From the NCBI RefSeq assembly GCF_000002985.6, contig NC_003283.11, positions 18,415,501 to 18,479,500 of the forward strand: DNA of 64,000 nucleotides, read 5' to 3'. Every line of letters starts with the position of its first letter. Position 1 is the first letter of the stretch. The notes below the pieces were generated by a model. That model searched no databases and was not told the DNA's origin. It was given only the letters and a program-made list of their open reading frames with translations. The DNA is from Caenorhabditis elegans (lineage: Eukaryota; Nematoda; Chromadorea; Rhabditida; Rhabditidae). Positions 1-64,000 of this stretch are shown here, piece after piece. Made by a program: the position numbers and the translations under genes.

Positions 1-53
1 ATGATGGTAGGTTGAGCCTTGAGCTGCAGAATTTTTTAAAAGTTCTGTTTCAG

Positions 54-1361
54 GACTCCGCCAGAGCCAGAAAATCAAGGTGGTCACGTTCGGAGAGCCT
101 CGAGTAGGGAATATCGAGTTTTCCAGGGCTTATGACCAACTGGTGCCTTATAGGTAAGACTTTATTGGATCTAAGCCCCAAGCCCCAAGCCCCAAGCAAC
201 AAGCCCCAGACCAAGTACCCGTGGCTCAGAGCATTCTTGACTCAAGCCCCCTTGGCCCAGAGCTCTCTTGACCTAAGCCCCCTTGACCCAGAGCTTTCTT
301 GACCCAAGCCCCCTTGGCCCAGAGCTCTCTTGACCCAAGCCCCCTTGGCCCAGACCAAGTACCCGTGGCTCAGAGCATTCTTGACTCAAGTCCCCTTGGC
401 CCAGAGCTCTCTTGACCTAAGCCCCCTTGGCCCAGAGCTCTCTTGACCTAAGCCCCTTGACCCAGAGCATTCTTGACTCAAGCCCCCTTGGCCCAGAGCT
501 CTCTTGACCTAAGCCCCCTTGGCCCAGAGCTCTCTTGACCTAAGCCCCTTGACCCAGAGCTTTCTTGACCCAAGCCCCCTTGGCCCAGAGCTCTCTTGAC
601 CCAAGCCCCAGACCCATCCACCTTGGCCCAGAGCTCTCTTGACCCACACCCCTTTGGCCCAGAGCTTTTTTGACCCAAGCCCCCTTGGCCCAGAGCTCTC
701 TTGACCCAAGCCGCCTTGGCCCAGAGCTCTCTTGACCCAAGCCCCCTTGGCCCACAGCTCTCTTGACCCAAGCCCAGACCAAGAGCCTTTGGCCCAGAGC
801 GGCTCTAAACAATTTCCTCTTAATTTTCAGTTTCCGAGTCGTCCATTCCGGCGATGTGGTGCCCCATCTTCCTGGATGCGTCAAGGATCTGTCCTACACC
901 CCGCCGGCGGGAAGTGATGGGTCAATGCCTTGCGACCCTGTTAGCACTAATGGAGGTAACCGACTATGTCTGAAATTCTGAAATATCCCAAATTTTTCCA
1001 GGCTATCACCACGCCATCGAAATCTGGTATCCTGGGAACATGACCCAAGGGGACCCGTTCATGGTTTGCACCGGGCTCCCTCGGGATGAAGACTTTGGGT
1101 GCTCGGATTCTCTGAAGGTCAACCTTGGGGACACTAACCAAGGTGTCTGGGATCACCGGAACTATTTTGGGGTAGAGGTAAGGAAGTTTCCATTTGATAG
1201 TGGGGTGTCTGATTTTCCAACCTATGGTATTCATTTAGGTCCCCGACTTTGGAAAAGGAGGCTGCGACCCATCGATGACCTTTAAAGGCCCGCCAACTAA
1301 AACTGGAGTCTTGTCGTTGGTCGGGAGTGTTTTTGGACGGAAGCGAAGATCAATTCGTTAA
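54..1361 (+). CDS. Class 3 (fungal-type) lipase, 3' exons only
   Basis: Four exons are visible: 54-153, 831-955, 1002-1177 and 1239-1361, all with GT-AG borders. The 5' part lies outside the window. The reading continues through VVTFGEPRVGN, which follows the nucleophile region in lipase class 3 proteins, then HSGDVVPHLP, which holds the likely catalytic Asp, then NGGYHHAIEIWYP with the likely catalytic His. It ends in a basic tail before TAA at 1359-1361. The GxSxG serine motif should lie upstream. Known family role: hydrolysis of ester bonds in triacylglycerols or related lipids, often by secreted enzymes; which substrate is unknown here. The first visible intron (154-830) is filled with a minisatellite. 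Family assignment is strong; gene identity is not known. Confidence 0.88.
172..800. repeat. Intronic minisatellite, ~31-bp unit
   Basis: About 18-20 imperfect units built on CCCTTGGCCCAGAGCTCTCT and TTGACCCAAGC fill the lipase intron. It gives long open frames on both strands that are artefacts of the repeat. The words TTGGCC and CCAAGCCC recur in srh introns near the right end of the window. Confidence 0.95.
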
Positions 1362-1411
1362 GATTTTTTGCACATACATAGAAAAAAAAGAATCTTGTTC
1401 AAGTATACATT

Positions 1412-1412
<1 letters not shown>

Positions 1413-1448
<36 letters not shown>
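1413..1448. repeat. (TA)n microsatellite
   Basis: Pure TA dinucleotide run just left of the foldback element at 1472, which itself sits at a TA target. Confidence 0.95.
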
Positions 1449-1451
<3 letters not shown>

Positions 1452-1471
1452 GTTTATATATATAGTATATA

Positions 1472-2159
1472 CAGTCGCGACAGAACGATCGCTCCGCCAA
1501 TTTTGCATGCGGCAAAGGGGCGTGGTTTAGTTGGAGGCGGAGCGTCAACGCAAGCCTGCGGCACGCTTTTTTCTCGCTTTTTTCGTGCGGTTATTTGCAG
1601 TTATTTTTTGTTTCGTTTTCTGTTCGAAATTTCACGATTTCGCTCGATTTTGTTCGTTTTTTCGGATAAAAAAGTGTTCAACTATGTTTTAAATGAGAAA
1701 TAATCAAGTTTTCACAGTTTTTACTCGAGAAAATGCTTCGTTTGTCCCTCTTTCTGTAATATACGATGCAAAACGTTAAAAAATCGCTTTCTCTTATCAT
1801 TTTCCCATTTTCTCTCTTAACAAGTAGCTTGTTTTTCAGGAATGTCAGGAATGAAATGGCGAGTTCTTAACGTTTTGCATCGTACTTTACAGAAAAAGAG
1901 ACAAACGAAGAATTTTTTCGAGTAAAAACTGTGAAAACTTGATTACTTTTCATTTAAAAAATAGTTGAACACTTTTTATCCGAAAAAACGGACAAAATCG
2001 AGCGAAATCGTGAAATTTCAAAGAGAAAACGAACAAAAAATAACTGGAAATTACCTCACGAAAAAAGCGAGAAAAAAGCGTGCCGCAGGCTTGCGTTGAC
2101 GCTCCGCCTCCAACTAAACCATGCCCCTTTCCGCATGCAAAATCGTTCTCTCGCGACTG
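1472..2159. mobile_element. Foldback (palindromic) Tc1/mariner-like non-autonomous element, copy 1
   Basis: The element begins CAGTCGCGA and ends TCGCGACTG, flanked by TA on both sides (1470-1471 and 2160-2161), so TA target duplication is likely. Arms of about 330 bp are near-perfect reverse complements, including GGCGGAGCGTCAACGCAAGC and the ACGATGCAAAACGTTAAAAA stretch. There is no transposase. A second copy starts at 3414. Confidence 0.88.
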
Positions 2160-2248
2160 TATGTATATTGATGTGTCTATAATCAAAACTCTATAAAGTG
2201 CATTAAAAATAAATTTTAACAAAAATCATGAAATTAATACGGATTTCT

Positions 2249-4393
2249 TTAAAGTTCAATGCGAACCACACCGGCTGGACGAACTTTAGATGTGGGATTC
2301 GATTTTTTGGTGACTTTTGAAACCAAAAAAGTTAATACATTTCGGTAGGGACGATGAATCAAAACCATAGAAATTGTGGAGCAAGTACCATGCATTGAGA
2401 AAAGTATTTCTGCAATGTTGAAGAAACTTTGATTATAGTATCGAATTATAACAATATAAAGGACATAAGCAGCTGGAACAAAAAGGAAGATACACGGGAT
2501 TGTTACTTGCAGTATCAGGGAGATCAACAGTTTCCTTTGAAGCTTGATAGTTTTTCGAGAAACTGTCTGTTCCTGCAGCTGTTTCTTAGTGTTCATCAAG
2601 AACAAAAAGACAACAAGAGACAACTCGAAAGCGTAAAAAAATCCGCATGATGTTATACTACAAAAGACATAAGTGATATCGTCAGTGAATACAAACACCG
2701 GACCTTCGTAAATATATCTGGGCAGACACGGGAGTACCTGAAATTTCTGATTCTTTTTTCTCCAAATAAGGAGTTTCACTTCCTCTCACCTGGTACACAG
2801 CTCGCAACGCCGATTTTTGCTCAGGAACCAACAATACAGTGGGAATGGATAAGACTACTACGAACAAATAATGAACTCCCATCCAGATACGTCTCCAGAA
2901 TTTCCAATGGCGCTTCCACGAAAATGTGCAGACCATGAAGAATCGATTTTTGTTTTTTTAGGCATAGGCTTACTAGGAAAGGGTCTGAAGGTGCCAGCGG
3001 CTTTTTGAACGAAACATGTTTTATTCGAAAGCCCATGTTTAGAAATGGTAAAATGTGAATTTTTAGCTGCGAAATTTCAGATCTGAGCTGAGGGTGAGCA
3101 TTCAAAGATGCTCAGCACTCTCAGCGCACTCTCGGCGCAATATTGGGGTGTCAGTAAGGGCGGTGGTTGTGGTTTCAAGGAAAATATGTGATTTCTAGTC
3201 TATTTTACTTTTTTTGTAAGTCTGGAACAAGTAAGTTCTTTTTTTTGATAATTTTGAAATTCACACAGAGCATGAAAAAAAATATCAACAAAAAAAATTT
3301 GTTTGGAAATTTTTCCAACCTTTTTTAACTTTCACAGTTACAATTGTTGAAATACTAAAGTAACACTATTTTTAATGCGGTTCCAAATTTTTTATGCGAA
3401 AAATTGACCAATTACACTCGCGACAGAACGATCGCTCCGCCAATTTTGCATTCGGCAAAGGGGCGTGGTTTAGTTGGAGGCGGAGCGTCAACGCAAGCCT
3501 GCGGCACGCTTTTTTTTCGCTTTTTTTGTGCGGTAATTTTCAGTTATTTTTATTTGTTTTCTGTTTGAAATTTCACGATTTCACTCGATTTTGTTCGTTT
3601 TTTCGGATAAAAAAGTGTTCAACTATTTTTCAAATGAAAAATAATCAAGAATAAATGCTTCGTTTGTCTCCCTTTCTGTAAAATACGATGCAAAACGTTA
3701 AAAACTCGCCATTTCATTCCTGACATTCCTGAAAAACAAGCTAATTGTTAAGAGAGAAAATGGGAAAAAGGAAAAATGAGAAGAGAAAGCGATTTTTTAA
3801 CGTTTTGTATCGTATTCTACAGAAAGAGAGACAAACAGAGCATTTTTCGAGTAAAAACTGTGAAAACTTAATTATTTCTCATTTAAAAAATAGTTGAACA
3901 CTTTTTTATCCAAAAAAACGAACAAAATCGAGTTAAATCGTGGAATTTCGAACAGAAAACGAATAAAAAACTGCAAATTACCGCACGAAACAAGCGAGAA
4001 AAAAGCGTGCCGCAGGCTTGCGTTGACGCTCAAGACAAAACTTTTTCAAATAATATATCCTATAAGGATTATCATTATCATTAATATTACATCAACTGGA
4101 ATACTGGTATCTTTCAAGACACCTAGCATCATTACAGCGGGTCTGGGTGCTAGAATCAATGGAATAGTGAAAACCGAGCAAGTATAATCAGTTGCGACAA
4201 TCCATCCGTGAAGAATCAATAGGCATCGTTTAACTGTGATCATTTGCGTGGGCGTTTTGAATAAAATACAAAATAATCCGAAGACATGAATTGGAGCTGA
4301 TACAACTGAAGCGATGTGGAAACTTGATATTAAAAACTCAGGAGTATCAATGTATTTTATATCAGGGGTACAAGAAAAATTTATTTTTGACAT
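2249..4393 (-). pseudogene. srh-family seven-transmembrane chemoreceptor, interrupted and probably non-functional
   Basis: N-terminal exon 4393..about 4046 reads as srh: a short Cys-containing N-terminus, FLISSFHIASVV, PIHVFGLFCILFKTP (TM1 and the following loop), then TM2 and TM3. A truncated foldback element (3414-4031) follows directly. Downstream exons are about 2942..2790 (TM4-5 region, starting near NRFFMVCTF) and 2737..2249, which has VLPCLPRYIYEGPVF, the SRKTIKLQRKLLISLILQ loop and HRPYRNVLTF at the end of TM7. The donor at 2789 and the acceptor at 2738 are canonical. No good donor follows the first exon, and the stretch that normally reads FFENR is degenerate with an in-frame stop upstream. 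I infer a receptor pseudogene broken by the insertion. An unseen short exon could rescue it. Confidence 0.75.
3414..4031. mobile_element. Foldback element, copy 2, right end truncated
   Basis: Closely related to the element at 1472-2159, starting CTCGCGACAGAACGATCGCT. It stops inside the right arm at GCGTTGACGCTC and then passes directly into srh coding sequence, so roughly 100 bp of the right terminus are missing. It lies in the middle of the minus-strand srh gene. Confidence 0.85.
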
Positions 4394-5214
4394 TGGAATA
4401 AAATGAGTAGTTGAAAAGTGGAGGTAGTTACTTGGGCAAAAAATGAAAAAAAAAATTGAAAAACCAGCTGCCCTCGGAATAATGAATATAATATTAAAAA
4501 TGGACCAAATTCAGTGAGGAATTGTGTTTTAGAATCGAACATATTTTTTGCATTTTTATTTCCTATTTTTTAATGTTTCCATGGAAAACATTAAAACCCG
4601 CATGGAATTCAAATATAAAACAACAACAAAAAATTGAGTGAGCAATTAGTGTTGTATATTTACGTGCCTGTAAAAAAAAAACTGACTGATCAAATATAAT
4701 TTTAAACATCGAAACAAGAATTTGTTACTGAAAATTGAAAAAAGTTTTCAAAAAGTTTTTTTTTCTAATTTTTTTTTAAACCAGCTTTTCATTTTGATTC
4801 TGATAACATACAAATCAGGGCAAACCGGAAAATAAATTTGATGAATCGCCGAAATTTTTGACAATAATTCATAAGAATATCCAAATTACGTGTAAAACCC
4901 TACAGCGAGAGAGAGATCGTCCAATTTTTGAAGTTGTCGGAAAAATGTCATGAATATACGCAAATTTACCGAAAACTCATGCTAAATTTGAAAATTCGAG
5001 TTTTGAATAAAAATTAGAAAGCATTATATATAATAATAGAAAAAAAATAATTTGGAATGTTTCTGAAAAATATTGTTTTTTTTTCTTGAAAATTTCCCAA
5101 AGATACACATATTCAAACTGAATTTTTCTTCTGTTTCTGAAAATTTTGAAATCATGCATTTCCGGCAAAAACCCGCAGTTATGCTAGTTTTCCCTCCGCC
5201 GGCAGGAGAAGAGA
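4394..5214. other. AT-rich intergenic stretch, no gene seen
   Basis: Long A and T runs with no convincing ORF or splice-site series. It should contain the promoter of the minus-strand srh gene, but no clear element was recognised. Confidence 0.6.
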
Positions 5215-5256
5215 GACGCAGACAGCGAGAGTGTCTCGTTTCTCTGCGCTCTCTCG
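5215..5256 (-). repeat. Dispersed CGCAGAGAAACGAGACACTC repeat, copy 1
   Basis: Reverse-orientation copy of a roughly 40-bp core whose ends are GAGAGAG and GCTGTCTGCG. At least 13 copies occur in this window, embedded in about 150-250 bp of weaker similarity (upstream: ATTATGACATATTTC; downstream: a CT-rich run and CCGTAACTC). Confidence 0.9.
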
Positions 5257-5596
5257 AAATTTCAAAGTTATCGGAAATTTGCCATGATTATACTTATTTT
5301 GACTGGGAAAATATGCTGAACACAAATTTATAAGACTAATAGCTTAGAAAAATGAAGTTTTTAAAATTTCAAAAAAAAAAATTCCATTTTATTTTTCAAA
5401 AACCCGATTACTTTCTATATTTTGACGTTTCTAGAACACAGTTTATAATGTAACACCAAATCATTTCTCAGATTAATCAAATTCCTCAGAATTCGGAACA
5501 TTCGGTCAGAAGTATACGTCGTAGCCAAACTCAATTACCCAAATAATCTGCACCTACATAAAATGCTCATTTTACCGGAAAAAGAGCACATAAGCT

Positions 5597-7977
5597 ATGT
5601 ATCTCAACTGGGCTCACCACTATATTCCAAAAATTGGCGGTGTTTTTTCAATTATTATCAATTTGCTATTCATATTTATTGCTCATGACGATAAGCACGT
5701 GCATTTTGGAAATTATCGATTTTTATTGATTTTTTTCGGAATTTATAATTTATTGTGCACTGTAGTGGATTTGATTGTTCCTACGGTAGAGTTTTTGAGA
5801 ATTTGGAAAAAAAATTTTGAAAAAAAAATACTTTTTAAAATTACAAAACTTTTTATTTTTGAAAATGTTATTTTTCATAAATCAATTAAATATCGGAGTG
5901 TTTTCCTGGTTATTTTGAGTCTAATTATGTAATATTCCTGATAAATTTGAAATATCGAGGAGAGAGCGCAGAGAAACGAGACACTCTCGTCGTCTGCACA
6001 CACTCTCTCTCTCTCTCGCCGGTTGTTGTGTAAAACTGTTGTAATTCTGTGGGTTCTTGTTGGAACCTTTTGATTTTTGTATTTTCAGAATCTAGAAATA
6101 TTTCTGGTTTGAAAATGTATAATTTTGAAAAAAAAGACACGTTTTTATTTGAATTTTTTCAGTGCGTTATCGACTATAACTACGCGTTTTCCTACTACGT
6201 TGTTGATGGATATTTTGAAAAAGTATGCATTCACATCTTCCAACAGTTATTTCAACTATGCCAAATTTTTCAGACATCTCCATATGCTCCTTTTGTTCTA
6301 TGCCTTCGAAGCAGCATTATATCAGCCGGCTACGGAGTTCTGCACGCTCATTTTGTTTATCGGTACTTGGTGCTTTTTAAGTGAGTTCGTTTGAAATTGT
6401 GATTTTTAAATTCAGCTGGTTATTTCCGTTAGGTTGAATATAAATTTGTTGTGTTTCTGATACAGAAATTCTGAAAATTTTTTTTTTTTGAATTTTTTTT
6501 TGAAAATTCGGAAAATCGTTCTAAAATTGTATTCTTTGAAAATATTGATTTTACAATTAAAATTTTGAGTTCAGCAGGTTCTTGGGATGAATTTGAGTTT
6601 AATTATGCTCTACTTTTTTCGATAAATTAAAAATTTCCGACGATGAGAGAGCGCAGAGAAACGAGACACTCTCGCTGGCTGCGCCCACTTTCTCTCTCAC
6701 TGGCGGTTGTGTAAAACTACCGTAGCTTTGTGGGTTCCAGTTGGAAATTGAATAATTTTATATTTCTGGAATCAGCAAAAAATTTTGGTTCGGAAAAGTG
6801 GAATCTTGCGAAAAAATTTTGGGAAAAATTTTTAAACAAAAAATTCAAAAAATAAAAATTTTGGCCTAAAATTGTTTTTCTCCAAAAATGACTCCTAACC
6901 AATTCCAAGTATTCTAGCAATTCCAGCCAACAACTCCTGAACACCTACTTCCTTCCCTACGGCTTACTACTCTCTGTAGCTCACTGCTTCCTGCTCACCA
7001 GCGCCTGGACCTTCTCCGCCTACCTTCTTCTAGTCCCGGAGCCAGAAAGAAGGTTTTATATGGCTCAGGTGATAAGTGAAGTTTTATCACAAAATGTGCA
7101 TGAGATGAATATTTTGATAGCGGTTTATGAGGTGGGACAAAGAAACAAAATTATCCAAAAAAAAAATTCAAAAATATTTTTTTCTTAAAATTTTCGTAAA
7201 ATCATTTTGAAACCTAAATTTTACAATTCAGCATGTTCTCCCGGTCATTTTAAATATAATTATGACATATTTCCGCCAACTTTGAAATTTCGATGATGAG
7301 AGAGCGCTGAGAAACGAGACACTCTCGCTGTCTGCGCCTCTCCTCTCTCTCTCTCTCTGGTCGGGGTGGCTAAAAACTACCGTAACTCTCTTGGTTTTGG
7401 TCAATAATTTTTGATTTTTATATTTTCAGAATCAGGAGGAAATTTTGGTTCGAAGTGTGTATTTTGTGTAATTTTGCCAAATTTTTGAAAATTTTTTTTT
7501 TGAAGTTTTGAAAAAAAAAACAATTTTCAGGACCTAAGCCCAAAAGTCACTTGGAACTCCAGACTTGGTGTATTCTTGGTGTCTATCATCTCAATACTAT
7601 CCGTACTTATCTACATTTTATTCAGCATCTTAATCGTCTCTAAACTCCGGAGCACCGACCTGGCACTTAGCCAAAAAACCAAGCGACTCCAGAAGCAGTT
7701 GGCCAAATCCCTGGCGGTTCAGGCCACAATTCCCCTTATCGTAGATCTTTTTCCGTGCTTTTTTGTGTGGTACATGCCGATTTTCAAAGTTAACATTGGG
7801 TACTGGACATATTGGTTCGCGTCGATTTTTATATCGTTTTTTCCGGTTTTCGACCCCCTGGCGATGTTTTACTTTTTGCCGGTGTTTCGAGTTAGGCTCC
7901 GACAAATTTTGAGAATGAAAGAACGACCTGCAAGGGTTTCTGCTATGACTCATACTGATATTTCTCGATTTTTTTAA
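5597..7977 (+). CDS. srj-family seven-transmembrane chemoreceptor, intact
   Basis: Five exons: 5597-5785, 6163-6222, 6274-6380, 6927-7131 and 7531-7977. All introns are GT-AG, all phases match, and the product is 335 aa, the usual length for this family. The start MYLNWAHHYIPKIGGVFS and the following FGNYRFLLIFFGIYNLL are typical of srj within the Str superfamily. Exon 2 gives FSYYVVDGYFEK. Exon 3 ends HFVYRYLVLF, equivalent to the TM3 cytoplasmic end. The last exon carries TKRLQKQLAKSLAVQATIP and FDPLAMFYFLP. Expected role: G-protein-coupled odorant/chemosensory receptor in ciliated sensory neurons. Three introns (1, 3 and 4) carry the dispersed CGCAGAGAAACGAG repeat. Part of exon 1 and its upstream region is duplicated in antisense at 41770-42010. 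A related class (str) is the alternative. Confidence 0.88.
5960..5999 (+). repeat. Dispersed CGCAGAGAAACGAGACACTC repeat, copy 2
   Basis: Lies in intron 1 of the srj gene and is followed by a CT-rich run. Confidence 0.9.
6645..6685 (+). repeat. Dispersed CGCAGAGAAACGAGACACTC repeat, copy 3
   Basis: Lies in intron 3 of the srj gene. Confidence 0.9.
7298..7338 (+). repeat. Dispersed CGCAGAGAAACGAGACACTC repeat, copy 4
   Basis: Lies in intron 4 of the srj gene, with one mismatch (CGCTGAGAAACG) and a following CT run. Confidence 0.9.
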
Positions 7978-8382
7978 AAATACTTTTTTTTTTAATTTGA
8001 GTAGTTTTTTTTTTTTTTGCTTTTGCGGTTAATTTGAATCTACTCACAATCAGTATCGAAAATTTGAATTTTTTATTACTGCAACTCCTTTAAAATTCGC
8101 AAATTTTCTCAAAATCTTGTTTGATATACATACAAACATGTTCCAAATATCCATTTGTATTCCTTTTTTCCAGGAAGATTTAAAATATCTCCAGCATATT
8201 TTGCTTCATTAATAAATTGAATGCATCCTTCAAATTGCCAGCCAACTTGTCAAGTTTGTCAAATTTGAAGTTTTTTTTTTCTAACAATAAAAATTGTTCA
8301 TTTTCAGACAATCAATCAGAGTAATAATAAGATAAAAAACGATTTATTTTGTTGCCAGCATATGCTGCTAATGTCCGAAGGC

Positions 8383-8707
8383 TCAAACGGAGTTGATGTG
8401 ACATTTTGGAAGAAATTTGCACATTTGATAATGTGCCACATCTCCAATAAGTTTTGGAATCTCTCTATTCATCAAATCAACTTGAAGATCGATTCCTTTA
8501 GCAATATCATTAATTGTGGAGATGTACTTGAACGAGAAGAATGGAGCTGAAAATGTTCCATATTATAGTTAAATTCATAAAATCTTTTTACCTGGTGGGG
8601 AGAGCAGTACATCCGGCTCGAAGGCAGCTGTGAGTCCTGAAATAATAACCATTTTTAATGGAAACGTCACCAAGTATCAACTTACCGAAAACCGGAAAAA
8701 GGAGCAT
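8383..8707 (-). CDS. Possible small secreted protein, 76 aa
   Basis: Three exons in consistent phase: 8707..8686, 8636..8592 and 8546..8383, each bounded by GT and TTTCAG/TTTTCAG signals. The model begins MLLFPVFGLTAAFEP, a short hydrophobic start that could be a signal peptide. It continues with LLSPPAPFFSFKYIST, then an amphipathic segment with KGIDLQVDLMNREIPK and a two-Cys C-terminus (YQMCKFLPKCHINSV). I do not recognise the family. The true start could lie further upstream, since the first exon is only 22 nt. It is supported by splice signals and frame continuity, not by a known domain. Confidence 0.45.
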
Positions 8708-8985
8708 TTTCAAACGATGCTTTGGAAGAGATCGAAATAAATGAGTTTTGATGATTTTAAATTTTCCACGCTATTTGTTTTTGTTGTAGTTACAAATTGA
8801 AATATTTTTCTCAGGTTTACACGCAAAAATATTTTTTTTTTAAATGTTTTTCTGTAGATAAAACATTTTTCTCAAGACTATTTTAACAAAGTTTTTTTGA
8901 AAATAAAACATTAGATAAGATATATTTAACTGTGTTCAGCGTTTTTGGACCATTTTGAGAGAAGTAATGGCAAGTCAAAGTTAGT

Positions 8986-9570
8986 GAGCGACCGCGACGC
9001 GGCACGCGACGCATGGCAAACATTTTGTTCGTTAGTCTAAAAAGAATGCTCCTGGAGCTTTGTATAATTTTTTTTTTAATCTAGCATTCTAGACCAATTA
9101 TGAAAGAAGTTACGGCTCCTCAAAGTTTTCTGTGCGACCGCGACGCGACACGCGACGCATGGAAAATAAAAATGAATATGTTGAATTGATTTTTACAATT
9201 CCCCAGAAAATTGCAGCTTTCTAGTCACATTTCGAACATAGTTGCGGCTCCTCGAATTTTCTGAGCGACCGCGACGCGGCACGCGACGCATGCCAAAGGC
9301 TTAACTCGTCTCCCAATGGCCCAAAAGCGTTGAAATTTTTTGTGCATTCTCAGATTTTTATTCTGAATTCAATTTTCAGCCTACCTTCAATGCCCCTGCC
9401 ACTCCCAAAATCCGACAAAGCTCCCGGCACCGAATGTGTAGGACACGGCGAGGATAGTCTTTGTGTGAAAAATACGTAGAACGCTAGGAAATCACAGAAA
9501 AAGCTTTACCCACTTAAGAATCGAATAAAAATATTGTAATGAGCGACCGCGACGCAGCACGCGACGCGTT
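8986..9570. repeat. Four interspersed copies of a GC-rich 28-bp motif
   Basis: GCGACCGCGACGCGGCACGC followed by GACGCATG occurs near 8988, 9135, 9265 and 9543, all in the same orientation, in otherwise AT-rich DNA. Spacing is 130-280 bp. Each of the first three is preceded by a short segment resembling AGTTRCGGCTCCTC or its degenerate form, so the larger unit is about 130 bp. Confidence 0.85.
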
Positions 9571-9684
9571 GGAAATAATTTTTATAACATTAGAGGAATC
9601 TAGTTCGATTTTTAGCTTTTTTATACCGATAAATCATAAAATTAACGAGTTATCAAATACCACGTGCTTTACATTCCAAAGTAT

Positions 9685-9866
9685 TTATCGATTAGATTCC
9701 GGGATTTCTTGTCCATCGGTGGCATTTTCAAAATCATCAGCATCTTCTTCAGCTTCTTCATTCTTTTGCCACTTTTTCAACAAGGATAAATAATGTTTTC
9801 CACCGAAATAAACTATATACACTATAGCAACACCCACAACGATAAGGTTCAGCAAACCGACGAAAG
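9685..9866 (-). CDS. Possible small single-pass membrane protein, last exon
   Basis: The exon follows TTTTTTCAG and encodes AFVGLLNLIVVGVAIVYIVY, a single hydrophobic helix. A short basic stretch follows (KHYLSLLKKWQKN), then a strongly acidic tail (EEAEEDADDFENATD), stop at 9685-9687. The first exon is uncertain; an ATG near 10095 with a GTTACT donor fits the phase but is weak. No family recognised. Topology suggests a type II or tail-oriented membrane protein. Confidence 0.4.
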
Positions 9867-10018
9867 CTGAAAAAAAAATTTTTTTAATAAAAAAAATTTT
9901 ATACCAAATCGAATGGCATTTGTTTCCCATTTTCAAAAACATACTTTTTATAAATTTTGCACCAAGAACAAGCAAGTTACGACGGTTTTTACACAGCGCA
10001 GAGAGAGAGAGAGGAGAG

Positions 10019-10060
10019 AGCGCAGACAGCGAGAGTGTCTCGTTTCTCTGCGCTCTCTCG
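10019..10060 (-). repeat. Dispersed CGCAGAGAAACGAGACACTC repeat, copy 5
   Basis: Reverse-orientation copy next to a GAGAGA run. Confidence 0.9.
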
Positions 10061-10289
10061 AAAATTTGAAGAAAGTAACCCACCAACAGTTCCATGCATT
10101 AAAATCATTCTGCAACGTTTTGTATTGAATATCAATTGAGAAATAATTTGGATTTCCGATCAATAAATCGATAGAGTTGGAAAAATCGATTTTTCACGTA
10201 AATTTTTTTAATTAATTTTTAAAAGATTTTTTTTTAATTTTTGCAAAAATGTTTTTACATTTGTTTTTACAATTATTTTTAAATAAAGG

Positions 10290-10345
10290 AAAGAAAGATG
10301 GAGAGGGAGAGAGTGCGCAGAGAAACGATACACTCTCAATGTCTG

Positions 10346-10380
<35 letters not shown>
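10290..10380 (+). repeat. Dispersed repeat, copy 6 (variant), with (CT)n
   Basis: Degenerate core (GCGCAGAGAAACGATACACTC) followed by an uninterrupted CT run ending near 10378. Confidence 0.8.
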
Positions 10381-10381
<1 letters not shown>

Positions 10382-10670
10382 CGGAGTTGGTAAAAACTGC
10401 CGTAACTTGGTCAGTTTTAGCACGAGGTTCGTGAAATGTATATTTTCGAAATCCGGAGACAATTCTGCATCGAATGAATATAAAATGTGAAATGTTTGAA
10501 TTATTTCTAGAATTTTCAATTTTTCAAGAAAAAAAAAATTAAAAAAAAATATCTGCTGTTCAAAAAATTTTTTAACTAACAAGTAAATATTTCAAACGGC
10601 GCATGTGCTGGCTATTAATTCATTGTAGAATCGTGATATATTACCGATAACTCTTGAAACTTTTTGATGA

Positions 10671-10710
10671 CGAGAGATCGCAGAGAAACGAGACACTCTT
10701 GTTGTCTGCG
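10671..10710 (+). repeat. Dispersed CGCAGAGAAACGAGACACTC repeat, copy 7
   Basis: Upstream of the first srw gene; the core is followed by TGTTGTCTGCG. Confidence 0.85.
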
Positions 10711-10939
10711 CCCCTCGTATTTCGGTCGAAGGTGTACAAAATGCCGTAACTCGGGTAGTTTTCGAAATCAGGAGAAAACAGCGGTTCGAATAAGTAAAAG
10801 TTTGTGAAATTCAGAAAAAAAAATTTCAAAAAGTTTTTTTTTTGCACTTTGGTGCTACCGGTTTCAATCTAGACACTTACACCAACACTCAGTGATGTAA
10901 TTCAATTGCAGACTAGAAAACTTCCTAGTCTCAAGAGCA

Positions 10940-11079
10940 AGAGCAATTACATGAGCCACAGACACCCCATAAACCCTAAAATTATTTTGTTATTTGTTAT
11001 TCTCACCTGAAATTACTTTAATTAACACGCAGCGCGCGGGTATATAAAAACTGCTGGGCTTCTCCAATTTTCAGCGAAA
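10940..11079 (+). promoter_or_regulatory. Promoter region of srw gene 1
   Basis: About 130 bp before the ATG is shared with the region before srw gene 2. It includes ATGAGCCACAGACA, CCATAAACCCTAAAATTA, GTTATTCTCACCT and a TATA-like GTATATAAAA at 11040, some 40 bp before the start codon. Conservation is much higher than in the introns. Which factors bind is unknown. Confidence 0.6.
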
Positions 11080-14000
11080 ATGGTCGAGTGCACCGATCCC
11101 GTGTTTAAAACATATTGCGAATGGGGAAATTTTGCCACACTTACACAACTCGTCGAGTTTGTAGTTGCAATTCTTGCGTTTTTAATGAATATTCCACATT
11201 TATTTATACTAACGCGTAAGTCCATGAGAACACATATTACAAATTCCTTAATGATTGGAATATCGATCGCTGATATGATTACCCTATTCATGATAATCAA
11301 TAATAGAATTTACGTGACCTGGCTCTCACCATATGATTGTTTCAATTTTCATAACTATCCGATGATAGTTGCTCGATATGTTCTAGAAATTTCCATGGAG
11401 AGTATGATGAGAGTTTCCTATTATTTGGGGCTTTGTTTAGGTAAGTTCACACTTTTTTCGAAGTTTTCGAAAATTTCCATCGCATTTTCAGCGCTGATCC
11501 GTTGCATTATTATGAAGATGTCTCGAAATGCACCTGGTTTCCTTTCAACCACAAGAAATGGCTACTTCCTCACACTATTCTTGATTATCATCAGTACCCT
11601 AATCTCTTGTTCCTATTTTTACGGGTACAAGATCATCAAAGAGAAGGAACCCTTTACTCCTGGAGCAAAGTGAGTTATTGCAAGTTATAGTCTGTAGTCT
11701 AACTGTATTGGAGTGCTACAGGGGTACTGTACTAATATTGCAAGATGACTGTAGGATTACTGTAGGCACGCTGAAGAAATACTGTAGTTGTTCTTTTCTA
11801 GTACTCTATCGATACTGTAGAGACACTGTAGTGGTTCCATATTGTAATGGTGTTGTAGAGGTACTCTAGCGGTACTATACGGATTCTCTGACCGTACCAG
11901 TTAGTTTCAGCTGCACCGGATTCCCAGCCAAGTACAGTGAACCCAATTACAACCGGGTAAAGAAGAAAAATCAACTAATTCCTACAGATGTGTATGAGGT
12001 TTTTACAGCAAGCTCTGATGCAAGTTTTCAATGTGGTGCATTTTTATTCACATACAGTGTGGGAAAGTTCTATAGGACCCCCCCTAATTTGAAGGTTTGA
12101 GGAACTTCCGAAAATTTTTTTGAAAAACTGCTAATGCCATTCGTTTTTAAATTGAAAAAAACCTATATACATTTTTTTCCAGAAGTTTATCTCAAAAACT
12201 GAGGTCGCGCTGGAAAAAACGTCAAAATCCAGTGTGAAACTTCTATAGGACCCCCCGTTTTTTTTCACGATTTTTACTAAAATCAACAGATTTTGGAATT
12301 TTTGACAAAGCTCAAATCAAGTTTGAGTTAGAAATGAGTTCAGATAAGCAGTTTTGACTTTAAAAAATTAATACGAAATGTTCTCGTGGGATCTCCAGAC
12401 TGGTTCTGATTCTTCCGATCTTTGATGTTCAAGTCTGTTTCAAGCTTCCTGGTGCTCTCGGTAATGCCAAAACTTGATAAACTCTCTTTAACAAGTTCCT
12501 ACTAAAATTCCTAGCACGCACTTTAGATGTTTCGACTGTGTAGTCAAGCTGATTTGGCAAAATATGCAGCAGGAAACAATGGAAGGCTTATCAGGAATCA
12601 AATCGTTTTTCTTTGATTACAAGGTTCCATGGGACCAATATTTCAAGTTAAATTGTCCCTCACAGATGTTATTTACTATTTTTTGCGTGAATTATTAAAT
12701 GTGGAATTGTGGCATGTGTTGTGGCACACATATAGAGGCTGGAAAGCTTACTTCGAAAGCAGTCTAACTTGCAATGCCTCAAGGATCTGCCCTTTCGGAC
12801 ACTGAACGCGCTCAGCTGGATGTTATGAAATTGCTCAATGTGTCCCTGCATGAAATGAGTAGGAAAATTTCCCGTTCTCGACACTGTATTCGCGTGTATC
12901 TGAAGGATCCGGTGAGCTACGGTACATCTAAAAGAGCTCCTCGTCGCAAAGCTCTCTCCGTGCGTGACGAACGAAATGTGATTCGTGCTGCCTCCAACTC
13001 CTGTAAGACGGCAAGAGATATTCGCAATGAGCTTCAATTGTCTGCTTCAAAAAGGACCATCCTCAATGTCATCAAACGATCTGGTGTAATCGTTCGTCAG
13101 AAACTTCGCCCTGCTCCGTTACTCTCTGCAGACCATAAACTCAAGCGATTGGAATTTGCTAAGAACAATATGGGAACGAATTGGAGTAAAGTGAGAATTT
13201 AAAAAAGCAAGAGTGAATAATTAGGATCATTGTTTTAGGTTGTCTTCTCCGATGAAAAGAAATTCAATCTCGATGGGCCTGACGGTTGCCGCTACTATTG
13301 GCGCGATTTGCGCAAGGAACCAATGGTTTTTTCGAGACGTAATTTTGGAGGAGGAACGGTGATGGTTTGGGGAGCGTTCACGGAGAAGAAGAAGCTTGAG
13401 ATACAGTTCGTCAGTAGCAAGATGAACAGCACTGACTATCAGAACGTCTTGGAACTGGAGCTCTCCAAATATCTTCGTCACTACTCCGGAAAAGACTTTA
13501 GATTTCAGCAGGATAATGCGACAATCCATGTGAGCAACTCAACCCGCGACTATTTCAAGCTCAAGAAGATCAACCTTCTTGATTGGCCAGCTCGAAGTCC
13601 TGATCTCAATCCAATCGAAAATTTGTGGGGGATTCTTGTCCGTATCGTGTATGCTCAGAACAAGACTTACCCAACAGTTGCATCGTTGAAGCAAGGAATT
13701 CTCGACGCTTGGAAGTCTATTCCGGACAACCAGCTGAAAAGTTTGGTCAGATCAATGGAGGACAGACTGTTTGAGATCATCCGCACACAAGGAAACCCGA
13801 TTAACTATTGATCCTTTCTTGATTTTAGTATATGAATGTTCTGTTGTTGATCAAAAATAACTGCAACTTGTTAATACGCTGTTTCTGACTGGTTTCTTGG
13901 GGATGGCGTAAAAATGTTTATGGTGTGTGTGCTAGGAATTTTAGTAGGAACTTGTTAAAGAGAGTTTATCAAGTTTTGGCATTACCGAGAGCACCAGGAA

Positions 14001-15037
14001 GCTTGAAACAGACTTGAACATCAAAGATCGGAAGAATCAGAACCAGTCTGGAGATCCCACGAGAACATTTCGTATTAATTTTTTAAAGTCAAAACTGCTT
14101 ATCTGAACTCATTTCTAACTCAAACTTGATTTGAGCTTTGTCAAAAATTCCAAAATCTGTTGATTTTAGTAAAAATCGTGAAAAAAAACGGGGGGTCCTA
14201 TAGAAGTTTCACACTGGATTTTGACGTTTTTTCCAGCGCGACCTCAGTTTTTGAGATAAACTTCTGGAAAAAAATGTATATAGGTTTTTTTCAATTTAAA
14301 AACGAATGGCATTAGCAGTTTTTCAAAAAAATTTTCGGAAGTTCCTCAAACCTTCAAATTAGGGGGGGTCCTATAGAACTTTCCCACACTGTATATATAT
14401 ATATTTGTTGCAGATTCTGATTGCCGCACTTTACCCAATTTTCGGCTTATTGTTGATGTTTGAAGTGTTGAAAGCAGCCAAAGTTGCGTCAACTATGCTC
14501 AGCAGAAAAGATGCGGTGGAGAGGTACACAGTATCCTTACAGTTCCCTAATAGAACCCTTAAAGCCCATACAGCATTTTTTCCGTATCAACGCATTACTG
14601 TTACCCAACTCCTACAGTACCCCTATAGTACCTTACAGTATCCCTACACTGTACTAACACTGCACTACCTCTAAGCACCCTTACAGTACTTGAACAGTAC
14701 GGCTACAGCATATTTTCACAGATACCACACAAGCCGAATGATACTCGTTATGACGATTTTCTATATGCTCGCCAGTTGTCTTACTGGCACCTACAAATTC
14801 GTTAGGCTTATTGTCGAAACAATCTCATACACCCACTTCGATATGTACTTCAATTTGATTCTTGCGTATTGTTCCAATTTATTCTCAGCACTCTTCTGTG
14901 CCAATGCATTGGCCCATTTCTTGATCAATCTCTCAATGTCAAGGAATTATCGGAATGCCGTAATGGAGCTGGGGTGCTGTCCTAGAAGGAAAGCGGAAGT
15001 AACGATGGATACGAAAAGTGTTAATTCGACTGTATGA
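11080..15037 (+). CDS. srw-family peptide-type GPCR, gene 1 (carries Tc3 in intron 3)
   Basis: Exons 11080-11440, 11492-11669, 11911-12019, 14414-14523 and 14722-15037 give 357 aa with continuous phase. Features: Cys-containing N-terminus, TM1 VEFVVAILAFLMNIPHLFIL, RKSMRTHITNSLMIGISIAD (TM2 start), ALIRCIIMKMS after TM3, CTGFPAKYSEPNYN in extracellular loop 2, TM5 ILIAALYPIFGLLLMFEVLK, YHTSRMILVMTIFYM (TM6 start), and NLSMSRNYRNAV after TM7. This matches the nematode srw class, related to FMRFamide-type peptide receptors. Intron 3 begins GCAAGT instead of GT and holds a complete Tc3. If GC-AG splicing works, the receptor is intact. Its tandem neighbour has the same five-exon structure with a normal GTAGGT donor. 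Confidence 0.87.
12055..14391 (+). mobile_element. Tc3: Tc3 DNA transposon, complete
   Basis: 2,337 bp, flanked by TA (12053-12054 and 14392-14393). The ends begin CAGTGTGGGAAAGTTCTA, and the terminal inverted repeats run for roughly 460 bp each (about 12055-12516 and 13930-14391), with a second GTTTCACACTGG-type site inside each. Both agree with the known 2.3-kb Tc3 with long inverted repeats and internal transposase sites. It sits inside an srw intron in the same orientation as the receptor. Confidence 0.97.
12774..13811 (+). CDS. Tc3A: Tc3 transposase
   Basis: Two exons, 12774-13190 and 13239-13811, give 329 aa, the known length. The N-terminal half holds two helix-turn-helix DNA-binding modules (LSDTERAQLDVMKLLNVSLH and SKRTILNVIKRSG). 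The catalytic DD34E triad is present: Asp in VVFSDEKKF (about residue 144), Asp in FQQDNATIH (about 231) and Glu in NPIENLWG (about 266). No stop or frameshift is visible, so the copy could encode an active enzyme. Known role: cut-and-paste transposition into TA, normally silenced in the C. elegans germ line. Confidence 0.96.
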
Positions 15038-15425
15038 ATAAGACTGAATAGGGATTTTCTTTAAATTTATGTATCAACGACCACTTTTTTCCAAAAAAAT
15101 CTTTTAAAGGAAATGTTTTTAAATAAAAAATTCCATTTGTTCAAACGATAAGTCAAAAGCCCTGAGTTCAAACGAAAAGAGTTTGAAGGGTGGCTGTGTT
15201 ACAAAATTTATGGGGTTCTCAAAAATCAAAAAGACGTGAATTCGCACAATTACAAGCAATGGCACAATATGCTGACGGAGAAACGAGCAGCCGAAAGCAG
15301 CGCCTACAAAGAACATATAAAGTCTACTCTGGCTAATGGAGAGTTTAATCGCGGCTCAGGAAGCCGAACTGGAGCGACATATTTCCTGTTTTTATTGTAT
15401 ATTTCCTGTTTTTTATTGTTTTTAT

Positions 15426-15560
<135 letters not shown>

Positions 15561-15807
15561 CGCACCGCTGGTAAACACTGCCGTTACTTGGTCAGTTTTA
15601 GCACAAGGCCCACTATATGTACATTTTTGAAATCCGGAGACAATTCTGCATCAAATGAATATGAAACGTGAGATGTTTGAATTATTTTCAGAATTTACTA
15701 TTTTTCAGAAAAAAAATTTATTTCAAAAATTTCGACATTTTTCAAATTTACTTAACATTTCCAAATTACACATAAAGTTTTCATTAGTTTAATTAAAAGG
15801 TTGACTA

Positions 15808-15848
15808 TGAGAGAGCGCAGAGAAACGAGACACTCTCGCTGTCTGCGT
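15808..15848 (+). repeat. Dispersed CGCAGAGAAACGAGACACTC repeat, copy 8
   Basis: Between the two srw genes; full core followed by GCTGTCTGCG. Confidence 0.9.
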
Positions 15849-16120
15849 CTCTTCTCTAATACTCCAGCTTGGATAAACTGCCGTAACTCTGTTAGTTTTT
15901 GGAGGAAATAAATTATAGGCATATTTTCAGAATCAGGAGAGAAAACTGGTTTGAATGAGTGTGCTTTTTTAAAATTTTTGGAAAAATTCAGAAATTTTTT
16001 TAGGGCCAAATTTTGTGCTCTTCCTGTTCAATGCATTCAATCTACAACTCTCACTATTTACACCAAAAAATCAAAATGTAACGCAATTTCAGACTAAACT
16101 CTTTTATATTCTGAAAAAGA

Positions 16121-16249
16121 GCAATTACATGAGCCACAGACAGCCCATAAACCCTAAAATTACTTTTTGTTATTCTCACCTCAAATTGCTTCGATTAGCA
16201 CGTAGCGCAGGCGTATAAAGGCTGAGCTCCAGCCATTTTCAGCAAAAAA
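16121..16249 (+). promoter_or_regulatory. Promoter region of srw gene 2
   Basis: Matches the srw gene 1 upstream region: ATGAGCCACAGACA, CCATAAACCCTAAAATTA, GTTATTCTCACCTCAAATTG and a TATA-like GTATAAAG near 16212, about 38 bp before the ATG. Confidence 0.6.
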
Positions 16250-18672
16250 ATGGCCGATTGCTCAGATCTCGCGTTTAAATCTTTCTGCGATCTCGCGAAT
16301 TTTGTGAAACATACGGAAAAAGTCGAGTTTGTAGTTGCGATTCTTGCTCTTCTAATGAATATTCCCCATTTATTTATTCTAACGAGAACATCTATGAGAA
16401 CCCATAGCACTAATTCCCTAATGATTGGAATATCGATCGCTGATCTAATCAGCTTATTCATGATGATTAACAATAGAGCTCAGTTGTATTGGCTCTCACC
16501 GAATACTTGTTTCAATAGTTATACTTATCCACTGAATGTTGCTCGGTTCGTTCAGGACGTTTCCTGGGAGAGTATGATGAGGGTTTCGTTTTATTTGGGA
16601 CTTTGTTTAGGTAATTGAATATGCCAGATGTTTCCAAAAATTTCCCGGGTAATTTCAGAACGTTCCAGAATTTTCTATAAATTCCTCAATGCTACCTACA
16701 TTTTCTAAAGCAGAAATCAAAAATTTCCCGAATTTTTAACACGTTTTCGAACACTTCTAGAAGATTCTGGAATATTTTTTCTTTATTTCGAAGCATCCCG
16801 GGCTTTAAGAACCGTTCCAGAATTTTCCTGAAATTTTCACAGAAATTTCTCAAATTTTCTGTACGGTTCTAGGCATGTTCAGAAGTTACACGAGTCTTTT
16901 GAAAATTTCCAAGTTTTCTAGAAATTACCAGAAATTTTTCCAAAAATTTCACATATCTTTCAAAAGATTTTTGAAATTTTCAAAATTTTCACCAAAATTC
17001 TTAAATTTTTTTTGAAGTTCCCAAAATTTTCTATGAATTTCTCAATCCTACCTACAATTTTTCAAAAAAAAATTTCCTAAAAATTTTACGTACCTTCTAA
17101 AATATTTTTGAAATTGCCAAAATTCTTTCCAAAATTCTAAAAAAGTCACAAATCAGTTTTTTTTTTTGGTTTTTTTTTGAAAATAAAGATTCTGAAACCC
17201 TCCCAGCACTAATCCGATGCATAATCATGAAGATGTCTGGAAATGCACCGGATATCCTTTCAACTACGCGAAATGGGTACTTCCTCACACTTTTCTTCAT
17301 TTTCGTCAATACTTTGATCTCTTGTTTCTACTATTACGGGTTCAGAGTTATCAAATATAAGGAGCCCTGGACTCCTGGAGTAAAGTGAGTGTTTGTAGTT
17401 TGTAGTATGTAGTCTGTAGTCTGATGGGTGTACGGGCACTGGAGAGGTACTGTAGGGGTACTGTAGGGTTACTGTAACGGCTCTGTAAGGGTAGTGAACT
17501 GGTATTGTAGAGATACTGCGGGGGTAGTGTAAGAAAACTGGAAGGGTTATGTAGAGGTACTGTAATGCCACTAAAAGGCTTCTGTAGAAATATTGTACTA
17601 ATATTCTAGGGTATTGGTACTGTAGCATTACTGTACGGCAACTAGAGGAGTACTGTAGAGAAACCTAGAGGGTACTGTAGATGTACTGTAGGGCTACTGT
17701 ACTGATATTCTAGGAGTACTGTAAGGCTACTGTAAGCTTACTGTAAGAATACTGTGAATACCCTGTTTTTTCAGCTGCACCGGATTTCCAGCAAAGTACC
17801 GTGAACCCTATTTTTACCGCGCACCGAAAAAAAATCAACTGTTCACCAGCGAAAGATATGAAATTTTTACAGGCTGCTCTGATGTAGGTTACCGTAATAT
17901 TGAAATGTTTATCAATTTGCTGTATTTCAGATCCTCATTGCAGCACTTTACCCAATTTTCGGTTTACTCTTGATGCTCGAAGTGTTGAAATCCGCGAAAG
18001 TCGCCGCGACTATGCTGAGCAAGAAAGATGCGGTGGAAAGGTACATCACCCATACAGTACCCCTAAGGAAGCCCTACAGTATCCCTATAGTACAACTTAG
18101 TACCCTACAATTTCTCCTACAGTAATCCCACAGTACTTCTTCATTGCCCTTACAGCATCAATACAGTACTGCTACACAACTCCTAAAGTAGTTCTACAGC
18201 ACTCCTTTGCACCCCTAATATAGCCCTACAGTACTCCTACAGTACTCCTTACTATTAGTATCCCTGCATTAATCTCACAGTACAATGCCTCTACAGTATC
18301 ACTACGTTACAGTACTCCTACAGTAACCCTACAGTAACCTACAGTACCACAACAGCAAAATTTCCCAGATATCACACAAGCCGAATGATACTCGTCATGA
18401 CAATCTTCTACATTTTCGCCAGTTTTCCCACTGGCGCCTATAAAATTGTCAATTTCTTCTTCTACGAGAGCTGGAGGAAGGACGGTTACTTCTATGTGGT
18501 GTTTACATACACCGGCAAAATATTCACATCTCTGTTTTGTGGCAATGCACTGTCCCATTGCTTGATCAATCTCTCAATGTCAAGGAATTATCGGAATGCT
18601 GTAATGGAGCTGGGGTGTTGTCCTAAGAGGAAAGCGGAAGTAACGATGGACTCGAAAAGTGTGAATTCATGA
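16250..18672 (+). CDS. srw-family peptide-type GPCR, gene 2
   Basis: Exons 16250-16610, 17207-17384, 17775-17883, 17931-18040 and 18369-18672 give 353 aa. Exons 1-4 have exactly the same lengths as in srw gene 1 (361, 178, 109 and 110 nt). The protein is the tandem paralogue: VEFVVAILALLMNIPHLFIL, MRTHSTNSLMIGISIADL, ALIRCIIMKMSGNAP, CTGFPAKYREP, ILIAALYPIFGLLLM, YHTSRMILVMTIFY and NLSMSRNYRNAV. All splice sites are GT-AG and no disabling change is seen. Expected role: neuropeptide-like or chemosensory GPCR at the plasma membrane. Introns 2 and 4 are dense in CTACAGTA-type repeats. Confidence 0.88.
17400..17770. repeat. TACTGTAG-rich intronic repeat
   Basis: Many units of TACTGTAG(G/A)G spaced 8-20 bp apart in intron 2 of srw gene 2. 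The corresponding intron of srw gene 1 (about 11690-11890) is similar but diverged. The reverse-complement form CTACAGTA dominates in intron 4. Confidence 0.85.
18041..18368. repeat. CTACAGTA-rich intronic repeat
   Basis: Intron 4 of srw gene 2 is built from TACAGTAC/CTACAGTA words. The homologous intron in gene 1 (14524-14721) has fewer copies. Confidence 0.85.
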
Positions 18673-18989
18673 GAATGCTTGTGTTATATAATGAAATGTG
18701 AACTTTATATTTTCAATTTCTCATTTTATAACACAGTAGCTGTCAATTTAAGTCGTCTTGGCTCTAGCAATTTTGAGTTCATGATCCGCATTTGATTTTT
18801 ATGAAGAACCAACAATGACATTTTGAAGATTTCGTTTACTTTTATTTAACTCGCAACTGTGTTCTGATGTCCTCAGGATAGGTTGAGTAAATTTCAGAAA
18901 CTCAGAGAATAACCTTTATTCAAGATGATGTCAAAAAGAAATAATTGAGGGTCGTGGGATGGGAACAAAAAGAATATGATTTCACGATG

Positions 18990-20070
18990 ATTCAAGGTCA
19001 GAAAACAATTTCAAAGTGCGAGCGATTTGAAACTCGTATTCGTCCGGACGTCCGCCAACTTTTTTTGCAATTTTTTGATCTCCGCTTGATGGCCGGCAAT
19101 CATTTTCAAAACAAGTGATTCATATTCGTCTAATGATAAGTCGAGAGAATCGAGATTCAATTCAGCCACTTGTGAAATGTTAACAGAACAATTGGAAAAT
19201 AAATAAGCCTGAAATATACATAATTATAATTTAAAAAAGCTTCAGTATTTAATTATTAATATTACAAAAAAACATTAATTTTTTGGCAAACTGTTTTCTC
19301 CTGTGCAGGAATAATTAAATAGTAATATAATTTTCTCGGAAATTCAATAAATGTTTTAAAAATATTTTAAAGACCCACTTTTTTATTGTCAATAGCGTTG
19401 TTATTGAAGCTGTTTGAAACATTTGGATTACTTTCGAGAAGTTTTCGGATTTGCGGCAAATTCGCTATTTTAAGAAAACAGACAGAAAAGTGAATCAAAC
19501 TGCAAATGCACAAGGTTTTATAGATGTTGAATGTGCTCATATCATTGTTAGCGAGACGCATGTGACCCCACCCCCTCACAAGTCTAAGGAATGTTTATTC
19601 ATTCTTTAGAGAATTGTTCTTTATTCCTTAGAGGAATGTTCAATTTTGTATCTTTCTCTTCTTCGAGGTATACATTTCATTCTCGCAAAACTAAGATAAC
19701 ACAGAATAATCAATGAGTAGAGTTGCATCATTGAAAAACACGTCTTGAGTAGAATTGGAGAGGTTTTTCTATTACCTTATAGTTAGTAAACACCACTGCA
19801 CTGGGACTATATTGCAATTTGTTGTTCGGAACGCTCTGAGTAATTGCCTACATTTGTATACAGCTGCATGTCATTTTACATGTTCTTTTTAATAATGTTC
19901 ATTCTGATCGTAGTATGGTAAACTCTGGGCTACTATTTCCATACAAGACGTATTGCAGTTTGTTAGTATGCGCATTTGTGAAGCACTGATATTTTAATGC
20001 ATATTCATTGCAAAGTTTGATTTAGGTATTAAAAAAAACAACGTTGTAATTTTTGTACTATTGCTGCAAT
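18990..20070. repeat. Left arm of an inverted duplication flanking the retrotransposon
   Basis: Segments match, in reverse complement, the region 40550-41770. Matches include the coiled-coil exons, AATTGCCTACATTTGTATAC versus AAATGTAGGCAATTACTC, GTTGTTCGGAACGCTCTGAG versus CAGCGTTCCGAACAAC, and ATCGATTGCTTGGTA versus TACCAAGCAATCGAT. Identity is patchy outside exons, so the duplication is old. Confidence 0.7.
19011..19540 (-). CDS. Small coiled-coil protein, 119 aa, unknown function
   Basis: Two exons: 19540..19379 and 19208..19011, with donor GTGGGT and acceptor TATTTCAG, phase 0. The N-terminal exon has a hydrophobic start (KTLCICSLIHFSVCFLKIAN) and then NSFNNNAIDNKK. The second has AELNLDSLDLSLDEYESLV followed by a heptad-like helix (KMIAGHQAEIKKLQKKLADV) and the end NTSFKSLAL. 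No known family recognised. A second, inverted copy of exon 2 is nearly identical at 41600-41770, but there the N-terminal exon is frameshifted. Preservation of the reading frame suggests this copy is the real gene. Confidence 0.55.
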
Positions 20071-20411
20071 AAACATCGATTGCTTGGTATATTCACAAAA
20101 TATTTCAAAAAGTTGTGAAAAATTTTCAGGCGACTAATATTCCATTTCAAGCGAATAGACAAAAAACGTGAATCAGTTTCTATTGCTAACTTTTTCGAGT
20201 TGGTTTGCCCGCTATTAGCGAAAACATGCTTATCATTTTGGAGTTTTACTTCAACTTCAACGTTTCTCCACCCTTCTCTTGTCTATAAAATGTGCCTCAT
20301 TGTCAGGTCTCGTAATCACTCAACATTTTTTCGTTTTTTTTTCTTCATAATTTTTCTAACTTACTTATTGTATTTATTTCAGGAGCAACGTCAAAATGAA
20401 TTATTTGCCCG

Positions 20412-20970
20412 TGTTGTGAGATGGGCTGGGTTCCCATCCCATCTCTCAAATTAGTGACCTTTTGAGGATGTCTCCATGACTCTATCATGATCGCCATACC
20501 TCAAAACCTCTAATACAATTCCATTCACCCGCGTTTCTTCCGTTAACTCGTCTCCAGTACGCTTCCTCATTTGAATTCCCTCCAATTGGTCTCGCCGCGC
20601 CCTTAAAGCTCCCCCCTTTTTGTATAATTATCCCTGGCCTAAAATGTAAGCCGCTCCGCTCACTTGCTACTCCAACAACACAAGTCATCAACGTCCACCT
20701 CATCTGGCTCCACACATTCCACCATCAATGTCGGCCTCGTTGGATGTCGGCCGCTCCACCGTGAGCGACCGACTCTGGACCTATGGACCCTAATTACTTG
20801 TTATTCTATGAGCAATAAAGGGGTTTTGTGGCATACAACTGTGTTCTCTTATTCACATCGCTTATCTCTTCTTCCTCGATGGCACTCCGCAACCGCCAGT
20901 ATCTCTCTAGACGCTTAATGTATTTGACGTCAGAGGTGTTTCCCCAACGCACTAATCTGAGCTGTCAACA
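20412..20970 (+). repeat. 5' LTR, 559 bp
   Basis: TG...CA ends. It contains TATAATT near 20630 and AATAAA at 20814-20819, the likely polyadenylation signal. One CAYCCGCG copy lies at 20526. It differs from the 3' LTR by a few substitutions and by about 240 bp absent from the latter. Confidence 0.93.
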
Positions 20971-20984
20971 TGATGCATCGACCG

Positions 20985-21008
20985 GTTTCGAAGCTTTGCT
21001 TCGAAATT
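20985..21008 (+). promoter_or_regulatory. Hairpin just after the 5' LTR
   Basis: TTTCGAAGC, loop TTT, GCTTCGAAA: a perfect 9-bp stem located where the primer-binding site and packaging signals of LTR elements normally lie. A tRNA primer match could not be assigned by eye. Confidence 0.45.
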
Positions 21009-21329
21009 GGAAACGAATGAACCTGTTGGGAAGAGAGAACTGGTTGCCACGAGCGAAGTTAGAGAAGGCAGGTGGATAAACCACCTTTTGTTGACCCGAA
21101 CTACCTTAGCTCGGAGATTACTCCGTCTTTCCCTGGCTAGACACCCCCGGAGCTCACTGACAGCCCCGGAGCACCATTTCGGTTCTCCGGAGGACGGTCG
21201 GAAACCCCCGGAGTGGGACAGTCGTCAGGAGAAGGATGGAGCAACCCAGAAAACATCTAAATTACGTAGAGACCTCAATTTCTCTACTCGTCTTCTACCA
21301 TCGATCTATGGAGGATTTTCGGGACGTCA

Positions 21330-21900
21330 CTGGCAGTGTTTACATCATCTGCGTCAGGAAGCTTCTGCTGAAGGACTACGACCGTCGGGCTGCCGCTGAT
21401 GTTTGGATTCCTATTGTCCTCAACTTCGCGGAAATCGATTTTATCGAGCCACTGTGCCCAAAGAACGTTTTCTGCGAAAAGGACAAAGGAGTCACGCCGT
21501 CACTGCCATAACTGGTCGTGTCTACATCATCTACGTCAGGAAGCTTCTGCTGAAGGACTACGACCGTCGGGCTGCCGCTGATGTTTGGATTCCTCTTGTC
21601 CTAAACTTCTTGGAAATCGATTTTATCGGACCACTGTGCCCGAAGAACGTTTTCTGTGAATAGGACAGAGGAGTCACGCTGTCACTGCCATCACTGGTCG
21701 TGTCTACATCATCTGCGTCAGGAAGCTACTGCTGAAGGACCGCGACCGTCGGACTGCCGCTTGGACTGCTGCAAATGCTGAAAGAAGCTGATGTTTGGAT
21801 CCCTCTTGCCCTAAATCGTCATGGAAATCGGGTTTTATCGGGCCACTGTGCCCGAGGAACGTTTTCTGTGAGAAGGACAAAGGAGTCACGCCGTCACTGC
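21330..21900 (+). repeat. Three tandem copies of a ~182-bp unit in the retroelement leader
   Basis: AGGAAGCTTCTGCTGAAGGA begins similar units at about 21356 and 21538, with a third (AGGAAGCTACTGCTGAAGGA) at 21719. Each carries GTTTTCTGYGA and GGAGTCACGC near its end. The third unit has an insertion. Each unit has an open frame (RKLLLKDYDRRAAADVW), but 182 is not a multiple of three and stops separate them. Confidence 0.85.
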
Positions 21901-22880
21901 CGCCGACACGAATCTCCATCCGAAGATCGAGGAGAATGTGGAAAAATTGTCGTTAGCGAGGAAATTGCACTGTCAATTTCCCCTAATGATCAATACAAAT
22001 TCGTTTCTGGAATTTGTGGCGCCAAAGGTGACTCAACGACAACATCCGCGTCGAAAACGCACTTTTAGAGACGTTACAATCAACAAATGTCGGTTGAGCG
22101 TCCAGAAGTGGCGATCGATACGGATGTTACGAGAAAACCAGACAGCGACCTCAAATTACCAGTAAACGAGTAGAACACCACCTAAAAATTGATCGAAACT
22201 GAGAAAATTGCTCTAGCATTTTCCGTTCGACGATTTCCCCACTAAAAAACTCTAAATTACAGACTGTGTTGGATCCGTGGAGAAGAAGAAGCGTAGAGCA
22301 GTCAAAATCTGGAATTTAAATACGCGTGGCTGAAGGAGATTGACTGTATCGGCTCTGATTCCCATCCAACGGAGCCAACCAGCTCTCATCGACATCGCAG
22401 GAGTTGCACGAATCTCATTCGCACGTTGGAGAATGCTCTACGAAGGATTTCATCTCGAGAAAATCCGATAATTCGAATTTGCGACGAATTTGCTGAAAAT
22501 CTGCGTTTTTCCCGAAGAAATTTGGGTGATTTCGGCAAATTTCGATCAAAAATGAAGATTGTCGATTATTCCGACCTGAAAAAATTCAAAAAATCCGGTT
22601 TTCCTTCGAAACATGCTGAATTCTATCCAAATCCACTGAACCACCACTAAAATTCGTTGAAATTGAATTTGCGCGTGGGTTACGGTAGCAGCGCGGTGAA
22701 CCTCACAGATTGTGCAAGGTGAACATTAGACATGGCACTTCCCCTAAAATTATTCGAATTTTTGGGATTGGCCTACGTTTTTGTTCATTTTCTGACACCT
22801 TTTGATGATTTTCCTTCGTTTCTTTTCGTAATTTTTCGTAAAAAATTCAATTTTCAATAGAATTATTAGTTTTATTCAGC

Positions 22881-25840
22881 ATGGTACCGAACAAAGCAGC
22901 CGGACAACCGAAAACGAGCACTCCACCACCCGCGTCTGAGATTCCGATGCCAACATCCGCGATTCCCACCAATGTAAGCATTTTTTATTGAAAAATTATT
23001 AAATATTTCGATTTAAAAAGTGACTTTCACCTAAAAATATGACGCATAATTGACAGCCGGTGCCACAGTTGCCCGTGTTAGTCAATTACCTTAAGGAAAG
23101 TTGAAACGAGCACGCAGTCTAGCGATTCACAGCAATCGCGGGATGTGATGCTTAGTTTCAATATTTCCAACCGCCTTCTATAATTAATCTGCCGAAATCT
23201 GGTTCTCGGATCGCGATTTTATCGCCTTCCTGCCAAATGAGAACCTGCGTAAAGAGATTTCGAGCATTTTAATTTATAGCCATGACTTAAATCGAGAAAA
23301 AGTTGAAACGGGAACACAGCCTAGCGATTCACACGCAATCGCGGGGCGTGATTCTTAGTTCAACATCTTTCCACCACTTCCCTTTCAATAAAATGCCGAA
23401 GTTTGGTTCTCGGATTGTGTGCTGGCACTTTCCTGCCAAATGAGTCCCTGCGTAAAGAAACTTCGAGCATTACCTTGATATCACCCTTTTGAACGAGAAT
23501 TTAAATTCACTTTACTTATTTTCCGGATTGAACTGTACCGAATATTGAAACTACTTATGACTATCAAGAGCTAAAGGGAAGATGAAGGTGGAAGTCACGA
23601 CAAATACTTACTTTTAACGGTTGAAACATTCCAGCCTCCAAAATTCTAATAAAAAATTTCTCTAAATATTTATACAGACGAGTGTTGTTTCAGGCAGTGG
23701 GCGAGGATACACCGACTCTCCAGGACGGGGCGCAGGCAAAGCACACAGCTTTGCCGCCAACCCTGCCGGATGATGCCGAGACTATCGTGCAATCACTGCC
23801 AACATCATCCGCGACCACCGCCAACGAGGAAACTCTAGGAGGTGATTAAATATTCGAAGAAACGAGCTGGAAAGTGCGATAATGTGCTGAATTTGGATCA
23901 ATATTTTTGAAAGGAGTCTATAGTGTGCGACAATGAGGAAGAGTCACGACTCGAGAAATCGAGGACGATGGCACTATCCCTTTGCCGACCACGTGGACTC
24001 CGGACAAAAATAGAAGATTTAGAATTCACATAATTATTTCATTATTTCAGCTCTATTGGAAGCCTGGAGCGCTATGCAGGTGTCAGTCGGGGAGAGCACG
24101 CAGAAGGTAGAGAGCTGCCTCGCTACGATGACCACCCACTTGGGTGAGTCACGAGACGAGTCAGCTGTCACCAACGCGGCCCTTGACAACATCCGCGGAA
24201 TGGTTAGCCGACTGGAAGGTATAGTATTGGTTTGTCATCGAACTTCCACCCTAATTGTGAATTCTTTTAGAAAAGATTGCTGGGAGCCACGCCACGCTGA
24301 TCCAGGACTTGGACCATCTGAAGAGAGCCGGAGAGGATCATCGTGTGACCATCGGCAACATCAACACCCGCGTTTCGCGCAACTCGTGCCTCGACGTCTC
24401 TGCACATGCCTACTCGATCTTTGGAAACAATGGTCTGGTGAACGCCAAGATCATTGTTGAAGCCACGACCGCGTACGGCCGCGAGCTCTCGATCTTCACG
24501 ATCGACACAGCCGGCTACTACTCGCGTACGGGTTTCACAAAGACGAGTAGGGAGGCGAGAACGGAGAGCCCGAGGATGAGCAAAATGAGGGAAGATGTTG
24601 TTAGATGGGCGAGAGGGCTAGGTACGAAGAGATGCTACGAGTACCGGGCAAGTTGGATGGATTATTTTTCCATCTCCAATTCACACACCCCATAGTCCAG
24701 AACCAGACAATGATCAAGGTATAGTTGATAGTCAAAAAAGCCTCGAAGCCAATTTAGTTCAATAATCTTCCTTTATAGCCGATCCAACATCCGCGTCTGA
24801 GAGAAACAACGAGTTGGTGATGTCGACATTGGAGGGCATCCGAGAGTCAGTTGAGTATCTTCGCTCACTTGAGATGGTTCTCGTAGACCGGAAAGAGAAA
24901 GATATGGCAACGAGACACTGGAGGGCGGAACGCGAGAAATTCGAGGAGATGTAGTGGAAGGATCAGATCGGCACGCGTGCTTCGACTGTGAAGCACGAAT
25001 GTGAGCTCTCCGCGATCAATGAGCAGGCGAAGGCCGTCGCGAGCGCAAGTTCGCGACTTGAGACTCACTTGCTCTATATGAATCGTGAGAAAGCCGCATC
25101 AGTGGAGACTATCCGACCAACACCCGCGAATTCGATCGTCAAAGCACCACCAGTGCCTCTCAAAAAGGAAGAGAAACCGGTTCAATCATCCGCGAAAGTC
25201 CCGACAATGGGCAGAGTAAGTGCAATTTAATTCCGATTCATAAACCCCAAACATCCAACTGATTTAACCACCTTCTTTCCAGTTTTGCATCTTCTGCAAA
25301 ACCACCACCCACGAATCCATCGAATGCAATTCTCACAAGGAATCGACTCAACGCGTGAGGTGTGCAAGAAGAAATGGATATTGCGATTTGTGCTTGTTGT
25401 CGTACGTGATTTCGGAGGATGGACACCACAAGGGCTGCACGGGACTCAATGTCACCTGCAAGTACTGCCTGGCACGCCCCGATTTCGCCTACGATGCCGA
25501 GCACAATGAAGTCTTCTGCGCAGTGCGTTTCAAGAACACGCAAAAAGGAAAGAAGGATGGAGCAAACAGCACCCGCGGTTCAGCTGAACCCGCAGCCCCG
25601 GAGCAACCGCACAAGAAGAGGAGAAAGAGAAAGGCGACAAGGGATGACAAGGTGGGTTTAAGTTTTATTCCGGGGAAAAAAGAACATGTTGAGAGAGAGA
25701 GTGAGGAAAAAGAGAACGAGCTTCATAAATTAGACGTTCCTTTACAGGAGGAGAGTGCTCAATCCACCTCCGGAACACCCAGCAATAAGATTGACTGGGC
25801 AGTATCAGGAGATGGAAAGAGTGAGAAGGCGGAGCAATAG
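22881..25840 (+). CDS. Retroelement gene A: coiled-coil protein with CCHC zinc knuckle (Gag-like)
   Basis: Exons read as 22881-22973, 23694-23841, 24051-24218, 24271 to an uncertain donor, 24697-24719, 24779-25215, 25283-25651 and 25748-25840. Introns have GT-AG ends and mostly matching phases. Order: Pro/Thr-rich start; helical coiled-coil regions (QVSVGESTQKVESCLATM; later ERNNELVMSTLEGIRESVE); CIFCKTTTHESIEC, an exact CX2CX4HX4C zinc knuckle; further Cys-rich stretches (CDLCLLS, CTGLNVTCKYC); a basic KKRRKRK cluster. Knuckle plus coiled coil plus basic tail suggests nucleic-acid binding, like a Gag/nucleocapsid protein (inference). An in-frame TAG at 24952-24954 interrupts the coiled coil, and the donor of the fourth exon does not fit the next phase, so this copy may be broken. 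AATAAA follows at 26102. Confidence 0.6.
23099..23475 (+). repeat. Two tandem ~200-bp copies in the first intron of gene A
   Basis: GTTGAAACG..., CTAGCGATTCACA, GGTTCTCGGAT, TTCCTGCCAAATGAG and CTGCGTAAAGA recur in the same order in two consecutive segments (about 23099 and 23301). Confidence 0.8.
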
Positions 25841-26101
25841 CTCTGACCTTCAATCCACTACTACCACCCGCGAGTTGAATGATCTTCTTTAATGTTGTTG
25901 TTACTTGTTATTAATTTGTTATTTTTTAATTTGTTAACTTAATTTGTTCTACTTATTTCCCTTTCCTACCCAATGGTTCCATCACCTGCGTTTATCTCTT
26001 AAAACCCTCACCAATCACCCGCGTCTTTCACTCTTTCTCCCCGGTCTAATTACCTCTGTCATAGCAGGAGGGTCTGTAAAATCGCTATAAACTTTCCCCC
26101 C

Positions 26102-26107
26102 AATAAA
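26102..26107 (+). terminator. Putative polyadenylation signal of gene A
   Basis: AATAAA about 260 bp after the gene A stop, well inside the retroelement. An internal signal suggests gene A may form its own transcription unit. Confidence 0.4.
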
Positions 26108-26843
26108 ACCGTTACAAATAGCCTTTCTCTCCATTCATCGTTTATTATTCACGAGTTCTCTAACTCAATCATTATCTTTATTTAAAAAATTAAATTATTA
26201 TTATCCATTTAAAAAGTCTGAGGGAGAAAGGATCCAGCCTATTTCGTTCCGAGTTACCACCACTACCACAGAGCTTTCCCGTAAGACTGCTGACGATAAA
26301 TTTGATCAACAAGTACTTTAGAGGAAAGCCAGATGGAAGAACCTAAAAATACTTAAATATTAAAAAATTAAAACAAAAATCTCCAGATCCAAATTTCGTT
26401 CTCATGCATTCTTTGGACTGAAGTGCATCCTAAATCAACATAAAAATAAAAAATAAGGTTGTAGAGGTTGTGAAGGTTGTGACAAGGACACTGTGCCGTT
26501 ACGATCTTTGCACCTCTTGCTCCTTTTGATCAGTTTAATAGTCCATCGACGATTGAATCGGAACTGACCGGGATGATTCGCGAGGAGATGTGAACCAAAA
26601 AATTATTTGTTTTGCATGACACAGCTGAACTCGAGCGCTTTAAGTTACGGTTAGGATTTGAAACTAGTTGGTTATACCACGTGATCGATTGTCTAGAGTC
26701 CAGTGGCAGCATGACTCCGACTATTAAACAAGACATCCGTGCTGACTGTCACATTAGAAAACGGCCGTTCTAGACAGTACAGAACATAATACAACTAGTG
26801 AACAATTCTTTCCGTTTCCTTCCCTTACCACACATTGTAGGTA

Positions 26844-28454
26844 CAGTGCTGGCCAAAAAGATATCCACTTTTGGTTTTTTGTGTGTAACTTTTTTCTAAG
26901 TGGTTATTTTGTTTTGAAACTTCACCACAGTGTTCACAAAATCTAAAAACACAATATTCATCAAAAATGTTCAACAGATTTTGAAAAAACTTCAGAAAAA
27001 TTCAAAAAAATCGAAAAACTAGAAATATTGAAAAAACCGAGGTTGCAAGGAAATGACAATTAAAGTACCGGAATATGAGCAATTGGATTTAAAAACAACA
27101 TAATTATGCTTAATACTTTGTCGCGTATCCGTTTGCATCAATAACAGCTTGACAACGACGTGGCATCGAGTCGATCAGCTTGTGAATAACTGACATGGGG
27201 ATAGCTTTCCAAGCGTTTTCCAACTGGTTGAATTTGGCATCTGCATTTGAAGCCCGAATACCTCCAAGACGTCTTTCCAACTCTTCCCACAAATGCTCTA
27301 TTGGATTCAAGTGCGGAGACTGACTTGGCCAATCGAGCAAATGCACACGACGACGTTGAAACCAGGAACGCACATGAAGAGAAGTATGCTTAGGATCGTT
27401 ATCCTGCTGAAACACGAAGCCACGGCCCACATTTTGAAGTGCCCAGGGTCGCATTGTAGTTTCCAAGATGTTTTCGTATTGAAAACGATCCATAATGCTT
27501 TGGATTCTCCTTAGTGGGCCCATGGAAGTGCTGGTGAAGCACCCCCACACCATGACGCTCCCACCTCCATGCTTAACGGTTGGGCATTGATACTTTGGAG
27601 AGTACCTAGAGCCAACAGGACGACGTACCCAGGAATTTCCATCACTCCCGAACAAATTGAACTTGCTTCCGTCAGACCAGATGTGTTTAGCCCATTCCTG
27701 ACGTCCCCAACGAAGATGCGCTTTTGCCCACGCAACTCGAGCCATGCGATTTTTCTTACTGATGAACGGTTTCTTGACTGGCTTTCGTCCGTGTAGTCCT
27801 GCTTGCTGTAAACGTCGACGAACAGTTCGTTTACTTGGTACAGGTTCATTTGGAGAACTTATAATCATTTGAATATCCGTGGCGGTCCTATGCGGATCTT
27901 CTCTTGCTGATCGGAGGATGTTGCGATCCATCCTATGGGTTGTCACTCGAGGCCTGCCGGGCGAGATTCTCAAAGCGACGGATTTCTAAACATTTATTAT
28001 TAAAAAATAATATTTTTCGAACTCACCTCAGTTTGGTACTTCTTGATTACTTTCCAAATAGTCGACGGAGAACGTTGAATTTGCAGCGCGAGCATTTTCG
28101 TGGGTATTCCTTGTTCGAAGCCAGCTACAATGGCTTTCTTGACGTCCAAGGAAAGATTTTTACACCCAACAGATTTTACCATACCTTAAAAATAATTTAT
28201 CAACCAAACAAATCCAGTGCAACAAACAGAGTGCGTTTTATTGATAATTCAAAAAAAATAATGAAAATTGGAAAAACGAAAAAATCAAAAAATTGAAATA
28301 AAATTCAGAAAAAATCGATAATCATGTAATGTTTGGTCCGCAAATTTGCGTAACATTTCGCTTTATGCACACGGAAAAATTCAAGTCAAATGGATGCTTG
28401 AGAAAAAAGTTACACACAAAAAACCAAAAGTGGATATCTTTTTGGCCAGCACTG
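26844..28454 (-). mobile_element. Tc1: Tc1 DNA transposon, complete, nested in the retroelement
   Basis: 1,611 bp with perfect 54-bp terminal inverted repeats beginning CAGTGCTGGCCAAAAAGATA, flanked by TA (26842-26843 and 28455-28456). Size and ends match Tc1. It lies between genes A and B in antisense orientation. Confidence 0.98.
27110..28182 (-). CDS. Tc1A: Tc1 transposase
   Basis: Two exons, 28182..28027 and 27985..27110, give 343 aa, the known length. The N-terminal paired-type helix-turn-helix domain contains LSLDVKKAIVAGFEQGIP and RSPSTIWKVIKKYQTE. The catalytic residues are Asp in HIWSDGSKF, Asp in FQQDNDPKH and Glu in NPIEHLWEEL (DD34E). No break is visible, so the enzyme may be functional. 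Confidence 0.97.
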
Positions 28455-28917
28455 TATGTGACCCGAGTGAGAGAAGGAACAGCAGTTGAAATACAGATAA
28501 ATTTTGGCAAACAGCCTTGCAGAACCCCAGTCATTGATCCCTTTTTTCTTCAGAACAAAGTGTGAAACTGAGTGAGGACTTTTATGCGCTTGTGTGTGAG
28601 AGATTATCTACTTAGAGTTGGGTCACGTAATTAGAATTTGTTTTTAAAAAAAAATTATTACTCAAAAATTATTTTTCCGTTTTATTTTTTAATTTTCTCG
28701 TAACCTTTTTAAATTCTTATCAAAAAATTTCATCTTGCCACGTTTTTCAGTCCATATAAGTTCTAATCTCTGGCATTAAATCAATACTTAAAAATATCTT
28801 CGGCTCTTTCGGTTGTGTTTTCTTCTTCTCCAGTTGCTCCGCAAACAGTAAGTGATATAGCTACAGGTTTCCTTCCAACTCTCTAAATTGTAATTAAGTT
28901 TATCATTATAGAAGAGT

Positions 28918-30396
28918 ATGGAAGACAACCCTGACTATAGACCACATGAAGTTGAGAGATATCCGGTTGATTTGCCACGACAACATCCGCGTCCAGGCAT
29001 TCTAGACATTCGTTGCGAATTCACCAGCATTAAGGAGTTTTTCGGGGAAGAGCCACCTTTCAATGAGCGGACTGTACTACGGTTCGCGGAATATGTCAGG
29101 GGTTACTATCCTGATCATCAACCCACACATGTCATGGATCGAGGCGGTCTAGCCCTGTACATTTGGATAGATCGTATGCCAACACCCGCGACCCATCTCC
29201 AACAAACCTTCTTACGCTTGCCATTTCTGGAGGAGGTGGAAAACCTTTCGAGATTCGTGCTTCGACATGCGAGAGCACAAAACGAGCATCTGGAGGGTGA
29301 ACGTACAAATCGCTGTTCAGTTTGTGGAAGTCACTTATTGGGCATGCCTTTGGCGGATCACAGCTACATTCGGTGCCCCCTAGATGCGTTGGAAGGAGAA
29401 CGTCGACTGGAGTTCTTAGCTATAAACCATGCAGCATTTTGTAGCAAGTGCAACAGCCGTTTTGCTAAACACACAGGTTGCACCGGACCAGTTTGCCACT
29501 CTTGTGATCAAAGAGGTCACACAGCTGCTACTAGACTGTGCGATTCACGACTCGGAAGGCTCACACCGGAAAGCCAACAAGAATTACTCACCGTGGTCAC
29601 TCAGCATCGAAGAAACTATCTACTTCACATCCGAAACCTGACTAATGATATTAACAAGCCACTGCGCTACCGTTCATACACTGATCAGGCTTACATCTTT
29701 CTTGAAAGACGGGTGGAAGATAGATGGTTGATCGATGGATGGGGATTCTACCATGATGACGCCGGTGAATTTCCACAACCAGCTATGCAAAGATACTCGA
29801 ATCATCCGCATCGTTCTGTTCGCTACAAAGGACTGGTCCCACCTGAGTACCATTCTCAGGCGGTGAACCCGATCCCAACATTTCCGCCACATGAAGTTGA
29901 GTATCTGCAAGCTGTGCATGAGGTTATCATTGAGTTTCATCGCTCTGGAGAGGTAATAGGCAAATCAGTAGATTGACATTACGGAAATTTTTAGCTTCAC
30001 ATGGAGCGAATTCTTCCGAATGCCGCAATCGCAGACGAACCAGTTGCCATCCCAGTTGAGGTTGATCCACCACCCGCGGTTATTGTTGAAGAGGGAATTG
30101 CCATCCATCCCGTTGAGAATGTAGATCCTCTTGAAATGCCTGTAAATGAGATTCACGAGAGAAATGTTGTGAGTCTTACGACATCATAGCAATAATCCTT
30201 CAATACCATAACAGTCATTCCTTCAGCTCGGAGCCAATCCAAACCCAATAATTACAAAAATTTCTTTTCTTTTCCTTTAATAATTATTTTAAAAAAAACT
30301 TAAATACTTTAAAAATTCACATTTCAGGCTGATTCTGAAGAAGACGGTGACGATGATCTGATTCTACAGGATCCGGTGAATCCCACACGGGAGTAG
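28918..30396 (+). CDS. Retroelement gene B: cysteine-rich protein of unknown function
   Basis: Exons 28918-29952, 29995-30168 and 30328-30396, phase 0 at both junctions, give 425 aa. The ATG follows a TTATAG acceptor of a probable leader intron. A central Cys/His-rich region contains CSVCGSHLLGMPLADH, CSKCNSRFAKHTGC and CHSCDQRGHTAATRLC, compatible with two or three zinc-binding units. The N-terminal 110 residues (FFGEEPPFNERTVLRFAEYV) and the region after the cysteines are well folded in composition but unfamiliar. The C-terminus is Pro/Glu-rich and acidic (EEDGDDD). It ends in TAG, after which the frame continues without a stop into gene C. Nucleic-acid binding is inferred only from the Cys/His pattern. 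Confidence 0.65.
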
Positions 30397-30414
30397 CTCG
30401 ACCTGCAAGAACTG

Positions 30415-31519
30415 ATGATAGAAACCCGAATCAACGGAGAAGCCTACATACATTGTCAGGAGCCGTTGACGGTTAATAACGATACAGCCAGACCAGCGTT
30501 CCAGCACAAAGCCTTTGAAACACTCCTACAACATCCGCTCCCCGAAGGCAAAAACGCTTTAACTCTCCGTGTGCGGGCGCTACAAGTTATACTATGTGGC
30601 AGATCCGGTACGGAGTGGGAAGTAAGCCCAGAGGTGTCAGCGGCTCTCCTTCGACGTTACGCCAAGGACTTGATCCTTTACGGACAAGCCTTGAAGAACG
30701 AAGAAGGTCTGATAGTTCAAATGGAAGAGTTTCTCAGTGCAACTGTACTGCGCAAGGAGCGTTATGGATCGGATATCGTATATATACCGTCAATGAGCCT
30801 CTGGGCAAAAGCAGAAGTTCGTCAATCGCTTACTCGCCTCTTTGATCCACATCCATTTGGTGATGAGACAACACGGCGTCTTGATCGGGTTGGGCACAAC
30901 CATCGTTATTGGTTTGGACTCCCAAGTAATCAAGGAGCTCTGCATGAAGACTTACAAGTCGCAGAGGAGGAAAGGTGACCCCTTCCCACGTGTCCATGTA
31001 ATGAAGATTATTTATCTTTATTACAGGCTCAGTGCGCAGCTTGTACCAACCAAAGCTCGTATCTGGGAATCTCCACTACATGACATTGGACAGTTGAGAA
31101 ATGCCCTCGAAATCCCAGTTCCCACGGATAACCAGGCTGTGCGTCTTCGTATTGGTTGGATGATTCATCTGCTAACTTGTCAACTCCCTCCTGAAACGGT
31201 CAACCAGGGTTCGTACGTTGAAGTACTGGACTACTTGAAGATCTTACGGGCGGCGACAAAACTCGTTCTCAGCATCCGCGAAGAAGCCTCTACCGTAAGG
31301 ATTGAGCTCTCGACCTGTATGAGACATATGGCCACATCATCCGCGAGAGGTCACAATTTGGTACTACCCACTTTTGGACTTTTCGTGAAGTATGCGATGG
31401 GGAAATGGGAGTCGTGGCTGAATGGTTGTTGGGATCACGTCTACGATGAGATCACGCTCAGACACGTTGAGTCATGCCCATGCCACGTGGATGAAGCAAT
31501 GTTCCGTTACGAATATTAA
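30415..31519 (+). CDS. Retroelement gene C: unknown protein, in frame with gene B across one UAG
   Basis: Two exons, 30415-30974 and 31027-31519 (GT-AG, matching phase), give 350 aa from the ATG. The ATG is six codons past the gene B TAG in the same frame. The protein is mixed alpha-helical in character (ALLRRYAKDLILYGQALK; LEIPVPTDNQAVRLRIGWM; FVKYAMGKWESWLNGCW) with a Cys/His cluster near the end (HVESCPCH). No family recognised. AATAAA occurs 50 bp after the stop. It could be a separate protein or the C-terminal part of a B-C read-through product. Confidence 0.6.
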
Positions 31520-31827
31520 TTTGAACCTTTCCAACAACCGCGTATCTGATGACAACATCTGCGTTTCCATCAATAAAAATTAATTTATTAAAAATACGTT
31601 GAAATACGATCACCCACTCATAAGTTAGAATAAATCCTCACGCGCGCGAAAAAAGCTTCATCTCAACATCCGCACTCACCTTAACTTTTCAATAAAACAA
31701 AAAAATCGCCTCGCTCCAGCCCACCAACACCAAATGCATTCCGGAATGCGTAGGAGCCCGAGGCCTTATAATCCTGATAGAGCTTGACTCCAAAGAGAAG
31801 CCTGCTCTGTCGGATTCCACCACCTAG

Positions 31828-32152
31828 AAATTCCAAGAGAATTTCAACCGCCTAGAAATTCCAAGAGAATTTCAACCACCTGGAAATTCCAAGAGAATTT
31901 CAACCACCTGGAAATTCCAAGAGAATTTCAACCACCTGGAAATCCCAAGAGAATTTCAACCACCTGCAAATTCCAAGAGAATTTCAACCGCCTAGAAATT
32001 CCAAGAGAATTTCAACCACCTGGAAATCCCAAGAGAATTTCAACCACCTGCAAATTCCAAGAGAATTTCAACCGCCTAGAAATTCCAAGAGAATTTCAAC
32101 CACCTGCAAATTCCAAGAGAGTTTCAACCACCAAGAAATTCCAAGAGGATTT
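31828..32152 (+). repeat. 28-bp tandem repeat upstream of gag-pol
   Basis: About 11 units of GAAATTCCAAGAGAATTTCA plus ACCRCCTR, ending 190 bp before the gag-pol ATG. Units alternate between CCACCTGG, CCGCCTAG and CCACCTGC variants, which suggests higher-order duplication. Confidence 0.95.
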
Positions 32153-32342
32153 CACCAAAAACAAAAAAAAAAAAAACCAAAATCAAATCAAAAAATTCCC
32201 TCAAAAATTCCCTCAAATTCCGACTTTAGTTTTCCCTGGTCCTTCTTTATTTTTCTCTTTTTTCAATTCATATTGTCTAATAGTTAATAATTAAGGTTAC
32301 TGGATTATTATTGTCCTCGGGCAATTACCCTCGATTTAAATT

Positions 32343-35300
32343 ATGGCGTCCTTGAACAATGGCCCAATATACCCGGACCGTAGCGACCACCCGTCACCCG
32401 GGCAGGACGCACGGATCCCAACATCAACCGCGACTGAAAGAGTGACCGCAGGTCGGACGAAAAAGAGAACTACTTCTCTCGCGATCCGTCTTGTAGGACC
32501 TCTGAAACGTCGCATCAACCAAAAAATTGAGATAGCTAAGCGTGTCTTAGCTGAATCGGAAGCGAAGATGAAAATCTTCCCGACCATGCCGCCTCACCAT
32601 CTTATCAGCGATGAGGACGCAACTTACCTCGATGCACTACTAATTCGGCTTCAGACCGTATTGGGGGCACTCGAGGGAATGCGCGACTTCATTGACGATA
32701 AGTTTGGCGATCCGGAAATGGCGGAAAACCCGAATCAGCAAGCATACTATCAGGAAGTTATCGAGCTACTCGAGAAGTCCAAAGCATCTTCCTTTGCGAA
32801 TCAACTGAGACGCGAAATCGAAGTGCTGCGGATGGAAATGAGAGTGAGAAACATCCCGATCTCATCGTTTGACGTCTCTACACTGGAAGCCACGGACGCG
32901 GAAGCAGGAGCTGTGACTGACGAAGATGAAGCCGATGCGGAGATGGAGATGGTCGAATCGACGGTGGAAGATCAAGCTCACAGGAGCTCAGGTCTACATC
33001 GTACGGTAACCAACCTCCGTACTCTGCACGGAGCCTCAAACTCGCCAGCAGGGACTCCACTTTCGAATCGTTCGGGGCTTTCATGGGATGATGGCGCGAT
33101 GACTCTTCACGACGAGTTACGATACTCGTACATGATGGGCCGCGTCGAGTCTCAAGTAGATCAGTCAACACCCGCGTCAAATCGAGGAAATGGTACTCGT
33201 GCATCGACTGAGCAACAACAACTACATGGTACATCATCAACGCTCCAGGGGGTGGTCCAAGGGAAACGTGAGCAGATCGAACAGGGCCCGCGTGACACCC
33301 CCATTCTCAGGAATGATGTCCCCACGACTAAGGGACCAGGTACGCTTACAACGACCGAGTATGCTGGGCCAGTCTTGCCGACACGTAGAGACAGAGATCT
33401 CACGATGATCCATGCAAGTGCTGGAACTCATACAGAGTCAATCTTCCACCCAACTCCAGGAGAAGCACCTCTTCAGGCGCAGGTCGGAGATCCTCTGTCG
33501 AGACAGATGGTGTCGGCACTTGAAAAAATCATTCAAGGTCAGAACCATTTGCAGTCAGAAGTTCATTCCTGTCGCGACTTGATGAATGGGCTCACTGAAC
33601 GAGTGGGAGAACTGGAAGCACCAAAAATTGTCTCTAAAATAAAAAACAACCAAAAAATAGTCGACGATAGTCAATCTGACCAAAGTTCCGATGAGGACGA
33701 GGGACTGCCACCAAAGACTCGGAGAAATATTCGATATGTCGAGGTGAAGAAGTCAAGTTCTTTGGAAACCGAAGGCATTTTGAAATATCTAGACAAATTC
33801 GACGGGTCTACAAATCTGAAAACATATCTCACTGATTTTAACGAGTCGGTGATGAAAAACAGAAATCTGAAACCCACCAATAAATTTATGATCTTAAAAA
33901 CGCACCTGTTGGGCAAAGCACGCGACTGTATCTCGAACAGCAGTGTTCCGGCTGAGGCAATTGAGAAAACCATCGGATCACTGAATTCGATTTACGGGAA
34001 AGATGAAAACAAAACTAGTCTTCTAGCTAAGATCCACGTCGTCGGTTTCTCACAGTCGGATGTAAAGGAGATGAGAAGAGCAGTGGTACGACATTCCAAT
34101 CTGGCCGATCAGTTGACACTCACCGGTATTGCAGAGAATGATGAGAGGACGTTTACGCCTCTCACGTCTCGACTCCCTCAAGCAATCCGTACTCGAGTCA
34201 CTCAATACTGGGGTCAGAAAGGAGAAAACGCCACGTTCCACGAGATCTTTGACTTTGTCAACAAATGCATTGATGACATAGCAAGAGAATCGGTGCTAGC
34301 TCTCAAACATCTCCCCTACACCGGCCAAAATGAAACTAGCGGACATGGAATCGAGCTCCCGTATGAGGTTACTCTCAATGTAGCCGAAGCCTACCAGGAT
34401 CTAGGAAACTTGAAGAAGTCCAAGTACTTGGCGGATAGCCCTGTGTACAAACCAGCGGACCATCCAGACAAGTATTATGATACTTCTTCAGGTGAGTTGT
34501 TGGAAGGATGGTATGCACCGGGAAAAGGTCCAATCATGAACCTTCTCCCGAAGACATTTCCAATTCAAGGCGAAATCCCTAAGAACCCATGTCGAGCTTG
34601 CGGAGAACGACACTCCAGTATAAGATGTACGCTCTCCAGCAAGGCATTCAGACAGGCGCTACGGGATGCCAAGCTATGTCCAATTTGCACGGGTACACAC
34701 GGTATTGTAAAATGCAAATGCAAGCTGGTATGTGTTCTCTGCCAAGGTATGCATCACACGGGTGGATGCACAAAAAGAGAGTATTATCGAGACATGAACA
34801 ACTACCCAGATGACGCGCCTCCCGTTCAGCAGTTTTTCGAGCTAGCCGGGAAGGCCGGCAATCGGGAACCAACCAGCAATAGGCAGGCCTGGGCAGGCAC
34901 GGGGACAACACCATCGTACCCCGTTCCCCAGGTCGCATTGCAACCGCCCTCTCAAATATCATGTCCGATTTCTCTTCCAACACCACCCGCGCATTCACCC
35001 GACAGTAACACTTTTCTCACTTTCCTTCCAACAACAGATCCGCAACAAGTCCCAACAAAACCAGATGTAGAACAATTCGCAGCCGCCATTTCCCGAGCAA
35101 AACCAGCATACCAGCTGGCGGCGATCGCAGAAAAGTCGGTACGTGACCACGGACTTTCCTTTTTATGTCTACGCACTAAGGAGAACGATTGCATCCCGAC
35201 TCTTGTAGATTCTGGAGCATCGATATCCCTTCTTGCTCACGACTGCGCTGAAAAGCTAAAAATGAAAATCCTGGCAACGACGAAGGTGTATCTATCTGGT

Positions 35301-38135
35301 TTTAACGGTGCCACCACTCAAATGTCTCACGTGTTCAAACTGCAGCTAAGGAAAAGAGCTTCACAGTCAAAGCTCACCTTAATGCTAGCAGGAATTGAGC
35401 ACATGCCAAAAAGCCCTTACAAAGCGCCAGTTTTCTCCGAGGAAGATCGAACATACATGGAGAATAACAACATCAATCATTCTGAGATCACTTCAACCGC
35501 TAAACTTGACGGTAGAAGGATCGATATGGTTCTTGGTAATGACCTGCTAGCATGGCTTAACGCTAACCAGGATACTAAGAAACATATTCTTCCATCTGGG
35601 AGGCTCGTTGAAATTACGGATCTAGGATACATTGTTCATCCAGTTCCGAATTACACGGTTTACCAAAACCAGCTTACCTATATGGATATCAGAAATGATG
35701 GAACTCTAATGCATGTTACGACTTTACTCGATCATCAAGCACCCGAAGATTGGAATTCAGCGTTGACTCTTCAAGTAGAACAACAGTGGAGATTAGAGAA
35801 CATCGGAATTGAAGAACCATCTTCACCCGATTCTTCCAAAAAATCATCCGCGAAAGATCTACAGGCCTCATTCGAAAATACCCTCAGATACAACTCTGAT
35901 GGCATTCTAGAAGTTGCCTTCCCACTGAACGGGAATGAAGTGCGCCTGAAAGACAATTACGGGGTAGCCTTGAGAAGACTGCACGCTACTCTAAACGCTC
36001 TAAATTCATCAAAAGATCCCACTTTATTAGCTCAATATCATCAAATTTTCAAAACTCAAGAAGAGACAGGCATCATCGAGCCAGTGACTCAGACCATGAA
36101 AGATATGAGCAAGTATTCCTTTATGTTACCCCATAGACCAGTGATCAAAGAGTCTTCTAATACCACCAAAGTGCGGGTCGTCTACGACGCATCCAGTCAC
36201 GCGGCAGGTCAACTGAGTCTCAACGACGTGGTACATGCGGGAGCTAATATGGTAACTCCGCTTTTCGGTATTCTTCTACGTTCACGTTTCATAAGATTCA
36301 TGATCGTAGGGGATTTGGAAAAGGCCTTTCATCAGATCCACGTCCAACCGGAATTCAGGAACTTGACTCAATTTCTCTGGCTGAAGGACATTGACAAGCC
36401 GGTTACGATGGACAACATCTGCGTTAAACGATTTGTGCGGCTACCTTTTGGCATGAGCTGTAGTCCAAATCTATTGGGCTCGGCAATTGTACATTTTCTA
36501 GCGCAAAATCCGGATGAGTTGAACGCTGATATTCTAGATAACTTATACGTCGACAATATTCTGATCGGAGTAGACGATCCAGCGCTGATTATGAACAGAA
36601 TTACTCGTTTGAAAGAAATCTTCAATAAAATGAAGATGAATATTCGAGAGTTGGAGGCTATCGACCCAAAAGACAGAGCACCCGACACGAAAATTAAGTT
36701 TCTGGGATATAAGTGGGATTCTTGTCCAACGACAGATACGTATATCATCAAAATCGCCGATGTTGACCTGTTTCACCCCACTAAAAGAGATGTTGCATCT
36801 AAGATGGCTGAAACCTTTGACCCATTAGGACAAGTATCCCCGATACAAGTCCCGATGAAAAGGCTTATCAAAAAGCTATGGAGCAACGATGTAAACTGGA
36901 AAGATCTAATCCCGGAGCACCTGATAGGAGACTGGAGAGCAATTCAAGCCGCGTTTAACAGTCCGACCGTGACAGTGCCTCGAAGGCTGACAACGGATTT
37001 CAATTACAAAGAGATTCAGTTGTTGGTTTTCTCGGACGCTTCACAGGATATTTATGCTGCGGCTGTCTATGCTCACTTCTCTTACGAAGGACTACCGCCA
37101 GTTACTACATTGCTTACAAGCAAAAATAAGATCAAGCCATCAAAAGATGACAAATGGACTATTCCGAAATTAGAACTGTTAGGAATTGAGATTGGTTCAA
37201 ATCTGGCCTCGACTATAATGTCGGAGCTCCGTTGTAAAGTTTCAAAAATCCGCCTATTTACTGATAGCTCGTGCGCCTTGTACTGGATTTTGTCTAAAAA
37301 GAACACACGTGTTTGGGTTGCAAATCGAATTGACCAAATTCATCTCAACGAGACCCGTATGAGAGAATGCGGCATCGATACCACGATCCATCACTGTCCA
37401 ACTTCTGACAATCCCGCAGACCTTGCGACAAGGGGAATGAGCACGTCTGATCTCCAGGCCAGTAAATTGTGGTTCAACGGACCGGAGTTCCTTCAGAAGG
37501 ACCCGGAAGATTGGCCTTGCAAAATCGAAGACACGGTGACTTGTCCAGTTGAATTCGCAGACTTGGTTTATTCAGAAATGATCGATCCGTCGACGAAAAA
37601 ACTGAAGAAGCCACTGATGGAAAAAGCTAAAAAGCCATCCGCGACCGCTACGGTTTTGCATATTCTCAAATTACCTTCCAGTTTTGAATCAATAGTTCCA
37701 TTTAAGTACACCAACTCTCTACGCAAATTAATGTTAATTGTTTATCGGATTCTCACGTTCATCAGCAAAACTATCCCAGTCAGAGCATCAGACACCGGAG
37801 TGTTACGGAGATTCAATGCAGCGCCCAATCTTCTAGAGAAGAGAAGGGTAGCGAGACATTTCATCATCCGCGAACACTACCAAGAGTGCGAAGAGCTCGG
37901 CTTGATCTTTCCGCCAAGCTTGAAATATTACGTAGCATCAGACGGCCTATATCGTGTTGTGAAACAGGCAAGGTCGCCAGCTCTGCCTGCAGAAGCGAAC
38001 GAACCGATCCTAATTCACCCGAAACATCCACTCGCTGAGCTAATCATGCGAGAAACTCACGAAATCAATGAACAGAACAATACGCTAGGGCAGCTCTGCG
38101 AACCAAATACTGGATTCCGAATTACTATTCGGTAG
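32343..38135 (+). CDS. BEL/Pao gag-pol polyprotein (1,930 aa before a frameshift)
   Basis: A single open frame from ATG at 32343. The Gag part includes a helical region (about 480-690) followed by three CX2CX3HX4C knuckles starting near residue 750 (CRACGERH, CPICTGTHG, CVLCQGMHH). The aspartic protease has VDSGASISLL (Asp about 956). The RT has RVVYDASS, the first catalytic Asp in VGDLEKAFHQ (about 1324) and YVDN (1402-1405) where many RTs have YxDD. RNase H starts at LLVFSDAS (Asp about 1565) with LFTDSSCALYW further on. The frame then enters the integrase N-terminus and is lost around 38065-38090, ending at 38133-38135. The remaining integrase is in the +2 frame. Expected role: particle assembly and reverse transcription in the cytoplasm. 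This copy cannot make a full polyprotein without a frame change. Confidence 0.9.
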   Translation: MASLNNGPIYPDRSDHPSPGQDARIPTSTATERVTAGRTKKRTTSLAIRLVGPLKRRINQKIEIAKRVLAESEAKMKIFPTMPPHHLISDEDATYLDALLIRLQTVLGALEGMRDFIDDKFGDPEMAENPNQQAYYQEVIELLEKSKASSFANQLRREIEVLRMEMRVRNIPISSFDVSTLEATDAEAGAVTDEDEADAEMEMVESTVEDQAHRSSGLHRTVTNLRTLHGASNSPAGTPLSNRSGLSWDDGAMTLHDELRYSYMMGRVESQVDQSTPASNRGNGTRASTEQQQLHGTSSTLQGVVQGKREQIEQGPRDTPILRNDVPTTKGPGTLTTTEYAGPVLPTRRDRDLTMIHASAGTHTESIFHPTPGEAPLQAQVGDPLSRQMVSALEKIIQGQNHLQSEVHSCRDLMNGLTERVGELEAPKIVSKIKNNQKIVDDSQSDQSSDEDEGLPPKTRRNIRYVEVKKSSSLETEGILKYLDKFDGSTNLKTYLTDFNESVMKNRNLKPTNKFMILKTHLLGKARDCISNSSVPAEAIEKTIGSLNSIYGKDENKTSLLAKIHVVGFSQSDVKEMRRAVVRHSNLADQLTLTGIAENDERTFTPLTSRLPQAIRTRVTQYWGQKGENATFHEIFDFVNKCIDDIARESVLALKHLPYTGQNETSGHGIELPYEVTLNVAEAYQDLGNLKKSKYLADSPVYKPADHPDKYYDTSSGELLEGWYAPGKGPIMNLLPKTFPIQGEIPKNPCRACGERHSSIRCTLSSKAFRQALRDAKLCPICTGTHGIVKCKCKLVCVLCQGMHHTGGCTKREYYRDMNNYPDDAPPVQQFFELAGKAGNREPTSNRQAWAGTGTTPSYPVPQVALQPPSQISCPISLPTPPAHSPDSNTFLTFLPTTDPQQVPTKPDVEQFAAAISRAKPAYQLAAIAEKSVRDHGLSFLCLRTKENDCIPTLVDSGASISLLAHDCAEKLKMKILATTKVYLSGFNGATTQMSHVFKLQLRKRASQSKLTLMLAGIEHMPKSPYKAPVFSEEDRTYMENNNINHSEITSTAKLDGRRIDMVLGNDLLAWLNANQDTKKHILPSGRLVEITDLGYIVHPVPNYTVYQNQLTYMDIRNDGTLMHVTTLLDHQAPEDWNSALTLQVEQQWRLENIGIEEPSSPDSSKKSSAKDLQASFENTLRYNSDGILEVAFPLNGNEVRLKDNYGVALRRLHATLNALNSSKDPTLLAQYHQIFKTQEETGIIEPVTQTMKDMSKYSFMLPHRPVIKESSNTTKVRVVYDASSHAAGQLSLNDVVHAGANMVTPLFGILLRSRFIRFMIVGDLEKAFHQIHVQPEFRNLTQFLWLKDIDKPVTMDNICVKRFVRLPFGMSCSPNLLGSAIVHFLAQNPDELNADILDNLYVDNILIGVDDPALIMNRITRLKEIFNKMKMNIRELEAIDPKDRAPDTKIKFLGYKWDSCPTTDTYIIKIADVDLFHPTKRDVASKMAETFDPLGQVSPIQVPMKRLIKKLWSNDVNWKDLIPEHLIGDWRAIQAAFNSPTVTVPRRLTTDFNYKEIQLLVFSDASQDIYAAAVYAHFSYEGLPPVTTLLTSKNKIKPSKDDKWTIPKLELLGIEIGSNLASTIMSELRCKVSKIRLFTDSSCALYWILSKKNTRVWVANRIDQIHLNETRMRECGIDTTIHHCPTSDNPADLATRGMSTSDLQASKLWFNGPEFLQKDPEDWPCKIEDTVTCPVEFADLVYSEMIDPSTKKLKKPLMEKAKKPSATATVLHILKLPSSFESIVPFKYTNSLRKLMLIVYRILTFISKTIPVRASDTGVLRRFNAAPNLLEKRRVARHFIIREHYQECEELGLIFPPSLKYYVASDGLYRVVKQARSPALPAEANEPILIHPKHPLAELIMRETHEINEQNNTLGQLCEPNTGFRITIR

Positions 38136-38182
38136 CCAAGACTGTAATCAGTAAATGTGTTCCGTGCAAGAAGGTCCACGGA

Positions 38183-39508
38183 TTGCCGTATCCTTACCCG
38201 CACTCGAAAACATTACCAAAAAGCAGAACAGAGCCGTCCAGTCCGTTCCAGAGAGTTGGTCTTGATTACTTGGGTCCGCTTGAATATCTCAAAGATGATG
38301 GAGTTTCTCTCGGTAAAGCCTATGTGCTCGTATATTCTTGTTTTGTCACCAGAGCAGTTGTACTAAGAGTGGTGCCGGACGGCAGTACGGAAAAATTCAT
38401 TATGGCGCTAAAGACTATTTTTCATCAAGTTGGCGTGCCACAAATGGTTTATTCTGATAATGCTCCGACATTCATTCTAGGTGGAACTGTACTCAACACT
38501 GATATCTCTTCGTGGGAAGATCGTAATGAGTCCCTCACTTCTTTCATGGTCGCCAGATCAATCCACTTTTTTCGCATTACTACGTTGTCTCCATGGCAAG
38601 GAGGAATGTACGAAAGAATTGTAGGATTGGTAAAACACCAGATGCACAAAGTATGTGAGGCGAACAAATTCGACTACTACACGTTGAGTTACGTCGTTTC
38701 TGGGGCACAGGCTATGGTCAACAACCGCCCCCTTACTCAGCACGCCCGAAGCCCAGATGACATGATTGCCATTAGACCATGTGACTTCCTGAACCCTGGA
38801 GTAATGATTGAGACGCCACCTACTGAGTTCACACCATCCGCGCAAAACGGAGGTCCTGAACAAAGAGTCCGCGCTCATCTTGCTCGTCTCGAAGAATCCC
38901 TTGAAATACTGTGGAAGTACTGGTCACTAGGCTATTTGATCAATCTGAGAGCTAGCTATCACAAAAATGTAAAGTGTTCCACTCTTACACCAAGAGTAGG
39001 ACAGGTAGTGCTGGTGAACACAAATCTTGTGCGACGACATAAATGGCCTCTAGGTGTAATTGTGCAAGTGCACGAGTCAAAGAGAGAGGACGAAATTCGT
39101 ACGGCAGTTGTTAGGTGCAAAGGGAAGTTGTACAAAAGGTCTGTGTGCCAACTCATTCCTCTCGAAGTCGCGTCCTCGGATGACGACAGTTTCCCTGAAA
39201 ACACTAACCAGGGAGATGATAAAGAGAGAGTGACGGATGCAAGAAAGATCGTTCAACATCCGTCGACTACCTCACTGCCAAAGCCTGCAGCTGCCCTCTT
39301 TGATCCTCGTAATGCACATTACTCTCCTGAGCTGTTTCCTCGATCGACACTCCCTAACCTTGCTGAAACGTCTGAGAATACCGATGACCTAAATACCCAA
39401 AATTTAAATATCCCCACAATACCAAATCCAAATTCAATTCCGAAGAAGCGACTGGAGGGACTCGAGACTATCGGCGAGGAAACGATTTTCTCGAAAACAT
39501 CGACTTAG
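38183..39508 (+). pseudogene. BEL/Pao integrase and C-terminal domain, separated by frameshift
   Basis: An open frame of 441 aa from an internal Met continues the polyprotein in another frame. Zinc-binding Cys residues lie just upstream (CVPCKK, about 38158). The DDE core is visible: Asp in VGLDYLGP (about residue 28), Asp in YSDNAPTF (about 92) and Glu in GGMYERIVG (about 144). After it come PRVGQVVLV and RRHKWPLGVIVQVHESK, the C-terminal domain usual in BEL integrases. A second frame change near 39475 is likely, because another frame (YDEAVVSQEAEAADYF) runs on into the 3' LTR. Known role: insertion of the cDNA, generating the 5-bp duplication seen here. Confidence 0.85.
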
Positions 39509-39584
39509 ACTTACCGAACGAAGAGTATGATGAAGCAGTAGTCAGTCAGGAAGCAGAAGCTGCTGACTACTTTCAACCCCGGAG

Positions 39585-39907
39585 TGTTGTGAGATGGGCT
39601 GGGTTCCCATCCCATCTCTCAAATTAGTGACCTTTTGAGGATGTCTCCATGACTCTATCATGATCGCCATACCTCAAAACCTCTAATACAATTCCATTCA
39701 CCCGCGTTTCCCCCGTTAACTCGTCTCCAGTACGCTTCCTCATTTGAATTCCCTCCAATTGGTCTCGCCGCGCCCTTAAAGGCGCAGCTCCCCCCTTTTC
39801 GTATAATTATCCCTGGCCCCCTCCTTCAACCGCCAGTATCTCTCTAGACGCTTAATGTATTTGACGTCAGAGGTGTTTCCCCAGCGCACTAATCTGAGCT
39901 GTCAACA
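39585..39907 (+). repeat. 3' LTR, 323 bp, internally deleted
   Basis: Shares both ends with the 5' LTR (TGTTGTGAG, CTGTCAACA) but lacks about 240 bp of its centre, including the AATAAA, and carries a 6-bp GGCGCA-type insertion. One CAYCCGCG copy lies at 39699. Confidence 0.93.
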
Positions 39908-40549
39908 GCCCGGGCGTTTCGAGGTGAAAACCGACAACCACAAAGATAATTGCGACAATACAAATACCAATTTAAAAACCCTGAACCGAAAAGATAATTG
40001 CAACAACCGAGAGGATGGTGATACGAATATATATCACCGCGAAGATAATAGTAGCAACAGGGAGGCAACAAAGTCGAGAAGTTCTGAATATGCTCACAAC
40101 AATTACGGAACGATACACTGCAATAATGGAAACGACAATAGGACGGGGAGTTTTAACAATCACTTACAAAAAATGGCACTTCACCAATCTGAATTAATTG
40201 CTAATTACAGTTCAATTTTCCCGGCGCGGTTATTAACACGCCAATAGACGCAACGGGGTTCTTCCGGGCCTTTTTCAACGCACCAATGTCAGTGACGCCA
40301 GCCATTCCGAACAACGCAATCATGGATCGGGTTTGTCTTTTTAAATAATGACATGTTACGTGGTCACACTCTATATACAAACCTTTAAGCAAGAAGCATC
40401 CACTCAGCCGGCTATCCAATATTACAATCGTTAACGCCTTGCAAGACTCTAATTCTCAACATCTGGAAATAACTATTCAATTTTCTTTCTGACTGTTTTA
40501 TATCGTTTTGAACAATAAATCACTTGTTAATAAGTTTGAGTTATTTCTT

Positions 40550-41770
40550 ACCAAGCAATCGATTTTTACGACGATACAAAAATCACAACTGCAATCGGAA
40601 TCAATATTATTAAAAAGAACTCGATAAAGGTCCTTAGAATTATTGTCGGTGACAACTTACCATTCCCAATTCACATGGCTTACATTTTTAATGCAGCTGT
40701 ACTTAAATGTAGGCAATTACTCACAGCGTTCCGAACAACAAAATGCAAGCTTTATTTCAAGTTTTACAGTATCTAAAGTTGTACAGTATACTATGATACT
40801 AGAAAACCTCTCCACATCGACTCAGGACGTGTTTTTCGACAATGCAACGTTAATTACTAATCTTATGAAGATCGTCTTGCTAAAGCCAACAAATCTATCC
40901 AAAATATGAGAATTCTTCAACTCCTTAGACTTTCTCCCCATGTATTTTATGGTTTATAGGATCACTGCACCATTCTCCTCTTCTACCCGTTGACAATTTT
41001 TATTCCGAGCATGAAATATATACTTCAAAGAAAAGAAAGGAAGAAAATTGAAAATTTGAACATTACTGTAACATTCCTATCCAACTGTCGACATGGTTAG
41101 TGTTCTTTGATAATGAGTCACGAGGAAAACATATTTCGAAATACTATCCATAGTGTTGAATTGATTTTTGCACATAAAAATATACTTGAAGGTTTAAAAT
41201 TAAAGTCACATTCCTATTCAACATGGTTGATATGATAACACGTTTTTTCTGAGGAATAAACTTTTGTGTGTGTGTGTTTGCTTAGCGTGCTCACAGCTAA
41301 TTTTGAGCACAATAAACATCTATAAAATCGTGTGCATTAGCAGTTTGATTCACTTTTCGTCTATTTGCTTGAAATGGAGCTCGAAGCTTATACAGATTGT
41401 CGTAGTGTTTCAAACTTCTTCAACAATAACGCCATCGACAATCGAAAAGTGGGTGATTTAAAATATTTATTGAATTTCCGAGAAAATTATATTAAAAATA
41501 GTTCGCCAGAAGAGTTATGTTTCTGAAATTTAACTCTATTATTGCTCATGATTAAATGAGTACTGACACCTTCCAAATTTTAATTTTGTATATTTCAGGC
41601 TTATTTATTTTCCAATTGTTCTGTTAACATTTCACAAGTGGCTGAATTGAATCTCGATTCTCTCGACTTATCATTAGACGAATATGAATCACTTGTTTTG
41701 AAAATGATTGCCGGCCATCAAGCGGAGATCAAAAAATTGCAAAAAAAGTTGGCGGACGTCCGGACGAAAA
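40550..41770. repeat. Right arm of the inverted duplication
   Basis: Reverse-complement counterpart of 18990-20070. It ends abruptly at the junction with the antisense srj fragment around 41770. Confidence 0.7.
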
Positions 41771-41829
41771 AAATGCACATGCTTATCGTCATGAGCAATA
41801 AATATAAAGAGCAAATTGATAATTATTGA
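41264..41829 (+). pseudogene. Inverted copy of the coiled-coil gene fused to antisense srj exon 1
   Basis: Exon 2 equivalent 41600-41770 is nearly identical to the gene at 19.0-19.5 kb, including DLSLDEYESLVLKMIAGHQ. It then continues in frame into 20 codons read from the antisense strand of the duplicated srj exon 1 (KKMHMLIVMSNKYKEQ), stop at 41829. The first-exon equivalent (about 41304-41448) is shifted: one frame matches the left copy up to SLIHFS, another matches NNNAIDNRK at its end. Likely a dead duplicate, though exon 2 could still be expressed. Confidence 0.6.
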
Positions 41830-42010
41830 AAAAACGCCGCCAATTTTTGGAATATAATGGTGAGCCCAGTTGAGATACATAGGTTATGTGCTCTTTTTTC
41901 GGGAAAATGAGCATTTTTTGTAGGTGCAGATTACTTGGGTAATTGAGTTTGGCTACGACGTCTACTTCTGACCGAATGTTCCGAATTCTGCGGAATTTGA
42001 TTAATATTTT
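41770..42010 (-). repeat. Inverted duplicate of the srj promoter and exon 1 start
   Basis: About 240 bp matching 5470-5705 in reverse complement, including the first 36 codons of the srj receptor and the upstream CGAATGTTCCGAATTC/GTCGTAGCCAAACTCAATTA region. The two copies lie 36 kb apart. Confidence 0.85.
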
Positions 42011-42232
42011 GTGTAACATTAAGTTTCCGTTCCGATAACGTGTATTTATAAAATTTGGAACAAATCATAGTTTTTGAAAATAAATTTTTTGTTGAAAATT
42101 TGGAAATTTGTACCAAAATATTTTCTTTGTAAAGTTTTCCAATTCTTTTTAGATAATTTGGATTTATTTTCATGTGCCGTTCAAAATAAATATAATCATG
42201 GCATATTTCTGATAACTTTGAAATTTCGACAA

Positions 42233-42275
42233 AGAGAGAGCGCAGAGAAACGAGACACTCTCGCTTTCTGCGCCC
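42233..42275 (+). repeat. Dispersed CGCAGAGAAACGAGACACTC repeat, copy 9
   Basis: Downstream of the antisense srj fragment, with ATCATGGCATATTTC before it and a CT run after it. Confidence 0.9.
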
Positions 42276-42813
42276 TCTCTCTCTCTCTATGCGGTGGGTG
42301 TAAAAACGCCCGTAACTCTGTGTTTTTTGATCCAGGTACTATGATATGTATATTTTTGGAATCAGGAGACAATTTCGGTTTAAATGAAAACAATAAAAGT
42401 TTTAAAAAAAATTTTAAAAATTTTTGATTTTTTGGAAAAAAATTATCGAAAATTTTCGGATTTTCAAAATTTTTAAAAACAAATTTATTTTTGAAGAATA
42501 TCGTAAATTGATTATTTTTGACAATTAAATGTTTAGGAAATTATTTTTTTTTTTGAATTTTTGAATAGAAAAAAGTGACGGAATTTCGATTTTTTTTTTT
42601 TAATATAATACTTTTTCTCAAAACTCGAGTAGCCGGCAAAATTAAAATTAAAGAATATATCACTATCAGTAAATCGGCATAAATCTGAAAATGGCAGGTT
42701 TTTGATTTTTTCTAATAGAAAAACGAAAAAAAAATTCAAAAAAAAAGTTTTACTCCAAACTTTAAAAATACAATTTAAAAAATTTGAAAAAAATACAAAA
42801 TTAACCAAAAATT

Positions 42814-45731
42814 TCAAACAAATTGATGTGTAGAACAGGCAACGGAGTACACCACCCCATCTCGGGCTTTGATCACATTTTTCGTAAATTGGGTACGGAA
42901 ATCTTTTTTTATATGATATCCATCACTTGGGAGCAACTTTTGGAGCAATCTAAAAGTTTTTTTTATTTAAAAATTTTTTTATTTTTTTAAATAATTTTTT
43001 TATTTTAATTTATTTTAATTTTTCAAAAAATGTTGGACTCGGCCTTTTTTAACGTAATTTTTCAAATTCAGCATGCCCTCCCGGTCAATTTAAGGATAAT
43101 CATGACATGTTTCTGATAACTTTGAAATTTTGGAGAGCCCAGAGAAACGAGACACTCTCGTTGTCTGCGTCCTCTCTCTTTTTCAGTTGGGCGCAAAAAC
43201 CACCGTATCTCAGCGAATATTGCGGTGGGACCCATGTTGAATATATTTTTCAAAATCAGAAAATTAAGACAAATTGATTGAGTATATTTTTGAATGTTTT
43301 TGAAAAAAAAATTTGCGACATTTTTGAAATTTTTTCAAAAAACTTGATTTTTCAAGCAAATTTAACAATTTCTTATCAAACATTTATCTCCCAACATACC
43401 TCTCCACATCTTTATTAACATCCGGGTACCAGAAAATCAACTTCTCAAAACTTGCAAAATCCGGAATACTTTTCATCATATCCGCCATTAAAACCTCCGC
43501 AACTTCCACATTTTCAGCATAAAACGGTGCAGCGCAAAGCCGGTTTAGGTTGACCACTCGGATAGTACAGTAACCCACAATTTTCTGGTTGCTGTCAAAT
43601 GCGATCTGGAAGAAGTTTTGAAATTTTGAAAATTTCGGAAGTTTTTCGGTTTTTGGGGGTCTCGCCAGGAAAAGTTTTGGGGTACAGTAGTTTTTGATAA
43701 TTTTTTTCAAAATTTTTATGGATTTAGTTTAGAAATGTATTTTGTACATTTTGAATGTAAAATACGCTTATATATTGCATTTTAACAATGTTATAAAATT
43801 TGAAATTTTGGAAAAAATTCTAAAACTTAAAAAAAAAAAAAAAAAAAATTAAAAAAAAAAAATTTTTAGAGTCCCGCCAGGAAAAGTCTTGGGGTACTGT
43901 AATTTTTCATGATTTGTTTCAAAATGTTTTTGAATTTAGTTTAGAAATGTATTTTGTACAATTTGTATGTCAATTTAGCTTATAGATTGTATTTTGAGCA
44001 ATGTTATAGTTTTTGAAATAATAATAATATATAACAATGTTATAGTTTTTGAAAAAAAAGAGTTTTGGAAAAATTTATAAAATTTTTCTAAAAAATTTTG
44101 AAGTCCCGCCAGGAAAAGTCTTGGGGTACTGTAGTTTTTGATGGTTTTACTAATATTTTTTTAGACTAATGTTAATTAATGTATGTTTTGCAAACTGTAT
44201 TAAAAATTAGCTTAATTGCTATATTTCAAAGGAAGTTATGAATTTTTGAAGATAACAAAAAAATTTCCTTAAAATTTTTTTGGATTTTTTTCCGAAAATT
44301 CAACAAATTCTGGGGCTCATTTTTTCCAGATTCATTTTAAATATTTTCTGCCCGAAACTCACTCTAGTATAAACCTGATCCTGTTGAAACCAGTTTCTCA
44401 TGAGTTTCTTGCGATTTCGGGTGCAAATTGTTAGGTCATAGGCTTCTAGCTGAGCTTCACCCACCTCTTTCCAGTCCTGAAAACTTGTTAATTTTAGAAT
44501 TAGAGCCCTATTGGGTTAAAATTTGAATTGAGCAGATTTTTCTGATCAGTTTGAGTATAACTGTGATGACAATTTTGAAAATTCGAAAAATTAAAGAAAA
44601 AAATTAAATGAAAATTTTTTTGAAAAAATTTTTCCAAATTTTTAAAACTTTTTTTTCAATTTTTTGGTTTTTTAATTACCCAAACAATTACGTTCTTACT
44701 CAATTTTCATACCTTTGTAACATATTTCTCCGTCAAATCCGCTGAAATTCTCATTTTTCCCGGCTCAATTTCTGCTTCCATATGCCAAAACGGGAGCATT
44801 TCCTTGAATCCAAAAGTGGTGGCGTACTTTTCAGACATGTCCACTGCTGAAAATCTATATGAATGTAAGAGGAAACTGTGAAAATCAGAAAATTAGAAAA
44901 GTTTTAAAAAATTCGAAAAAAAAAAAAAAAAAAAATATCAAGATTTTTTTTCCAAAAATTAACAAAATTATACTCATTGTGACCGTCTCAATTTTTTGAT
45001 TTAAAATTTTCAATTAAATAGCTAAAATTGACCCACCAGCTGTCAGAACGCAATTTCCGTCCCCCACAATACCCATCATCGCCTTGAAAACCGGCAATCC
45101 GTGTCCTTTCCCACGATATTCTTCCTTACAGTAATACAGACCAATTGAGTAGAGTGAAGCCTCATTTTCAGCATCCCACCGTGCCAAACACCCGCCAGCA
45201 ACAAAGTTTTCATGGGGTTCTGAAAAAATTTTTGGGGAAATTTCAAGTTTTCCGCAGTTTCCTAGTTTAAAATTGGTGTTATCCTATTACTCTCACCGAA
45301 AAAAAATATTTTGCCCGTAGTGGGGGTCGAACCCATGACCCTTACACTGTAGCCATTCATGTTAGCCACTGCGCCAGCGCAGACAGCTAGAGTGTCTCGT
45401 TTCTCTGCGCTCTCTCGAAATTTCAAAATTATCAGAAATACGTCATGATTATACTTAAAATTACCGGGAAAACCTGCTGAATTGGAATTTTATAGTTGAA
45501 AATCAAAATGGCGAGAAATAAAAAATTTCCAATTTTTTTAAATTTTTTAAAATTTGTTATGTTTTTAAACTCACTTTTCTCCTTATCAACAACTGCAATA
45601 AACCAATATTCATCAAAATTTTCCGAATAAAATCGATAATCATATGGTTGATGAGCCCAGCCATTGAGCTCCCCAGATAAGTTGATAAGTTGGTCGAAAA
45701 CTTGTTGCGGTGGGTTTATTACTAATTCCAT
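42814..45731 (-). CDS. GNAT-type N-acetyltransferase, nematode-specific family, gene 1
   Basis: Six exons: 45731..45575, 45219..45037, 44846..44713, 44476..44363, 43605..43400 and 42949..42814, giving 309 aa. All splice sites are GT-AG and every exon length equals that of the plus-strand paralogue. Exon 2 holds the acetyl-CoA-binding loop EEYRGKGHG (R-x-x-G-x-G type) after a beta strand with ARWDAENEASLYSIGLYYC. Exon 5 has KIVGYCTIRVVNLNR, and exon 6 ends with YSVACSTHQFV. The start MELVINPPQQVFDQLI is shared with the paralogue. The fold assignment is from the motif; the substrate is unknown. I think this is the family annotated as DUF1248/YitH-like in C. elegans, but cannot confirm that here. 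Intron 5 carries three copies of a GTCCCGCCAGGAAAAGTCTT repeat. Confidence 0.82.
43134..43172 (+). repeat. Dispersed CGCAGAGAAACGAGACACTC repeat, copy 10
   Basis: Lies in antisense in the last intron of the minus-strand acetyltransferase gene. Confidence 0.85.
45315..45378 (-). repeat. tRNA-derived sequence
   Basis: On the minus strand it shows CAGTGGCTAACATGAATGG (A-box-like) and GGGTTCGACCCCCA (B box/T-arm), but no 5' acceptor half pairs with TACGGGC. It is fused directly to a copy of the dispersed 40-bp repeat. Confidence 0.6.
45379..45419 (-). repeat. Dispersed CGCAGAGAAACGAGACACTC repeat, copy 11
   Basis: Abuts the tRNA-derived sequence; lies in intron 1 of the minus-strand acetyltransferase gene. 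Confidence 0.9.
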
Positions 45732-46321
45732 TGTGGTGAAAATTCTGAAATATTATAAAAAGTGATACGAAATATGAGAAAAAAAAACGAAAAAAAGATG
45801 TTAGAAAATTTTCAATTTTTTTTTATTTTCGAAAAATTCAAAAATTTGTATTCTAATTTTTGCAAAAAATTTAAAATTTCAAAATAAATGAAAAAACAAA
45901 TAAAAATCGTTGAAAACTACAAAAAAGTGATCATTAGACTCAATTTGCCCTTATCAGTCTCACAATCAGAAAAAAAAAATCATCGAAAAGATCTAATACA
46001 ATGATAAGATTTTATGTGATCGGTGACCTTTGACCAACTGATAAAAAATGCTATAGACAGAAGAAACATAGAAAAAGTAAAAAAAAATTGCGGGAAAAAA
46101 GTGCAAAGATTCAGTGATGATATTTTGAACTTTACACACTATTGCAATGATCAGAGAGATTGTGCAATTTTTCGTGATTTTCATTTTATCAGTGATGCAA
46201 TGTGCCTTTTTCTCATAGAAATCTCATTATTATACCTTACAAAAATTACTTTAATATCCCTACTTATCACGGAGATATAGGAGTTTTAAGTTTGCGGGCT
46301 CAAATTTGAAAGTTTTGGAAA

Positions 46322-46398
46322 AATGGGTCGCGTTAGCTCAGGTGGGTAGAGGGATGGCGTCGGGGCAGAGGTCCGGGGTTCGAGTCCCCGGTGGGGTA
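46322..46398 (+). repeat. tRNA-derived sequence
   Basis: A box TTAGCTCAGGTGGGTAGAGG and B box GGGGTTCGAGTCCCCG are perfect. The anticodon region is too long and the acceptor halves do not pair, so it is not a functional tRNA gene. Confidence 0.65.
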
Positions 46399-46610
46399 TT
46401 TAATTTTTGTTAGGAGCTGCGAGTTTATTCAACAAAAAAGTTTTGATCAGAAGTTGGAAATTTAGGTATTTTTCACCAAAAAATTCTGAACATGAGCAAA
46501 TAATTTGCTCCAATGTTTCCAGATCAGAAAATCAACCCAAATTTCAGATTCTCCATGAAATTTTAATGCTTAAACACCCAGCATACCACTAGTTTTCTCA
46601 AATTTAAAAA

Positions 46611-46686
46611 TGGGTCGAAGTGGCTCAGGTGGGTAGAGGGATGACTATGGGGAAATGGGTCCGGGGTTCGAGTCCCCGAGAGGTAA
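46611..46686 (+). repeat. tRNA-derived sequence
   Basis: Close relative of the copy at 46322: GTGGCTCAGGTGGGTAGAGG and CCGGGGTTCGAGTCCCCG, 290 bp downstream in the same orientation. Confidence 0.65.
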
Positions 46687-47314
46687 ATAGTTTTTGTTCG
46701 GTTTTTTTTTTGAACTTGTTTAGTGTAAAATTTCGGAAAATTCTAGATAGTTTTGTTTTTTTTTGAAATTTTATTTTTTATTTTTCAACCTTTTCAGTAT
46801 TAGCTACTTTTTTTTCACTTTGGGCTTAATTTATCAGTTCAAACACTAAGGTTTCGCTAAGATTACCCAATTTTCGATCACTATTGCACAATATTATCAC
46901 ACTCTCATCGGATATAAAGTCATTCGATTTCCAAACTTTTTTAGCAGTTTTTCCAATTTTTCTCGTGCTTTTTTCTACAATAAAGTGACGGTATAAAAAT
47001 CAAATCACTAATTTTCTTATCATTAGTGATAATAAGGGGAAATTCATTGAAACAATTGCCATTTTGGTCGGGGGGAAAATGATGAAATTTTCAGTTTTTT
47101 TGCGATAAAAGCTACGAGTGTAGTAGTTTTATGCACATTATTGGCAATTATTGAAATTTTAAGAATTATTGATTTTTTTTTCAAAATTTCAAAAAATCGT
47201 TTTTTTTTTCGAAAATTCCTAAAATAGTCAATTTTCATCCGTTTTTGCTCATTTTTTCTGTATTTTTCATCATTATTTTTTCTAATTTTCAGTTTTTTCC
47301 ACTAGTTTTTTATA

Positions 47315-49820
47315 ATGGAGTTAGTGATAAACCCACCGCAACAAGTTTTCGACCAGCTCATCGACTTGGCCGCAGAAACTAACGGCTGGGCTCATCAAGC
47401 GTATGATTATCGATTTTATTCTACGAGTTATGATGGATATTGGTTTGTTACGGTTATTGATAAAGAAAAGGGTAAAGTTTAAATAAGAATTTGGAATTTT
47501 GTAAAAAAAAATTTTTTTTGGGAATTTTGAAAAAAAATTGTTTTTTTCAAAAAATCGAAAATTTTAAAATTTTTCGAATTTTATCAAATTGATACAATTT
47601 AGAACCGCCTTAAGCTTGCGGTTTCAAAATCATACAAATTAAATCTCAAAGTACAAAACTGACAGAGTTACGGTAGATACACTTGCCGGAGAGACGCAGA
47701 CAGTCTCGCTTCTCTGCGCTCTCTCAGCGTCGCAATTTCTAATTTATAAAAAATATGTCATTATTATACTTAAATTGACCGAGGGAATATTCTAAATCTG
47801 GAAATTTCAATTTTGAAGCTTTAAATTAAGAATTTCAAAATTTTATTTCAAAAAAAAAATTTTTATTGAAACTTTTTTTCAAAACTTTTTCAAACCTCTG
47901 TAACTTTGTTAGTTTTCAACATTTTCTGAATTCGTTTTTACCAATTATATTCAAATTTTCTATATTTTCAGAAGAATTTAACAACTTGGTAGCAGGAGTT
48001 TCCCTGGCCCGCTGGGACGCTAAAAATGACGGACCCCTCTACTCAATTGGCCTCTACTACTGTAAGGAGGAATATCGTGGAAAAGGCTATGGAAAGCAGG
48101 TTTTTGATGCAATTATGGATATTGTTGGCGATGATACTTGTGCATTGTTCTCTGGTAAGTTTTTTTCGAGAAAAAACCAAAAAATTTCCAGAATATCTGA
48201 TTTTCAGCAGTTAATATGTCGAAAAAGTACTCGGAAGTGTTCGGTTTTGATAACTTGTCTCCTTATTGGATAATGGAAGCTAAAATAGACCCATCTAAGT
48301 TCAAAATTCCAAAAAATTTGGATTCTGACGTCATTGTAAAGGTAATACTCAAAATTTGAATATTTTAAATTTAAAAAAACTGAAAATTTTTTTGAGAATT
48401 TTTTTTTTGAAAATTTTTTTTCAAAACTTTTAATTTTAAATTCACATTCATTTGAATCTCCTGATATTGAACACATTTTTAAATACATTTTCTTGGGTCC
48501 CACCACGCGGTTACGGTAGTTTTTGCACCACCGAGGTGAAAGAGGAGAGGCGCAGACAGCGAGAGTGTCTCGTTTCTCTGCGCTCTCTCCGAATATTCAA
48601 AATTATCAGAATTATGTCATGATTATACTTAAAATGACCGGGAGAACATGCTAAAATTGAATTTTGTACTCAAAAGTTTGAAAATCATATAACTTTCGGG
48701 AAACATTTTTTTTTGAAAAATGTTCAAAAAAAGTTGTTTTTTTCGAATTTTTTTGAAACTTTAAACTTTTTAGAACTATGTCTTATTTATATTCAAATTA
48801 ACCAGAATTTTATGTTAAATTTGTATTTTATTATATCTCACGTCTAATTCCAATATTAAATTATTTCCAGGACTGGAAAGAGGTGGATGAAGCTCAGCTA
48901 GAAGCCTATGACCTGACAATTTGCTCCCGAAACCGCAAAAAAATCATGAGAAATTGGTTTCAGCAGGATGAGGTTTATACCAGGGTATGTTTTGTCTAGA
49001 ATTTTTTTTAAATATTCGATAAATTCAGTAAATCCGATTTTTAATTTTTTTCAAAAAAAAAAACTAAAAATTTCCAAATTCTCAAATTTTCAGGTAGCAA
49101 TAGACAGTAACCAGAAAATTGTTGGTTACTGTACCATCCGAGTCGTCAACCTGAATCGCATCCGGGCTTCACCGTTTTACGCTGAAAATGGAGAAATTGC
49201 AGCCAAATTGCTGGCTGAAACTGTGAAAATTATTCCGAATTTTGAAAAATTCGATCAGCTCAAGTTTTACTACCCATCGGTTAATAAGGAAATGGAGAGG
49301 TATGAAAAAATTAATTTTATTTTAAAAATCAACAAAATTCCAAAAAAAAAAACCGACGAAAAAAAATTCAAAAAAATTTTTTTTGTCAACATTTAGAAGC
49401 TCGTAACTTTTTTTCAAATATGTATTTTTAGCTAAATTTTTTAAATAAAAGATGTTAAATTTACTAATTAACAAATTACACAAAAATAAAATCAAAATCA
49501 TTCAAATCTACAGTACCCCAGGACTTTTCGTGGTGGGACTCAAAAAATGTTTTTTTTTTAATTTTTTGGAAAATTTCAAAAGCTCATAACTTTTTTTCAA
49601 AAAATCTAGAAAGCTAGTAATTTTTTTATTAGATTTCGAGAAAAAAACTCTTACAAAATATCGAAAAATTTAAAACTTTTCCAGTTTGCTCCCAAAATTC
49701 CTGCCAGCCGACGGGTACACTGTTAAGGAGAACAATCGGGTGCAGTTCACCAAGAATTTCATCAAATCCCGGGATGAAGCTGTGTATTCCGTGTCTTGCA
49801 CTACCCATCAATATATTTGA
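47315..49820 (+). CDS. GNAT-type N-acetyltransferase, nematode-specific family, gene 2
   Basis: Exons 47315-47471, 47972-48154, 48208-48341, 48871-48984, 49094-49299 and 49685-49820 give 309 aa, with phases and exon lengths identical to gene 1. Motifs: MELVINPPQQVFDQLIDLA start, VAGVSLARWDAKNDGPLYSI strand, EEYRGKGYGKQVF acetyl-CoA loop, DWKEVDEAQLEAYDLTICSR, VGYCTIRVVNLNR, and LPADGYTVKENNRVQFTKN near the end. All introns are GT-AG; no break is visible. Introns 1 and 3 carry the dispersed 40-bp repeat, and intron 5 carries a single copy of the CCCAGGACTTTTCGTGG repeat that is triplicated in gene 1. Soluble enzyme expected; substrate unknown. Confidence 0.85.
47690..47728 (-). repeat. Dispersed 40-bp repeat, copy 12 (internally shortened)
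   Basis: GAGACGCAGACAGTCTCGCTTCTCTGCGCTCTCT: the central GCGAGAGTG is missing. Confidence 0.75.
48548..48590 (-). repeat. Dispersed CGCAGAGAAACGAGACACTC repeat, copy 13
   Basis: Full core in intron 3 of the plus-strand acetyltransferase gene. Confidence 0.9.
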
Positions 49821-49979
49821 AAAATTAGTTTTCAGGTTTTCAGGAAAAAAATTTTGAAAATCAATAAATTTAGATTATTTTTTCAATTTATTTTTTCCAA
49901 TTTCAAAAATAAATATCAATATTTTACTTCTGAAGTTTTGTATATTTCATTAACACAAACAAGAAAAAAAAAGGAAAAC

Positions 49980-50055
49980 CACACCTGGGATTCGAACTCC
50001 GGACCTTTGCCCCATAACCATCCCTCTACCCTACTGAGCCACTGGGACAGCGATT
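49980..50055 (-). repeat. tRNA-derived sequence
   Basis: Minus strand: GTGGCTCAGTAGGGTAGAGG (A box) and GGAGTTCGAATCCC (B box), same family as 46322 and 46611. Confidence 0.65.
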
Positions 50056-50302
50056 TCAAAATTTTGAAATTCAACGCGCAAACTTTGAAAAGCTATATCT
50101 CCGCAATGAAAAAAAATATTAAGATAAATTTTTTTGGTATAATGTATATAATTTTTCGGAAAATATTTTGTTGGTTGGCAATTTTTTTAAAAATTCGCAA
50201 TCTAAGAAGTTATTGGCAAAATAAATACCGAGTGAGAAGTTTCTCATTAACAATTTGAAAGCTTGGAAATAACTGAACACACAAAAAGTTCTGAAACCTC
50301 CG

Positions 50303-50372
50303 AGGGTTGAACCCCGGACCTTTGCCCCATAGTTATCCCTCTACCCTACTGAGCCACTAGGACTAACATTTC
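50303..50372 (-). repeat. tRNA-derived sequence
   Basis: Minus strand: GTGGCTCAGTAGGGTAGAGG and CCGGGGTTCAACCCTCGG. The B box is altered (TTCAACC), so less likely to be transcribed. Confidence 0.6.
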
Positions 50373-50421
50373 GAAATTTTATAACTAACGCGCCACCTTT
50401 AAAAAAAAATGTTTTTATATA

Positions 50422-50775
50422 CACTCAAAAAAAAAACTGCGTGGCGTGTACTGCAGAAAACCTAATATTTAGGCCCCGCCTTTTTCTCGTCCACTCACGG
50501 GGAAAAGGCGGGGTCCGGGACCCCAATCAATATCAGGTCACCGACATCTCACGGATTCCGCGCGCCGCTACGTTTAACTCGCAGCGGGCGGAGACAGCTT
50601 GCCACACCCACAACGAGTTAAACGCAGCGGCGCGCGGAACTCGTCAGATGTCGGCGACCTGATATTGGTTGGGTTCCGAATTTTGCCTTTTCCCCGTGAG
50701 TGGACGATAAAAAGGCGGGGCCTAAATATTAGGTTTTCTGCAGTACACGCCACGCAGTTTTTTATTTTGAGCGTA
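50422..50775. mobile_element. Palindromic MITE
   Basis: Arms of about 165 bp are reverse complements: ACTGCGTGGCGTGTACTGCA with TGCAGTACACGCCACGCAGT, and CTAATATTTAGGCCCCGCC with GGCGGGGCCTAAATATTAG. The GC-rich centre contains GTTTAACTCG...CGAGTTAAAC. No coding capacity. Confidence 0.88.
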
Positions 50776-51084
50776 TGATGCCAACAATTCTGAAAATTTC
50801 AGATAAGTCAAGTTCAGAAAACGTTCACCTTTTTCCCAACAGTCCCGTTTCAAAAGGTCGCCCCCTGAAACATTATTGATCTCCATAAAACGCGCCAGGA
50901 AAACCAATCAATTGTTTCCCATGTATTCCCCGCTCATTCTTCCATTCTCTAACCTCATCATGAGTACGTTGTCGCCTCCTCTAACCGAGTCTATATTAGA
51001 TTCACTAAAAGGCATGGATTTTTTTTTTGTTTGATTTGTGAGTTTTTCTTATTAATTTTACAGTCAGTTTTTATGCTATTTCAG

Positions 51085-52216
51085 AATTTCCCGCTCATTT
51101 TCCTCCAACAAATTATCAACTCACTTGAAATCACTGAACATATTAAATGCACGAATACATGTACAAATAATAGTAGGTTTTCCGAAACCTTTAAGAATCA
51201 AGTTCAGAGCCAGCCACGTGTCAGCCAAACCACGTGGTGTCAAACTGTCTCATTTCAGATCTACAAAAATGCGGGAGAAGAGACGCAGAGTTCTCAACTA
51301 ATTTTGCATGGTTAAGAGCGTGCTGACGTCACAGTTTTGTGGGGAAAAATTCCCGCATTTTTTGTAGATCAAACCGAAATGAAACAGTTTGACACCACGT
51401 ACCAAACTAGAAATTTCTCCTGACTCAGATTGTGTGAAAGTTGTTGGAATCATACATACGAGCTCTAATAATCACCGTAAAACATTTTATATCACTCCTG
51501 GATGTTTGAACTTTACGACAAGAGATTACCTACTTCATTTTGTGGATGTATTTAACAAACCAAATATCGATGTGTTTTATCATTCTGAAAATGGGGATTT
51601 GAATGATGATAACTTGCTAAAAGACATTCCGATTCGAAATTTCATGTGCAATAATTTCAAGAAACCAGAGAAAATCCTGCAACATGCTTCAAACAGCACT
51701 AAAAGTTTGTGGGTAAGAGGTTTTCAACATAAAAGTCATAAAACTACATACATTTTTCAGATTTCCACACAGCTCCCAATGTGTTCTTCAGCTCATCAAA
51801 TTCTGACTAAGAACTTTGAAAAGTTAGCTGCTTGCCTCCCAATTTTTGATCTCAATAGCCTATTGAGCATGACCACCCCCATTATTGAAATACGATCAAC
51901 CAAACGAATCAGAGAGAAAGATCTGAACTTGTTCCTGAAGCATAGGATGTATGGGGTTTCCAACTGCCTTCTGAAGTATTTCAAGATAAGAGCTAAAGAC
52001 TATGAGATTAACCTGAACGGAGAAGCTATTGGTAAAGGTATTTGGTGTCAGAAACAGGCTGAATCTCAAAGAAGAATCTGCAAGTTTGAGGATCCAGTGA
52101 GCGGCGATCCACGAATAACGCTAGTTTACGGTGGCTATAATATTCAGAGAAACGACGGAGTTCGAGCGACGTTTAATTATTCATCGGGTTCTTTTTATTT
52201 GATAGTTTGGGACTGA
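51085..52216 (+). pseudogene. F-box/FBA-type gene interrupted by a MITE
   Basis: After an acceptor at 51084, NFPLIFLQQIINSLEITEH resembles the start of a nematode F-box. The frame is broken at 51231-51400 by a palindromic insertion. The body then continues in another frame: 51401-51715 and, after a 48-nt intron (51716-51763), 51764-52216. The second part has CLPIFDLNSLLSMTTPIIEI and DLNLFLKHRMYG, typical of the F-box-associated FBA_2 domain, and ends YSSGSFYLIVWD, stop. AATAAA lies 15 bp after the stop. The native start exon is unclear (ATG near 50961 possible). Known family role: substrate adaptor for SCF ubiquitin ligase, a hugely expanded C. elegans family. I judge this copy inactivated, unless the MITE is spliced out. 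Confidence 0.65.
51231..51400. mobile_element. 170-bp palindromic MITE inside the F-box gene
   Basis: Ends CACGTGGTGTCAAACTGT and ACAGTTTGACACCACGT, inner arms CTACAAAAATGCGGGA and TCCCGCATTTTTTGTAG. A related copy occurs at 56236-56392. Confidence 0.85.
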
Positions 52217-52443
52217 TGTGTTGTTGGAAAATAAAGACGCACTGATTTTTTTTGCCGTATTTGGTTACATAAGGAAAATCCACGACTGAATAAACGGTAA
52301 TTGCTCCCGGCACGACTGTGGCTCAAATATATACAGGCTAGATGCGACCAACATAAGTGTTGGTCGGAAAGTTTTCTTTTATTTTAAGATATGAACCACT
52401 GTATTATTTTATGAATCAGTCAATGTAACTCTTGGATGTTGAA

Positions 52444-52697
52444 TCATGTGGCCACCGTTTTTTTTTCCAGTTTCAAGCCATCAGTCTGTCTTACACTGCT
52501 TATGTGCATCTCTAGGACTGGTGGCCCGCAATTGTAGGCAAATAGATTCTGACGAGGTGGGTACTGCAAAATTCTACGTTTGAAAAAAATTCTTTAAAAC
52601 CACGAGCACTTACAGATCTTGGATCATAGACATTTTCTGCGAAAAATATTAGGAATAGCAGAAAAATTGTTGTAAAACTCCTCCAGCAATCGGACAT
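52444..52697 (-). CDS. Small secreted peptide, 67 aa
   Basis: Two exons, 52697..52614 and 52563..52444, joined by a 50-nt intron with GTAAGT donor and TTTTGCAG acceptor, phase 0. Residues 1-20 (MSDCWRSFTTIFLLFLIFFA) form a clear signal peptide. The mature part has VYDPRSYPPRQNLFAYNCG, PPVLEMHISSVRQ and a basic end. No family recognised; one or two cysteines only. Could be a neuropeptide-like or epidermal secreted protein, but nothing in the sequence decides this. Confidence 0.55.
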
Positions 52698-53211
52698 TTT
52701 GTTAGAAGGAATCGTTCAGATATGAGAGCTAAAGGACGGTTTACATGGGAAATGATTCATAAAAAATTTGCATTGCATCTAACATGTGAAAATTGTCTGT
52801 ATTTTTCAACTGTATATGTATTATATGTATGTATCATTCAATTCTTACATTTTCAACAAAAACTTTCACACAATAAAAAATCAGGTACTTGTGTAATATA
52901 TACCCCCGCCATTTAAAAAACTAATTTTTTAATTTATAAATTAAAACGTGTGGGCTTTTAGGCTTGGGAAAACACCATTCCTAACGAGGAAAATAGGTAT
53001 AACGTTTAATTAATATGGATAAATTAATGGAAATTTGTTTAATTTTCAAAATGGCGAGAGTATAATACACAAGTACCAAAAATCACAAGGAATATATTAA
53101 GTTGTGTAGCAGCAGCTCTGACAATTTCAAACTCAATATGCAGACCTCTTGTAGTGTATTCGTTAGTTCAGTAATTTTACAGACGATTTGTATTCTCTGT
53201 CCTGGGCCTAA

Positions 53212-53650
53212 TCCAGGAGTGAGCGGCGATCGGCGATCGGCGATCGCCGAGCGCCGTCGGAAAAAATAGTATCGGCGATCGGCAATCGCCGATTGCCGAC
53301 AGGACGAAAAGGGTCGGCGATCGCCGATCGCCGAGTTCATTAGACGGCAATTTTTCTTTTGAAGAAAAACAAGTATTTTTCTTCTTTTCATAATTAACAA
53401 GTTGCAAAATGCACTTATATAACCTCATAATGAACATTTAACACTTGAACAGTGCATTTTCTTTTGTAAAAATCTGAAGTGCAAGAAAATCGCCGAGCGG
53501 CGATCGCCGATTTTTTCAGATTTTCCGGTCGCCGATCGCCGAAGACAAAAATGTTAACGGCAATCGGCGATCGCCAATCGCCGTGTTAAAAATTATTATC
53601 GGCGATCGCCGATCGCCGATTTTTTTCGATCGCCGCTCTCCCCTGGCCTA
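53212..53650. repeat. CGATCG-rich element with terminal inverted repeats
   Basis: Two blocks of overlapping CGGCGATCGCCGATCGCCGA-type words (53221-53335 and 53480-53645) lie around a 140-bp AT-rich centre. The outer ends CCAGGAGTGAGCGGCGATC and GATCGCCGCTCTCCCCTGG are imperfect inverted repeats inside GGCCTAAT-like flanks, so this looks like a MITE whose arms are made of palindromic satellite. Confidence 0.8.
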
Positions 53651-53988
53651 ATCTACAGTATATTAAATTTGGGACAATTATTTGATTAACTTACTGAATT
53701 GCTTGGCCATCCGATTTTAAAGGTTGGATACCACAGTTTTGTCCTGAAGAAAACACGCCGGGAACAGGGCTGGGACCAAAAAAAAGATTGGACCAAAAAA
53801 CAAAAAACAAAAAATTTAAGTTTTTGAAAAACCAAAAAAACCAAAAAAAAAAAAAAATTGAAAATTTCGAAAAACCAAAAAAAAACCAACAAATTTTTGA
53901 TGCTTAAGTTAATTTTTAATGGGGTTATTTAAGTAATGTTGCAAAATGTTTAAAAATACACTTATGACGTCACAACTGTGTTAAAATA

Positions 53989-54522
53989 TTAGACCCAAAA
54001 TGGTCCAAAACTACCGAATTTCGTAATGAGACGTTCTGAAAATTTTTCAAAAAAAAGTTATGACCTCTCAAAGTTTTGGAAAAAACGGCCTATTTTCAGC
54101 TAAACTCTCAAATTTTGGCAACTTATCGGTGTCGCAGTGATTGGAACTTAATTTTTATTTGATTATCATCCTTTAATGCATGTTTTGGCATTTTATTACG
54201 TGTTGTTTCGTTTATTGAGACGCTTTTTTGGCCAATGGGGACGGAAAATTGAATCATATTTGCGTCCCCATTGACCAAAAAACTCAATCTTCTCAATCAA
54301 AGAAACAACACGTAATAAAATGCCAAAACATGCATTAAAGGATGATAATCAAATAAAAATTAAGTTCCAATCACTGCGACACCGATAAGTTGCCAAAATT
54401 TGAGAGTTTAGCTGAAAATAGGCCGTTTTTTCCAAAACTTTGAGAGGCCATAACTTTTTTTCGAAAAATTTTCAGAACGTCTCATTACGAAATTTGGTAG
54501 TTTTGGACCATTTTGGGTCTAA
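53989..54522. mobile_element. ~530-bp near-perfect palindrome
   Basis: Arms of about 255 bp start TTAGACCCAAAATGGTCCAA and end with its reverse complement TTGGACCATTTTGGGTCTAA. Arms stay complementary through ACACGTAATAAAATGCC and meet at GGGGACGNAAAATTG...GCGTCCCC near 54240-54265. No ORF. TTA/TAA ends suggest a TTAA-type or similar MITE. Confidence 0.88.
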
Positions 54523-55800
54523 AAACGCAAAGTCTCAAATTTCGGTACCCCACCTTTAAAGCAATTTCCCCACTGGCGCTACTCCACCATTAAGAAATAA
54601 GTATTCAGTATTGAAAAAGTGATTTTTTTTCGGTTGAAGATTTTTTCTTTCTGGCTCAGAACAATTTTTTCAGTCAAAATTGGTTTTTTAATTACACTTA
54701 AACAATTTTTATCTTTTTTAAACGTTTTTTTGTAAAAAAAAATTATGAAAAAAAAAATTTTTTAATATAATTTTTGACAAAATCTCCAAAAAGTTTCATA
54801 CGCTATTCCGTTAAGTTTACCTTTGTCTCCTTGAGCAAACTGTAAACCATTGAGCAGGCAGAACAATCTAAAAATTTTATTGGATTTTTTTAAAATTCCA
54901 ACGTGATAAAAAACTGACTGCTTGCTGGAGCCGAAGGAGTAGAAGTGCTCTGAAAAAGTAAACTATTTTTTTGGAAAAGAGGATTTACGGCAAAAGTGAT
55001 TGATTTTTAAACTTTTAAAAGTTAGAGTAAAATCAACGTTTTTTAAAAGGTGGAGTAGCGCCAGTGGGGAAATTGTTAAAAACCACTCCTTTGGTCCTAA
55101 AATGACCAAATATCATGATAAAACAAAATTTTTTTGAAAATTTTTTATTTACTGTCAAAAAGTGGCAATTACTCGGTTTTTGCCACACATAATTTTGGAA
55201 GTCGACCAAAAAAATTTTTTTCGACATTTTTTATGTTATAATTTTGTTTAAAGTATTTGTATTAGAACATTGTAGGGGTCGAAACATGCGACATTTCTTT
55301 AAATTTCTTCAAAAGCTCGTATTTTTCAAAATTTTGGCAATTTGCCAAAACTTTGGCCGGAAATTATGAAAAATCTAAAATTTTTTTGTGTGTTTTATTA
55401 TGATATTCGGATGTTTTGGATTATTATAAGTGCCTTTAGACAAAATCCCCACTGGCGGTACCTTTAAAGAAAATTTGAACTTCACTACAAAATATTTTCT
55501 ACAAAAGTTTTAAATTCCCGTCAAAATAATTTTCTGAAAAATTTCAATTTCCGCCAAAATGATTTGTTTAAAAATTTGAATATCCCACAAATTTTTTTTT
55601 TGAGAACATTTGAATTCATCGCCTTTTTTCAATTGGATTTTCACGTCAAAACATTTTCTATGAAAATTTGAATTTGAAGCCAAAATAATTTTTCAATAAA
55701 TTTGAAATTTTCCACAAGAATTTTCTTTTAGTACATCTTTTGCCAAGATATTTTTCTGAGAAAGTTCGAATTTCCCGCCAAAATTTTATTTCAAAAAAAT
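54523..55800. repeat. Dispersed GAATT(C/T)CCGCCAAAA units in AT-rich DNA
   Basis: From about 55480 to 55790, units like AATTTGAATTTCCCGCCAAA with TTTCTGAGAA recur every 30-45 bp in diverged form. The same unit forms a cleaner tandem array at 58430-58640 and is scattered through the srh introns. 54523-55480 is otherwise AT-rich. Confidence 0.6.
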
Positions 55801-55893
55801 TTGAATTACCTCGTTGTCTACGTGACATCCTTTTCCATCTGCAGTTGGCATCAAAACCAACAAGATAATAAAAACAGAAGATTTGAGAAACAT
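54821..55893 (-). CDS. Possible small secreted peptide, signal-peptide exon plus two short exons
   Basis: Exon 1, 55893..55810 (84 nt), encodes MFLKSSVFIILLVLMPTADG, a clear signal peptide with Ala-Asp-Gly near the cleavage site, then KGCHVDNE and a GTAATT donor. Candidate following exons are 54949..54919 (STSTPSAPAS) and 54867..54821 (CSACSMVYSLLKETK), with acceptors TTTTTCAG and ATTTTTAG and matching phases. A last exon near 53743..53717 would end the frame but requires the 530-bp palindrome to lie in an intron. Unknown family. The CxxC pattern after a signal peptide is vaguely saposin-like. The first exon is well supported; the rest is tentative. Confidence 0.4.
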
Positions 55894-56235
55894 TCTCGGA
55901 AATATTTTTTGTCAGTTTTTCGTGCAAAATATGATAACCAGCAAGTATTTATGACAATTTTATCACCAATTTATCACACATCACCAGAAATTTGAATATT
56001 CTAATTTTTTATGGTGATGATTTGCAAGATAATTGAATACATCAGTTAGCTATCAACAATCACTGACCATTTTTGCAAGTTTTAGAGTGATAGCAGGGAG
56101 AATTCCGCGGTTTCCAGTCATATGGAAGATGAAAATGGAAAAATTGGAATAGAAAAAAAAAGAAAAAAGCCCGATAGCAAGTTTAGAGTTTAGAACTTTA
56201 TTTCAGAAACTCAAATAAAAAGATCAGCGCTCGCA

Positions 56236-56392
56236 CGTGGTTTCAGAATGTCTCTTTTCGTTTTGATCTCCAAAAATGCGGGAGAAGAGACGAAGAGTTC
56301 TCAACTGATTTTGCATGGTTAAGAACGTGCCCACGTCACATTTTTGTGGGCGAAAAATTCCCGCATTTTTCGTAGATCAAATCATAATAGGG
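56236..56392. mobile_element. MITE related to 51231-51400, shortened ends
   Basis: Contains ATGCGGGAGAAGAGACGAAG, GTTCTCAACTGATTTTGCAT and ATTCCCGCATTTTTCGTAGA in the same order as the F-box insertion. Outer ends diverge. Confidence 0.8.
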
Positions 56393-56484
56393 TATGGCGG
56401 GGCTCACTGCTGTCTTCCATTAGTGTATGGTCCTGTAGGAAACTGCAACTGTAGGAAATGAAAGCTTTATTCCGAATATCTTGC

Positions 56485-58015
56485 CTAAATCTTCCCATCG
56501 CCTCCAACATGCGAGCTTCTCACTGTATTCGGCTTCTGCTCTATATTGAAAAACTCCAAAGTTGCGTGCCGATAAGGTGTGTGCACAATGAGCATAGTCA
56601 GTGTTGACAAGATCCCATGAAATGCGATTGCGATTAGCGCAGAATTGTTCGCAGCTGGATTTTTTTTTTTTGGTTTTTGGCTCAATAGTCCGCGATACAT
56701 ACCTTGATTATAGTAGTCCAGATAGACGGCTAGAATGATATAGGCTACTGGGATGGATATGAAAACCAGTGGAATAAACACCTGAATGCATAGAGCTACA
56801 AAAAATTGCTTCTGGAGACGATTTGTGGCCTGGGATTGGGATACGGTGTGGTAGAGGAACCATGAGATTCGGATGACGAAAAATAGAATTTGAGGGAAGA
56901 TTAATGCGAACATAAAGGCAAAGCACAGGCTTGGTAATGTTTTGTCGATTGATAGGACTATGAAATCCGGCCGCGCAGGTACTTCGCCAGGCATGCACGG
57001 GATCGTCTGAAATTTGCTAGTTAGAATTTGAAGGCAGCGTCAAGACAGTGTGTGCCTACTAGGTCTTCCATGAAGGCGAGGTCACACTCAATGAACAGCG
57101 GCCGACGCTGCGCGGGACCTCGCGCCACTATACTTTGTACAACAGAGAAGGGCGTAGGTGTGAGGGCGGGAGGGCGAGAGTAGCGCCTAGTGCCTACCTG
57201 CTTTGTCAGCAGCCTTCCCAATTGCTGATCCATCTTTTTATAGTACGCCGGAGCAATAAATGTTACTGATATGAAATAATGAAGGGTAATGTAAAATACA
57301 CGTTTCCAGCTCCGCGAGCCTGTCGGACCTTTGGTAAGGCGGAAGTAGCGGTCTTCGAAGAACATTAGGATGGTGACGGAGAGGACTGGAAATTTGTTTT
57401 TTTTTGTGTTTTTGTGCTAAATTTCTGTTGGGGAATTCAAATTTTCAACAAAAATCTTGAACTGGGAATTTGGATTCTCAGTCATTTTTTGGAGGCTCCA
57501 CGGATTCAAGATCTGACGGAATTCCGATATTCAAGATTTCAGTCAATTTCCAAGAAATAAATCAAATTTTCAGTCGATTTTCGGCGGGAAAATTAAATTT
57601 TCAATCTATTTTTGACAAGGAACTCAAATTTACGACTTATTCTTGGCGTAAAATTCGTCTTTCAGTACTTTTCTAGCAGAATATTAATATAATTCTCACC
57701 TCCAACCAGTGAAATATCCCAATACGACATAACATCACTGGGCAGCCCCAACCATAGCGTGACTCCCAAAAAATAACCCGAGCACCCCGGCAGAGTTAAC
57801 ACCGGAGTCGTCACAAAGCTCAAGTAAACGTCGACAAATGCTCCAACCAGGTGTAAAAGGAGCAAACTTGCTTTGACACCGCTCATTTTACTCGGAGTCC
57901 GTGTAACTATAACATAGGCTCCGAATATGTGCAAAGGAACTTCAATGGCTGTTAAAATATGAAGAACTCCAGAATAAAACTCGTCAGTGGCCAGGAAGCT
58001 TGGCGGTGAGCACAT
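56485..58015 (-). CDS. srh-family chemoreceptor, gene 1 of the right cluster
   Basis: Exons 58015..57700, 57385..57198, 57006..56703 and 56654..56485 give 325 aa with continuous phase. Start MCSPPSFLATDEFYSG; PLHIFGAYVIVTRTPSKM after TM1; VTILMFFEDRYFRLTKGP at the TM3/loop boundary; CMPGEVPARPDF in an extracellular loop; SQSQATNRLQKQFFVAL before TM6; and HTPYRHATLEFF after TM7, the srh hallmark. All sites are GT-AG. I prefer the Met at MCSPP because it aligns with the paralogues; an upstream in-frame Met at 58117 is less likely. Expected role: ciliary chemosensory GPCR. It forms an inverted pair with the next gene. Confidence 0.9.
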
Positions 58016-58429
58016 TGAAAAAAGTTTAACAAAAACGAAGAAAATAACTTTTCTTTCCTCAAAAGGTTCTCCTCGACTGCTTTTCAATTTCCACCTGCGA
58101 AAGGAAATTGAATTCATTGAATTGGGGTGTGTGCGGGTTGATTTCAGAATGACTCAATTCTTAAAATGAGGTCTAGGCAGGTGAGCCGTTCCTCAAAAAT
58201 AAGGTAACTCGAAAATTTTCACATTTTGAAAAAAAAACTGGGCAGATGTAATGTTAGTGAACTAATTATTGGTGTTCAGAAACCTTTCGAGGTGTTTTTT
58301 GAACAGGTACCCGTATGTTTTAGCTTCTGCTATCATTCCTTATATATAAAAAAAAAGTGGTGTACGTCATCAATGGGCGGAGCCTCTCCCGTCGAGACTC
58401 AGCGTGGTGAGACCCATCGTGGTGAGACC

Positions 58430-58640
58430 CTTCCAAAAAAATTTTGGCGGGAATTCAAATTTTCTGAAAAAATTTTTGGCGTGAATTCAAATTTTCTGAA
58501 AAATTTTTTGGCGTGAATTCAAATTTTCTGAGAAAAATTTTGGCGGGAATTCAAATTTTCTGAGAACAATTTTGGCGTGAATTCGCATTTTTTGAGAAAA
58601 TTTTGGTGGGAATTCAAATTTTCTGAGAAAATTTTTGACG
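58430..58640. repeat. ~33-bp tandem repeat
   Basis: About six units of TTTTTGGCGKGAATTCAAAT plus TTTCTGAGAAAA lie in the spacer of the inverted srh pair. The next 250 bp carry CTGGAAACTT/CTAGAAA words of a second low-complexity family. Confidence 0.9.
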
Positions 58641-59022
58641 GTAAAAATTTTACTTTCTGGAAATTTCTAAAAAAAACCTGGAAACTTCCAGAATGATCAA
58701 GAAATTTCTAGAAAAATCAAGAAGCTTCTAGAATTTTCCAGGAAAATCTGGAAACTTTTTTAACTTTCTAGAAAAATCTCGAAATTTTGAGAAAAAAAAC
58801 TATAAACGTTTAGAAAAACCTGAAAAATTCTAGAATTTTCAGAATAATTTGGAAACTTTTAGAAAAATCTGGAGACGTCTAGGATTCCCTAAATTTTTTT
58901 TTTGATCAATTATTAATCTAGATATCAAATATAGCAAACACCTGGCATCAAAATAAATTCAATTTCCCTCAAAATTGCAGGGGAAAAAGAAAAATACTCA
59001 GCAGTTTTCCTTTACTCCAATA

Positions 59023-60138
59023 ATGTGCCCACCGCCCAGCTTCCTAGCCACTGACGCTTTTTACTCAGGAGTTCACCACGTTTTAACTGCCATCGAAGTT
59101 CCGCTGCACATATTCGGAGCCTATGTTATAGTTACACGTACCCCGAGCAAAATGAGCAGTGTCAAAGCAAGTTTGCTGCTTTTACACTTGGTTGGAGCAT
59201 ATGTCGACGTATACTTGAGCTTTGTTACGACTCCGGTGTTAACTCTGCCGGGGTGCTTGGGTTATTTTTTGGGAGTCACGCTATGGTTGGGGTTGCCCAG
59301 TGATGTGATGTCATATTGGGATATTTCACTGGTTGGAGGTGAGGTTTATATTAATATTCTGCTAGAAAAGTACTGAAAGTCAAATTTCACGCCAAGAACC
59401 TGACGAAAATTTGAATTCCTTGTCAAAAATAGGTTGAAAATATGCTTTTCCCGCCGAAAATCGACTGAAAATTTGATTTATTTCTTCGAAATGAACTGAA
59501 ATCTTGAATACAATCTAAAAAACTGACCCGAAATTAAAAAAAAATGCCTGAAAATTCGAATTTCCCTTTAACAATGGACTGAAATTTTAAATTTCCTGCA
59601 AGAAACAAACTGAATATTCAAAATTTTCGTAAAAAACAGGCCAAAATTTCAAATTTCCTGTCAAAAATTGACTGGCGGAATCAGAAATTTGTGCTTGTTA
59701 ATTCCAAAAATGTGTCTAAAATTATCGTTCTGGTCAAAAATCAGTTGAAAAATTGAAATTCACTCAACAAGAGGCTGAAGCTGAAACCGAAAATTTTTTA
59801 GTCCTCGCCGTCACCATCCTAATCTTCTTCGAGGACCGCTACTTCCGGCTCACCAAAGGCCCGACGGCGGGCTCGCGGAGTTGGAAACGTGTATTCTACG
59901 TTGTCTTACACTATTTTCTATCAGTCACGTTTATTGCTCCAGCGTACTATAACAAGATGGACCAGCAATTGGGGAGGCAGCTTATAAAGCAGGTAGGTAG
60001 GCGGTGGGTAGGCGGCCTGGTTCGGCTTGTTTCCCGTTCACCGGTAGTATGTTAGCCAAATAGTGTAAGCCGTATATGTATAATTTAAATGTATAGTGTT
60101 ATATTTATAATATGTAAATAGTATATGTATATGTATAC

Positions 60139-60192
<54 letters not shown>

Positions 60193-60768
60193 GCCAAAAA
60201 TCAACCGCCTCAGCCCATGGAATTTGATCTACCATAACTTTCAGCTAATCCCTTGCATCCCCGCCGAAGTGCCTGCTCGGCCGGATTTCATAATTTTAGA
60301 CACTGACAAAACTCTAACATGCTGGTGCGTCGGCCTTATGTTTGTGTTCTTATTCCCACAAGTTATATTCTTCGTATTTCAAATTTCCTGGTACCTCTAC
60401 CACACCGTATCCCAGTCCCAAGCCACAAATCGCCTCCAGAAGCAATTTTTCGTGGCCCTATGCATTCAGGTATTCATACCATTTGCTCTGTTGTGCTTCC
60501 CAGTGATTTATATTATTTTTGCAATTTATTCGGGCTATTATAATCAAGGTATCTAAGTCACATTTTGTCGAGTTCAAACCAACAAAAAAAGTAATTTCCA
60601 GCTGCAACAAATGTCGCACAAATTGCGGTATCATGCCATGGCATCCTCTCAACATTGACTATGCTCATTGTGCATAAACCTTATCGGCAGGAAACTTTGG
60701 AGTTTGTCAATATTGAGATGAAGCAGAACACAGTGAGAAGCATTACGGGGATTGATGCGAAGATTTAA
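59023..60768 (+). CDS. srh-family chemoreceptor, gene 2 of the right cluster
   Basis: Exons 59023-59338, 59802-59992, 60245-60548 and 60602-60768 give 325 aa. It is nearly identical to the minus-strand gene at 56.5-58.0 kb in exon 1 (FLATDAFYSG, AYVIVTRTPSKMSSVKASLL), but diverges more in exons 3 and 4 (CIPAEVPARPDFIILDTDKT; HKPYRQETLEFV). Splice sites are GT-AG. No disabling change is seen. Intron 2 holds a TATGTA microsatellite. Gradient of identity suggests recent conversion of the 5' exons. Confidence 0.9.
60121..60194. repeat. (TATGTA)n microsatellite
   Basis: About 12 hexamer units in intron 2 of the srh gene. Confidence 0.95.
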
Positions 60769-60889
60769 GGTTTTTTTTTTTGAAATAAAGTTCTGAGCTT
60801 TTTCTCTCGAGCAGCTGAATAAATTACATTAACCACCTCGAGTCAATCAACTTACTTTTCTTTTTTTTCCTTCAATTTTCTTCATTCCC

Positions 60890-62561
60890 ATGTGCCCGGA
60901 AACCTCCAGCTACCTGGCGAGCGATTCGTTCTACGCAGGAATTCTCCACATTATCACCACAATAGGAGTCCCTATACATCTATTCGGAGCCTATATAATC
61001 ATTTTCAAGACACCGTGCAAAATGCAGTCCGTCAAGGCCGGCCTGCTCTTTATTCATCTAGTCAGTGCGACTTTGGACGTATTTTTTAGCTTTCTCGCGG
61101 CTCCGGTCCTAACTTTGCCCGGTTGCTCGGGGTATCCATTAGGAATCTCTTTGCTATTAGGTATTCCAACTAGTATCCAAGTTTTTATAGCAGTTACTTT
61201 ATTCGGCAGTGAGTTTTTGTAATGATTTTACCCTCTGAAATCGCATAAAAATTCCAGTCATCGGCGTTACTATTATGTTATTTTTCGAAGATCGCTATCA
61301 TCGTCTGATCAACGGGCACAAGTCGAAAAATTGGATCCGAATTGTGTATATTGTTATACATTACACTATTGCTCTGAGTTACGTGATGCCTACATATGTT
61401 AGTGCTCCGGATCAGGACATCGGGAAGATTTGGATGAAGCAGGTGGGTTCGAGCACCTTGAGCACTTTCAGCACCTTAAGACTTGGCAAAAGCCCGGCAA
61501 GATTCTGTCCAGGCCCGCAAGAGTGGGGATAAGCCCGGCAAGTCTTGTTCGAAGCCCTGTTAGACTTGACCGAAGCCCGGCGAGACTTGGCCAAGGTTCG
61601 GCAAGACTTCACCAAGTCCCGGCAAGACTTGACCAAAGCCCCGCAAGACTTGGGCAAAGCTCGGCGAAGCTTGGCCGGCCAAAGGCCGGCAAGACTTGGC
61701 CAAACCCCGGCAAAACTAGGCCAAAGCCCCGCAAGATTTGGGCCAAGGTCTGCAAGACTTGGTCCAAGCTCCTCGACACTAGGTTCAAGCCCTGAAAGAC
61801 TTGTGCAAAGCCCGTCAAGACTTCGCCAAAGACGCCAAAACTCGGCCAAAGCCCGGCCAAACTTGGCTAAAACCCGGCAAGACTTGGTCCAAGCCCTGCA
61901 CGGCTTGGCCAAAGACCGGCAAGACTTGGGCCAAGGCCTGCAAGAATTGGTCCATGCCCCGGAAGACTTGGTCCAGGGGTTATCCAACAAATCCTACTTT
62001 AAAACATTTCTTTTGACTTCAGAATGTCCCATGTCTCCCGGAAGAAGTCCTCCATCGCCCCGGATACTTTGTCATCGCCACCGACAACACCATCCCCAAG
62101 ACGTGCCTAGCCTTCATGCTAACCCTAGTCATGTCCCAAGTGTTCTTCTACGTCGGAGCCATCTTCTGGCACCTATTCCACACTATTTCAATCTCCGCCG
62201 CCACAAATCGCCTGCAAAAGCAATTTTTCCTGGCCATCTGCATTCAGGTGTTTATTCCATTACTGTTATTGACCCTTCCGTCATTGTATATTGTGTTGGC
62301 AATTTGGTTGGAGTACTATAATCAAAGTGAGTGACTAGGGGGTCTAGACAGATTTTGTTTCCAACACAAAAATTTTCAGCAACCACAAACCTAGCTGTAA
62401 CAATGATCCCGCTACACGGAGTGCTATCAACAATTACCATGCTCATGGTGCATGCTCCTTATCGCCAGGCCACAATTGATACTTTTTGCGGGAGCTCCAC
62501 CACGAAAAGTAACTCTCCACAAATAAGGATCACGGGCAACGAACTTCAAACAGTTTTTTGA
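60890..62561 (+). CDS. srh-family chemoreceptor, gene 3 of the right cluster
   Basis: Exons 60890-61208, 61258-61442, 62023-62326 and 62380-62561 give 329 aa. Start MCPETSSYLASDSFYAG; PIHLFGAYIIIFKTPCKMQS; IGVTIMLFFEDRYHRLINGH; CLPEEVLHRPGYFVIATDN; SISAATNRLQKQFFLAICIQ; and HAPYRQATIDTF after TM7. GT-AG borders and phases agree throughout. The start codon is 121 bp downstream of the previous gene's stop; with both genes on the same strand the spacing is tight, but there is TTTTCC-rich sequence and an AATAAAG (60783) between, so independent transcription is likely. Intron 2 contains a long minisatellite. Confidence 0.9.
61463..61985. repeat. Intronic minisatellite, ~24-27-bp unit
   Basis: About 20 units of AAGCCCGGCAAGACTTGGCC and variants (GACTTGGTCCAAGCC) fill intron 2 of the srh gene. 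Long open frames on both strands here are repeat artefacts. Confidence 0.93.
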
Positions 62562-62619
62562 ATTTTTTTTATTTTTTAATTGTACCCTTACTCCCAACCC
62601 AATACCTCATGAATGACTG

Positions 62620-62850
62620 AAAATTAAAATTTAACCAAGCTACAGTAGCCCTACCGTATACCTAGAGTACCCCTACCGTATACCTACAGTTCCTTGACAT
62701 TATCCCCCCACCAACTCCCAACCCAATACCCCATCAATGACTCAAAATTAAAATTTTCCCAAACTACAGTAACCCAACCGTATACCCAGAGTACCCCTAC
62801 AGTACTACTAAAATACCTTGACATTATCCCCCACCAACGCCCAACCCAAA
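62620..62850. repeat. Two ~130-bp tandem copies, 3' of srh gene 3
   Basis: CTACAGTA-type words, ACCGTATACC, GAGTACCCCTAC, CCTTGACATTATCCCCC and CAACCCAATACC recur in order twice, with a partial third. Confidence 0.8.
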
Positions 62851-62966
62851 ACCCCTTCAACTACAGAAAAGAGAGTTTAAAGATCAGAGATCAATGTTCA
62901 AACAACATAGGGGCAGAACTACACTGCGCTTTATGTATAGTAAATTAATTATATGTACAATAAATT

Positions 62967-63509
62967 CTAATGTATCGATGTCCCATGTACTGTCATCCAA
63001 ATTGGCCGTGAGGTGTCCCCTTTATTATAAAACATTCCAAAAGTAGCTTCTCGATACGGCCGATGCACACAGAGCATCGAAATTGTCGACAAAACTCCAT
63101 GGAATGGGATAGCCAAAAGAGCAATGTTGGTAGCGGCTGAAAAAGTATAAAAAATCGAAAATTTTGGGTTTTGATTTTAAAAAAATCCAAAATTTCCTGC
63201 CTTACCCTGATTATAATACCCAAACCAAATTGCCAAAACAATATAAAGCACTGGAAAAGTTATCAGTAAAATTGGAATGAACACCTGAACACAGATCGCC
63301 AGGAAAAAATGTTTTTGCAGGCGATTTGTAGCCTGGGACTGAGCAACTGTGTGGAAAAGGTGCCAGAAGATGGCTCCGACGTAGAAAAACACTTGGGACA
63401 TGACTAGAGTTAGCATGAAGGCTATGCAATACTTGGGGATTGTGTTGTCCACGGCTAGGACAAAGTATCCGGGGCGATGCAGGATCTCGTCGGGGATGCA
63501 TGGGATTTT
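62967..63509 (-). CDS. srh-family chemoreceptor, gene 4 of the right cluster, 3' exons only
   Basis: Exons 63509..63206 (304 nt, the length of exon 3 in the other three genes) and 63136..62967. They encode CIPDEILHRPGYFVLAVDNT, FMLTLVMSQVFFYVGAIFWH, SQATNRLQKHFFLAICVQ, then FHGVLSTISMLCVHRPYREA and a polar tail ending TVHGTSIH. The 5' exons lie to the right of the window beyond a minisatellite-filled intron. It is the closest relative of gene 3 (shared FMLTLVMSQVFFYVGAIFWH) and tail-to-tail with it. Confidence 0.88.
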
Positions 63510-63734
63510 CTAGAATTAGGGCTACATTTTTGAAGTTCTAGGAAGTTTGAGATTGTAAAGTGCCCAACTGACTTTCATTTGCCGTCTCAAAATAAGACCG
63601 CTAGACATTTCAAGCCGAATTGACAATAAAAATGCCAAATATTTGATGTTTTAGCCTAGTTTCACCTGTCATGTCCCTGATGACTCAGAACGTTTCAGCT
63701 GATGTTTGGAAGCCTATCCGTGTCTGGTTCAACT

Positions 63735-64000
63735 TCAACAGGGCATGATCCAAGCCCCACAGGACTTGGCCAAAGCCCGGCAAGATTTGACCAAGGCCCA
63801 GTAACACCGTGGTCTAAGCCCAGAAAGATTTAGTCCAAGCCCAAGAAGATTTAGTCCAAACTCCACAAGGCCAGGCCAAAGCTCCAGCAAGACTCGATCC
63901 AAGCCTAGCATGGCCTGGTCCAAGCTATGTATAATTTGGTCCAAACCTCAAAAGACAGCCCGGCAAGACTTGCTCCATGCTCCCACAGGACTTGGCCAAA
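63735..64000. repeat. Intronic minisatellite of srh gene 4, runs off the window
   Basis: Units such as CCAAGCCCCACAGGACTTGG and AAAGCCCGGCAAGATTTGAC, the same family as the array at 61463-61985 and at the homologous intron position. Confidence 0.9.

Follow-up and report, generated by a model that had tools for sequence, protein, structure and literature searches.

A dispersed sense-strand word in the Caenorhabditis elegans retrotransposon Cer8, its replacement in related elements and its usual association with an element-encoded zinc-knuckle gene

Introduction

How retroelements discriminate their own RNA from that of the host or of rivals is, to our knowledge, little understood outside retroviruses. 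In HIV-1, viral RNA is marked for export by the multimerising viral protein Rev, and the Rev response element is one structured region. Single-stranded RNA viruses carry dispersed packaging signals, i.e. many short genome sites with degenerate motifs in stem-loops, and the DNA uptake sequences of Neisseriaceae and Pasteurellaceae form a short genome-wide self-tag that differs in dialect between lineages and is recognized by a reader protein. In C. elegans, the Ty3/gypsy element Cer1 encodes the accessory protein CERV. CERV is described as nuclear, contains a Cys-rich loop and has candidates for both a leucine zipper and an NLS; it is required for the export of unspliced genomic RNA and is located around RNA fibrils (PMC10309623). 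Among the titles and abstracts found, none describes dispersed motifs in Cer elements, and term counts in the metazoan BEL/Pao survey PMC3118150 gave no mention of extra ORFs or zinc. Here, we analyze such a motif in Cer8 and in related elements of the C. elegans genome.

Results

The window is a 64-kb stretch of C. elegans chromosome V, and positions are counted from its first letter. An LTR/TSD search, Pfam domains and position delimit a BEL/Pao LTR retrotransposon on the + strand (20412..39907; C5:18435912-18455407, 19,496 bp), which is bounded by the 5-bp target duplication GCCCG (20407-20411 and 39908-39912). We identify it as Cer8 because its position, length and embedded Tc1 fit the Cer8-1 row of PMC4367959 (chrV:18439000-18457000 in WS190, 19.4 kb, Tc1 embedded). 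Pfam matches above cut-off are Peptidase_A17 (PF05380, E 6e-56), RVT_1, DUF1759 and DUF5641, and an rve match lies below its cut-off. Between the 5' LTR (20412..20970) and the 3' LTR (39585..39907), all on the + strand, are the gag-pol ORF (32343..38135) with three zinc knuckles at 34590-34770 and two accessory ORFs. The first, acc1 (25268..25837), combines a basic stretch with three Cys/His modules; an ORF at 24023..24457 on the + strand, outside the gene model P0001, might by visual judgement be a coiled-coil part of acc1. The second, acc2 (28912..29973), has Cys/His modules and shows no link to the motif. A Tc1/mariner transposon is nested on the - strand (about 26842..28456).

The initial annotation had listed 25 copies of CAYCCGCG, and every coordinate corresponds to an exact match on the + strand, with the LTR site counted twice (20526 and 39699). 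The densest stretch (22043..26023) holds 12 copies (22043, 22927, 22954, 23806, 24190, 24365, 24788, 25121, 25187, 25570, 25865 and 26016), followed by five in the accessory region (28984..31345; 28984, 29183, 30071, 31273 and 31338) and six in the gag-pol region (33169..38842; 33169, 34984, 35845, 37636, 37865 and 38835). The sites fall in the LTRs, the 5' region and all three frames (open frames of at least 100 aa). The - strand of the entire 64 kb has no copy, and neither the flanks nor the nested Tc1 contain one (0 each). Genome-wide, the two strands contain 484 and 488 matches in 100,286,401 bp. At this rate, 0.095 copies would be expected on either strand over 19.5 kb, and the Poisson probability of 25 or more is 1.5e-51, so that the Cer8 count lies far above chance. 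Dinucleotide shuffles of the window yielded 1.53 matches on both strands, with a maximum of 5. Furthermore, the top two Cer8 8-mers by z under a first-order Markov model are CATCCGCG (13) and CACCCGCG (12), both with 0 in antisense.

The motif has sharp limits: its one-base variants each occur only 0-2 times on the sense strand of Cer8, except CAYCTGCG with five, two of which lie in 182-bp tandem repeats at 21329-21761. Near-matches of the type AACCGCG, which had been added to the series, amount to two CAACCGCG sites in motif register. The proposed left context CAA or CCAA is better written as CAN, with A at -2 in 22/24 and C at -3 in 18/24 sites; this tally drops one LTR site, and near-identical Cer9-type contexts were merged to 45. 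On the 3' side, no comparable base preference was seen at the 24 Cer8 sites. The fuller form of the Cer8 tag is CANCAYCCGCG.

The abundance of the motif exceeds what protein sequence and codon usage would produce. Under this null, Cer8 gag-pol contains six copies compared to 0.15 expected and the accessory ORFs four compared to 0.16. The same holds for CANCCGCT in Cer9-type cousins (17 vs 1.84 and 17 vs 1.53) and for GCTGCCC in the element at C5:19.27M (9 vs 1.17), while three controls using the motif of a foreign lineage stayed at expectation (1 vs 0.48, 0 vs 0.31 and 0 vs 0.13). A protein motif or codon bias was rejected on the codon-usage null and the spread over three frames; from the frames, the initial annotation had already argued against a protein motif. 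A tandem-repeat origin of the main motif was rejected because the site contexts differ outside the LTR pair. We thus regard chance, coding bias or copied repeats as a negligible source of the pattern: the near-matches in the 182-bp repeats would suit it, but it conflicts with the unlike contexts, the excess in gag-pol and the recurrence of the pattern with other words in other lineages.

No role of local RNA structure is visible for the motif. The unpaired probability was 0.51 at the sites vs 0.48 with resampled flanks, and 0.52/0.53, 0.33/0.36 and 0.70/0.69 for the other motif sets (four sets of 24, 31, 22 and 24 sites).

A sibling of about 90 % identity also carries CAYCCGCG. It keeps 10 of the 15 aligned Cer8 sites, close to the 53-63 % of any aligned 8-mer, and core vs flank tests between the two are not significant (p 0.67 and 0.098). 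The Cer9-type cousins have no CAYCCGCG and instead carry CANCCGCT (31/0, 28/0 and 27/0, sense/antisense); C5:8.84M and C5:8.88M are near copies and not independent, and their counts exclude the acc1 stretch, acc1 being placed there by genome search. In the Cer9-type pieces, trimmed to the element, the eighth base, following CA[ACT]CCGC, is T in all 53 cases and never A, C or G. The eighth base is switched at homologous positions in 4 of the 11 mappable Cer8 coding sites: 35845, 37636 and 38835 in gag-pol correspond to CAYCCGCT in Cer9-type cousins, and 31338 to CATCCGCT in C5:8.84M. Cores are less changed than flanks in 13 of the 14 comparisons having sites (e.g. 1/98 vs 36/518, 1/56 vs 34/296 and 1/49 vs 36/259), with p < 0.05 in six, the rows not being independent.

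Two further words occur elsewhere. GCTGCCC is present in three more elements (22/0, 25/0 and 13/0, sense/antisense); C5:20.3M and X:16.83M are near copies and not independent. ATACCAWC is present in one further element (24/0), its 24 sites including two that stand in both element ends (L013:948 and 1001). Thus, one word is replaced by others in other element lineages, including a G-to-T change at base 8 in the Cer9-type. Written out by lineage, the words are CANCAYCCGCG for Cer8, CANCANCCGCT for Cer9-type, GCTGCCC for the lineage of that name and AATACCAWC for C2:13.25M.

In a table of 20 rows, eight other LTR elements had at most two of any dialect word on either strand, and no motif above background was detected in Cer1, C1:2.05M, C4:16.1M, C5:17.1M, X:1.77M or X:3.75M. 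A borderline word, AACANCACT, appears in X:9.2M (9/0) and C5:8.47M (8/0), which are partly homologous. Their top 9-mers reach z 9.9 and 10.0, with simulated maxima of 7.4 and 7.1 and ordinary stretches reaching 10.4. Simulated sequences and ordinary stretches served as nulls of the scan; the antisense comparison is symmetric by construction and is no null. Pieces were trimmed to the estimated element by LTR matches or by where the motif ends, no LTR pair being found for C1:2.05M and X:3.75M. The scope was the C. elegans genome and, within it, 15 of the 22 Peptidase_A17 matches (all except C5:14.76M, C4:9.55M, C5:4.31M, C5:0.79M, two at C5:13.06M and C2:2.52M), with a weak acc1 match at C3:10.09M set aside.

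Gypsy is known for site arrays in DNA, and the LTRs of Cer8 contain sites too, as would be expected if the motif were an array for a transcription factor or an insulator, or a signal for reverse transcription or integration. The DNA-binding array named by the initial annotation is disfavoured because duplex DNA arrays depend little on orientation and the four words are one-sided throughout (25:0, 31:0, 25:0 and 24:0). A DNA-level role of any of these kinds is in our opinion very improbable.

The acc1 gene of Cer8 corresponds to the database protein P0001 (199 aa), named 'Nanos-type domain-containing protein'. A PDB match to Drosophila Nanos is weak and not significant (E 0.17), and Pfam listed neither a zf-nanos match nor any significant family for the accessory ORFs. 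A motif is found in 9 of the 10 examined loci with an acc1-type triple Cys/His-knuckle gene (one gene being truncated), and this link draws on about three independent lineages; at the tenth locus, X:13.60M, the surrounding 10 kb contain no motif. At C5:19.27M, a sense-only dispersed motif had been predicted beforehand from the presence of acc1 and was found on inspection; its word, GCTGCCC, is that of its nearest acc1 kin. The pol sister of this element, X:3.75M, is motif-less and acc1 was not found there. Motif-less elements are interspersed among motif-bearing ones in the pol tree, where the motif label takes 3 changes and shows no more clustering than labels that had been shuffled (101/500 as low), with three of the forks short of full support. 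C5:17.1M encodes another small triple-knuckle ORF and has no motif. For acc1 of X:16.83M, a structure model (3-row alignment, mean pLDDT 59.9, zinc part of low confidence) shows one continuous helix at 92-227, mostly with pLDDT about 90, which may be a coiled coil. As a candidate reader, acc2 is disfavoured because X:9.2M has an acc2 relative without a strong motif and no acc2 was found at C3:13.2M. The label thus usually goes with an element-encoded zinc-knuckle protein, which suggests a self-recognition system for element RNA.

Alternatively, the Gag nucleocapsid with its three zinc knuckles could read the tag as a dispersed packaging signal, acc1 being a passenger. The shortened Cer9 copies C2:2.16M, X:7.36M and X:17.13M (3-kb pieces) keep the motif, and acc1 was not among the genome-search matches there. 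Such copies might depend on acc1 supplied in trans; otherwise, Gag could be the reader. Likewise, acc1 was found at neither of the two elements with the borderline word, X:9.2M and C5:8.47M. However, knuckles like those of the Cer8 gag-pol are also present in motif-less BEL elements, and the pol tree mixes motif-less with motif-bearing elements while nine of the ten acc1-type loci have a motif. We consider Gag as reader rather unlikely.

The motif might instead be bound by the host, through an RNA-binding protein or an RNA, and serve splicing, RNA stability or evasion of small-RNA silencing. The orientation and the absence of a structural preference would suit a host RNA-binding protein. In addition, PMC4367959 lists Cer8 and Cer9 among the largest clusters silenced by nuclear RNAi in the germline and shows that silencing of Cer8 depends on HRDE-1. 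Yet the genome holds three unlike words and a dialect that differs by one base, which would call for several host factors, and the motif mostly accompanies an element gene. A host reader is therefore improbable.

Discussion

The initial annotation had named several options without choosing, among them a multivalent RNA signal bound by a zinc-knuckle protein. This RNA-signal reading fits best, because orientation is 25:0 and the copies exceed protein and codon usage, and because related lineages differ in motif and nine of ten acc1 loci have one. The different words of the cousins and the link to an accessory gene go beyond that annotation.

Our favored interpretation, to which we give somewhat better than even chances, is that CAYCCGCG is a lineage-specific tag of the sense RNA, read by acc1 to coat, export or package the element's own genome. 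With its three Cys/His modules and basic stretch, acc1 of Cer8 would recognize the word on RNA, and many acc1 molecules could bind along a single transcript. By joining each other, the bound molecules would coat or condense the genomic RNA and so favour it over other RNA for nuclear export and/or packaging. By analogy with CERV, nuclear handling or export may be slightly ahead of packaging.

More tentatively, and at a little below even chances, the words could constitute a self-recognition code, in which each BEL lineage has its own word and its own reader, changed together; this would make four dialects within the genome, of which one came about by the switch of a single base. Such a reader would carry three Cys/His knuckles, possibly mounted on a coiled-coil rod. 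The reference genome of a model animal contains natural pairings of a word with its presumed reader, a one-base switch among them, and specificity is therefore directly testable in vitro and in worms. Since the elements concerned are included in the list of silencing clusters in PMC4367959, the tags may also bear on the handling of such RNAs.

Among known systems, CERV resembles acc1 in being an element-encoded accessory protein and in its general features; acc1 for its part has Cys/His modules and basic stretches, and its X:16.83M relative is modelled with a long helix. In contrast to Cer8, Cer1 has no dispersed motif in the 10 kb examined, and the available text of PMC10309623 does not give an RNA-binding site for CERV. 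To the Nanos-type zinc finger, the likeness consists of the database name of Cer8 acc1 and the non-significant PDB match. The proposed marking of element RNA for export by acc1 would be analogous to Rev, although the roughly 25 sites of Cer8 are linear, spread along the entire element and without visible structural context. With the dispersed packaging signals, Cer8 shares many copies along one strand (25/0), whereas its word is near-exact and linear, its positions turn over and stem-loops are not apparent. DNA uptake sequences are DNA and bacterial, while the Cer8 tag is sense-only, stands in a retrotransposon and probably acts as RNA; what both have in common is a repeated self-tag with lineage dialects.

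Cer8 and its surroundings

The BEL/Pao LTR retrotransposon Cer8 occupies 20412-39907 of the window (C5:18415501-18479500), with LTRs at 20412-20970 and 39585-39907 and the target duplication GCCCG on either side. Pfam searches placed a Pao peptidase, RT, DUF1759 and DUF5641 above the cut-off and an integrase match below it. A published table has Cer8-1 (19.4 kb, Tc1 embedded) at this locus (PMC4367959). The element is flanked, at distances of 1.2 and 1.7 kb, by a 194-bp inverted repeat (19039-19232 and 41575-41768, 99% complementary), and therefore may sit inside another element.

A sense-strand motif in Cer8

All 25 copies of CAYCCGCG (Y = C/T) that the initial annotation listed for the element were recovered at their exact positions on the plus strand, and the reported lack of antisense copies holds for the minus strand of the entire 64 kb. 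Genome-wide (100,286,401 bp, 7 contigs), the two strands contain 484 and 488 copies. At that rate a single strand of Cer8 should hold 0.095 copies (P = 1.5e-51), which bears out the claim of an excess far above chance. One-base variants reach 0-2 sense copies each in Cer8, the exception being CAYCTGCG with 5. Upstream of the motif, CAN is favoured (-2 is A in 22/24, -3 is C in 18/24). A protein effect was rejected as the cause, in line with the initial annotation: the motif occurs in the LTRs and in all three frames, scored over open stretches, and exceeds the expectation from protein and the element's codon usage in gag-pol (6 versus 0.15) as well as in three accessory ORFs (4 versus 0.16). 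Folding revealed no preference of the sites for paired or open RNA stretches.

A one-base dialect in related elements

A sibling element (C5:5179696-5191239), about 90% identical to Cer8 over the aligned parts, carries 13 sense copies and 1 antisense copy of CAYCCGCG. Of the 25 Cer8 sites, 15 could be aligned to the sibling and 10 of these were kept; conversely, 12 of the 13 sibling sites were alignable, corresponding in Cer8 to the motif (10) or to CAYCTGCG (2). In the elements named here Cer9-type, CAYCCGCG is replaced by CANCCGCT: C3:13.2M, C5:8.84M and C5:8.88M have no copy of the former and 31/0, 28/0 and 27/0 (sense/antisense) of the latter, which is also found 5/0, 10/0 and 7/0 times in three 3-kb pieces of shorter Cer9 copies. 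Base 8 after CA[ACT]CCGC was T in all 53 cases in the scored Cer9-type pieces. The same table gives the chrV:5.18M sibling as 'Cer9-1 (11.5 kb)', a chrII:2.15M copy as 'Cer9-1 (9.5 kb)' and the chrV:8.83M and 8.87M elements as 'mixed Cer8 and Cer9' (PMC4367959).

Four of the 11 mappable Cer8 coding sites (31338, 35845, 37636, 38835) are homologous to sites in these cousins, with G versus T; the other seven and most mapped cousin sites are unshared. Site positions therefore turn over while their number is kept. Of 14 pairwise comparisons that contained sites, 13 showed less change in the core than in its flanks, six of them with p < 0.05 (for example 1/98 versus 36/518, 1/56 versus 34/296 and 1/49 versus 36/259); the two Cer8-sibling comparisons were not significant (p = 0.67 and 0.098).

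All four Cer8/Cer9-type elements checked have a minisatellite directly upstream of the gag-pol ORF (31815-32154 in Cer8; L010:2538-2921, L017 reverse 4757-5047 and L024:4461-4694 in pieces from other loci), with differing units of 28, 66, 37 and 26 nt.

An accessory gene and other words

The product of the Cer8 accessory ORF acc1 (25268-25837) combines a basic stretch with three Cys/His modules. Relatives lie at C3:13.24M, C5:8.83M, C5:8.87M and C5:20.3M; the sibling retains a broken part of the gene, and X:13.60M gives a weak match. A search with the C5:20.3M protein listed X:16.83M, C5:19.28M and X:13.60M, plus weaker matches at C3:10.09M and C2:13.247M (E 0.003-0.005). Cys or His accounts for 11 of the 12 columns that are invariant among the acc1-type proteins of Cer8, C5:20.3M, X:13.60M and C2:13.25M. 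The acc1 protein of Cer8 is 36-38% identical to that of the Cer9-type element at C3:13.24M, compared with 78% for RT/peptidase, which marks acc1 as a fast-diverging gene.

A scan for dispersed degenerate 8-mers covered the fetched BEL elements (15 of 22 genome peptidase matches were examined), Cer1 and both 20-kb window flanks. Top z was 25 for Cer8 and 15-20 for its kin, against 10.4 and 9.3 for the flanks; simulated maxima were 6.9-7.9 (four sets of 15), and ten other stretches of mostly ~10 kb gave 6.0-8.7. C5:20.3M, picked solely for coding relatives of Cer8 accessory ORFs, contains GCTGCCC 22/0 and its near copy X:16.83M 25/0; C2:13.25M contains ATACCAWC 24/0 (z 12.4 versus simulated maxima of 7.0, 24 runs). 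For C5:19.27M, a sense-only dispersed motif was foretold from the acc1 match before the DNA was fetched, and GCTGCCC was then found 13/0, the same word as in its nearest acc1 kin. C5:20.3M (pieces L034 and L037) and X:16.83M (L036) combine accessory ORFs with GCTGCCC tags; the 18 and 10 kb fetched, respectively, contain no gag-pol match, and both are possibly non-autonomous elements.

Altogether, ten loci with an acc1-type gene were examined, and nine of them carry a motif. The exception, X:13.60M, has a stand-alone acc1-like zinc-knuckle ORF (L035:4624-4893) and no motif, gag-pol match or repeat pair within its 10 kb; this ORF would be either a remnant or a host gene. In a tree built from the RT/peptidase region of 12 elements, the five with motif and acc1 require three changes (shuffled mean 4.0; 101/500 as low). 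X:3.75M, sister to C5:19.27M with support of 100/99, has neither motif nor acc1 in the 18 kb fetched. Knuckles in gag-pol also occur in motif-less elements. Several observations speak against a strict link. The motif is present in shortened Cer9 copies, for which the matches listed include no acc1; X:9.2M and C5:8.47M show the borderline sense-only word AACANCACT (9/0 and 8/0) although no acc1 was found; and the small triple-knuckle ORF at C5:17.1M is not accompanied by a motif. About three of the lineages, no more, count as independent.

Proposed mechanism and known parallels

In the proposed mechanism, acc1 would attach to the tags all along the sense RNA of the element and associate with itself, coating this RNA for export or packaging. 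A long helix was modelled for residues 92-227 of the X:16.83M acc1 protein, in a model whose zinc part is unreliable. The Cer8 gene model P0001 has no such region; ORF 24023-24457 is our guess for its source. In Cer1, export of genomic RNA needs the nuclear accessory protein CERV, which combines a Cys-rich loop with a candidate leucine zipper (PMC10309623). By these features, CERV is the nearest tested parallel for acc1. None of the top-ranked literature matches described motifs of this kind in Cer elements. Further parallels to the tag system are dispersed packaging signals, Rev and DNA uptake dialects, each of which departs from the Cer tags in a defining point.
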